Of a DNA stretch of 40,845 nt, positions 1-40,845 are shown in pieces. The DNA comes from Pseudomonas sp. GM78 (lineage in GTDB: Bacteria > Pseudomonadota > Gammaproteobacteria > Pseudomonadales > Pseudomonadaceae). The notes below the pieces were generated by a model. That model saw only the letters and a program-made list of their open reading frames with translations, had not been told where the DNA came from and made no database searches. The stretch is from positions 1-40,845 of the forward strand of contig NZ_AKJF01000139.1 of the NCBI RefSeq assembly GCF_000282475.1, read 5' to 3'. Each line of letters starts with the position of its first letter. Position 1 is the stretch's first letter. Made by a program: the position numbers and the translations under genes.

Positions 1-24
1 GTCCATACATAAGAGCGAAACCAT

Positions 25-104
25 AAGTGGCCGTGCCCGCAGGAATGGATATGTACTCAGTCAACAACAGATAGGTGGCCGTTACCGCAGCAATGGATAT
101 GCAC
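25..104. repeat. Two imperfect 32-bp direct repeats at the window edge
   Basis: The segments 25-56 and 73-104 match at 27 of 32 positions (shared core GTGGCCGT..CCGCAG.AATGGATATG). On the minus strand the stretch reads openly to the window edge as a VTATY..ISIP-type peptide. From memory this is a dispersed intergenic repeat common in Pseudomonas genomes rather than a gene. It is cut by the window edge, so its full extent is unknown. Confidence 0.5.
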
Positions 105-107
105 ACC

Positions 108-142
108 AAAAAAAACCTCCCCAGGAAAATCCCAGGGAGGTT
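108..142 (-). terminator. Rho-independent terminator of the EGKCG-repeat gene
   Basis: Read on the minus strand, a hairpin with CCTCCC/GGGAGG arms extended by CTGGG/CCTGG pairs is followed directly by a run of about eight T. It begins about 20 nt after the stop codon of the EF-hand/EGKCG gene. It implies that this gene is transcribed alone and not joined to genes further left. Confidence 0.85.
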
Positions 143-163
143 ATTCACCGCTACAACGCGCAA

Positions 164-625
164 TCAGCCCTTGGCCTTGCTCATCTGGGTAAACAACTCC
201 GTAGGCACTTTCTTACCATTGGAAGTGAACTGATTAGTGCGGAATTTGTAGACCTCGCCTTCGGAGAGGAACCCGTCGTTGTTGGTGTCCATGGCCTTGA
301 ACTCTTCACCACCCTGCGGGGCTACGGTCAGCAGTTCCTTGAGCGAAACGCGGCCGTCGTGGTCGGCGTCGGTACGGGCGAACGAAGCATCGCCGCACTT
401 GCCTTCACCGCATTTGCCTTCGCCGGCCTTGGTCACTTTGGCGGCGGATTCTTCAGCGCCACATTTGCCTTCGCCACACTTGCCTTCACTGGTTTTTTCC
501 GCCGAGGCCAGTTGGTAGCCCTGAGGCAGCGCGTCTGCGGCAAAGGCGTTCGAAGCGAGGTTGAGGCTGCCGGCCAGTGCAACAGCGATCAGGCCAATAC
601 GGGATTTGTTCGACATACGGGACAT
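164..625 (-). CDS. Secreted EGKCG-repeat EF-hand protein (bufferin/HvfA-like RiPP metallophore precursor)
   Basis: This 153-residue protein has a Sec signal peptide (about 1-29, ending AFA). Four EGKCG units follow at 47-51, 52-56, 69-73 and 74-78, and then two canonical EF-hand loops (DADHDGRVSLKE at 86-97 and DTNNDGFLSEGE at 113-124). EGKCG repeats are the hallmark of bufferin/HvfA-type precursors. In those, MNIO (DUF692) enzymes with a partner convert Cys to heterocycles that bind copper; the EF-hands suggest calcium binding as well. Its only cysteines are in the repeats. The start at 625 has GGAG eight bases upstream. No DUF692 or DUF2063 gene is adjacent, and a strong terminator follows, so modification would need an enzyme encoded elsewhere. 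It could also be an unmodified metal-binding secreted protein. Family likeness is clear; the modification is inferred. Confidence 0.8.
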   Translation of the reverse strand: MSRMSNKSRIGLIAVALAGSLNLASNAFAADALPQGYQLASAEKTSEGKCGEGKCGAEESAAKVTKAGEGKCGEGKCGDASFARTDADHDGRVSLKELLTVAPQGGEEFKAMDTNNDGFLSEGEVYKFRTNQFTSNGKKVPTELFTQMSKAKG

Positions 626-1005
626 GGTGATTCTCCGGATACTGTGTGCGGCCGAGCCGCGAAGGTCTATGCCACAAGGGCGATAAGCCGTGGTGCGAGG
701 CGCGGTTGCTTTCTCGCTAAGGCAGGGCTATTTGACTGCAACCGTGTATCCCGGATGTATCCGGTTGCCGGGGCATTTGTAAGCCAGTCTGCGTACGACG
801 GGCCTGGATACACAGCGATACACAGGCCCAGGTCTTCCCGTCACTGGAGTGGCTATGTACTATCGGCAGCGGGCCAATGCTGCCCGCCGCTCGCTCCCGA
901 TGGGAAAGGTGAAAGCATCGCTTCCTCAAACGAACCCTGTCGTATCTCTTGACGGTCGAGGTTTGGCAACGCGAGCACCAAGGTATCTCGGCTACAGGAG
1001 CAACG
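626..1005. other. Divergent intergenic region, 380 bp
   Basis: No convincing gene lies here; the open frames are shadows. It separates the EGKCG gene (minus strand) from the VOC gene (plus strand) and must hold both promoters. Its one striking content is the cluster of GTGTATCC-type octamers described separately. Confidence 0.6.
744..823. promoter_or_regulatory. Four GTGTATCC-type octamers in two facing pairs (candidate operator)
   Basis: GTGTATCC (744-751) and ATGTATCC (755-762) are followed by the reverse complements GGATACAC (806-813) and CGATACAC (816-823). Within each pair the repeats start 11 and 10 bp apart, about one helical turn. The pairs face each other across about 43 bp. A further 7-bp inverted repeat (GGGCCTG/CAGGCCC) encloses the right-hand pair. 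This layout suggests cooperative binding of a regulator or a paired promoter element, but the regulator is unknown. Confidence 0.45.
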
Positions 1006-1542
1006 ATGTTTTCAATCGAACAAGCCAAGCAAATGGCCAAACAATTGCGCGCCTCGCTGGAGGAGCGCAATCAGAGCCTGTCTCACTCCACCGCGCTGGA
1101 ACTGGTCGCGCAGCAATTGGGCTACAAGGACTGGAACACCGCGTCTGCGATGCTTGCCCCGGCAGCCCCCCAGCCCACGCCCACGGTTACATTCGACAAG
1201 CCCATTCCCATATTGCGGATGTTCGACGAAGCCAAGGCCCGTGAGTTCTATCTCGATTTCCTGGGTTTTAGCGTCGAATTCGAGCACCGGTTCGAAGCCG
1301 ATCTGCCGTTGTACCTGGGCATCAGCCGCAACGGCCTGCAACTTCACCTTTCCGAACACCATGGCGATGCCAGCCCGGGTTCGACAGTGTTTGTCCCGAT
1401 GAACAATATCGAACTGCTTCGCGATGAGTTACTGGCCAAGCGCTACGGCTATGGACGCCCGGATATTGTCCAGCAGGGCTGGGGGCAAGTCCTGGAAGTC
1501 TACGATCCGTTCGGCAACCGGATCCGCTTCTGCCAAGGCTGA
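1006..1542 (+). CDS. VOC-superfamily protein with glyoxalase-related N-terminal domain, bleomycin-resistance-like
   Basis: 178 residues. Residues 1-52 form a helical glyoxalase-related N-terminal domain (motif SHSTALELVAQQLGYKDWNT). Residues 62-177 form a VOC domain. The VOC part contains LQLHLSEHHGDASPGS (111-126), close to the signature of bleomycin-binding proteins, and ends with EVYDPFGNRIRF, typical of that fold. Family members bind or modify small molecules, often as dimers; binding rather than catalysis is the safer guess. The start at 1006 is chosen because AGGAG lies just upstream; an upstream extension to 949 has no ribosome site. A strong terminator follows, so it is monocistronic. 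The ligand is unknown. Confidence 0.8.
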   Translation: MFSIEQAKQMAKQLRASLEERNQSLSHSTALELVAQQLGYKDWNTASAMLAPAAPQPTPTVTFDKPIPILRMFDEAKAREFYLDFLGFSVEFEHRFEADLPLYLGISRNGLQLHLSEHHGDASPGSTVFVPMNNIELLRDELLAKRYGYGRPDIVQQGWGQVLEVYDPFGNRIRFCQG

Positions 1543-1560
1543 TCGACGCATCCCTGAGAC

Positions 1561-1600
1561 CTGCAAGGCTGGGCTTTTAACCGCCCTGCCTTGCAGTTTT
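1561..1600 (+). terminator. Rho-independent terminator after the VOC gene
   Basis: The arms CTGCAAGGCTGGGC and GCCCTGCCTTGCAG (14 bp with one mismatch) surround a short loop and are followed by TTTT. It begins 18 nt after the VOC stop codon and isolates this gene from the ToxR-like operon. Confidence 0.85.
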
Positions 1601-1743
1601 CGGATAGCGCAAACCGCCCGATCCGAGCATCATCGCCACCCCCGCTTATAGCCGTTCACCCCCGACTAGCATGCCCTGCGTCAAATCCGGCCAGTCAAAA
1701 CCGTCTCTATACTCAGCCAGAACCACCTGAACGGAGGATACCC

Positions 1744-2559
1744 ATGCGCTACGCCTTCACATTGAAAAATGGTGCCATGGCCCTTTTCGATCCAGATACC
1801 GCCTTGCTTACCATCACCACGACCCATGGAGAAGTTCAAAGCACTACGATAGGCAGGGCCGAATCACGTCTGCTGGACCTTCTACTCATGGAGCCCGGCC
1901 AGACCAAAAGCCGCGAGGAGATCATCGACTACACCTGGAATGATCGCGTCGTTGCCTCCGGCAGTTTGAACCAGGCCGTTTTCTCTCTTAGAAACCTGCT
2001 CAACGACAGTCGAGATCACGAAATAGTGATGACGGTTCCGCGCAGAGGCTATTGCTTCAACCGTCTCTATGTAGTGGATGCGCATTCAGACTTGCCGACG
2101 CCTTCAGATGAAGCCATGCCTGTGCCTGCCATTGAAGAGCCGGCGCCACAGGGCAATGATGATCTGCCGGTGCCTGCAGAAAAAACCAGAACATCAACTT
2201 ACATTACAAAAGCCCAGTTGATCGGCTACGTGGTGACTTTGGGCGTATGTGCCTTCACCGGTTTCCACTCTGGCTTCGACACAACAAAAATAGAAGTTTC
2301 CAGCGCAAAACATCATGAACTGGCCATCCATGCGGTAGGCCAAAGCGTGGCAGAGGCCGAAGCACTGAGGGATCTTTCGGTTACGCAGGCTCAACAGCTT
2401 CCAGCCAATTTGAAAGGCGATGTCTGGCTGAACCTGTTTAAAACAAACTACTCGATTTCGTGCATTCGCCCGGACCAAAGTACTGCAAACCTGCAATTGA
2501 ACAGCGAACAAAAAGACCTTGCACTGATGATCCGGCAATGTCTGGAAGCCACCCTATGA
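1744..2559 (+). CDS. ToxR-like membrane-anchored winged-helix transcriptional regulator
   Basis: 271 residues. Residues about 25-110 form an OmpR/ToxR-type winged-helix domain, ending in the typical wing sequence TVPRRGYCFN. A Pro/Glu-rich linker (111-150) leads to one membrane segment (about 157-176) and a periplasmic tail of about 95 residues holding two cysteines, Cys240 and Cys266. Vibrio ToxR and CadC have the same plan: cytoplasmic DNA-binding domain, one membrane pass, and a sensing domain with a redox-active Cys pair. The start at 1744 follows GGAGG with good spacing, so a longer upstream frame is rejected. The stop overlaps the next start (ATGA), indicating a translationally coupled pair like toxR-toxS. 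The target genes are unknown; the neighbouring outer-membrane protein genes are the obvious candidates. Confidence 0.8.
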   Translation: MRYAFTLKNGAMALFDPDTALLTITTTHGEVQSTTIGRAESRLLDLLLMEPGQTKSREEIIDYTWNDRVVASGSLNQAVFSLRNLLNDSRDHEIVMTVPRRGYCFNRLYVVDAHSDLPTPSDEAMPVPAIEEPAPQGNDDLPVPAEKTRTSTYITKAQLIGYVVTLGVCAFTGFHSGFDTTKIEVSSAKHHELAIHAVGQSVAEAEALRDLSVTQAQQLPANLKGDVWLNLFKTNYSISCIRPDQSTANLQLNSEQKDLALMIRQCLEATL

Positions 2560-3038
2560 AGTCAATGACATCTTCAACCGCGCACTGGGTTGCACTTGCA
2601 ATCATCAATGCCGCCTGTGTCTTTTCCTTGATGTATTCGCCCTCGCACTACATGGAAAATATCAGTTATCAAACCATTACCCGACAATGGCTGGAGGACT
2701 CGAATCAACTCAACACTGAAGAGTACCTGACCATCGGGCACGGTCGACTGACACAAACCACCCTGGAAAGCTTGAACGGTAAAATCCGTAACGCGACCAT
2801 TTCGGCGCAGGTGATCCGCGAAAGCAATCATCATGTGCAGATAAAAATCAACAACGTCAAACTGAGCCAGGACAACGAATTATTCGCCATTGAAAAAACA
2901 CCGGACCTGTTTTTCAGACGTCAATTCGTTCTACAGGAAGGCACCATCCTGAACTACGAATTACTGCCTACCGCCAACAAGAACAGCGTCTGTTTTTATG
3001 TGCATGACATTGGCCGTTTGCGCTGCATGAACCACTGA
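2556..3038 (+). CDS. ToxS-like periplasmic partner of the upstream regulator
   Basis: 160 residues. A short cytoplasmic N-terminus is followed by one membrane segment (about 9-27) and a periplasmic domain of about 130 residues ending with two cysteines, Cys146 and Cys157. It has no recognisable enzyme motif. Size, topology and the 4-nt overlap with the membrane-anchored winged-helix gene mirror ToxS and PsaF/MyfF-type proteins, which protect or activate their partner regulator in the periplasm. I infer the role from this architecture, not from sequence identity. Both proteins of the pair have exactly two periplasmic cysteines, so intra- or intermolecular disulfides may set the activity. Confidence 0.6.
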   Translation: MKSMTSSTAHWVALAIINAACVFSLMYSPSHYMENISYQTITRQWLEDSNQLNTEEYLTIGHGRLTQTTLESLNGKIRNATISAQVIRESNHHVQIKINNVKLSQDNELFAIEKTPDLFFRRQFVLQEGTILNYELLPTANKNSVCFYVHDIGRLRCMNH

Positions 3039-3148
3039 AATCTCTTCAGCAAATCACGTCATAATAAAAATAATAATTACTGATTTGAATCAAACACCCC
3101 TCCCCCATCAGGATCCCGCCTTTATAGTGTTCGCGAGCCGTCAAATCA

Positions 3149-3406
3149 ATGATGACCAAGATCCTGGCAGTTCTGTTTCTAGCCGCCATACCCTTCCATT
3201 CAATGGCGCACAATGAATATGCCATCGGCAGCACGGAAATCGAGCTCTACGAAATAGAAATTAGTCCGAACGAAAACATCAAATTGAAACACCTGAAAAT
3301 CTATTCCGAGAATGAGCGCAATGAAGGTGAAGGGGCGTTTGATAACACGCTGCCTCCCCCTTCACAAAACAACGAGGGCGATGAGCTTTCGCTGACCCCC
3401 GTTTGA
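3149..3406 (+). CDS. Small exported protein, unknown function
   Basis: 85 residues. A clear Sec signal peptide (about 1-20, ending SMA before HNEYA) leaves an acidic mature part of about 65 residues, with many Glu, a PPP turn and no cysteine. No known domain is recognised. Two ATG codons stand in tandem (3149 and 3152) and the ribosome site is weak, so the exact start is uncertain. It lies 110 nt downstream of the ToxS-like gene, behind an AT-rich spacer, and in the same orientation as the outer-membrane protein genes that follow. A secreted or periplasmic accessory of that group is possible. Confidence that it is a gene rests on the signal peptide and the AT-rich local context. Confidence 0.5.
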   Translation: MMTKILAVLFLAAIPFHSMAHNEYAIGSTEIELYEIEISPNENIKLKHLKIYSENERNEGEGAFDNTLPPPSQNNEGDELSLTPV

Positions 3407-3529
3407 AAATACGGATTTTTGATTTCAACAAGCCTCGGGAGCACAGGACTATCCGATGGCCACGCCGTGACAGTGATGCGGCTGACACACTGCACTGCCT
3501 GAAAAATCATCAATAAGGAAAGCACCTCA

Positions 3530-3865
3530 ATGCTGCTTAAAAACCTCGCAAGCGTATCCTTTGGTGTATTGCTTTCTCTCAAGGCCTGGGCCGATGACAA
3601 GGCACTTTATAGCGCCGACCTGACGCACATTGAAAGCAACGAAAACAAGCTGGTCGAAGAACAATCCAGTTACAAGATTTGCACCGATTATCGCGTGGAT
3701 GATTTTTTCGCCTATGATGCCGCCGCCCTCGGTTCGGCAAACCAGACAGCCATCTTTGGCTCGAAAATAGCGCCGTGCAAACTGCAGAGCCTGGTGGAGT
3801 TGACCACAAGCGAAGCGTACGTCTTTGCGACGACAATAGAGCTCATGCGGGAGTCATCAACGTGA
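3530..3865 (+). CDS. Degenerate or remodelled paralog of the outer-membrane barrel protein at 4974-5474
   Basis: 111 residues. The signal peptide and first 70 residues align without large gaps to the 166-residue barrel protein downstream (MLLKNL..AWADDKALY versus MLLRNL..ALADDKGLY; SYKICTDYRV versus SYKVFAGYRL). After that the barrel strands are lost and the protein ends with an unrelated tail. Two cysteines absent from the paralog (Cys51, Cys83) appear, and barrel-type Gly and aromatic residues are replaced by polar ones. It therefore probably cannot form the eight-stranded barrel. The frame is intact and a ribosome site (AAGGAAAG) precedes the ATG. Its stop overlaps the AraC start by one base (TGATG). 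It may be a decaying duplicate kept for coupled translation of the regulator, or a new small periplasmic protein. Confidence 0.55.
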   Translation: MLLKNLASVSFGVLLSLKAWADDKALYSADLTHIESNENKLVEEQSSYKICTDYRVDDFFAYDAAALGSANQTAIFGSKIAPCKLQSLVELTTSEAYVFATTIELMRESST

Positions 3866-4755
3866 TGAGCCTCGCCCCCGCAAACCACGAAGCCCGCTTT
3901 CGCCAACAAAAACTCATTGCTGGTTGCAGGCGCCCTTGCAGTCGACTGCAGTTTGATTCAGCCGTCACGTTGATCGGCTCTGTTCCTCATGGCTGCATAA
4001 CCTTGGCCATCTCCCGGACGACTGTCGGTCGACCCACTGTCAACAACCATCAATTGCGACCTAACGAAATCATCGTACTTTCTAGCGGCGAGTCCGTGCA
4101 CTACACCTGCGAGCCGAATGAAACTCTTTTCACCCTGACCACGACGTTAGAACATTACGCACAATGCGTGAAAAACCATTCATTGATCGACGTACTTGCA
4201 CATCGACAGGTGCACCAGTTCCAGGTGGCCAATTTCAAACTGGTGCAATCTGCGATTGACGTCTTTAAAGCTCATTTGATCGACATCAATGAGCCTGATC
4301 TGAATCAACGCGACCACCATGAACAATCAGCCGCTGACGGTGAATTGCTGGTTGCCCTGTTACGGGCCCTGACACCTATTGGACGCTGTGCGCTCAAGCC
4401 CCCGACCAGAAGGAAGATCGCGACAGAGGCCATTGAGTACATTCATCAAAACACCAACAGGCCACTGAACATGAAGGTGCTGGTAAAACAACTGAAAACC
4501 ACCACTCGCAGCTTACATCATGGTTTCGTTGAAACATTCGGGACTTCGCCGATCGCCTACATCAGAAACCTCAGGCTCGCCCATGTCCGCAGAGACTTGA
4601 TCCGCAATACCTGGCCGACGGTCACTGAAACTGCAATGTATTGGAATTTTCATCATCTGAGCCGGTTCTCCAAGGCGTATCAGAAAGCTTATGGTGAGAC
4701 ACCCTCGGAAACGGCCAGGCGCAACAGTACAAAACTGGCAGCGGCGAACAAATAA
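3865..4755 (+). CDS. AraC-family transcriptional regulator
   Basis: 296 residues. The N-terminal half (about 30-120) looks like the cupin-like sensing region of EutR-type AraC proteins (AVTLIGSVPHGCITLAI). The C-terminal AraC HTH domain spans about 182-285, with the second-helix signature FHHLSRFSKAYQKAYGETPSE. I place the start at the ATG at 3865, which overlaps the preceding stop by one base and has GGGAG 11 bases upstream; the in-frame extension to 3775 lies inside the previous gene. Coupling to the degenerate outer-membrane paralog and the nearby intact barrel gene suggest it controls that envelope cluster. The inducer is unknown. Codon use is more AT-rich than the catabolic genes to the right. 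Confidence 0.85.
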   Translation: MSLAPANHEARFRQQKLIAGCRRPCSRLQFDSAVTLIGSVPHGCITLAISRTTVGRPTVNNHQLRPNEIIVLSSGESVHYTCEPNETLFTLTTTLEHYAQCVKNHSLIDVLAHRQVHQFQVANFKLVQSAIDVFKAHLIDINEPDLNQRDHHEQSAADGELLVALLRALTPIGRCALKPPTRRKIATEAIEYIHQNTNRPLNMKVLVKQLKTTTRSLHHGFVETFGTSPIAYIRNLRLAHVRRDLIRNTWPTVTETAMYWNFHHLSRFSKAYQKAYGETPSETARRNSTKLAAANK

Positions 4756-4822
4756 CAATCAATGACTTTCAGTTCACTCGCGCAATGGCCACGATTGTTT
4801 ATGTCTACCCAAGGGGAAAAGC

Positions 4823-4927
4823 ATGCGCTATCGAATAAATACGCTGCCACTCAAACAGAAGATCTTCCTGTGCCTTGCCGCTTATTTATGTGGCGTCGCG
4901 TTGGCCTGGATGATCGACGCCTATTAA
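4823..4927 (+). CDS. Possible 34-residue small membrane protein
   Basis: The reading frame encodes MRYRINTLPLKQKIFLCLAA and continues with one hydrophobic segment to MIDAY. It has a basic N-terminus, a single predicted membrane helix (about 14-31) and two cysteines. A strong ribosome site (AAGGGGA) lies six to eight bases before the ATG. It sits between the AraC gene and the outer-membrane protein gene, 46 nt before the latter's start. An alternative frame from ATG 4801 gives a 46-residue basic peptide without such a hydrophobic segment; I consider it less likely. No family is recognised. Confidence 0.4.
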   Translation: MRYRINTLPLKQKIFLCLAAYLCGVALAWMIDAY

Positions 4928-4973
4928 CACCCTACACCTGATAATCCACAACCTGTACAAGGATCCACCACAC

Positions 4974-5474
4974 ATGCTACTTCGAAACCTTGGCTTCGTT
5001 TCGTTGCTTTCGTTGCTGTCTTTTCAGGCGCTCGCCGATGACAAGGGTTTATACCTTGGCGCTGGCGTCAGTAACATTGAAACCGACAAAACCCATTTGA
5101 ACGATGAAGACAACAGTTATAAGGTTTTTGCAGGTTATCGTCTCAACAGTTATCTGGCCTTTGAAGGCGCCTTCGTGGATCTTGGCCAGTTCAAGGACAA
5201 GAATCTGGACTTCGACGGTAAATCTGTCCAGGCCAGCGCCCATCTCGGTATTCCGCTGGGAGAGCGCGTGCGACTCTTCGGCAGTGTCGGTGCCCATGCC
5301 TGGGATGCGGACGGCAATGCCGCCGATGATGATACGGGTGTCAACCTGACCTATGGTGCAGGTGTTGAAGTCGATGTATTTCGCAACATCGGTGTCCGCG
5401 CTGAATATGAAGTACTGGAAGTCGGCAACATCAACCTGAATCAAACGACGGCCTCTGCTTTTATTCTGTTCTAA
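4974..5474 (+). CDS. Small outer-membrane beta-barrel protein (OmpA/OprF transmembrane-domain type)
   Basis: 166 residues. A signal peptide (about 1-21, ending ALA) precedes a barrel of alternating strands (GLYLGAGV, SYKVFAGYRL, LAFEGAFVDLG, VQASAHLGI, RVRLFGSVGAHAW, NLTYGAGVEVDV, IGVRAEYEVL). It ends in Phe (ASAFILF), the usual BAM-recognised terminal residue. Length fits an eight-stranded barrel of the PF13505-like class. The start at 4974 has AAGGA about nine bases upstream. Its role may be structural, adhesion or small-solute passage; none is provable here. It ends by overlapping the convergent MFS gene by 14 nt. A collapsed paralog lies at 3530-3865, and the ToxR-like and AraC regulators upstream are likely controllers. 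Confidence 0.8.
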   Translation: MLLRNLGFVSLLSLLSFQALADDKGLYLGAGVSNIETDKTHLNDEDNSYKVFAGYRLNSYLAFEGAFVDLGQFKDKNLDFDGKSVQASAHLGIPLGERVRLFGSVGAHAWDADGNAADDDTGVNLTYGAGVEVDVFRNIGVRAEYEVLEVGNINLNQTTASAFILF

Positions 5475-7065
5475 CCCCCACTTCAATTGAGCGGCGATGC
5501 CGGTCGTAGCGGCCCAGGGCAATCTTGATGCCGACCAGCATGGGCGCGGCCACGACAAACAGCAGGGCCACGGTGAAAAACGCCGTATCGAAGGCGATCA
5601 CCGTGGCCTGCGCCGACACCGCCTTGCCCAACAGGCTGGCCGCGCCGCGGGCGGCGGCCAACTGATCCATGCCCTTGCCCGCCAGCATCGCCGTGCTGGA
5701 GATCAGCCGTTCGATCAGCGCGCTTCCCCCAGGGGTGACGTTGGCGCCGAGTACCGCGGCATTGCTGACGATATGGTGCTCGATCAGGGTCTGCAGCCCG
5801 GCGACGCCCATCAAGCCACCCAGTTGCCTCCCCGTATTGAACAGGCCGATGCCCGCGGCAAGGTTACGGCTGTTGAGGTTGCTGAACGCGATCAGGGTGA
5901 TCGACAGGAACAGCAAGCCCAGGCCCAGGCCGCGTAGCAGGATGGCCGCCATCATGTCGTCGCTGCCGCTTTCGCTGGTGGAACCGGACAGCATCCACAT
6001 CGCCGCCATGATCAGCAGGATGCCAAAGGGCACGGTCGCAACCGGTGGAACGCGTGCGAATTTGAAGGCAATGGCCGCGATCAGCAGCGAGCCGACAAAC
6101 AAACCGCCACTGGGCAACAGCAGCAGGCCGGCATCGGTCGGCGTGAACGCGAGCACCGACAGGGCGAACGCCGGTATCAGGTACGCGCTACCGAACAACG
6201 CGGCACCGGCGACGAAACTGACGAAAAAGGCAAAGGTGAAATCGCTGGACCTGAACACCGTGAAATCGAACAACCCCCGGCCTTTGGCCAACACTTGCTG
6301 GCCGAGAAAGGCCAGCAGCGCAGCGCTGCCGATGGCCGTCAACCACTGGATGCGCGGTTCCTCGAACCAGTCCCATCGGCTGCCCTGGCTGAGCACGTAG
6401 GTGAAACAGAACAGGGTCACGGAGATCAGGCACAAGCCCGGCCAGTCAAAGCCCGGTTGCCGCACTTTGGCGGGCATGGGGTGGTCGGCGATGAGCAACA
6501 GACCGCTCGCCGCCAAAGCCAGCGGCACCACGCTGAAGAAAATCCAGGTCCAGGACTGGCTGTCGATCAACCACCCTTGCAGGGCCGGTGCGAGGGTCCC
6601 GGGCGCGACCACGGCGCCCATGGCGAACAGCGCTTGCAGGATCGGCTGCAGCGAACGCGGATAAGCGCGGAAAATGATCGCCTGCCCCGCCACCAGCAGG
6701 GCACCGCCGGCGAAACCTTGAATGAGCCGAAGTGCAATCAACAGGCCCAAATGAGCGGTGATGGCGGCCATGCAACACGCCACTCCCATGGCCAGGGTGG
6801 CGCCGATAAGGACATGCCGCGCAGAAAAACGCTGCATCAGCCAAGGCGCGGTCATGAACCCGATCAGCTTGAGCGCAATGTAGCCGACATCCAGCCAGGC
6901 GAATTCGTCAGGCGTGGCATAGGTGTCGCCAATAATATCGCTGCGCCCGAGCGCCAGCACCGTGCCGGCGATCGCCTCCGTCAGCGCGGCCAGCACGATG
7001 CCCAGCATGAGCAGGACGCCGGTGGGGGTCCTGCTGTTCAAAGTGGCCTTGGCAAGGGTGTTCAT
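5461..7065 (-). CDS. MFS drug efflux transporter, DHA2/EmrB type
   Basis: 534 residues. Many hydrophobic segments are consistent with the 14-helix DHA2 family. Helix 1 contains LTEAIAGTVLALGRSDI, which corresponds to motif D1 although the family's usual LDxTIVNVA is changed. RLIQGFAGGALLVAGQA resembles the usual helix 4 motif (RxxQGxGGA). It would export hydrophobic compounds by proton antiport, forming a pump with the membrane-fusion protein encoded just upstream. The two genes overlap by ATGA at 7062-7065, which fixes the start at 7065; a longer frame to 7356 lies inside the partner gene. The 3' end overlaps the convergent outer-membrane protein gene by 14 nt. No outer-membrane channel is encoded beside it. 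Confidence 0.88.
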   Translation of the reverse strand: MNTLAKATLNSRTPTGVLLMLGIVLAALTEAIAGTVLALGRSDIIGDTYATPDEFAWLDVGYIALKLIGFMTAPWLMQRFSARHVLIGATLAMGVACCMAAITAHLGLLIALRLIQGFAGGALLVAGQAIIFRAYPRSLQPILQALFAMGAVVAPGTLAPALQGWLIDSQSWTWIFFSVVPLALAASGLLLIADHPMPAKVRQPGFDWPGLCLISVTLFCFTYVLSQGSRWDWFEEPRIQWLTAIGSAALLAFLGQQVLAKGRGLFDFTVFRSSDFTFAFFVSFVAGAALFGSAYLIPAFALSVLAFTPTDAGLLLLPSGGLFVGSLLIAAIAFKFARVPPVATVPFGILLIMAAMWMLSGSTSESGSDDMMAAILLRGLGLGLLFLSITLIAFSNLNSRNLAAGIGLFNTGRQLGGLMGVAGLQTLIEHHIVSNAAVLGANVTPGGSALIERLISSTAMLAGKGMDQLAAARGAASLLGKAVSAQATVIAFDTAFFTVALLFVVAAPMLVGIKIALGRYDRHRRSIEVGVRTE

Positions 7066-8159
7066 GAACCTTCCCCTTGCGCCACCTCCACCCGCGCGGA
7101 CAGGCCCGGCACGATACGCCCCGGCAGTGGATTGTCGGCCAGGCGGATCTTCACCGGAACGCGCTGCACGACGCGCACGAAGTTGCCGGTGGCATTGTCC
7201 GGTGGCAGCAAGCTGAACGCCGCGCCACTGCCCGGCGCAAAGCTGTCGACCACGCCGGCCAGTGCCGCGTTGGGGTAGCCGTCGACCGTGATGCGCACGC
7301 GCTGGCCGGGGCGGATATGTTCGAGCTGGGTTTCCTTGAAGTTCGCCACGACCCACACATCGTTGACCGGCACGATATCGAGCAGGGAAACCCCCGGCGT
7401 CACGAAGCGGCCGAGACGGATCTGCCGGTTGCCGACCACGCCATCCACGGGCGCGCGCACCACGGTGTGCTCAAGGTCGATCCGGGCAAGCTCGCGTGCT
7501 GCCTCCGCCTGGGTTACGGCCGCCACCGCCGCCTCTCTTTGCGCGACAAACACGGCGATGTGTTGCTGCTGCGCCTCGACCGTTGCCGCCGCGGCCGATA
7601 CCGATGCGACGGCCCTGGATTGCGCGGTGCCTGTTTCATCCACCAGGGCCTGGCTGACCGCGTTGCTGACGATCAGTTTGCGGCTGCGCTCGTGGGTCTT
7701 GGTGGCCAGGTTCATGTCGGCGCTGGCCGAACGGCGCTGGGCTTCGGCCTGGCGGATCAACGCCCGTTGCAGCTGGATCTGCGCATCGACATGGCTCAGG
7801 CGCGCCTGGGCGGCGCTGACATTGGCCACTGCCTGCGCGAGTTTGGCGCGATAGTCGCGGTCATCGATGCGAAACAATACGTCACCGGCGCGCACGGCCT
7901 GGTTGTCCCCGACCTCCAGCGCCGTGACGTAGCCGGCCACCTTGGCGGCCAGCGAGGTGACGTCGCCGCGGACATAGGCGTTGTCGGTCGAGGTCACGCC
8001 GCTGGAAAATGCCATGACGCCCCAGGCCGCCACGACCACCACGGCGACCACACACAGCAAGACACCGAGGGTTTTGCGCTTGCTGCGCCGCACTACGACG
8101 GCTGGGATCCCGGTACTTGCACCGGCGGCGATGGCGGACTTGTCCTGGAGCGCGTTCAT
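7062..8159 (-). CDS. HlyD/EmrA-family membrane-fusion (periplasmic adaptor) protein
   Basis: 365 residues. A short cytoplasmic N-terminus and one membrane anchor (about 30-52) lead to the family motif STDNAYVRGDVTSLAAKVAGYV. Long Ala/Gln-rich coiled-coil arms follow (about 105-215). A second lipoyl half (TVVRAPVDGVVGNRQIRLGRFV) and a beta-barrel region (WVVANFKETQLEHIRPGQRV) complete the domain. It would connect the inner-membrane DHA2 transporter encoded by the overlapping downstream gene to a TolC-like channel. It stands 96 nt after the cupin gene in the same direction, so the whole run from 9464 down to 5461 is probably one operon. Confidence 0.9.
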   Translation of the reverse strand: MNALQDKSAIAAGASTGIPAVVVRRSKRKTLGVLLCVVAVVVVAAWGVMAFSSGVTSTDNAYVRGDVTSLAAKVAGYVTALEVGDNQAVRAGDVLFRIDDRDYRAKLAQAVANVSAAQARLSHVDAQIQLQRALIRQAEAQRRSASADMNLATKTHERSRKLIVSNAVSQALVDETGTAQSRAVASVSAAAATVEAQQQHIAVFVAQREAAVAAVTQAEAARELARIDLEHTVVRAPVDGVVGNRQIRLGRFVTPGVSLLDIVPVNDVWVVANFKETQLEHIRPGQRVRITVDGYPNAALAGVVDSFAPGSGAAFSLLPPDNATGNFVRVVQRVPVKIRLADNPLPGRIVPGLSARVEVAQGEGS

Positions 8160-8255
8160 TTTTGCATTTCCTGTGTTATGCCTGGAACTGCCGCAGCCAC
8201 CGGGCGGCAGCGCTGTGCCGCCCGGCTGTCGAGGGTACGTGAGCGGGTGACCGGC

Positions 8256-8669
8256 TCACTTTTCAAGAGGTGTCACCAGGGGCGTTTTATCGGTGTCGAG
8301 GACGAACACGGCCAACAGGCGTGCAGGTTCGGTGGCGCTGGCGTTGGCGCTGACTTCGTGCACGGAGCCCGGCTCCTCTACGAAGTTTTCGCCGACCTTG
8401 TAGATCTTTTCCGGCTGGCCTTTGATTTTGATGCGAAACGCACCTTCCAGAACCGTTGCATAGATGAAGGCGGTTTGCGGGTGGGTGTGGGCCGGCGAGG
8501 CGGCACCCGGCCCGTACTCGACGACCACGCCCTTCATGCTCTTGCCAGGAATGTTGGGAATGGGCCGGTCGAACACCACCGTCACCTTGCCGGCGGGTGG
8601 CTCGGCGGCCGACACCGCGCTGACCGACAGCGCGGCGAAAACCGCGGCCAATACAAATCGGCTAAACAT
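8256..8669 (-). CDS. Exported cupin-domain protein
   Basis: 137 residues with a signal peptide (about 1-21, ending VSA-A). It forms a single small cupin barrel with motif 1 residues His61, His63 and Glu75 (AHTHPQTAFIYATVLEG) and motif 2 His104 (PGSVHEV), a complete metal-binding set. Periplasmic single-domain cupins of this kind often lie beside stress or efflux genes. The reaction is unknown; binding of a small organic compound or a dioxygenase/isomerase activity is possible. It lies between the NmrA-like gene (42 nt upstream) and the efflux adaptor gene, so it is probably co-transcribed with them. Confidence 0.8.
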   Translation of the reverse strand: MFSRFVLAAVFAALSVSAVSAAEPPAGKVTVVFDRPIPNIPGKSMKGVVVEYGPGAASPAHTHPQTAFIYATVLEGAFRIKIKGQPEKIYKVGENFVEEPGSVHEVSANASATEPARLLAVFVLDTDKTPLVTPLEK

Positions 8670-8711
8670 GGCATTGCTCCTTCTTGATTGCGGATGGGGT
8701 GGCGCGCACCG

Positions 8712-9464
8712 TTAGCGGGTCGTCGACCGGGCGAGCCAGTCTTCAAAGCGGATTGCGCCCAGGCGTGCGTCCTTGCTGGCGGTCAGCGATCGATCGTCGA
8801 GCACCGAGCCGAAATAGCGCGCGTTGACGTCCGGCACGACCTTGCGGTGGTCCTGGGTTGCCCGCATGAAGCGCCTGGCCAGGTCGTCGGTCGGCATGGC
8901 CTCGGGCCCTGCGACTTCAACGGTGCCATTGACCGGGGCTGCCAGCACCACATCGGCCAGCGCCGCCACCACGTCGTCGGAGGCGATTGGCTGGATCAGC
9001 GCCGGCGAAACACGGATCTCCTCGCCAACGGCGAACGACTGGACGATGCCGCCGACAAACTCGAAGAACTGCGTGGCGCGCAGCAGGGTGTAGGGAATGC
9101 CGGAGGCCTTGATGAGGTTTTCCTGGGCGACCTTGGCCCGGAAGTAGCCGTTCTCCGGCAGGCGTTCAGTGCCGACTATCGACAGGGCCACGTGATGGCG
9201 AACCCCGGCCGCGGCTTCGGCGGCCAGCAGGTTACGGCTCGAGGTTTCGAAGAAATCCAGCACGGCCTGGTCTTCCCAGGACGGCGCGTTTGCGACGTCG
9301 ACCACCACATCGGCGCCATCCATCGCTTCGGCCAGGCCTTCGCGGGTGATGCTGTTCACCCCCGTGCTCGGGCTGGCGGCGAGCGCCTCATGGCCGCGCT
9401 CGCCGAGGGTTTTCACAAGTTTCGATCCAATGAGGCCGGAGCCTCCGATGACGACGATCTTCAT
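8712..9464 (-). CDS. NmrA/SDR-a-like NAD(P)-binding protein
   Basis: 250 residues. The N-terminal nucleotide-binding fingerprint GGSGLIGSKLV (about 7-17) is that of atypical short-chain dehydrogenases. The middle has HVALSIVGTERLPENGYFRAKVAQE, where Tyr and Lys hold the usual YxxxK-like places, and then SGIPYTLLRATQFFEF. This is typical of NAD(P)H-binding NmrA/SDR5-like proteins that act as quinone or flavin-linked reductases or redox sensors. The start at 9464 has GGAG seven bases upstream; an upstream extension to 9533 lacks one. It is the first gene of the minus-strand efflux operon and is divergent from the winged-helix/TPR regulator, which is its likely controller. Confidence 0.82.
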   Translation of the reverse strand: MKIVVIGGSGLIGSKLVKTLGERGHEALAASPSTGVNSITREGLAEAMDGADVVVDVANAPSWEDQAVLDFFETSSRNLLAAEAAAGVRHHVALSIVGTERLPENGYFRAKVAQENLIKASGIPYTLLRATQFFEFVGGIVQSFAVGEEIRVSPALIQPIASDDVVAALADVVLAAPVNGTVEVAGPEAMPTDDLARRFMRATQDHRKVVPDVNARYFGSVLDDRSLTASKDARLGAIRFEDWLARSTTR

Positions 9465-9571
9465 GGGCTTTCTCCACTTGTCGACGGCAACCATTGCGTC
9501 GGTGTAGAGAGATTGCCTGCGCGCGTGAGGCAAGTCCTTGCGCGGGGCTTGGGTTTGCCTTGGCGAAATCC

Positions 9572-9600
9572 TTAATTTACGTCCAAAGCTGCCGTATGAT
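9572..9600 (+). promoter_or_regulatory. Candidate sigma-70 promoter of the winged-helix/TPR regulator
   Basis: TTAATT (9572-9577) and TATGAT (9595-9600) are separated by 17 bp, giving a strong -10 and a weak -35. Transcription would start near 9607, upstream of the TTG at 9670. This supports that start and argues against the longer frame beginning at 9538. Confidence 0.4.
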
Positions 9601-9669
9601 CGGCATCACGTACTAATCGCCAGTCGCCTGGGACACGGAGTTGAAGGCGCTTCGCCAGGGGATTTCACC

Positions 9670-11247
9670 TTGCCATTCGCGTTTGAAGACTACGTGCTCG
9701 ATCAGGAGCGCCGGGAGCTGACCTGGCGCGGCCAGGTGGTGGCCGTCGGGCCGCAGGTCTTCGACCTGTTGCTGCTGTTCGTCAGCCATCCCGAGCGCGT
9801 GGTCAGCAAGGACGACTTGCTCGAGGCGGTGTGGAGCGGCCGGATCGTCTCGGAATCGACGATCACCAGCCACATCAATGCGGTGCGCAAGGCCATCGGT
9901 GACAGCGGCGAAGAACAGCGACTGGTGCGCACGGTCGCCCGCAAGGGCTACCGTTTCGTAGGGCAGGTCAGGGTCGACCATCGCGACCAGGCGCGGCCAC
10001 CTGACACCGAGCAACCCGCTGTCCTGAAGCCTGCGCCAGCCCTTGTCCTGCCGGACAAACCGTCGATCACTGTCCTGCCCTTCCAGAACCTGAGCGGCGA
10101 TCCCGAGCAGGAATACTTTGCCGACGGCGTGGTGGAGGACATCATCGCCGCGCTGTCGCGGATCCGCTGGCTGTTCGTCATCGCGCGCAACTCGAGCTTC
10201 ACCTACAAGGGCCAGGCGGTGGATGCCATGGGCGTCGGCCAGGCACTGGGCGTGCGCTACGTGCTCGAAGGCAGCGTGCGCAAATCGGCGAACAAGGTGC
10301 GCATCACCGGGCAGCTCATCGACGCCACGAGCGGCACGCATATCTGGGCGGAGCGATTCGAAGGCCTGCTCGACAATATCTTCGAGCTGCAGGACCAGAT
10401 TGCCGAAAGCGTCGTCGGGGCCATCGCGCCGCAACTGGAACGGGCAGAAATCGAACGCGCCAAACGCAAGCCGACGGAAAGCCTGGACGCCTACGACTAC
10501 TACCTGCGCGCCATGGCGAAGCTGCACAGCGGCAGCCGGGAAGCCATCGAGGAAGCGCTGCCGATGTTCTACACCGCCATCGAACTCGATGCGGAATTTG
10601 CTTCGGCCTATGGCATGGCTGCCTGGTGCCACTTTTGGCGCAAACTCAACGGCTGGATGGGCGATCGCCCGGCCGAGATCGCCGAGGGCATACGGCTGGC
10701 GCGCCTGGCGATATCGCTCGGGCGCGATGATGCCGTCGCGTTGACCCGCGGCGGCCATGCACTGAGCCACCTGGCCGGCGAAGTCGACGCCGGCATTGCG
10801 TTGCTCGACAGGGCGCGCCTGCTCAATCCCAACCTCGCCCCCGCCTGGTACCTGGGCGGCATCCTGCGCGCGCTGCACGGCGAAACGGACGCCGCGATCA
10901 AGGACTTGAACCATGCCCTTCGATTGAGTCCGCTGGATCCGGAAATGTTCAGGATGCAGGTCGGCATGTCCCTGGCGCACTTCTTTGCCGGGCACTTCGA
11001 TGAGGCTGCGCACTGGGCGGAAAAAGCCCTGGGCAACCTGCCCAGCCTGCTCCCCCCGGCGGTCCTGGTGGCGGCCAGTCATGCCCTGGGCGGGCGCATG
11101 GACAAGGCGAAACTGGCGATGCAACGCCTGCACGAACTCGACCCCTCGTTACGCGTCTCCAACCTCAAGGACTGGCTGCCGATCCAGCGGCCCGAAGATT
11201 TCGCCCGGCTCGCCGATGGCCTGCGGCTGGCCGGGCTGCCGGAGTAA
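9670..11247 (+). CDS. Winged-helix transcriptional regulator with TolB-like and TPR domains
   Basis: 525 residues from the TTG at 9670. Residues 1-98 are an OmpR/CadC-type winged helix (ending TVARKGYRFVGQV). About 130-250 is a TolB-like domain (PSITVLPFQNLSGDPEQEYFADGVVEDII), common in adenylate-cyclase-linked and HilA-like regulators. The remainder is a series of TPR repeats. There is no membrane segment, so it is a cytoplasmic relative of CadC/HilA. The start is a judgement: AGGGG stands eight bases before TTG 9670 and a candidate promoter lies between it and the longer TTG at 9538. It is divergent from the NmrA-cupin-efflux operon, which it probably regulates. The signal may be a ligand or protein held by the TPR domain. 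Confidence 0.82.
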   Translation: MPFAFEDYVLDQERRELTWRGQVVAVGPQVFDLLLLFVSHPERVVSKDDLLEAVWSGRIVSESTITSHINAVRKAIGDSGEEQRLVRTVARKGYRFVGQVRVDHRDQARPPDTEQPAVLKPAPALVLPDKPSITVLPFQNLSGDPEQEYFADGVVEDIIAALSRIRWLFVIARNSSFTYKGQAVDAMGVGQALGVRYVLEGSVRKSANKVRITGQLIDATSGTHIWAERFEGLLDNIFELQDQIAESVVGAIAPQLERAEIERAKRKPTESLDAYDYYLRAMAKLHSGSREAIEEALPMFYTAIELDAEFASAYGMAAWCHFWRKLNGWMGDRPAEIAEGIRLARLAISLGRDDAVALTRGGHALSHLAGEVDAGIALLDRARLLNPNLAPAWYLGGILRALHGETDAAIKDLNHALRLSPLDPEMFRMQVGMSLAHFFAGHFDEAAHWAEKALGNLPSLLPPAVLVAASHALGGRMDKAKLAMQRLHELDPSLRVSNLKDWLPIQRPEDFARLADGLRLAGLPE

Positions 11248-11251
11248 CCGA

Positions 11252-12145
11252 CTAAAACGCTACGCTCAGCTTGAGCCAGTACGCACTGCCATCGGGGCGG
11301 TTGCGTACCCGGGTTTCGTCTTGCCATTTGGCGGTCAGGAACCAGCCGCTCTTATTGGTGTACTTGATTGAAGGGCCAATGGCCAGGCTGCGGCTCTTGT
11401 TGTCCGGCAGCCGTTCGCCGTCCTGACGGTCATCGGTGGTTTGCCACAGGGTGTACCCCCCCACGCCCACCACCCAACCGTTACCCAGCCCCCAACCTGC
11501 GGAGTAATCCATGTGCAGGGCCTGGCCGGAGCGGTAGTCGGTGGCGGGGTTCTTGAAGTTGAAGTCGTACATGGTTTTCACGTCGACATTGAGACCGTCC
11601 GGATCGACGTATGCCAAGGCAATGACAGGCTGCAGCACCCAGTAGTTGCAGCCAATGTTGGCCAGGTCATCGCGATCGTATTTACCCGTGGGCGCGATGG
11701 TATCGACAGCGAAGATCGCGTGCATTTTGTCGCTGTAGTGGTAGCCCAGGGCGGGCGCAAGGATCATGTCGCCCAGACCGCGGTTGCTTTGCGATTGACC
11801 GTTGACACTGACCCTGAGATCCACCAGCGGTGCAATGACGTGGAAACCCAGCTGCCCGCCAAGAATTTGCTGCTCCGTGACCCAGATCAGGCGGCTGGCG
11901 ATGCTGTTGGCCCGCAGATCGAAATCCACCGGCAACTGCTCACCACCATTGCCGCGCAGGGCGTCGGCTTCGTAGTGGCTGACGAACAGTTGGCCATACA
12001 ATCCCGGAGGTGGCATTGCCCCCGCCATGTAGGTTTCGGCCCCCATCGCGTAGGGTGAAGCACCTCTCTCGCTGGCATGGCCCAGGCTACAGAACAGGCT
12101 CATGAACGTGAAACTGATCGGGATGAACAACGCTTGTCGATTCAT
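11252..12145 (-). CDS. Outer-membrane protein of the MetA-pathway/phenol-degradation family (SphA-like)
   Basis: 297 residues. It has a signal peptide (about 1-24, ending GHA), a glycine- and aromatic-rich beta-barrel, and a C-terminal Phe (YWLKLSVAF). The early sequence ASPYAMGAETYMAGAMPPPG is typical of the PF13557 family, found beside aromatic degradation genes and thought to pass hydrophobic substrates across the outer membrane. The start at 12145 has AAGAAGG upstream. It converges on the TPR regulator gene with only four bases between them. It is divergent from the iron alcohol dehydrogenase/amidase pair, which may use the compound it admits. Confidence 0.82.
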   Translation of the reverse strand: MNRQALFIPISFTFMSLFCSLGHASERGASPYAMGAETYMAGAMPPPGLYGQLFVSHYEADALRGNGGEQLPVDFDLRANSIASRLIWVTEQQILGGQLGFHVIAPLVDLRVSVNGQSQSNRGLGDMILAPALGYHYSDKMHAIFAVDTIAPTGKYDRDDLANIGCNYWVLQPVIALAYVDPDGLNVDVKTMYDFNFKNPATDYRSGQALHMDYSAGWGLGNGWVVGVGGYTLWQTTDDRQDGERLPDNKSRSLAIGPSIKYTNKSGWFLTAKWQDETRVRNRPDGSAYWLKLSVAF

Positions 12146-12568
12146 GCTTTAAACCTTCTTATTATTTTTGTTCGGGCGCACGGTTGAGCCCCGCGATAAT
12201 GTCGCAGTGTTTTACCCAGGGGAAACTTCGAGCGCTTTATAAAACCACTTTATAAAAATGTCACGCTAAAAAAGCCTGCCCAAGGCAATGCGACATAGCG
12301 CTGAACCCGCGTGACAGGTGCGCACCATCAGCTTTTTGGTCTTCAGAAAACGCCGTCAGAAAATGATTAAAAATTATATATATCAATAAGATACAACCTT
12401 AACCAATACACATGAAAAACAATAAACAACAACTACCCATAACTTCACACCCGTAACTTTTTCGATCATCCAAGACGTTGGACGCTATGTCCCTGGTTTG
12501 CGACTTGTCGCGATCCGGCCGATGCATCAGCCTCGATCCGTATTCAACAGCTATCCGGGTCAATAACA
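12146..12568. other. AT-rich divergent intergenic region, 423 bp
   Basis: There is no gene here. It contains a good minus-strand promoter (12236-12264). An AT-rich segment around 12360-12420 includes TTATATATAT and could hold the promoter of the iron alcohol dehydrogenase gene, but I cannot choose a convincing pair of hexamers for that strand. Confidence 0.5.
12236..12264 (-). promoter_or_regulatory. Sigma-70-like promoter of the outer-membrane protein gene
   Basis: Read on the minus strand, GTGACA and TATAAA are separated by exactly 17 bp, close to consensus at both hexamers. Transcription would start near 12229, leaving a leader of about 85 nt before the ATG at 12145. A second TATAAA lies inside the spacer. 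Confidence 0.55.
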
Positions 12569-13684
12569 ATGAATCAACTAACTTGCCTGCCACAGGACTC
12601 CGTCATTTGGGGCGAAAACATCCTGGCGACAGCCGTTTCCCGTTTTGCCGAGTATGGCATCGAGAGCCCGATCACATTCACGGTCACGCCGCTTACCGAG
12701 TTGAACGACACCTGCCTGCAACCGCACATCAAACAAGGGGTGGGGGTTTTTACCGAACTGCCTGCGCATGTGCCGGATGTCACGGTCGAGAAAGGCCTGC
12801 AGGCCTGCCTTCGTCTCGGAGCCAAGTCGATCATTGCCCTCGGTGGCGGATCGGTGCTCGACGCCGCCAAGGCCGTGTCGTATCGGCACCACCAGCAAAC
12901 CGGCCATTTCCTGCCCATCGCGGCACTGCCAACCACCCTGTCCGGCTCCGAGTTTTCGCACTATTTCGGCATTACCGAAACCGCTGGCCCGGAGAAATTC
13001 AAACGCAGCTACGCCATTCGCGAAACGACCCCGAAAGTGGTGGTGATCGACCCCGTACTGTTGCTCGATACTCCCCGCGCGCTGTTACTGTCCTCAGCGA
13101 TCAAGGGCATGGACCATGCGGTGGAAGGCATGCGCAAGGTGCGTACCGACCACCCCCACGCGATCATGTCCGCCAGCGGGTTGCAGCGCTTCTTCAACGT
13201 CCTTGAACGGTGGCCGGAAAAGCTCGAGACCCGCCGCGCCATTGACCACGGATTGGTCACCCGCCACGACCTGCTGCAACTGCAACTGGCCGCCTGGCAG
13301 TGTTACTTCTCGCCGGCGTCGGTGATTTACGGGCTGAGCCACCGCATCGGGCATATCCTGGGCGGCACTTTCGGCCTGCCCCACAGCGCGACTTCGTGCA
13401 TCACCCTGGCCCCGGTGATTCGTGCGTGTGCCGATTATTACGGAGCAAAGCTCGATATCCTGTCGCCAGCGCCCCGGGGGCTAGCCGCCGAGCAACTGGC
13501 TGAGCGGATCGCCAACCTGGTGGTCAGCCTGGGCTTGCCCAGTCGCATCAGCTGCTTCGACATCGATAAGTCGCAATTGACCAAAGTCGCCGAGCTGTTG
13601 AAAACCCATTATCCGAATGAGGTCGACGATCTGGGGGGGAATGCCTCGGCCAAACTTGACCTGCTGCTGGAGCGGCTTTGGTGA
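12569..13684 (+). CDS. Iron-containing alcohol dehydrogenase, maleylacetate reductase-like
   Basis: 371 residues. The NAD(P)-binding loop LGGGSVLDAAKAVSY (91-105) and PTTLSGSEFS (121-130) are typical of group III iron dehydrogenases. The metal site is represented by His183 (GMDHAVE), His258 and His262 (GLSHRIGH) and His272 (GLPHS). Length and motifs are closest to maleylacetate reductases, which reduce maleylacetate to 3-oxoadipate in hydroxyquinol and chlorocatechol pathways. No intradiol dioxygenase accompanies it, so another ketone or aldehyde substrate is possible. No good ribosome site precedes ATG 12569. Its stop overlaps the GTG of the amidase gene (GTGA), so the two are translationally coupled. 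Confidence 0.82.
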   Translation: MNQLTCLPQDSVIWGENILATAVSRFAEYGIESPITFTVTPLTELNDTCLQPHIKQGVGVFTELPAHVPDVTVEKGLQACLRLGAKSIIALGGGSVLDAAKAVSYRHHQQTGHFLPIAALPTTLSGSEFSHYFGITETAGPEKFKRSYAIRETTPKVVVIDPVLLLDTPRALLLSSAIKGMDHAVEGMRKVRTDHPHAIMSASGLQRFFNVLERWPEKLETRRAIDHGLVTRHDLLQLQLAAWQCYFSPASVIYGLSHRIGHILGGTFGLPHSATSCITLAPVIRACADYYGAKLDILSPAPRGLAAEQLAERIANLVVSLGLPSRISCFDIDKSQLTKVAELLKTHYPNEVDDLGGNASAKLDLLLERLW

Positions 13685-15027
13685 GCGCGCGCATTGCGGG
13701 TTTGCCTGAAGCGCTGCAAGCTTTGGCCAGCGGACGTATCAGCGCAACGGCATTGACCCGGCAAGCCTTGGACATCGCCCAAGCCGGCCAGCCGACACTC
13801 AATGCGTTCGCGAGCATTGCCCACGCCTCGGCGCTGCAAGCCGCTGCGTACAGCGACCGACGTTATGCCGCTGGCTGCCCACGGCCGCTGGAGGGCTTGC
13901 CGATCGGCGTCAAGGACTTGATCGATACCCAAGGCCTGGAAACGCGTTACGGCTCGGCCGCCTATCGGGGTCACGTGCCATCGGCCCACGCGCAGGTGGT
14001 GCAAACGCTGGTAGACCAGGGCGCAATCATCATCGGCAAGACCACCACCCATGAATTTGCCTGGGGGGTCACCACGGCCAGCCGTGAGTTCGGCAACACC
14101 CTCAATCCGCTCGATACCCACTGCATTCCCGGTGGCTCGAGCGGTGGTGCGGCGGCGGCGATCGCCTGCGGCGCCATCGCCGCGGGCCTGGGCACCGACA
14201 CCGGTGGCTCAGTGCGAATTCCGGCGGCGCTGTGCGGTGTAACCGGCTTCAAACCGACTTACGGCAGGTTTCCCACCGAAGGCATTTTTCCCCTGGCGCC
14301 CAGCCTGGATCATCCGGGGCTGCTCGGCGCTGGCGTGGCCGACGTCGTGCTGCTGGCGAGGGCCCTGGGCATTGCACTGCCCGATGCCACATCCTCGGTA
14401 ATGCCGCGCTTTGGTGTGATCCGCCAGATCGATCCGGTTCCTTTAAGTACAGAAGTGGCTGAAGCCTTCGAGCGGGCCGTAGGCAGTCTTGCCCGGGTTC
14501 ATGAGTGCGTCGAAGTCGATTCCGCCGGCCTGTTCGACGGTGCGTTCCAGGCCTTCGCCAACATTGTCCTGACCGAGGGCGCTGTGACGCACTTTTCGCG
14601 GCATGACTGGGACTTCATCAACCACCACTATGGCGCAGAGACCGTTGAACGGCTTGATCGGGCCAGGCGTGTGGAGATAAGCGATTACGCGAGCGCACAG
14701 ACAGTACGCCGACAACTCGGCGCAAGGCTCGGCCAGGTCATGGACGGCATTGACTATCTGCTGCTGCCCACCTGCCCCTGTACCGCGCCGCGCGTGGATC
14801 AAGCCACCCTGGGCATCGGCACCTGGCAAGGCACGGTACGCGAAGCGCTGATGACCTACACCGCGCCGTTCAATCTTGCTGGTTTTCCGGCGATCTCGAT
14901 TCCATTGCCCTGCCCGTCTGCGGACGGCCGCCTGCCTGCCGCGCTGCAAATAGTTGCTCGACCTGGAAACGATGGTGGCTTGCTGGGGATTGCGCTGACG
15001 CTGGAGTGGTTGCTGGCTAGCCGTTGA
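13681..15027 (+). CDS. Amidase-signature family hydrolase
   Basis: 448 residues from GTG 13681, which overlaps the previous stop by GTGA. The amidase-signature triad is complete: Lys78 (GVKD), cis-Ser153 (GGSSGG) and nucleophile Ser177 (GTDTGGSVRIPAA). The C-terminal region (TAPFNLAGFPAISIPL) is also typical. It hydrolyses a small amide; within the family this includes indoleacetamide, malonamate, allophanate and GatA-type reactions. GatB/GatC are absent, so it is not the transamidosome. Translation coupling to the maleylacetate reductase-like gene suggests the two handle one compound, perhaps an amide whose hydrolysis releases a dicarboxylate or keto acid. A dispersed repeat follows 29 nt later. 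Confidence 0.88.
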   Translation: MSARIAGLPEALQALASGRISATALTRQALDIAQAGQPTLNAFASIAHASALQAAAYSDRRYAAGCPRPLEGLPIGVKDLIDTQGLETRYGSAAYRGHVPSAHAQVVQTLVDQGAIIIGKTTTHEFAWGVTTASREFGNTLNPLDTHCIPGGSSGGAAAAIACGAIAAGLGTDTGGSVRIPAALCGVTGFKPTYGRFPTEGIFPLAPSLDHPGLLGAGVADVVLLARALGIALPDATSSVMPRFGVIRQIDPVPLSTEVAEAFERAVGSLARVHECVEVDSAGLFDGAFQAFANIVLTEGAVTHFSRHDWDFINHHYGAETVERLDRARRVEISDYASAQTVRRQLGARLGQVMDGIDYLLLPTCPCTAPRVDQATLGIGTWQGTVREALMTYTAPFNLAGFPAISIPLPCPSADGRLPAALQIVARPGNDGGLLGIALTLEWLLASR

Positions 15028-15055
15028 AAAATATGGGAGCAACTGGCGCTTGACC

Positions 15056-15192
15056 TGATCGTTCCCACGCTCTGCGTGGGAATGCATCCTGTGACGCTCC
15101 GCGTCGCCGTTGCGCACGGCTCACGTCATGCGCCGACAGCGGAACGCGGAGCGTCCCTGGCGGCATTCCTTTGCTGCGCATGGGAACGATCA
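15056..15192. repeat. 137-bp palindromic dispersed repeat of Pseudomonas type
   Basis: The ends TGATCGTTCCCA and TGGGAACGATCA are perfect 12-bp inverted repeats. A second perfect pair, GACGCTCCGCG/CGCGGAGCGTC, lies inside. The sequence GTTCCCACGCTCTGCGTGGGAA is widespread between genes in fluorescent Pseudomonas. It sits between the convergent amidase and LysR genes, where its folded RNA could end both transcripts. It carries no gene and is probably non-autonomous. Confidence 0.8.
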
Positions 15193-15198
15193 GATGCG

Positions 15199-16110
15199 CT
15201 ACGCCTCGTCGAAGGTCGTCAACTTGGGTATCTCGGCGGCGAGAAAATCCAGCAGCGCGCGCACCGCAGGCAACAGCCCGGTCCGATGGGGCATCAACGC
15301 GGTCATGCGCGCATCCGCGACCATCCAGCCCGGCAATACCCGCCGCAAGGTGCCGTTCTTGAGCTCCTCCTTGCAGATGTAACCTGGCAAGGCGGCAATT
15401 CCGAGGTTGGCACACGCGGCTTCCTTGGTGGAAATCATGTCGTTGCTCTGGAATCTTGGCGTCAGCGGCACTGTGGTTTCCTGGCCGGACGGGCCCCGCA
15501 ACTGCCATTGCACCGGCCCTCCTCGCACAATGGAAATCGACGCATGTTGCGCCAGCTCCTCCGGGGTGGTCGGTGTGCCGGAGTTTTCCAGGTATTGCGC
15601 GCCGGCGAACAGGAACCACGGCACGCTGGCAATCGCGCGTTGGACCAGGGAAGAATCCTGCAACGGGCTGATGTGCCCCCTGATCGCCAGGTCAAAACCT
15701 TCGCCAACAATGTCCACCAGGCGGTCGGTGGAAATTTCCACAATCTGCACTTTGGGGTAACGCGTGAGGAAAATCGGCAGCAGGTCGCGCAAGGCGAACT
15801 GGGCGATTTCCACCGCCGTAGTGATACGCACCACACCGCTGGGTTCAGACAGTCGCTGCCGCACCGCCTCCTCGGCCACGTCCGCACTGTTGAGCATGGC
15901 GATAGCGTATTGGTAGAACTCGATGCCGATATCGGTCATGCCGAACTGGCGCGATGTGCGGTTGAGCAGCCGAACCCCGAGATAGGTTTCCAATTCCTGG
16001 ACCCGATGGCTCAGGGTCGATTTTGGCAGTCGCAGACTGTTGCCGGCGGCGGTGAAGCCACCGCGATCGACCACTTGAACGAAGTAAAAGACATCTTTCA
16101 GATCCAGCAT
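15199..16110 (-). CDS. LysR-family transcriptional regulator
   Basis: 303 residues from the ATG at 16110; a frame starting at 16128 is also open. The N-terminal winged HTH (about 1-60: FYFVQVVDRGGFTAAGNSLRLPKSTLSHRVQELE) and the periplasmic-binding-like effector domain (about 85-295) are standard. It most resembles the CrgA/AaeR-type branch (LNRTSRQFGMTDIG). It is divergent from the tryptophan-dioxygenase-superfamily gene, with 195 bp between them containing a 10-bp inverted repeat. By the usual LysR arrangement that gene, and perhaps the GST after it, are its targets. The effector is unknown. Confidence 0.9.
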   Translation of the reverse strand: MLDLKDVFYFVQVVDRGGFTAAGNSLRLPKSTLSHRVQELETYLGVRLLNRTSRQFGMTDIGIEFYQYAIAMLNSADVAEEAVRQRLSEPSGVVRITTAVEIAQFALRDLLPIFLTRYPKVQIVEISTDRLVDIVGEGFDLAIRGHISPLQDSSLVQRAIASVPWFLFAGAQYLENSGTPTTPEELAQHASISIVRGGPVQWQLRGPSGQETTVPLTPRFQSNDMISTKEAACANLGIAALPGYICKEELKNGTLRRVLPGWMVADARMTALMPHRTGLLPAVRALLDFLAAEIPKLTTFDEA

Positions 16111-16131
16111 CCGGCCCTGCCTTTGCAATCA

Positions 16132-16196
16132 CGCAATGGCGGTTATTCTGGCAGTTTTTCAGCGCTAATCCACCGCGAAGATCGTTCGCCATTGCG
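16132..16196. promoter_or_regulatory. Spaced 10-bp inverted repeat between the LysR and TDO-like genes
   Basis: CGCAATGGCG (16132-16141) and CGCCATTGCG (16187-16196) are perfect reverse complements 45 bp apart, starting 22 bp upstream of the LysR start codon. They could be the two half-sites bound by LysR tetramers. The classical T-N11-A form is not obvious, so this is tentative. Confidence 0.35.
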
Positions 16197-16305
16197 GGAC
16201 TTATCGTACAGCCCGGCCAACTTCCCAGGCCCGGCCGCTCACCCTAGACTTTTCCTGCTTTTCAGCCGTTGGCCTGCAAGCCAGAACTCCATCAGGAAAA
16301 CAATA

Positions 16306-17199
16306 ATGAACAGTCCTAGCGAACCCGCGAGCCTCGATCCAACCGGCACACCCGCCGGTCAAACCCCCTACAGCGCCTGGATGCGGACCGACGTGCTGCA
16401 CTCGCTGCAGAATCCGGTCAGCGACCACCCTGGCGAACACGCCTGGATCGCCCACGTGCAAGTGTCCGAGCTCTACTGGATGCTCATCGTCAAGGAACTG
16501 CAAACGGCGCAACGCCAGCTGCGGGCAAACAACCTTGGCCTGGCCTGGCGCACGCTCCTGCGCGTAGTCGCCCATCAAGAGGTGCTGGCGGCCAATTGGC
16601 GCTCGATCGACTGGATGACACCGAACGACCTGATGGCGATCCTGTCCCGTGCCGCGGCGACCTACGGCAAGGACACCGCGCTGCAGGGCTGGACCTATCG
16701 GCATATGGTTTATCTGCTGGGAATCAAGCAGGCCGAACACCTTGAACACTTCACTGTGCAGCCTGAGCGTCTGGCACAGCTGCAGCAGGCCCTGGTTGAA
16801 CCGAGCCTCTACGACGACCTGCTGGCCTATTTCAGCCGCATCGGCATGGCGGTGCCCAAGGCAGTGCTCGAACGCGACCTGAGTGCGCCCTACGTCCCGA
16901 GCCCGGCCGTCGAGCAGCTCTGGCGCGACATCTACGCCGGCCCGGACATCAACTTCCAGTTGCAGCAGATCGGCGAAACCCTCGCCGACATCGCCGAAGG
17001 CTTCAGCGACTGGAAGTACCGCCACCTGATGGCCACCCGCCGAACCTTCGGCGCCCGCCCAGCCTATTTCGGCACCGAAGGCGTCGCCTGGCTGGTGCCC
17101 ACCCTGGATGAAATCCCGTTCCCGGAGTTGTGGTCGGCGCGGACCTTCATCGGCAACCCACCGTCGGGCTGCCCGCATATGGCCAAGCATAAGAACTGA
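16306..17199 (+). CDS. Divergent tryptophan 2,3-dioxygenase-superfamily heme protein
   Basis: 297 residues. The helical fold motifs of TDO are recognisable: LQNPVSDHPGEHAWIAHVQV, TYRHMVYLLG (Arg132 at the substrate-carboxylate Arg place) and FSDWKYRH with proximal heme ligand His240. FGTEG (Thr257) stands at the GTGG loop. Canonical enzymes have a distal His two residues after the FII stretch (HQ.xELW). Here that position is Val51 and the preceding residue is His50. The only cysteine, Cys289, lies in the C-terminal SGCPH. Start 16306 follows AGGAA by about eight bases. No other kynurenine gene is present. The TDO superfamily includes heme enzymes with other chemistry (SfmD, MarE), so ordinary tryptophan cleavage should not be assumed. 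Confidence 0.75.
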   Translation: MNSPSEPASLDPTGTPAGQTPYSAWMRTDVLHSLQNPVSDHPGEHAWIAHVQVSELYWMLIVKELQTAQRQLRANNLGLAWRTLLRVVAHQEVLAANWRSIDWMTPNDLMAILSRAAATYGKDTALQGWTYRHMVYLLGIKQAEHLEHFTVQPERLAQLQQALVEPSLYDDLLAYFSRIGMAVPKAVLERDLSAPYVPSPAVEQLWRDIYAGPDINFQLQQIGETLADIAEGFSDWKYRHLMATRRTFGARPAYFGTEGVAWLVPTLDEIPFPELWSARTFIGNPPSGCPHMAKHKN

Positions 17200-17230
17200 G
17201 ATATTTTCTTCATGAGCATGGCTTGCCCGT

Positions 17231-17276
17231 GATGGCGGCATTGAGATCGCCATCGCGAGCAGGCTCGCTCCCACAG
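17231..17276. repeat. REP element with adjacent hairpin
   Basis: CATCGCGAGCAGGCTCGCTC and the following CCACAG (17251-17276) form a standard Pseudomonas REP. A 7-bp inverted repeat, GATGGCG/CGCCATC (17231-17237 with 17248-17254), partly overlaps it. It lies 31 nt after the TDO-like stop codon and may help to end that transcript. Confidence 0.75.
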
Positions 17277-17392
17277 GTTTAGCAGCGCCTTTGCGTATCG
17301 AGCAAATCAGGTAGGATACAAGCCGTTCCAGGTCCGGGGCCGCACTACATTGCGGCCACACCTCGACCCCATTTCTCACTGGAGCGGACATC

Positions 17393-17995
17393 ATGCGACT
17401 CTATGACAGCCGAATGTCGGGCAATTGCTGGAAGGTACGCATTCTGCTCAATCAACTGGGCCAGCCTTACGAGCGGATCACCCTGGACCTGGCCAAAGGC
17501 GATGCGCAAACCCCTGAATTCCAGCAGATCAGCCGCTTCTCCCGAGTCCCCGCACTGCAACTCGATGATGGCCGGTCCATTGTCGAATCCGGCGCTATCC
17601 TGCTGTACCTGGCGCAAGGCAGTCGCTACCTGCCAGACGATCCCTGGCTGCGCGCGCAAATAGTCGGCTGGCTGTCGTTTGAACAAGGCGATCTGCAAAA
17701 ACCACTGGCGCAGTGCCGCGTCTACCATTTGAAAGGCCTGGCCGGGCAAATCTCCGCGCAGATCGAGCAATTGCATGGCGAGGGCTACCTGGCGCTGGAA
17801 AAGCTCGAACACTGGCTCACCACGCACAACTGGCTGGTCGGCGACGATTACACCGTGGCCGACCTGGGGGTCTCGATCTACGTTTCACTGGCGAGTGTCG
17901 GCGGCTTCGACATGCAGCGTTTCCCCGCCATTGGACGATGGATCGCGCAAGTCAAAAGCCAGCCAGGGTGGGTCGAATTATTGCCGAACGGTTGA
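17393..17995 (+). CDS. Glutathione S-transferase family protein
   Basis: 200 residues. The N-terminal thioredoxin-like half (1-78) has MRLYDSRMSGNCWKVRILL, cis-Pro in RVPALQLDDG, and the glutathione-binding VESGAILLYLA. The C-terminal helical half contains WLVGDDYTVADLGVSIYV, the conserved N-capping and hydrophobic-staple motif of GSTs. Ser9 or Cys12 may act on the thiol. It would conjugate glutathione to, or reduce, an electrophile in the cytoplasm. A REP separates it from the TDO-like gene (193 nt), so it may have its own promoter. The WrbA gene converges on it 14 nt after its stop. Confidence 0.87.
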   Translation: MRLYDSRMSGNCWKVRILLNQLGQPYERITLDLAKGDAQTPEFQQISRFSRVPALQLDDGRSIVESGAILLYLAQGSRYLPDDPWLRAQIVGWLSFEQGDLQKPLAQCRVYHLKGLAGQISAQIEQLHGEGYLALEKLEHWLTTHNWLVGDDYTVADLGVSIYVSLASVGGFDMQRFPAIGRWIAQVKSQPGWVELLPNG

Positions 17996-18009
17996 ACGGC
18001 GTGCCCGGA

Positions 18010-18639
18010 TCAGGCCACTTCGCTGACTGCTTGCACACAGCGCAATGACCGGGCCACCGACGCGACTCTGCGCCCCTGGTACCGGGCGACGGCCAAATGC
18101 TCTTCATCGGGCATCAAGGTGTCGAGCACCGAGACATGGGTCGCGCCATACGGTGTACCGGCCTTGAACATCGAAGGGTCGGCATAACCAAGCGGCACGA
18201 TAATCAGCCCCAGGTGAGCCATCGGCGCGTAGATCGACAGCAAGGTCGATTCGTTGCCGCCGTGCTTCGAGGAGGTCGAGCCAAACACTGAACCCGCCTT
18301 GCCGTTGAGCTTGCCGGCAAACCACAGGCCGCCGAGGCTGTCGATGTAGGCCTTGAGCTCCGAAGCGATCGAACCAAACCGGGTTGGCGTACCGAAGATG
18401 ATCGCGTCGGCCCACTCGGCATCGGCCTCGGTAGGTTTCTCGTACTTTGCGTTCATGGTTTGCGCGCTGTCGAACCAACCCGGAACTTGCAGCATGACTT
18501 CACTACCCACCAGCTCCCGGGCTCGGCGCAGGCGAACCTCGGCGCCTTGTGCCAACGCGCCTTCAGCAATGGCGTTGGCGAGGATTTCGGTGGAACGGGT
18601 GCGCGAATAGAACACGATCAGGACTTTTGGTTTTGACAT
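18010..18639 (-). CDS. WrbA-like NAD(P)H:quinone oxidoreductase
   Basis: 209 residues with a flavodoxin-like fold. The FMN phosphate loop is FYSRTRSTEILA (10-21), followed by GTPTRFGSIASELKAYIDSLGGLW and GSTSSKHGGNE, both characteristic of WrbA. It reduces quinones by two electrons to hydroquinones, avoiding semiquinone radicals. It is the last gene of a minus-strand run with a ring-cleaving VOC dioxygenase (78 nt upstream) and a nitroreductase. That combination points to quinone and aromatic electrophile detoxification. It is slightly longer than the usual 198 residues because of a C-terminal tail. Confidence 0.88.
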   Translation of the reverse strand: MSKPKVLIVFYSRTRSTEILANAIAEGALAQGAEVRLRRARELVGSEVMLQVPGWFDSAQTMNAKYEKPTEADAEWADAIIFGTPTRFGSIASELKAYIDSLGGLWFAGKLNGKAGSVFGSTSSKHGGNESTLLSIYAPMAHLGLIIVPLGYADPSMFKAGTPYGATHVSVLDTLMPDEEHLAVARYQGRRVASVARSLRCVQAVSEVA

Positions 18640-18717
18640 GATGGAACCTATGGATGAGTAACGGTGAACAGCGACCCCACGATGCGGTCGCTGGCTTGAG
18701 GGGTGTATTGCGCCGGG

Positions 18718-19668
18718 TCAGATGGCGATCGGTTCGAGGCGGCTGAGCAGTTCGTCCTTGCGTTCGCTCAACCAGGACGGCGTCTGGAATTCGGCGCCCA
18801 ATTCGTCCGCTGCCTCATCGATGGTAAAACCGATGTCGGTGGTTGCCGCTTCGAACATCACGCCGCCGGGCATCTTGAAATACATCGAACGGAAGTAGTT
18901 GCGGTTCACCGATTCGGAAGTATCGATATGCCCCATCGACATCAGTTTGTCCTTGAGCGCCATCTGCTGTTCGACGTTGTCCACAGCGAAGGCCACATGG
19001 TGGATCGTGCCCTCCCCGTAGATGGACGAACCTTGCAGGCGGTCGGGCTCATGCTGGAACTCGACGACGGTGCCAGGCGCGCCGCTGGCGGTTTCAAAAC
19101 GGTGATAGGGGCCATGCTGCCCGGCGTAACGGAACTCGAGCGCGTCTTTCATGAAGATGATCGACTCGGCAACCTCGCGCAGTGACAGGGTGATGCTGTG
19201 TACCCCGCGGATGGCGAATGCTTCGGGGATGTCATCGGCGACGCACGCAGGACGGTTGTCCCGGTCGGAGGCGACCAGGTCGAATTCGATGCCGCACGGA
19301 TGCAGGAACCGTTGGCGGGTCTCACCGAAACGCGTGACCGTTTCCTTGTCGAACGGCACGTCGAAGGCTTTGAACCGTGCTCGCCAGAAGTCCAGGGAGT
19401 CCTTTGGCACGGAGTAGTTGATCACCCGGATCTGGCCAGAACCCGGACGGGCTTTGACGCCGCGTTGGCGGAACGGGAACGAGGTGACCAGCGTACCGGC
19501 GTCCCCTTGGGCGTTGCCGTAGTAGAGGTGATAAATCGGTTCGTCACCGTCAAGCAGTACCGTCTTCTTGATCAGGCTCTGTCCCAGCAGCTTCACATAG
19601 AAATCAACGTCCTCTTGCGCACCGGCAACGCCGGCAGTCAGGTGGTGGAAACCTTTAATGGCTGACAT
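18718..19668 (-). CDS. Ring-cleaving VOC dioxygenase (PcpA/LinE/MhqO-like)
   Basis: 316 residues made of two VOC modules. Likely Fe(II) ligands are one His of the pair 8-9 (FHHLT), one His of the pair 223-224 (TIHHVAFAV) and Glu273 (MFEAAT), as in hydroquinone-type extradiol dioxygenases. Such enzymes open hydroquinones to muconic semialdehydes. The product of the neighbouring WrbA-like quinone reductase would be a hydroquinone, a natural substrate. The start at 19668 has GGAG upstream; a longer frame to 19707 does not. Bacillus ydfNO and mhq operons pair similar enzymes. The exact substrate cannot be read from sequence. Confidence 0.85.
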   Translation of the reverse strand: MSAIKGFHHLTAGVAGAQEDVDFYVKLLGQSLIKKTVLLDGDEPIYHLYYGNAQGDAGTLVTSFPFRQRGVKARPGSGQIRVINYSVPKDSLDFWRARFKAFDVPFDKETVTRFGETRQRFLHPCGIEFDLVASDRDNRPACVADDIPEAFAIRGVHSITLSLREVAESIIFMKDALEFRYAGQHGPYHRFETASGAPGTVVEFQHEPDRLQGSSIYGEGTIHHVAFAVDNVEQQMALKDKLMSMGHIDTSESVNRNYFRSMYFKMPGGVMFEAATTDIGFTIDEAADELGAEFQTPSWLSERKDELLSRLEPIAI

Positions 19669-19750
19669 TCGATTCTCCAGTTTCGTTTGGACGAGCAAGT
19701 GCCGCAACGCCTGTCGGCGCCGTGGGCAATTACCAGGGGTTGGTCGGAAG

Positions 19751-20434
19751 TTATTCGTCGAGGAACGTGGTGAACTCTTCGAGTTCCAGCTTGGCGACGC
19801 TCATGCGGTTTTCCGCCAGGCTGTTGTCGGCCCAGCCCAGTGACATGCCGGCGACGATCATCTGGTCATCGGGAAGATTGAGTTCGGTACGCAGCAGAGG
19901 GTGCTGCAGTGACCAGATCTGCTGGGGGCAGGTATCGAGCCCGCGCCCCTTGGCGGCCAGCATCACGTTCTGCAGGAAGCAGCCATAACAAAGGAAACTG
20001 GCCCATTCCAGACGCCGATCCATGGTGAAAATGATGCCGACCGGCGCATCGAAAAAACGGAACTGACGCTCGACGTCACGCCGCCGTCCCTCCTTGTCGC
20101 TACGACAGCAGCCCTGGGCATCGCCCAATTGGCCGCGAAAGGAATTGAAGCGAGACTTGTAGGGATCATGCAACTGAGTCGGAAAAAACGGGTATTCCGG
20201 AGTCTGGCCTTCCGGTGCAGCGCGATACGCCTCCACCGCGGCTTTGGTAATGCGCTCGCGGGACTGACCGGTTATGACATAGCAACGCCACGGCTGGCTG
20301 TTACTCGAGCTCGGCGCATGTTTTGCCGCCGACAAAATGTCCTTCACCATGTCCATCGACACCGGTCGATCGAGAAAACCACGCTTGGCACTACGCTCGC
20401 GAATCAGATCATCAATGAACAGGCCACTCGGCAT
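19751..20434 (-). CDS. Nitroreductase-family flavoprotein
   Basis: 227 residues. FMN-binding motifs are present: RSAKRGFLDRPV at the N-terminus, APSSSNSQPWRCYVI (41-55), and DTCPQQIW in the C-terminal half. It would reduce nitroaromatics or quinones with NAD(P)H in the cytoplasm. It is the first gene of the minus-strand set with the VOC dioxygenase (82 nt downstream) and WrbA. Four cysteines or more, including an adjacent pair in GDAQGCCRSDKEGRR, lie in a polar insertion that is not general to the family. The ribosome site AAGGAG lies just before ATG 20434. About 240 bp without a gene separate it from the catabolic island. Confidence 0.87.
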   Translation of the reverse strand: MPSGLFIDDLIRERSAKRGFLDRPVSMDMVKDILSAAKHAPSSSNSQPWRCYVITGQSRERITKAAVEAYRAAPEGQTPEYPFFPTQLHDPYKSRFNSFRGQLGDAQGCCRSDKEGRRRDVERQFRFFDAPVGIIFTMDRRLEWASFLCYGCFLQNVMLAAKGRGLDTCPQQIWSLQHPLLRTELNLPDDQMIVAGMSLGWADNSLAENRMSVAKLELEEFTTFLDE

Positions 20435-20671
20435 TTTCGGTCTCCTTATTATTGGAATGGAGTCTCAGCGGTTCCCGTTGATGGCGTCTGGTTACTGTTG
20501 CTGTTGCTGACTGCCTGGGGTGTGACAGAGCATAAGAGCGTTGCGCCAGGCATAGAAGGCGCTGCGTTTGAACGCAGGGTTGCGGATTCGTGAACGATCA
20601 GGCATTGATTGACTGGCGACAACGAGAGAGAGGAGCGCCTCAATGGCGCTCCCGTGGTTGGCGGACCTCCC

Positions 20672-21814
20672 TCACGCCACCTGCATCAACTGCGCATAAG
20701 CCTGCAGATGGTGATCGTCGTCGCCCATCTGACGGGCCACCATCAGCAAGTGCTTGGCATGGTGCGACAGCATGTATTCCCAGGTCAGGCCGATGCCGCC
20801 ATGCAGCTGGATAGCTTGGTCCGCGACGAAACGGCTGGCGCGGCTGACGATGAATTTGGCGGCCGCCAGCCTGCGACTGCGCTCGTCGCTATCGGCCTGA
20901 TCGGCCACACACGCGGCCAGCAGGGTCATGGAGGTGGCCTGGTCCAGTTCGATGCGCATATCGACCATGCGGTGTTGCAACACCTGGAACTTGCCGATTG
21001 GCTGGCCGAACTGTTGGCGGGTCTTCAGGTAGTCGAGGGTCAAGGCGCAGGCGGCCTCCATGCTGCCAACGGCTTCGGCGCACTGTGCAGCGATGCAACG
21101 ACCTTGCTGGTAACGCAACGCGGGCAACGCCTGGCCCGGTTCACCGAGTAGCGCGCTGGCGTTGACGAACACGTCCTCAAGATACAGCTCGCAGGCCTTG
21201 CGCCCGTCCAGGGTGGCGAAATCGCGCCGAGACACACCGGCCTCCTGCGGGTCGAGCACAAACACACTGATGCCCTGCTCGTCACGAACCCCGTGACTGG
21301 TGCGCGCCGACACCAGGATCAGCCCGGCACTCTGGCCGCCGATAATCACGGACTTGCGGCCATTGAGTTTCCAGCCCCCGGTCACCGGCTCGGCGCGGGT
21401 CTGTACATCATTGAGCCGGTAATGACTTTGCGGCTCGTCAAGGGCGACCGCCAATTGCAGGCTGGCGCTGCCGACCTGCGGCAACAACCGGTCTTTCTGG
21501 GCTTCGCTGCCCAGCTGGGCGAGCAGGCCCCCGGCAAAAATCACCGATTGCAGATACGGCTCAAGGCACAGGCCCCGGCCCAGCTCGGTCATGACCAGCA
21601 TGTTCTCTACGCCGCTGCCACCGTAGCCGCCATAGGTTTCGGCGAAGGGCACGGCACACAGGCCAAGTTCGCCCAACTGCTGCATGAGCCGGGCGCTGAA
21701 GCCCTGTTGGCTCTGGCGATATTGCTCACGCCGTTCGAAACCATAGACGTCGCGCACCAGGCGCGCGGCGGTTTCCTGCAGCATCAGTTGCTCTTCTGTC
21801 AGTTTGAAATCCAT
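20672..21814 (-). CDS. Acyl-CoA dehydrogenase subunit lacking the catalytic glutamate
   Basis: 380 residues with the full ACAD fold (N-terminal helices, central beta-domain, C-terminal helices with QFGQPIGKFQVLQH and LHGGIGLTWEY). The residue aligned with the catalytic Glu of long-chain-type ACADs (PQERL in paralogs here) is Gly238 in QQGRC. The usual C-terminal YxGTxE segment is replaced by HLLMVARQMGD. It therefore seems unable to abstract the alpha proton alone. It lies 12 nt after the intact ACAD gene, like the alpha2beta2 ACADs of steroid side-chain and bile-acid pathways (ChsE1-ChsE2 type). I infer a heteromer with the upstream protein. Confidence 0.8.
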   Translation of the reverse strand: MDFKLTEEQLMLQETAARLVRDVYGFERREQYRQSQQGFSARLMQQLGELGLCAVPFAETYGGYGGSGVENMLVMTELGRGLCLEPYLQSVIFAGGLLAQLGSEAQKDRLLPQVGSASLQLAVALDEPQSHYRLNDVQTRAEPVTGGWKLNGRKSVIIGGQSAGLILVSARTSHGVRDEQGISVFVLDPQEAGVSRRDFATLDGRKACELYLEDVFVNASALLGEPGQALPALRYQQGRCIAAQCAEAVGSMEAACALTLDYLKTRQQFGQPIGKFQVLQHRMVDMRIELDQATSMTLLAACVADQADSDERSRRLAAAKFIVSRASRFVADQAIQLHGGIGLTWEYMLSHHAKHLLMVARQMGDDDHHLQAYAQLMQVA

Positions 21815-21826
21815 GATCGTGGCGCC

Positions 21827-23020
21827 TTACAGTTCGAGGATCATTTTCGCGATGATGTTCTTCTGGATCTCATTGGCCCCGCCATAAATCGAGGCCTTGC
21901 GCGCATCCAGGTACTGATAGGTGGCCGTGCTGCTGTAGTCGGTGTAGAGCAACGGCTCGCCGCCATAACCGAGTTCATCCTCGATGAACGGCAAGGCATA
22001 CGGGCCTACCGCCTTGCTGATCAGGTAGGTGATGGCCTGCCGAATCTCGGTGCCCCTGATCTTCAGGAACGAACTTTCGGCACCAGGTGCATCACCGTTC
22101 CGGGTGGCCGCCAGGGTGCGCAGGCTGCTCATCTCGGCGGCCAGCAACTGCATCTCGACTTCGGCGATCTGTGTGCGAAACAGCGGGTCTTCGATCAATG
22201 GCCGGCCGTCACGGAGCTCCTGGCTGGCAATGCGCTTGAGCCGGCCCAGCAATGCCTTGTTGTGGGCAATCCCGCCGATACTGGTGCGCTCGTGGGTCAG
22301 CAAGTACTTGGCGCAGGTCCAGCCTTGATTCTCCTGCCCCACCAGATTCGCCACGGGCACCCGGACGTTGTCGAAGAACACTTCGTTGACTTCATGCTCG
22401 CCATCGAGGGTGATGATCGGACGCACGGTGATGCCCGGGGTTTTCATATCGATCAACAGAAAGGAAATGCCGCGCTGTTGACGGGCTTCGGGGTCGGTGC
22501 GTACCAGGCAGAACATCCAGTCGGCATAGTGCGCCAGGGTGGTCCAGGTTTTCTGGCCGTTGACCACGTAGTGATCGCCCTCGCGCACAGCGCGGGTTTT
22601 CAACGAGGACAGATCGGAACCCGCGCCGGGTTCGGAGTAACCCTGGCACCACCAGTCTTCGCAGGAAAGAATGCGCGGTAGAAAGTGCGCTTTTTGCTCG
22701 GTGGTGCCGAACTTGATCAGCACCGGCGCGACCATCTTCAAGCCGAACGACACGACTTTCGGCGCCCCTGCCGCAAAGCACTCTTCGTCGAAAATATGCT
22801 TTTGCACCGCGCTCCAGCCGGTGCCGCCCCATTCCTCGGGCCAGCCCGGCGCCAGCCAGCCTTGGCGGTTGAGAATCTGCATCCATTGCACCTGGTGTTC
22901 TTTGCTCAGGCGTTTGCCCAGGGAAATCCGCTCGGACAGTTCACTCGGCAGGTTGTCGCGCAGGAAGGCCCGGACGTCCTGGCGGAAGGCCATTTCGTCC
23001 GTGGTGAAATCAATATTCAT
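21827..23020 (-). CDS. Acyl-CoA dehydrogenase, catalytic partner
   Basis: 397 residues. Complete ACAD features are present: GYSEPGAGSDL for flavin and substrate binding, NGQKTWTT, Glu244 in LTHERTS at the long-chain-type catalytic position, and YGGANEIQKNIIAK at the end. It oxidises an acyl-CoA to the 2-enoyl-CoA, passing electrons to ETF. It is followed after 12 nt by a non-catalytic ACAD-like subunit and preceded after 14 nt by the alcohol dehydrogenase gene. This makes it the third gene of a four-gene operon. Steroid-type heteromeric ACADs accept bulky side chains, hinting at a large or cyclic substrate, but this is not decisive. Confidence 0.88.
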   Translation of the reverse strand: MNIDFTTDEMAFRQDVRAFLRDNLPSELSERISLGKRLSKEHQVQWMQILNRQGWLAPGWPEEWGGTGWSAVQKHIFDEECFAAGAPKVVSFGLKMVAPVLIKFGTTEQKAHFLPRILSCEDWWCQGYSEPGAGSDLSSLKTRAVREGDHYVVNGQKTWTTLAHYADWMFCLVRTDPEARQQRGISFLLIDMKTPGITVRPIITLDGEHEVNEVFFDNVRVPVANLVGQENQGWTCAKYLLTHERTSIGGIAHNKALLGRLKRIASQELRDGRPLIEDPLFRTQIAEVEMQLLAAEMSSLRTLAATRNGDAPGAESSFLKIRGTEIRQAITYLISKAVGPYALPFIEDELGYGGEPLLYTDYSSTATYQYLDARKASIYGGANEIQKNIIAKMILEL

Positions 23021-23034
23021 CGATGAACTCCGGT

Positions 23035-24117
23035 TTATTCGAAAACGATGACCGAGCGCGCCAGTTCACCGCGGCGCAACTCATCGAACGCCTCGTTGAT
23101 CTGATCCAGGCGGATGCGCTGGGAAATCATTTCGTCGAGCTTGAGCTTGCCGGCCATGTAGAAATCCACCAGGCGCGGCATGTCCACCGGGAAGCGGTTG
23201 GAACCCATCAGCGAGCCCTGGATGCGCCGCTCATGCAGCAACTGCAACGGATCGAGCTCGATTTTCAGGCCCGGCTTGAGCATGCCGATGACGGTGGCGG
23301 TGCCACCGCGCGCCAACATGGCGAACGCCTGCTCGGCGGTCTGCTTGAGGCCAATGCATTCGAAGGCATGGTGCACGCCGCCACGGGTCAGTTCCAGCAC
23401 TTGCCTGGCCGCATCACCGTCCCGGCCGTTGATCAGGTCGGTGGCGCCGAACTGGCGGGCCAGCTCCAGTTTCGAGTCGAGCATGTCGATGGCGATGATG
23501 CGCCCTGCCCCGGCCAGCGCCGCGCCGTTGATGGCGGCCAGGCCGATGCCGCCGCAACCGATCACGGCCACGGTCTCGCCCGGACGCACCTTGGCGGTAT
23601 TGAATACCGCACCGGTACCAGTGGTGACGGCGCAACCGAGCAGTGCGGCGCGGTCCAGCGGCATGTCACGGCGGATCGCCACGCAGGCGTTTTCGTGCAC
23701 CAGCATCTGCTCGGCGAACCCGGACAGGTTGACGAACTGTGGCATCGGTTTTTGCACGTAGGTCAGGCGCGGCTCTTCGTCCTTGTCGCGTTTGGTTTCC
23801 GGGGACACGCAGCGCGCCAGGTGGCCGGTCACGCAGTGTTCGCAATGCCCGCAGAACACCGTCAGGCAGGTGACCACGTGATCGCCGGGCTTGACCGAGC
23901 GCACTTCGCAGCCGACCTGTTCGACCACGCCGGCGGCTTCATGGCCCAACACCATGGGACCCGGGTAGGGAAATGAGCCGTCGATGACGTGCAAGTCCGA
24001 GTGGCAAACCCCCACGGCTTTGGTGCGGATCAACACTTCACGCGGACCCGGTTTGCTGATGCCCACTTCCTCGATGACCAGCGGGGCTCCAACCTGATGG
24101 AATACGGCAGCTTTCAT
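23035..24117 (-). CDS. Zinc-dependent alcohol dehydrogenase (class III-like MDR)
   Basis: 360 residues. The catalytic zinc site has Cys38 (GVCHSD) and His59 with Glu60 (GHEAAG). The structural zinc is held by Cys89, Cys92, Cys95 and Cys103 (CGHCEHCVTGHLARC). The Rossmann motif is VIGCGGIGLAAINGA. It oxidises a primary alcohol to the aldehyde with NAD, the first step before the adjacent aldehyde dehydrogenase. It is closer to the class III/RD2-like group than to tetrameric ethanol enzymes. It is the second gene of the operon, 27 nt after the aldehyde dehydrogenase. Substrate length and shape are not evident. Confidence 0.9.
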   Translation of the reverse strand: MKAAVFHQVGAPLVIEEVGISKPGPREVLIRTKAVGVCHSDLHVIDGSFPYPGPMVLGHEAAGVVEQVGCEVRSVKPGDHVVTCLTVFCGHCEHCVTGHLARCVSPETKRDKDEEPRLTYVQKPMPQFVNLSGFAEQMLVHENACVAIRRDMPLDRAALLGCAVTTGTGAVFNTAKVRPGETVAVIGCGGIGLAAINGAALAGAGRIIAIDMLDSKLELARQFGATDLINGRDGDAARQVLELTRGGVHHAFECIGLKQTAEQAFAMLARGGTATVIGMLKPGLKIELDPLQLLHERRIQGSLMGSNRFPVDMPRLVDFYMAGKLKLDEMISQRIRLDQINEAFDELRRGELARSVIVFE

Positions 24118-24144
24118 GGCAGTTCTCTCATTGATGATCGGGGT

Positions 24145-25497
24145 TCAGGCCGGGTTGGCCGCAGTGCGCAACACCGCTTTGGCGTGACTGAAGGTGCGGA
24201 AGCCATCGATGCCGTGATAGGCGCCCATGCCGCTCTGACCCACGCCACCGAACGGCAGGCTTTCGGTGCTGGCGTGGCTCAATACGCCATTGAGGGTCAC
24301 GCCGCCGGAACAGGTCCGGCTGAGCACCATGGCCTCTTCGGCGGCGTCGTTGCCGAAGTAGTACAGCGCCAACGGCCGCGGCCGGGCGTTGATCTGGGCG
24401 ATCACTTCAGTGATGTCGTCGTAGGGCTTGATGGGCAACAGCGGGCCGAAGATTTCGTCCTGCATGACTTGCAGATCGTTGGCGGGATCGCGCAACAGCG
24501 TCGGTACGATCTTGTTCAGCGTGGTCTGGCTGAAGTCTTCGGCCGCGGCGTTCAGCTCGATCAGCTCGACACCGGCCTCGCGCGCTTCACGCAGATAGCC
24601 CTGCAACCGCGCGAAATGCCGGGCGTTGATGATCGAGGTGTATTCGGGGTTGTCCCTGAGCGTCGGGAAGAATCTGGCCACCACCGCTTGTGCTACGCCG
24701 ATGAAGGCGTCGACCGATTCACGCGGCACGAACACATGGTCCGGTGCCACGCACAACTGACCGGCATTGAGCAGTTTGCCGATGACCACCTTGGCCACCG
24801 CATCGTTGAAGTCCGCCGTGCGTGAAATGATGGTGGGCGACTTGCCGCCCAGCTCCAGGGTCACCGGCACCAGGTTGTGCGCCGCCGCGCGCAACACGTG
24901 TTTGCCGACGCTGGTAGCGCCGGTGAACAGCAGGTGATCGAAGGGTTGAGCGCAAAAGGTCTGGCCAACGTCCGCGTCGCCCAGCACCACCGCCACTTCG
25001 TCTTCGGCATAGACCGAGCGGATCAGCCGGGCGATCAGCGCCGAGGTGTGCGGGGTGAATTCCGAAGGTTTGATCATCACCCGGTTGCCGGCCGCCAAGG
25101 CACCGGCCAGGCCGCTGAACACCATGTAGCCGGGTACGTTCCAGGCGGTGACGATGCCCACGACGCCCATCGGCTGGTACTGCACCCACGCTTCGCCGGC
25201 CCTGGCCTGACGTGGTTCAGGACGCATCCATTGAGCCAGTTCGGCCTTGGTCTGCTTGAGCGTGGCCAACGGCGACAACACTTCGCTACCTTTGGAGAAC
25301 CCCGGGCTGCGATGGCCGAAATCGGCGGTCAGGGCCTCGATGATCGACTGTTCGTGGTCGACCAGCAGGCCGATCGCCCGGTCGAGCAACTCACAGCGTT
25401 CTTCGAGGGTGAAAGGTTCGCGAGCGAGGAAGGCTGCTCGCTGTTTTTCCAGGAGGGTGCGGATGTCGGTACTCGGTGAACTCTCGATGGCGCTCAT
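24145..25497 (-). CDS. Aldehyde dehydrogenase, coniferyl-aldehyde-dehydrogenase-like (CalB family)
   Basis: 450 residues from the ATG at 25497; a start at 25563 or 25515 is also open but has poorer ribosome sites. Catalytic Cys249 lies in NAGQLCVAPDH, a CalB-family signature, with general base Glu215 in LELGGKSP and Asn120 in AWNVPG. It lacks the C-terminal oligomerisation length of class 1/2 enzymes. It converts the aldehyde made by the downstream alcohol dehydrogenase to a carboxylic acid, ready for CoA ligation. It is first in the operon, and a GCCACCC-N5-GGGTGGC-like operator is centred 101 bp upstream of its start. Confidence 0.88.
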   Translation of the reverse strand: MSAIESSPSTDIRTLLEKQRAAFLAREPFTLEERCELLDRAIGLLVDHEQSIIEALTADFGHRSPGFSKGSEVLSPLATLKQTKAELAQWMRPEPRQARAGEAWVQYQPMGVVGIVTAWNVPGYMVFSGLAGALAAGNRVMIKPSEFTPHTSALIARLIRSVYAEDEVAVVLGDADVGQTFCAQPFDHLLFTGATSVGKHVLRAAAHNLVPVTLELGGKSPTIISRTADFNDAVAKVVIGKLLNAGQLCVAPDHVFVPRESVDAFIGVAQAVVARFFPTLRDNPEYTSIINARHFARLQGYLREAREAGVELIELNAAAEDFSQTTLNKIVPTLLRDPANDLQVMQDEIFGPLLPIKPYDDITEVIAQINARPRPLALYYFGNDAAEEAMVLSRTCSGGVTLNGVLSHASTESLPFGGVGQSGMGAYHGIDGFRTFSHAKAVLRTAANPA

Positions 25498-25588
25498 CAC
25501 TGGCTCTCTTGTCATGGTCAGGACGCGCCGCGCTGTGGAAGCGACGCGTGGGTCTGGCTGCATGGTTGACCATCACCGGCGCGACGCC

Positions 25589-25607
25589 GCCACCCGGATC
25601 AGGTGGC
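25589..25607. promoter_or_regulatory. Palindromic operator, copy 1 (before the aldehyde/alcohol dehydrogenase operon)
   Basis: GCCACCC-GGATC-AGGTGGC matches the island consensus GCCACCC-N5-GGGTGGC at 13 of 14 arm positions. On the minus strand a weak -10-like hexamer, AACCAT, begins 21 nt downstream (25562-25567). That is the same spacing as in the better copies, but the hexamer itself is poor. Confidence 0.65.
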
Positions 25608-25621
25608 TGACGCGCAAACGC

Positions 25622-25647
25622 ACAACGCCCTGCGAACAGGGCGTTGT
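25622..25647 (-). terminator. Hairpin terminator after the DUF1302-DUF1329 operon
   Basis: A perfect 11-bp stem, ACAACGCCCTG/CAGGGCGTTGT, has a four-base CGAA loop. It lies about 20 nt after the DUF1329 stop codon. The minus-strand side after it is only moderately T-rich, so termination may be partial or bidirectional. It separates the DUF1302/1329 operon from the operator of the next operon. Confidence 0.65.
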
Positions 25648-25666
25648 TTCAAGCGGGGGTCAATGG

Positions 25667-27034
25667 TCAGCGGATACCGGCGTTGCGCAGTGCCGACGGG
25701 GTGAAATCAGTCATCTTCGCGGTCATGCCATAGGTCGTTGCATGTTTGGCCTGGTTGGTCATCGCCAGCACGTTGTAGCGACCGGCAATCAGGTCATAGA
25801 TCCCGAGCATGGCGAAGTTGGGGGCGCCGCGCTCGTAATCGTTCATTGCATACCCTTCCGCCACCCGCCACAGCTGGCCACGCCCGTCATAGTGATCGAC
25901 TTCAGCCAGTTGCCAGGTGTCCTCGTCGAAGTACATGTCGCGCTTGGCGTAGACATGCCGCTGGCCTGGCTTGAGGGTGGCCTCGACGTGCCACACGCGG
26001 TGCAGCTCATAGCGGGTCAGGTCCTGGTTGATGTGCCCTGGCTTGATGATGTCGTCGTACTTCACTTTCGGCGACTGCAGGCGATAGTTGTTGTACGGGA
26101 TGTACAGTTCCTTCTTGCCCACCAGTTTCCAGTCATAACGATCCGGCGCACCGTTCATCATGTCGGTGTTGTCGGCGGTGCGCATGCCGTCGGAGCCGCT
26201 GCCCGGGCCGTCGTACGCCACCTGCGGCGCGCGTCGCACCCGGCGCTGGCCGGCGTTGTAGACCCACGCCAGGCGCGGTTCCTTGACCTGGTCGATCGTC
26301 TCGTGGATCAGGATCACACTGCCGGCCATGCGCGACGGCGCGGTGATTTCCTGTTTGTAGTAGTACAGGACGTTGTCGCCCTCGCCGCCCGATACGCCTT
26401 CCATCAATTGCGGGAACGCCAGCTTGTCGTCGTACTCGACGATGGAATAGGCACCGTTGGTTTGCGGTGCCGCCTGCGCCGCCTGGCGCTCCATGTTGCC
26501 GCCACGATAGCGGTTGGTGTGGTTCCAGTAGACTTCGACACCGCTCTTTGGAATCGGGAACGGGTAGTAGCGGGTTTGGCTGAAGTTCAGCAGGCCATTA
26601 CCGTCCGGGGTCAGCTCAGTGGTCACCGCGCTCTTCTTCGCCAGGTCGTAGATGTTCTGCGGCGCTGCGGCGGTGCGCTGGGTCTTGTATACGGGGATCT
26701 TGTAGCTGTCCGGGTAACGCTTGAACATCGCCAGTTGGCCCGGGGTCAGCTTGTCCTTGTACTGCTCGGCGTTGGCCGCGGTGATCACCAGTTGCGGCTT
26801 TTCGCCGGCGAAGGGGTCACCGAGAAAGCCGTTGTCGAGGGCCGCTGCGCCGGGCTTCAGGCCACCGTTCCAGGCCGGAATGCTGCCATTGGTATTGCCT
26901 TCTTTCTGGGCACCCAAGGGGGTCAGGGTGGTGCCCAGTTGAGCCGCCTCCTGCGGCGAAACAGCGGCCATCACACCACTGGCCAGCAACGACAGGCTAA
27001 GTGCGCTGGCGCGAAGAATAAAACGTGCGTTCAT
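25667..27034 (-). CDS. DUF1329 exported protein
   Basis: 455 residues with a signal peptide (about 1-23, ending VMA). The mature sequence starts with VSPQEAAQLGTTLTPLGAQK.. and carries NGSIPAWNGG and KPGQRHVYAKRDMYFDEDTWQLAEVDHYDGRG, typical of the DUF1329 family. Family members are almost always encoded beside a DUF1302 outer-membrane protein and next to catabolic operons for lipids, steroids or alkyl compounds. The fold resembles lipoprotein-carrier proteins such as LolA/LolB. I infer a periplasmic carrier that moves a hydrophobic substrate from the outer membrane. The start at 27034 has AGAGG upstream and is preferred over the open frame to 27061. Confidence 0.88.
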   Translation of the reverse strand: MNARFILRASALSLSLLASGVMAAVSPQEAAQLGTTLTPLGAQKEGNTNGSIPAWNGGLKPGAAALDNGFLGDPFAGEKPQLVITAANAEQYKDKLTPGQLAMFKRYPDSYKIPVYKTQRTAAAPQNIYDLAKKSAVTTELTPDGNGLLNFSQTRYYPFPIPKSGVEVYWNHTNRYRGGNMERQAAQAAPQTNGAYSIVEYDDKLAFPQLMEGVSGGEGDNVLYYYKQEITAPSRMAGSVILIHETIDQVKEPRLAWVYNAGQRRVRRAPQVAYDGPGSGSDGMRTADNTDMMNGAPDRYDWKLVGKKELYIPYNNYRLQSPKVKYDDIIKPGHINQDLTRYELHRVWHVEATLKPGQRHVYAKRDMYFDEDTWQLAEVDHYDGRGQLWRVAEGYAMNDYERGAPNFAMLGIYDLIAGRYNVLAMTNQAKHATTYGMTAKMTDFTPSALRNAGIR

Positions 27035-27060
27035 GTTCAGTTTCCTCTGGCAGGGTTGCA

Positions 27061-28893
27061 TCAGAAATTCACGCCGAAGCTGAGCGCAACGTAGTCGCGG
27101 TCGACGTTGGTATTGAAATCGCCACCGAAGTAATTGGTGTAGCTGAGGCTGGCGTTGTAGGTGTTCAGGTAATCGGCATCCACCCCGACGCTGACCGCCT
27201 TGGACCCTTCATCGAAGTTCGGGCCGTAGCCTTCCACGTCATGGGACCAGGCCAGGTTCGGCGACAGGTTGATGCCGGCGATCACGTTCGGGTAATCGAG
27301 CTTGCCGCGCAGGCGATAGCCCCAGCTGTTGCTGGTGTAGAAGCCATCGTCGTTGCATTCCTGCGCCGGGTTGCTGGCGGTCGGCGTGCCCACGGCGGTG
27401 CCTCGGCACGTGGCCGGGCCTGCTGCCCCTTGCAGTTCACCGGAACCGAACGCCGGGCTGCGGCCGAAACGCAGGTCGCTACCGTCGGCCTTGCCCAGGC
27501 CATTGATGTGGTTGTAACCCACCTCGCCGACCACGGTCAGGCGGCTGGCGCCCAGCACCTGATCGAAGAACTGGGTCGCGGTCACTTGCGCCTGGGTCAC
27601 TGGCATGCGTTTGTAGCCGTTGACTTCGGCCCCCAGGTTGCGACCGGCGAAACCGGTGGTGATCAGCGGCGAGGTGGCGCCGAAGGTCGCGGCGGACAGC
27701 AGGTCGGCGGTATTGAGTTGCAGTGGCATGTTCGGCCGGTAGCTGACTTCACCACCCAGGGACACGCCGGAAACGTTGGTCTGGAAGCTCAGGCCATACA
27801 GGCGGATATCTTCCGGATAGTCGATGAAATAGCGCACGCTGCGCGCCGAGGTCACACCCCCTGCCGCACTGGTCATCTGGTTGATGCTCAGGTACGGGCT
27901 GCGGCTGTGGTAGTTCATCGCGTAGGCGCCGAACTCGGTGTCGTTCGCTTCCGGCACGTACCAGCGCAAGGCCACGCCATACTGGCCGCTGTCGCGGGCA
28001 TCGTTGTCCTTCAGGCGCGGAATGAACGCATCGTCAGTGCCGGCGGCGATGGCGCCCAGGCCACCGGTATTACGCGCGGCACCCGGTGGCAGGTCGAGAC
28101 CGGCGACCACCAGCCGGTCATTGCAGCCCTGGGGTACGCCGTCGCTGCCGAAGAAGGTGCCGCAGTTGTCGACCACCGATTTGTCCCACTCCAGCTGGTA
28201 AAACGCTTCGGCGGTGATGTTGTCGGCCAGGCCCTGGGACACGTAGAGCAGGTTGACCGGAATCAGGCCTTCCTTCACTTCCGCACCCGGACGGCGCAGC
28301 GCGGCGACATCGACCGGGTTGATGCTGTTGATCGAGTTGCCGATGAACGTACTCTCGCCCCAGCTCACCACTTGCTTGCCCAGGCGCACGTTGCCGACCT
28401 GGTCGCCGATCGTGTAATTGTGGTAGACGAAACTGTCGAGGAACATCGCCCCCGACGACTTGGCCGCGCGGTCACGCCCCGCGTCGTCGATGTCGTAGAA
28501 CGGGCGACTTTCGCCCATCAGCTCAAAGTCATACCAGTACTTGCCGCGCACGAAGGCGCCGCTGTCGCCGTACTTCAGCTCCAGGTCATGCACGCCCTTG
28601 AAGATCTTCGAGAAGGTTTCACCCTTCTTGAAGTTCAAGCGGTTGTCGTCGGTGGTTCGCGAGGACGATTCGCCCCCCGTGACGCCCTGGGAGTTGAAGT
28701 TGGAAATGAACTGCTTGTCCGGATCGGTGGTGGACCAACTGGCCCCGACCGACAACGATGAATCGAAGCTGCCCTGAATCTCCCCGATGTTGAAATCAAC
28801 AGCGTGCGCCTGATTGCTCGCACAGGTGGCAACCATCACGGCGACGGCCAGCAGACTGGGCTGAAAGACTCCGCGCATTGTTGTTTTTGTCAT
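27061..28893 (-). CDS. DUF1302 outer-membrane protein
   Basis: 610 residues with a signal peptide (about 1-31, ending AHA). The mature part starts with VDFNIGEIQGSFDSSLSVGASW, the standard opening of DUF1302, and ends with a strand closing in Phe (YVALSFGVNF). The body is rich in Gly, Asn and aromatic residues and predicts a large beta-barrel. Together with the DUF1329 protein encoded 26 nt downstream it probably forms an uptake route for hydrophobic compounds. The gene starts an operon preceded by a variant copy of the island's palindrome at 28957-28974. Confidence 0.88.
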   Translation of the reverse strand: MTKTTMRGVFQPSLLAVAVMVATCASNQAHAVDFNIGEIQGSFDSSLSVGASWSTTDPDKQFISNFNSQGVTGGESSSRTTDDNRLNFKKGETFSKIFKGVHDLELKYGDSGAFVRGKYWYDFELMGESRPFYDIDDAGRDRAAKSSGAMFLDSFVYHNYTIGDQVGNVRLGKQVVSWGESTFIGNSINSINPVDVAALRRPGAEVKEGLIPVNLLYVSQGLADNITAEAFYQLEWDKSVVDNCGTFFGSDGVPQGCNDRLVVAGLDLPPGAARNTGGLGAIAAGTDDAFIPRLKDNDARDSGQYGVALRWYVPEANDTEFGAYAMNYHSRSPYLSINQMTSAAGGVTSARSVRYFIDYPEDIRLYGLSFQTNVSGVSLGGEVSYRPNMPLQLNTADLLSAATFGATSPLITTGFAGRNLGAEVNGYKRMPVTQAQVTATQFFDQVLGASRLTVVGEVGYNHINGLGKADGSDLRFGRSPAFGSGELQGAAGPATCRGTAVGTPTASNPAQECNDDGFYTSNSWGYRLRGKLDYPNVIAGINLSPNLAWSHDVEGYGPNFDEGSKAVSVGVDADYLNTYNASLSYTNYFGGDFNTNVDRDYVALSFGVNF

Positions 28894-28956
28894 GCGGTTT
28901 CCCCGGTTAAGGATGACGTGGTGAGAGCCCCTGCCAGCGAGGCTCCCGTAAGGTCC

Positions 28957-28974
28957 TCACACCCGAATGGGTGA
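28957..28974. promoter_or_regulatory. Palindromic operator, copy 2 (variant, before DUF1302)
   Basis: CACCC-GAAT-GGGTG with flanking A and T/A pairs forms a palindrome like the other copies, but the spacer is four bases rather than five and the outer G/C pair is lost. Its centre is about 74 bp upstream of the DUF1302 start. No clear -10 lies at the usual distance, so this is the least certain member of the set. Confidence 0.45.
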
Positions 28975-29031
28975 TCTGGATAAAGCGTTTTCCTGTGACA
29001 TTTGATGCCGCTCCTACAGGTCCACTACCCA

Positions 29032-30234
29032 TCAATGGCCTGTGGTTTTGCCGTAAAGCGTCACCACACAAGCACCACCCAGGCCGAGGTTGTGCGCCAT
29101 GGCCAGGCGCGCCCCGTCGACCTGTCGCTGCTCGGCATTGCCGCGCAGTTGCTGGGTCAGTTCAAAACATTGCGCCAGGCCGGTGGCACCCAGCGGGTGG
29201 CCCTTGGAAAGGAGGCCGCCGGACGGATTGATCACGACTTGCCCGCCGTAGGTGTTGTCGCCGTCCATGACGAATTTTTCCGCTCCACCTTCAGGGCAAA
29301 AGCCCAGCGACTCGTAGCAGATCACTTCGTTCTGGGCGAAACAGTCGTGCAGTTCGCAGACATCGATGTCCTGCGGACCGACACCGGCCTTCTCGTAGAC
29401 CTGGCCCACGGCGGCGTGGGTCATGTGCGTGCCGACCCAATCGAGCAGCGACGGCTTGTCGAAGTTGAAAGATTGCGGGGTGTCGGTGGTCATCGCTTGG
29501 GCGACGATCTGCACGTCACGGCGCAGGCCATGCTTTTTCGCAAAACGCTCGGACACCAGGATCGCCGCAGCGCCACCACAGGTCGGCGGGCAAGCCATGA
29601 GGCGGGTCATGACACCTGGCAGGATCACCGGGTCGTTCATCACGTCTTCGACGCTGAGCACCTTGCGAAACAACGCGAGCGGGTTGTTGGCTGCATGGCG
29701 GCTGGCCTTGGCGCGCACTGCGGCGAAGGTTTCCATTCTGGTGCCGTATTTGTGCATGTACTCACGCCCGGCACCACCAAAGGTACGGATGGCCTGAGGC
29801 ATGCCATCCATATCAGCGGTGAGGCCGCGCAGGATCGGCAGGAAACGCTCGCGGGTCGGCGGGCGGTCGTCCCAATGGGATTTCAGGGCGCCGGCCTGCA
29901 TCTGCTCGAAGCCCACCGCCAGCACGCAGTCGACGGAACCGGATTCGATGGCCTTGCGCGCCAGGTACAACGCGGTGGAGCCGGTGGAGCAGTTGTTGTT
30001 GACGTTGACCACCGGGATCCCGGTCATGCCGACTTCGTACAGCACGGTCTGGCCGCATGTGGAGTCGCCGTAGACGTAACCGGCATACGCCTCCTGGACC
30101 AGACTGTAGTCAATTCCCGCATCGGCCAGGGCGCGGCGCACCGCTTCGGCGCCCATCTGCACGTAGGTCGGGCTCTCGCTGGGCTTGCGGAACGGGATCA
30201 TGCCGACACCGGCCACCAGTACTTTTTCGCTCAT
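29032..30234 (-). CDS. SCP-x-type thiolase / lipid-transfer-like acetyltransferase (copy A)
   Basis: 400 residues. Nucleophile Cys82 lies in NNNCSTGS, with His296 in the SCP-x motif ELHDCFAQNE and His346 in SKGHPLGATG. The C-terminal GGACVVTLY lacks the CxG of classical thiolases, as in SCP2-thiolases. It would split a 3-ketoacyl-CoA, a branched or bulky one in many family members. The start at 30234 follows AGGTG. It lies 23 nt after the acyl-CoA dehydrogenase gene in the same operon. A second copy, about two thirds identical by eye over the first 120 residues, occurs at 37671-38855. No DUF35 partner gene is present. Confidence 0.88.
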   Translation of the reverse strand: MSEKVLVAGVGMIPFRKPSESPTYVQMGAEAVRRALADAGIDYSLVQEAYAGYVYGDSTCGQTVLYEVGMTGIPVVNVNNNCSTGSTALYLARKAIESGSVDCVLAVGFEQMQAGALKSHWDDRPPTRERFLPILRGLTADMDGMPQAIRTFGGAGREYMHKYGTRMETFAAVRAKASRHAANNPLALFRKVLSVEDVMNDPVILPGVMTRLMACPPTCGGAAAILVSERFAKKHGLRRDVQIVAQAMTTDTPQSFNFDKPSLLDWVGTHMTHAAVGQVYEKAGVGPQDIDVCELHDCFAQNEVICYESLGFCPEGGAEKFVMDGDNTYGGQVVINPSGGLLSKGHPLGATGLAQCFELTQQLRGNAEQRQVDGARLAMAHNLGLGGACVVTLYGKTTGH

Positions 30235-30257
30235 GGAATCACCTGGAAAATAAGAGG

Positions 30258-31397
30258 TCACAACTGGCGCGCGATCAGCTCGCGCAACACTTCACTGGTG
30301 CCGCCGAAAATCCGCGTCACGCGCATGTCGACGAAGGCGCGGGCGATCGGGTACTCGAGCATGTAGCCGTAGCCACCGTGCAGCTGGACCATGTCGTCAA
30401 TGCACTTGCACAGGGTTTCGGTGGCCAGGAGCTTGGCGATGGCCGACTCCTGTACCGTGAGGCGCCGGCGCATGTGTTCGCCGATGTAGTGATCGATGGT
30501 CAGGCGCACGGCCGTGGCCTGGGCCTTGATGTCGGCGAGTTTGAATTTGCTGTTCTGGAAGTCCCACACGGTCTGGTTGAAGGCCCTGCGGTCCTTCACG
30601 TACTCGACGGTCTGTTCCAGCAGGCGTTCGAGTTTGGCGGCGCTGTACAACGCGATCACCAGGCGCTCCTGCGGCAACTCTTCCATCAAGTGCATGAAGC
30701 CTTTGTTTTCTTCGCCCAGCAGGTTGCCCACCGGCACGCGCACGTTGTCGAAGAACAGCTCGGCGGTGTCGGCGGCGTGCTGGCCGACCTTGTCCAGCTT
30801 GCGCCCGCGGCGGAAACCTTCGCGGTCGCACTCGACCATGATCAGGCTGCAACCCTTGGCCCCTGCACTGGGGTCGGTCTTGCAGACGACCACCACCATG
30901 TCGCAGGTCAGGCCGTTGCTGATGAAGGTCTTGCTGCCGTTGATCACCCACTCGTCACCGTCGCGCACGGCGCTGGTGCGGATCGCCTTGAGGTCGGAAC
31001 CGGTGCCCGGCTCGGTCATCGCGACGGCCAGGATGGTTTCGCCGGAGCAGATTTTCGGAAGCCATTTGTGCTTCTGCTCTTCGGTGCCCAGGCGCACGAT
31101 GTACGGCGCGACGATGTCGGAGTGCACACCCAGGCTCCAGCCTGAAACCCCGGCGCGGTAAAGCTCTTCGATCAACACCGCCGAGTGCCCGAAATCGCCG
31201 CCACCGCCACCGTATTCGGTCGGCACGGTGAGGCACAGCAGGTTGTGGCGACCAGCCTTGAGCCAGGTCTCGCGGTCGACCTGTCCGGCTTCGTCCCACT
31301 GCGCCTGCTTGGGCAGGCATTCACGCTCGAAAAAACGCCGCGCGGTTTCACGCAGCATTTCGTGGTCTTCGCGGTAGACGGTACGGTTGATGTGCAT
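30258..31397 (-). CDS. Long-chain-type acyl-CoA dehydrogenase (copy A)
   Basis: 379 residues. Motifs match mitochondrial LCAD: MTEPGTGSDLKAI, ELPQERL with catalytic Glu244, and QLHGGYGYMLEYPIARAFVD. The C-terminal segment is GGTSEVLRELIA, where the MCAD-type Glu is replaced by Gly. It makes trans-2-enoyl-CoA and reduces ETF. The start at 31397 follows GGAG; the long upstream frame to 31589 runs through a REPIN and is rejected. It aligns without gaps to the copy at 36503-37642, with about 302 of 379 residues identical by hand count (about 80%). It is first in its operon, behind a palindromic operator centred 88 bp upstream. Confidence 0.92.
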   Translation of the reverse strand: MHINRTVYREDHEMLRETARRFFERECLPKQAQWDEAGQVDRETWLKAGRHNLLCLTVPTEYGGGGGDFGHSAVLIEELYRAGVSGWSLGVHSDIVAPYIVRLGTEEQKHKWLPKICSGETILAVAMTEPGTGSDLKAIRTSAVRDGDEWVINGSKTFISNGLTCDMVVVVCKTDPSAGAKGCSLIMVECDREGFRRGRKLDKVGQHAADTAELFFDNVRVPVGNLLGEENKGFMHLMEELPQERLVIALYSAAKLERLLEQTVEYVKDRRAFNQTVWDFQNSKFKLADIKAQATAVRLTIDHYIGEHMRRRLTVQESAIAKLLATETLCKCIDDMVQLHGGYGYMLEYPIARAFVDMRVTRIFGGTSEVLRELIARQL

Positions 31398-31475
31398 CGG
31401 ACTCTCCAGTGGATGGCCAGGCAAGGCTTGCGCCTGGTTCGTGAGTCCAATGTATTGAGCGGGGTGGGGATTCTC

Positions 31476-31494
31476 GCCACCCGGATCGGGTAGC
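31476..31494. promoter_or_regulatory. Palindromic operator, copy 3, with promoter (before acyl-CoA dehydrogenase copy A)
   Basis: GCCACCC-GGATC-GGGTAGC matches the consensus in 13 of 14 arm bases. On the minus strand TACATT (31449-31454) begins 21 nt after it and fits a -10 hexamer. The operator centre would then be at about -43, overlapping the -35 place, where no good -35 hexamer exists. That is the layout of an activator-dependent promoter. Confidence 0.7.
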
Positions 31495-31541
31495 GAATGG
31501 CGGCGAGGTTGAAAAGCGGAATTGCGGATGTACTCGTTCCC

Positions 31542-31643
31542 TGTAGGAGCAAAGCTTGCTCGCGATAGAGGTCCGTACAACGCGATCATTCAGACAGCGC
31601 GCGTTATCGTTCACGACCATCGCGAGCAAGCTTTGCTCCTACG
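31542..31643. repeat. REPIN (two facing REP elements)
   Basis: The 25-bp arms 31542-31566 and 31619-31643 are reverse complements in 24 positions (core GTAGGAGCAAAGCTTGCTC). They lie in the 274-bp space between the acyl-CoA ligase stop and the acyl-CoA dehydrogenase start. They probably form a stem that could terminate the ligase transcript. Confidence 0.9.
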
Positions 31644-31671
31644 GGGGAATGGATTCAGATGTGTGGCGGTG

Positions 31672-33228
31672 TCAGCTCACGCCTCGGTCCTTGCCGGCCC
31701 AGAACGGTTCGCGCAGGTCACGCTTGAGCACCTTGCCCGCACCCGACAAGGGCAAGGTCGTGCGGAACTCCACCGATTTGGGGGTCTTGTAGCCGGCGAT
31801 CTGGCGGCGGCAGTGCTCGATGATCTGCGCGCCAGCGACTTCGTTGTCCGACTTGAGCACGACCACGGCGTGCACCGCCTCCCCCCACTGCGCGCAGGGA
31901 ATGCCGATCACCGCACAGGCGGCGACGGCCGGGTGACTGGCAATCGCACTTTCGACCTCCCCCGAATACACGTTCTCGCCACCGCTGACGATCATGTCCT
32001 TGAAGCGGTCGACGATGTAGAGATAGCCGTCATCGTCCATGTAGGCGCCGTCGCCGGTGTGCATCCAGCCGCCGCGCAGGGCCTGGGCGGTTTCTTCGGG
32101 CTTATTCCAGTAGCCGAGCATGATGTTCGGGCCACGGACCAGGACTTCGCCGACCGTACCGCGTGGGACTTCGTTGTCCTGTTCGTCGACGATGCGCACC
32201 GTGACCCCCAGTCCGGGACGGCCTGCCGAGCGCAAGCGGCCATTGGCGATGCCCTCGGCGCTGTGGTTTTCCGGGCCGTTGGCGCTGATCGGCGGGGCGG
32301 CTTCGGTCATGCCATAACCTTGGGTGAACTCGACGTTCGGCAAGGCTTTCAGGGCCAGTTCCAGCAACGGCACGGCAATCGGCGAGGCGCCATAGGTCAG
32401 GCTGCGCAGGCAGCCGAGGTCATGCCTGGCAAACTCGGGGTGCATGATCAACGCCTGCAGCATGGTCGGCACGATCAGGATGTCGGTGATCCGCTCACGC
32501 TCGATGGTTTGCATCACCGCCAGCGCATCGAAGGCCGGGACGAAGATGCTCGGCAAACCGAGCAGCGAGATCAGGATTACCCGCGACAGCGCCGCAAGGT
32601 GAAACATCGGAGCGATATGCAAAGTCAGCGCATCCGCCGGTACCGGTACATCGGCCGCGCGGGCCACCGCCGCCGACCACAGGTTCATGTGCGATTGCAT
32701 CACGCCTTTCGGCCGGCCGGTGGTGCCGCCGGTGTACAGGATGCTGGCCAGGTCGTCGCCACCACGGAAGGCGTCGTCGACAGGCTCGGCGTCACGGATC
32801 AGTCGTTCGTAGGAGAGCATGCCGTCGGGGGCCGGGCCGTCTCCGACATGGATCAACAACGGTCGCACCCTGGCCGTGCTGGCGATCGCCTCGGCCATGG
32901 GCAGGAAGGTGTCGTCGATCATCAGGATGCGCGTGTCGCAATCGTCCAGGGAGTAGACGATTTCCGCCACGCTCCAGCGGATATTGACCGGGTTGACCAC
33001 GCCGCCGCCCCACCAGGTGGCCAGGTAGTACTCGAGAAAACGGTCGGAGTTCAAACCGAGCAGGCCCACGCGGTCGCCGGTTGCCATACCCAGTCGCTGC
33101 AGGGCGCCAGCAAGACGGGCTACGCGGTCGGCCAACTGAGCATAGGTGTGGCGCCGGTCGTGGAAAACCGTTGCCAGGGCATGGGGGCGCTGCTGCAAGA
33201 CACGGTGCAGTCCTTGGGTCAGATACAT
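31672..33228 (-). CDS. Acyl-CoA synthetase (AMP-forming ligase)
   Basis: 518 residues. The ANL-family motifs are complete: YTGGTTGRPKGVMQSH for the phosphate loop, QGYGMTEAAP, WMHTGDGAYMDDDGYLYIVDR with the hinge Asp, and PLSGAGKVLKRDL with the catalytic C-terminal Lys. It activates a carboxylic acid to its CoA ester, linking the aldehyde dehydrogenase product to the acyl-CoA dehydrogenases. The start at 33228 follows AGGAAAACCACC. It stands alone on the minus strand, divergent from the regulator gene, with the strongest operator copy exactly midway. Chain length or ring specificity is not evident. Confidence 0.92.
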   Translation of the reverse strand: MYLTQGLHRVLQQRPHALATVFHDRRHTYAQLADRVARLAGALQRLGMATGDRVGLLGLNSDRFLEYYLATWWGGGVVNPVNIRWSVAEIVYSLDDCDTRILMIDDTFLPMAEAIASTARVRPLLIHVGDGPAPDGMLSYERLIRDAEPVDDAFRGGDDLASILYTGGTTGRPKGVMQSHMNLWSAAVARAADVPVPADALTLHIAPMFHLAALSRVILISLLGLPSIFVPAFDALAVMQTIERERITDILIVPTMLQALIMHPEFARHDLGCLRSLTYGASPIAVPLLELALKALPNVEFTQGYGMTEAAPPISANGPENHSAEGIANGRLRSAGRPGLGVTVRIVDEQDNEVPRGTVGEVLVRGPNIMLGYWNKPEETAQALRGGWMHTGDGAYMDDDGYLYIVDRFKDMIVSGGENVYSGEVESAIASHPAVAACAVIGIPCAQWGEAVHAVVVLKSDNEVAGAQIIEHCRRQIAGYKTPKSVEFRTTLPLSGAGKVLKRDLREPFWAGKDRGVS

Positions 33229-33317
33229 GGTGGTTTTCCTGTGAATTATTGTTGTCAGGTAAGGCCGTAGCGCCCCTATTCTTGTGCTTTCCAGTAGATC
33301 AATCCGCTCTATCGCGA

Positions 33318-33340
33318 CCACCACCCACATCGGGTGGTGG
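33318..33340. promoter_or_regulatory. Palindromic operator, copy 4 (between ligase and regulator genes)
   Basis: The longest copy, with perfect 9-bp arms CCACCACCC/GGGTGGTGG around ACATC. Its centre is about 101 bp from both divergent start codons. Toward the ligase, TCTACT (33293-33298) begins 21 nt from the 19-bp core, as in the other copies. Toward the regulator a separate -10-like TACACT (33378-33383) lies further off with a poor -35. This would suit activation of the ligase and autoregulation of the regulator. Confidence 0.75.
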
Positions 33341-33430
33341 CCGCCAAAGACAGAGTCATGACGCCCATGGTCTGGGTTACACTCGAAGGGATTCGACGCA
33401 TTCACAAAACAAAAAAGAATCGGAAAGCCC

Positions 33431-36235
33431 ATGGACAAACACCGCAAGTCCGATGCATCGGACACCCTTGCCAGCCAGGTCTACAGTGCGGTCCAGTCTC
33501 CGATCGTCAGCACCAAACTGATTCCACCGCGCGGTGCCGGACGCCTGATTTCCCGTGAGCGCCTGCAGGAGAAAATGCTCAAGGCCCGCCGTCAGCGCTG
33601 CATCGTGATCAAGGGGCCGGCCGGTTGCGGCAAGACCTCCACGCTGATCGCCTGGCGCCAGGGATTGCTTGCGCTGGGTTTCGATGTGGCGTGGCTGACG
33701 CTGTCTGCCGACGACAATGAGCTGACGCGTTTCCTCGACTACTTGCTCGCCAGCCTCGGCCAGATCGACCCGGACCTGGTACGCGAAGCCACCCAGATGG
33801 AAGGTCGCGGTATCGACAGTGAGGCGGTGGAGCGCACCGTCATCACCCTGGTGCGCAGTATGGCCAGGCGCACTCGCGAACTGGTGCTGGTGCTCGATGA
33901 CTTGCACCACCTGACCGACGTCGGCATTCACCAGGCCCTGCAATGGCTGATCGACTACGCCCCCGCCAATCTGCACCTTGCCCTCGTATCGCGCAGCACC
34001 GTGCCCCTGTCGCTGGCGCGCTTGCGTGGCCAGGAGCTGGTGCTGGAACTGAACCTGCGCGATTTGCGCTTTACCCCGACCGAGTCCGAGCAGTTTCTCA
34101 AGGCACAGCTGGGCGACATCAGCGCCCGCGATGCCAAGCTGATGCATGAACTGACCGATGGCTGGGTCGCCGGGCTGCAGTTGCTCGCTGTCAGCCGCAA
34201 GAAAAATCACCCGGCCGTCGCCAGCACCGACCAGGTGCGGGACGACCAGGCGTTCGCAAGGTTTTTCGAAGTCGAGGTGCTGTCCCATCTGTCACCGACG
34301 GACCTGGACCTGATGCTGCTGATGGCGGTCTGCAACCGTTTTTGCGCCTCGCTGTGCGCCGCCCTCAGCGGCAACCCGCAGGCAGTCGGCGAGGCCAATG
34401 CGCTTCTCGCACGCCTGGAACGGGATAACCTGTTCCTGATCCCCGTGGACAGCGCCGCACGGGAAACCTGGTATCGCCTGCACCCGCTTTTGCGTGAAAC
34501 GCTGCTCAAATACTTCGATTCGCGCAGCGCGGCCGAACAACAGGCGGTGCATGCGCGGGCATGGGCCTGGTTTCGTGATCACCAGCACCTGGATGAGGCG
34601 GTGCACCACGCCGTCATGGCCGGCGATCCCGATGGCGCCGCCGACCTGGTGGAGCAACAGGCCGAGGCACTGTATGCCCATGGTGACTTGCGGATGTTGA
34701 TCGAGCTGGTTCGGCTGTTGCCTGTCGAGCAAGTGCAGGCACGGGTAAAGCTGCGCATCCTCAAGACCCGGATGCAACTCTATGCCCGGGATTTCGTCGC
34801 CTGCGCCAAGAGCCTGGATCAACTGTTCCACGACGTCCCTGACAGTGACGTGCACGATCGCTTCATGATTGCGTTACTGCGTGCCTCCCTGGCGTTGCAG
34901 CGCGATGACACGGACGCGGCGATGACGGTGCTGCCGCAACTGCTCTCCCCACCACCGGACAGCAACAGCGTTGCCATCGGCTCATGCGCCAATATCCTGT
35001 CCTGGCTTTACATGCACCGGGGCGAATACGAAAAGGCACGCCAGGTGCAACTCGACCGTCCCCTGCTGCTGATCCATGGCGAACCCCTTCTTGGAACCAC
35101 CGCCGGCAGCTTGCAAGGTCGCTGCATGATTGGCTTGAGCCACGCCCTTGAAGGCCAGATGCAGCAGGCGGAACGGGTTTACCGGGACGTGATGCATGAG
35201 GCTGCGCATTGCGGCAAGGCCGGTGCCGACGCGACTTACCTCTCCGCCGCGCTGCTGGGCGAGGTGCTCTACGAAACCAATGATGTCGACGGGGCGTTCA
35301 AGCTGCTGTCGGGCTGGGTCGACATCCTGGAGCGGATCTCGATTCCCGATTCGGTCCTGCGCGTGATGCAGGTGCTGTGGAATGTGCAATGGCTGGCGGG
35401 CAATCACCAGGAAGCCCTGGCCTATGTCGAACGGCTCGACGAGTACGCGATCAAACTCGGACTCGAGCGCCTGCAAGCCTACTGCCTGACCTGGCAGGTG
35501 CGCTGGCTGATGATTCTCGGCGAGCATGCGCAGGCCCGCGCCAAGCTTGAGCGCCTGGAAGCCATCGATGCGCGCCATCCCGATGCCGGGCACAGTGCCC
35601 TCAAGGAAATCCACATCCTGGCGGAGAATGCGCGGGCACGCTGGCAAATTCAGCAAGGCGACCTCGACGGCGCGTTAGCGCGTATCGAACAACTGATCGA
35701 AACCTGTGAACGGCACCGCCGCCAGCTCGGTACCGTGCGCCTGCTGGTCCTCAGTGGCGTGATCGAATCCCAGCGCGGCAACGCGGATGCCGCCCGCGGC
35801 CACGTCATGCAAGCGCTGCGGCGCGGGCAACGCTACGGGTTGCTGCGCACCTTGCTCGACGCCCACCCGGACGCCCTGCAACTGATCGCTGACATTGCGA
35901 GCCAGGAAAACCTGGACCCGGTGCTGGCGTTCTACGTCGAGCGCCTGCAGGCGGCCCAGGTGTCGGCCCCCACCGTGCCGAGCGACAAGCCCTGCCCCGC
36001 CACCACGGGCAAACCCCTCACCGCCGGCATGGAGCCGTTGAGCGAACGGGAAATCGAAGTGGTGCGCCTGCTCGCCCAGGCCCTCCCCAACAAGAAAATC
36101 GCCCGTGCGCTGGGGCTGTCCCCCGAAACCGTGAAATGGCACCTGAGCCATATCTACAGCAAGCTGGGCGTCAACAGCCGCGATGAAGCGGTGGCGCGGG
36201 TGCGCGACCTTGAATCGCAGGGCGATCAAATCTAA
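33431..36235 (+). CDS. MalT-type LuxR-family (LAL) transcriptional activator
   Basis: 934 residues. An N-terminal STAND ATPase carries Walker A GPAGCGKT (62-69) and Walker [11 protein letters not shown] (about 150-160). A long helical TPR-like sensor region (about 400-840) follows. The C-terminal LuxR HTH is at about 868-925 ([43 protein letters not shown]). The family usually requires ATP and an inducer to oligomerise and activate sigma-70 promoters. It is the only regulator gene inside the catabolic island. It faces the ligase gene across a 202-bp space centred on the best palindrome. I infer that it binds the five palindromes and senses the substrate or its CoA ester. A perfect REPIN follows. 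Confidence 0.9.
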
Positions 36236-36243
36236 GCCCCCCC

Positions 36244-36345
36244 AATCCCTGTGGGAGCGGGCTTGCCCGCGAAGAGGCCGGTACATTCAACATCATCGGT
36301 GACTGACACACCGCTATCGCGGGCAAGCCCGCTCCCACAGGGATT
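36244..36345. repeat. REPIN with perfect 29-bp arms
   Basis: The arms 36244-36272 and 36317-36345 are exact reverse complements over 29 bases (core GTGGGAGCGGGCTTGCCCGC). The repeat starts nine bases after the regulator's stop codon, so its hairpin is the likely end of that transcript. It belongs to the main REP family of fluorescent pseudomonads. Confidence 0.93.
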
Positions 36346-36377
36346 GTGCTGTTTGGTCAATCGCTGATTCTTGCCCC

Positions 36378-36396
36378 GCCACCCACCCCGGGTGGC
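36378..36396. promoter_or_regulatory. Palindromic operator, copy 5, with promoter (before the right-hand beta-oxidation operon)
   Basis: GCCACCC-ACCCC-GGGTGGC has perfect 7-bp arms. TATCGT (36418-36423) begins 21 nt after it and fits a -10 hexamer, putting the operator centre near -43. The GTG start at 36503 is 116 bp from the centre. Confidence 0.75.
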
Positions 36397-36502
36397 GTTT
36401 GCCCAAGCCCCCCACCCTATCGTAACCCTCAGTCCAAAGGCGCAACGCGCGCCTGCGTCGAAGCCTGGCCCGAGCCGGCCCGTGATCATTGAGGAGTCTT
36501 GC

Positions 36503-37642
<1,140 letters not shown>

Positions 37643-37670
37643 CCCTCTAAAACAACAAAGGAACATCACG

Positions 37671-38855
37671 ATGAGCAACAAGGTATTCGTGGCTGGCGTC
37701 GGCATGATCCAGTTCAAGAAACCGGGGACCAACGCGCCCTACGACGTCATGGGTGAACAGGCGATTCGCCAGGCCCTGGCCGACTCGGGACTGGACTTCA
37801 ATGACATCCAGCAAGCCTATGCCGGCTATGTCTACGGCGACTCCACCTGCGGCCAGAAAGCCCTTTACCGCGTAGGCATGAGCGGCATACCGCTGGTCAA
37901 CGTCAACAACAACTGCGCCACCGGTTCCAGCGCCCTGTTCCTCGCCCGTCAGGCCGTGCAGAGCGGCGCGGTCGAGTGCGCCCTGGCCTTTGGCTTCGAG
38001 CACATGAACCCCGGCGCACTGAAATCCGCCTGGACCGACCGCGCCCCGGCCACCGAACGCGCCCTGCTGCTGGCCAACGAACTGATCGGCATGCCGGACC
38101 TGCCCAATGCGATTCGCCAGTTCGGCGGCGCGGGCTTTGCGCACATGCAGAAGTACGGCACCCGCCTGGAAACCTTCGCCAGGATCCGCGCCAAGGCCAG
38201 CCGGCATGCGGCCAACAACCCGCTGGCGGTGTTTCGCAACGTGGTCAGCACCGAGGAAGTCCTGGCCGCGCCGATGTTGTGGGAAGGCGTGATGACCCGC
38301 CTGATGGCTTGCCCGCCCACCTGCGGCGCCGCTGCCGCCATCGTGGTGTCCGAGGCGTTCGCGAAAAAACACGGCCTGCGCACCGATGTGTTGATGGCCG
38401 GCCAGGCGCTGACCACCGATCTGCCGAGCACCTACGACGCCAGGGACATGATCCGCGTGGTCGGGTTCGACATGACGCGCATGGCCGCCGACATCGCCTA
38501 CAACCAGGCCGGCATCGGCCCCAAAGACATCGACGTGATCGAACTGCACGACTGCTTCGCGCAAAACGAACTGCTGACCTACGAAGGCCTGGGTTTGTGC
38601 GAAGAAGGCGGTGGCGAGCGTTTGGTCAACGATGGCGACAACACCTATGGCGGCGAATGGGTGACCAACCCGTCTGGCGGCCTGCTCTCCAAAGGCCACC
38701 CACTGGGCGCCACCGGCCTGGCCCAGTGCTTTGAACTGACCCACCAGTTGCGCGGCACCGCCGAGCAGCGCCAGGTGCACGACGCGCGTGTCGCTGTGCA
38801 GCACAACCTCGGCCTGGGCGGCGCCTGCGTGGTGACCGTGTACCAGAAGAACTGA
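37671..38855 (+). CDS. SCP-x-type thiolase / lipid-transfer-like acetyltransferase (copy B)
   Basis: 394 residues. Nucleophile Cys82 (NNNCATGS), the ELHDCFAQNE motif and SKGHPLGATG are all present. It cleaves a 3-ketoacyl-CoA as the last step of the cycle. It is about two thirds identical to copy A, with the strongest conservation at the active site and C-terminus. It lies 28 nt after acyl-CoA dehydrogenase copy B, so both copies of the dehydrogenase/thiolase pair keep the same gene order. This copy, unlike copy A, is followed by hydratase and dehydrogenase genes that complete beta-oxidation. Confidence 0.9.
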   Translation: MSNKVFVAGVGMIQFKKPGTNAPYDVMGEQAIRQALADSGLDFNDIQQAYAGYVYGDSTCGQKALYRVGMSGIPLVNVNNNCATGSSALFLARQAVQSGAVECALAFGFEHMNPGALKSAWTDRAPATERALLLANELIGMPDLPNAIRQFGGAGFAHMQKYGTRLETFARIRAKASRHAANNPLAVFRNVVSTEEVLAAPMLWEGVMTRLMACPPTCGAAAAIVVSEAFAKKHGLRTDVLMAGQALTTDLPSTYDARDMIRVVGFDMTRMAADIAYNQAGIGPKDIDVIELHDCFAQNELLTYEGLGLCEEGGGERLVNDGDNTYGGEWVTNPSGGLLSKGHPLGATGLAQCFELTHQLRGTAEQRQVHDARVAVQHNLGLGGACVVTVYQKN

Positions 38856-38884
38856 CGCGCCTGCCAGGCAAAGGAGCCACCCAG

Positions 38885-39325
38885 ATGATCGACAAACAAC
38901 ACATCGGCAGACAGCTGCCGACTTTCCTCGTCACCGCCGAAGCCGGGCAACTGCGTTTCTTCGCCAAGGCCACCGGGGAAACCAACCCGATCTACTTCGA
39001 CGAGCAAGCCGCCCGCGATGCCGGTTACCCCAACCTGCCGTTGCCGCCGACCTTCCTGTTCTCGCTGGAATTGCAGATCCCGTCGAACGCCTGGCGCGAC
39101 GAACTGGGGATCGTCACCGCACGCATCCTCCACGGCGAGGAGTCGTTCCGTTATCACCGCATGGCCTATGCCGGCGACACCCTGCGCTTCGACGTGCGCA
39201 TCGCCGACATCTACGACAAGAAAGCCGGCGCCCTGGAATTCGTGGTGCGCGAAACCCGAGTCACCAATCAGCACGGTGAGCACGTCGCGGACCTGCGCAG
39301 CGTGCTCGTGCAGCGCAACAGCTGA
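38885..39325 (+). CDS. MaoC-like hydratase, N-terminal-type hotdog subunit
   Basis: 146 residues forming one hotdog domain of the MaoC_dehydrat_N (FAS1-like) type: ATGETNPIYFDEQAARDAGYPNLPLPPTFLF. This half has lost the Asp/His hydratase pair of the R-hydratase motif (TGETNPIY in place of SGDxNxIH). In ChsH1/ChsH2- and HadAB-like enzymes such a subunit pairs with a catalytic one. The next gene, 14 nt away, supplies that catalytic partner. Together they would hydrate the 2-enoyl-CoA to a 3-hydroxyacyl-CoA. AGGAG precedes the ATG. Confidence 0.85.
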   Translation: MIDKQHIGRQLPTFLVTAEAGQLRFFAKATGETNPIYFDEQAARDAGYPNLPLPPTFLFSLELQIPSNAWRDELGIVTARILHGEESFRYHRMAYAGDTLRFDVRIADIYDKKAGALEFVVRETRVTNQHGEHVADLRSVLVQRNS

Positions 39326-39339
39326 AGCGGAGAACCCTG

Positions 39340-39756
39340 ATGAACGCGATAAGCCTGGAAAAAATCAATATCGGCGACAGCCTGCCAGCCCTGGCACTGC
39401 CACCGATCAACCGCACCACCCTGGCGCTGTTTGCCGGTGCGTCGGGGGATCACAACGCCATCCATATCGACACCGATTACGCGCGCCGCGCCGGCATGCC
39501 CGATGTGTTCGCCCACGGCATGTTGTCGATGGCCTACCTCGGCCGCCTGCTGACCCAGTGGGTCGATCAACGCCAACTGCGCGAGTTCGGCGTGCGCTTT
39601 CTCGGCATTACCCACCTGGCCCACCAGATCACCTGCACGGGCGCCGTGGTCGAGCGCTTCGAGGTCGATGGCGAGCAACGGATCAAGGTCGAAGTGCGCA
39701 CCACCAATCAGTACGGCGAGACCAAAATCGTTGGCGACGCCGTGATCGCCCTGTAA
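39340..39756 (+). CDS. MaoC-like hydratase, catalytic hotdog subunit
   Basis: 138 residues. It contains the hydratase-2 motif FAGASGDHNAIHID with catalytic Asp37 and His42, followed by FAHGMLSMAYLGRLL. It would form a heteromer with the preceding N-terminal-type subunit and hydrate enoyl-CoA, replacing a crotonase. R-specific hydration is usual in this family, which fits the SDR encoded next. Split two-gene MaoC enzymes are known for bulky substrates such as steroid side chains. The spacing of 14 nt before and 30 nt after fits one operon. Confidence 0.87.
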   Translation: MNAISLEKINIGDSLPALALPPINRTTLALFAGASGDHNAIHIDTDYARRAGMPDVFAHGMLSMAYLGRLLTQWVDQRQLREFGVRFLGITHLAHQITCTGAVVERFEVDGEQRIKVEVRTTNQYGETKIVGDAVIAL

Positions 39757-39786
39757 ACACACCCCATCATTGAGGAGCAATACCCC

Positions 39787-40611
39787 ATGGCAAAACTCGA
39801 CGGCAAAGTCGCACTGGTCACCGGTTCCGGCCGTGGCATCGGCCAGCAGATCGCCCTGAAACTGGCCAGCGAAGGCGCGCGCATCGTGATCAACGACCTG
39901 GACGCCGACCCGGCCCACGAGACCGCTGAACTGATCCGCCAGATGGGTGGCCAGGCCACTGTCTGCCACGGCAACGTCAGCGCGCCGGACTTCGGTGACC
40001 GCTACGTCAAGACCGCGATGGACCACTTCGGCAGCATCGACATCATCGTCAACAACGCCGGCTACACCTGGGATGACGTGATCCAGAAGATGAGCGACGA
40101 ACAGTGGTACGCGATCCTCGACTGCCACATGACCGCGCCCTTCCGCATCCTGCGTGCCGCCTACCCGATCATCAAGGCCCAGGCCCAGGCTGATGCGGCG
40201 GCAGAGCGCGAAGTGTTCCGCAAGGTGGTGAACATCTCCTCAGTCTCGGCCCTCAACGGTAACGCCGGACAGATGAACTACTCCTCGGCCAAGGCCGGTG
40301 TGATCGGCATGACCCGCGCGCTGGCCCGTGAATGGGGGCGCTTCAAGGTCAACGTCAACGCCGTGGCCTTCGGCTTCATCGAAACCCGCATGACCAAGGC
40401 CGACGCCCATGCCGGCGCCACGGTGAACATCGAAGGCCGTGACATCCGCGTCGGGATCAGCCCGCAGGCTGCCCAGTCATTCGCCCAGCGCAACCCGTTG
40501 GGCCGCCCGGGTACCGTGCAGGAAGCGGCGGATGCGGTGTACCTGTTCTGCTCGCCGGAGTCGAACTACATCACGGCGCAGACCATCGCTGTGGCGGGCA
40601 ATCTGCAGTAG
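39787..40611 (+). CDS. Short-chain dehydrogenase/reductase (3-hydroxyacyl-CoA dehydrogenase candidate)
   Basis: 274 residues. It has the classical SDR fingerprints: TGSGRGIG (12-19) for the nucleotide, NNAG (89-92), Ser152, Tyr165 and Lys169 (YSSAK). Asp37 after the second strand favours NAD over NADP. An insertion of about 15 residues (QAQADAAAEREVFRK, 132-146) precedes the catalytic serine strand, which is unusual. In its operon after a MaoC hydratase, the fitting reaction is oxidation of the 3-hydroxyacyl-CoA to the 3-keto form for the thiolase. It is the last gene of the right-hand operon. Confidence 0.9.
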   Translation: MAKLDGKVALVTGSGRGIGQQIALKLASEGARIVINDLDADPAHETAELIRQMGGQATVCHGNVSAPDFGDRYVKTAMDHFGSIDIIVNNAGYTWDDVIQKMSDEQWYAILDCHMTAPFRILRAAYPIIKAQAQADAAAEREVFRKVVNISSVSALNGNAGQMNYSSAKAGVIGMTRALAREWGRFKVNVNAVAFGFIETRMTKADAHAGATVNIEGRDIRVGISPQAAQSFAQRNPLGRPGTVQEAADAVYLFCSPESNYITAQTIAVAGNLQ

Positions 40612-40620
40612 GCAAAATTG

Positions 40621-40637
40621 TAGGAGCGAGCGTGCCC
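40621..40637. repeat. Half REP element after the SDR gene
   Basis: GTAGGAGCGAGCGTGCC resembles the first half of the local REP family, but no facing partner is seen. It begins ten bases after the SDR stop codon. Confidence 0.5.
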
Positions 40638-40699
40638 GACCAGGCCGGTCGGCCGCCTCGCTTTTGCTTTGCTTTGGCTTTAGATTTTCTTGCCCCCTC

Positions 40700-40845
40700 A
40701 CACCCTGAGCCTGTCCGTCAACCTGTGACGACCGCCATCGGGGCCTCTACCCGCGGCTAAACCGGCGTCCTGCCGGTTTCCCCACTGCGCAATGCCTGCG
40801 TTCGGCCATCGTGGTTAACGGGGCACCCAGATCAAAAACAAAAGC
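40700..40845. repeat. Dispersed Pseudomonas intergenic repeat, cut by the window edge
   Basis: This stretch holds no good frame. It includes a perfect 8-bp stem, AAACCGGC/GCCGGTTT (40759-40766 with 40772-40779). The sequence from CTAAACCGGCGTCC through CACTGCGCAATGCCTGCG is one I recall as a long dispersed repeat in many fluorescent Pseudomonas genomes. It continues beyond the window, so its limits and exact family are unknown. Confidence 0.5.

Follow-up and report, generated by a model that had tools for sequence, protein, structure and literature searches.

The stretch of DNA analyzed here (the window, 40,845 nucleotides from Pseudomonas sp. GM78) holds a catabolic island arranged around the gene of a large LuxR/MalT-type regulator, LuxR1, and a preliminary description had pointed out that copies of a palindrome, GCCACCC-N5-GGGTGGC, recur in front of its operons. 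The question raised by this locus is which protein reads this palindrome, and to what effect. Based on the comparison of the window with related loci and with 298 genomes of the genus, we consider it very probable that the palindrome is the operator of LuxR1 and serves class II activation of the island operons; the regulon reading of the preliminary description is, to this extent, strongly supported by the comparison. A MalT-type activator would thereby gain a precise, testable predicted operator together with a target list, offering a way into an undefined pathway that includes a DUF1302 protein, thiolases of the SCP-x-like type and a sulfatase. We infer that this pathway perhaps processes, via acyl-CoA steps, an alcohol or acid that is sulfated, branched or alicyclic.

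Palindrome sites and genes of the window

Four copies of the palindrome are present in the window with zero to two mismatches (starting at 25589, 31476, 33320 and 36378; Table 1), and the copy between the ligase and regulator genes, when its core is extended, reads by eye as a perfect 9-N5-9 palindrome. The variant announced at 28957-28974, upstream of the DUF1302 and DUF1329 genes, also exists, displaced by one nucleotide (28958-28975). The further statement that no such palindrome stands elsewhere in the window does not hold at two mismatches, a level at which 25860-25878, within the DUF1329 gene, also matches; this match is probably a coding coincidence, and similar intragenic matches are seen in loci L019 and L072. 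Inverted repeats of the form 'TGTAGGAGC...GCTTGCTCGCGA', noticed by eye at 31540-31645 and 36248-36345, adjoin two of the putative operators and resemble Pseudomonas REP elements. As to gene content, the thiolase and DUF1302 genes of genome G131 are separated by genes for an enoyl-CoA hydratase and for two acyl-CoA dehydrogenases with partial domains (L055:13128-16106), which the window does not have at 28878-29032.

Table 1. Genes of the island and candidate operator sites in the window, in order of position.
Feature	Position	Strand	Remarks
ALDH - Zn-ADH - two acyl-CoA dehydrogenases (PimC-like, PimD-like) operon	20672-25497	-	
Candidate operator of the ALDH operon	25589-25607	-	1 mismatch to GCCACCC-N5-GGGTGGC; -10-like AACCAT 25567-25562
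DUF1329 (PF07044)	25667-27031	-	
DUF1302 (PF06980)	27061-28878	-	
Variant candidate operator upstream of DUF1302/DUF1329	28958-28975	-	CACCC-N4-GGGTG, 4-nt spacer; -10 position TGGCAG
Thiolase, 'lipid-transfer protein' (SCP-x-like) type	29032-30234	-	
Acyl-CoA dehydrogenase	30258-31397	-	
Candidate operator of the acyl-CoA dehydrogenase/SCP-x-like thiolase unit	31476-31494	-	1 mismatch; -10-like TACATT 31454-31449
AMP-forming acyl-CoA ligase	31672-33228	-	
Candidate operator common to acyl-CoA ligase (-) and MalT-like regulator (+)	33318-33340	.	Core 33320-33338, 2 mismatches; ligase-side hexamer TCTACT 33298-33293; regulator-side TACACT 33378-33383
LuxR1, 934-aa LuxR/MalT-type regulator	33431-36235	+	ATPase - MalT TPR - GerE HTH; proposed binder
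Candidate operator of the + strand operon	36378-36396	+	0 mismatches; -10-like TATCGT 36418-36423
Acyl-CoA dehydrogenase - SCP-x-like thiolase - FAS1-DH-like - MaoC - SDR operon	36503-40611	+	

At up to one mismatch the window contains three palindrome places, against 0.015 expected, and at up to two mismatches five, against 0.7 expected, and in both cases none of 200 shuffles reached the observed count. At up to three mismatches the nine places show no significant enrichment over the 6.2 expected (20 of 100 shuffles reach nine), and this unremarkable count, together with the richness in C/G palindromes of several genomes that lack LuxR1, would fit a product of chance, or the kind of hairpin, terminator or REP-type element that a GC-rich genome may contain. 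Such an origin appears extremely improbable for sites that lie upstream of gene starts, are conserved against diverged flanks and are tied to one regulator (see below); because they are located in front of promoters and in the gaps of divergent gene pairs, we rejected the terminator, REP and hairpin reading.

LuxR1 itself has the composition of the LuxR/MalT (LAL) family, with AAA_16, TPR_MalT and GerE domains recognized by Pfam in its 934 residues, and a Walker A motif, GPAGCGKT, can be seen by eye close to the N-terminus in the translated window DNA. The MalT chain 8bob matches residues 26-434, and the NCBIfam model PRK04841 scores 291.8 bits (best stretch, residues 25-536), below its cut-off of 537 bits, which places LuxR1 outside MalT proper. 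Its nearest relatives, 81-91% identical, all come from records named Pseudomonas.

Linkage of the palindrome to LuxR1 across genomes

Eleven of the 298 genus genomes (own genome counted) encode a LuxR1 relative of 60% identity or more, and a related-locus search provided 38 loci with LuxR1 relatives (L001-L038). A scan of this genome and its relatives, which the preliminary description had proposed, finds the exact places clustered at the regulator: the 11 genomes contain 53 exact CCACCYN5GGGTGG places, of which 45 are no more than 25 kb away from LuxR1, against about 0.07 expected from the off-island density (the kinship of these related genomes being ignored in the count, so that its p-value is no independent evidence). 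The same pattern turns up in 211 genomes of the 298, most of them without LuxR1; being so widespread, this loose pattern is specific only in its clustering and context, and its bare presence says little. Five genomes without a LuxR1 ortholog (G247, G175, G282, G191 and G252) even have several exact CCACCCN5GGGTGG places, with differing spacers and mostly scattered genome-wide, and another regulator may be behind these.

Each of the 22 loci from close Pseudomonas relatives (L001-L019, L022, L032 and L037) has a site with at most two mismatches beside the regulator. In 40 loci (the window, L054 and L001-L038), 90 of the 92 places found at up to one mismatch are followed by a gene start at a distance of 250 bp or less, and in the remaining two (L010 and L017) the regulator had been over-extended by the gene caller. 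Between orthologous promoters the core has a pairwise identity of 0.91-1.00, compared with 0.29-0.68 for the 30 nt upstream (figures from which we dropped the L016 'sulfatase' row, a two-mismatch place inside another gene).

The claim that LuxR1 is the only regulator of the island is valid for the window; in relatives, a second LuxR-type gene (LuxR2, missing from the window; for example L055:7422-9596, L058:5664-8126 and L038:1496-3985) and, in four of the 11 LuxR1 genomes, a TetR gene share the island. LuxR2, in which no ATPase domain was detected in the two proteins scanned, has a site upstream of its own gene and could bind the same palindrome in relatives. Hence the palindrome might be the operator of LuxR2 or TetR, with LuxR1 a mere neighbor, which we judge very unlikely. 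The sites are kept in the own genome, where LuxR2 has no match at E 1e-60, and in G271, where LuxR2 homologs are only 35-46% identical and lie away from the island, and they persist in the seven genomes (the own genome and six others) from which TetR is absent. Since the sites survive without a close LuxR2 in two of the 11 genomes and without TetR in seven, both proteins are dispensable to them. In the two genomes examined that have LuxR2 homologs (46-47%) and no LuxR1 ortholog, G015 and G264, there are zero and one exact places, respectively, and no site at up to one mismatch is present in sister regions that lack LuxR1 and have a LuxR2 homolog of 38-44% identity. On these sequence comparisons, LuxR1 is the best candidate for the protein that binds the palindrome.

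The sister regions just mentioned (L074-L078) carry DUF1302 homologs 72-95% identical to that of the window, and in none of the five is there an exact CACCC-N5-GGGTG or a 19-mer at up to one mismatch; under another regulator, then, islands with outer-membrane genes up to 95% identical lack the palindrome at this level. Looser matches do occur, namely an intergenic CACCC-N4-GGGTG before the CaiB gene of L074 (absent from L075, L076 and L078) and one two-mismatch match each in L076 and L078. The paralog regions of the 44% class have one one-mismatch place each in L063 and L068, and two-mismatch matches in L065 and L068; specificity is thus not explained by the HTH alone. Genome G264, labelled as the same species, has no LuxR1 ortholog (best match 31%), and in a sister island it carries a DUF1302 that is 95% identical, which indicates that the window island may vary within the species.

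Outside Pseudomonas, a betaproteobacterial/MAG set of 12 loci (L023-L031 and L033-L035, from Cupriavidus, Variovorax, Paraburkholderia, Caballeronia and one MAG) contains 10 places at up to one mismatch, against 0.27 expected, with no match at up to two mismatches in L028 and one loose match only in L033. Among the 24 site-orientations of this set (all those intergenic, with at most two mismatches and a start within 250 bp, unselected by hexamer), 15 show the A2+T6 pattern of a -10-like hexamer when read 21 or 22 nt past the core, and five more have CTTACT or TCTACT at that place; before the AMP-binding ligase genes, TATCCT is found at exactly 21 nt in L025, L026, L027, L030 and L034, and TATGCT in L031. 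In most of the other loci of the set the site precedes the ligase or CaiB gene and not the regulator, and autoregulation is therefore not generally kept.

The expectation that hits would be confined to the island was borne out as regards their clustering; it failed for a sulfatase promoter and, probably, for a divergon of CaiB and exported-protein genes. The sulfatase site lies at a contig end of the own genome (C142) and is one of the eight exact places beyond 25 kb, and in relatives the corresponding site is found about 7-9.5 kb after the LuxR1 start. Apart from the window and C142, the own genome has four one-mismatch places, three of them inside genes; the fourth (C144:3189, L097) is intergenic, in a conserved context, between a CaiB-family gene and the gene of a 572-aa protein in which Pfam recognizes nothing at 1e-8. 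In G089, a homolog of this protein (77% identity) has a site 70 bp upstream, and in G027 a site lies 150 bp before a CaiB-family gene. By this comparison the divergon is probably an unlinked member of the regulon, which probably extends past one island. The 570-576 aa family (no Pfam hit; 74-77% identical in three genomes: L097, L080:5567-7279 and L068:221-1951) has such palindromes upstream, with a CaiB-family gene adjacent in two of the three cases, and its N-terminus resembles a signal peptide.

Position of the palindrome relative to the promoters

In the window, the -10-like hexamers TACATT, TATCGT and TCTACT begin exactly 21 nt past the core, with a poor AACCAT for the ALDH operon, all as first described. 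The palindrome is conserved at this distance before orthologous operons: 100 of 101 orthologous Pseudomonas promoter rows have a -10-like hexamer 21-22 nt past the core, a count that shows how constant the spacing is but was not made blind (for each promoter class, the -10 patterns were chosen after inspection). By promoter, the hexamer is found at 21 or 22 nt in 23/23 rows for the acyl-CoA dehydrogenase, 23/23 for the ligase or CaiB side, 22/22 for the second dehydrogenase, 19/20 for the sulfatase, 8/8 for ALDH and 5/5 for LuxR2, the single miss being the L016 row already mentioned. A center near -43, as had been proposed, thus applies to the directions of the target operons; toward the regulator, TACACT or TACATT begins 39 nt past the core in all 23 rows, which corresponds to a center at about -61.

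The same spacing is prevalent among 33 more divergent promoters, which were hand-chosen (three weak places, L027:9090, L031:9460 and L060:1071, were omitted, as were near-duplicates and copies in the regulator direction). In 20 of the 33 the A2+T6 pattern is found at offset 21, compared with 0-4 at every other offset, and the mean TATAAT match is 3.15 at offset 21 and at most 1.88 elsewhere. In L020, L021 and L038, where sites were unselected by hexamer, four of 10 site-orientations have A2+T6 at 21 or 22 nt, and the other six comprise three that read TCTACT at 21 nt and three regulator-direction copies; in 13 paralog regions without LuxR1 the pattern is found at 21 or 22 nt in one of seven. 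No clear -35 box was identified, the mean TTGACA match being 1.76 at the 17-bp position versus a background of 1.38, and the top matches (2.64 and 2.45) fall at 20- and 19-bp spacing, within the core itself.

At the level of sequence, the promoters show what would be expected of class II activation: a predicted center near -41 to -43, a near-fixed distance to the -10-like hexamer and no clear -35 box. Large LuxR-type regulators can also repress, as does SCO6993, which binds palindromes (PMC9628970), and the palindrome could by analogy be a repressor site or silencer. We find this very unlikely, since a center at about -43, over the -35 position of promoters without a clear -35 box, is typical of class II activation, and a repressor site need not keep a 21-22 nt phasing to a -10-like hexamer. 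In the activator reading, we infer that LuxR1, with its inducer present, would bind in dimeric form, using its C-terminal LuxR-type HTH, centered at about -43, where the bound protein would compensate for the missing -35 element. This would switch on the ALDH/ADH, DUF1302/DUF1329, acyl-CoA dehydrogenase/thiolase, acyl-CoA ligase and second acyl-CoA dehydrogenase/thiolase operons, as well as the sulfatase gene on the other contig, and luxR1, for which the site it shares with the ligase gene would be centered at about -61, may also be autoregulated.

The variant before DUF1302 deserves separate description. A CACCC-N4-GGGTG-like sequence with at most one mismatch is found at -93 to -97 in 10 of 17 upstream regions, and four others (L019, L032, L064 and L058) keep its promoter-proximal CGGGTG. 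In L055 and most close relatives TAGCAT stands 21 nt past the variant, at the position of TGGCAG in the window.

Candidate sister operators and known systems

The own genome has a second catabolic island, on contig C13 (L071 and L079), with its own MalT-like regulator (29-32% identical to LuxR1), a DUF1302 homolog about 70% identical and a sulfatase homolog 53% identical. This island has a palindrome of its own, CCCCCTC-N5-GAGGGGG, at the same distance to TATCGT as the putative LuxR1 operator. Exact CCCCTCN5GAGGGG occurs at five places in the own genome, four of them on C13, and at none with the reversed-pattern control. It was found in six of the 10 genomes searched; its absence from G002, G173, G015 and G144, whose regulators are 30-33% identical to LuxR1, means that not every such regulator uses the second operator. 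A hexamer at 21 or 22 nt (TATCGT included) accompanies 25 of the 43 site-orientations of this palindrome that have a start no more than 300 bp away, four further sites without a nearby start standing outside this count, and 18 of 20 promoters hand-picked by orientation. A third, looser C6/G6 set (for example GCCCCCC-N5-GGGGGGC; G285, G214, G243 and L028) accompanies the 44%-class paralogs, and as an operator set it is suggestive only.

The regulator tree, built without 17 loci whose regulators are near-duplicates or over-extended, separates the LuxR1, C13 and third clades. The recognition helix reads TVKWH in the LuxR1 clade (with Tyr in L057) and TVKWN in the C13 clade, and we hypothesize that this His/Asn position matters for operator specificity. 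The third class also has His, so that this residue alone cannot explain the third set. In L057 and L059, whose LuxR1 has TVKWYLRH in the recognition helix, one half-site is altered in the site after the regulator. For the 26%-identical regulator of the sister islands, a palindrome search found no shared 7-N5-7 operator in L074-L076 and L078. A conserved ACTCGTTCGAGCGATTG block followed by GGCTAGCC was noticed by eye between this regulator and CaiB (L074:16001-16280, also in L075 and L078), perhaps the regulator's own site. We lean slightly toward a general picture in which, a MalT-type family of Pseudomonas and Burkholderiales controls sister acyl-CoA catabolic islands and every clade recognizes a C/G-rich 7-N5-7 palindrome of its own, always at one promoter position. 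Sister pathways in one cell would then be insulated by the divergence of their operators, accompanied by changes in the recognition helix. If true, this would provide a natural series for the specificity code of LuxR-type HTHs, and the presence of two operators of the same geometry in one genome makes HTH specificity and the insulation of paralogous regulons directly testable.

With regard to known systems, no description of the palindrome motif or of its regulon, and no paper treating DUF1302 together with LuxR, was found in the literature searched, as judged by titles and abstract starts. Papers containing the strings GGGTGG and CCACCC alongside LuxR and Pseudomonas do exist. LuxR1 differs from the regulators of LuxR/LuxI quorum sensing in that no autoinducer-binding domain was found in it by Pfam scan at E 1e-5. 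LuxR/TraR boxes are centered at about -42, and the letters of the lux box differ from those of the island palindrome. Dyad symmetry is common to both, the LuxR site being a 20-bp inverted repeat (PMC9628970). LuxR1 shares with MalT of Escherichia coli a like ATPase - TPR - LuxR HTH build, and the MalT box, given in that paper as a short GGA[TG]GA, is unlike the 19-bp palindrome of the island.

The closest parallel is with AlkS of Pseudomonas putida GPo1, a LuxR/MalT-type activator of a catabolic cluster for hydrophobic compounds, acting at promoters PalkB and PalkS2, whose operator is a 20-bp inverted repeat upstream of the target promoter and of its own promoter (PMC8784404). Both systems have an inverted repeat beside the -35 position of target promoters and near the regulator promoter, a likeness of arrangement; in the island, with the hexamer taken as the -10 element, the core would end at -34, and one site lies between ligase and regulator. 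LuxR1 would have more target operons than AlkS, and no alkane hydroxylase is among the putative targets seen (ALDH, ADH, acyl-CoA dehydrogenases, thiolases, ligase, DUF1302/DUF1329 and sulfatase). The proposed mechanism would accordingly be of a known kind, with AlkS as its precedent, and the operator sequence, the target list and the series of sister operators appear to be new as far as the titles and abstract starts searched go.
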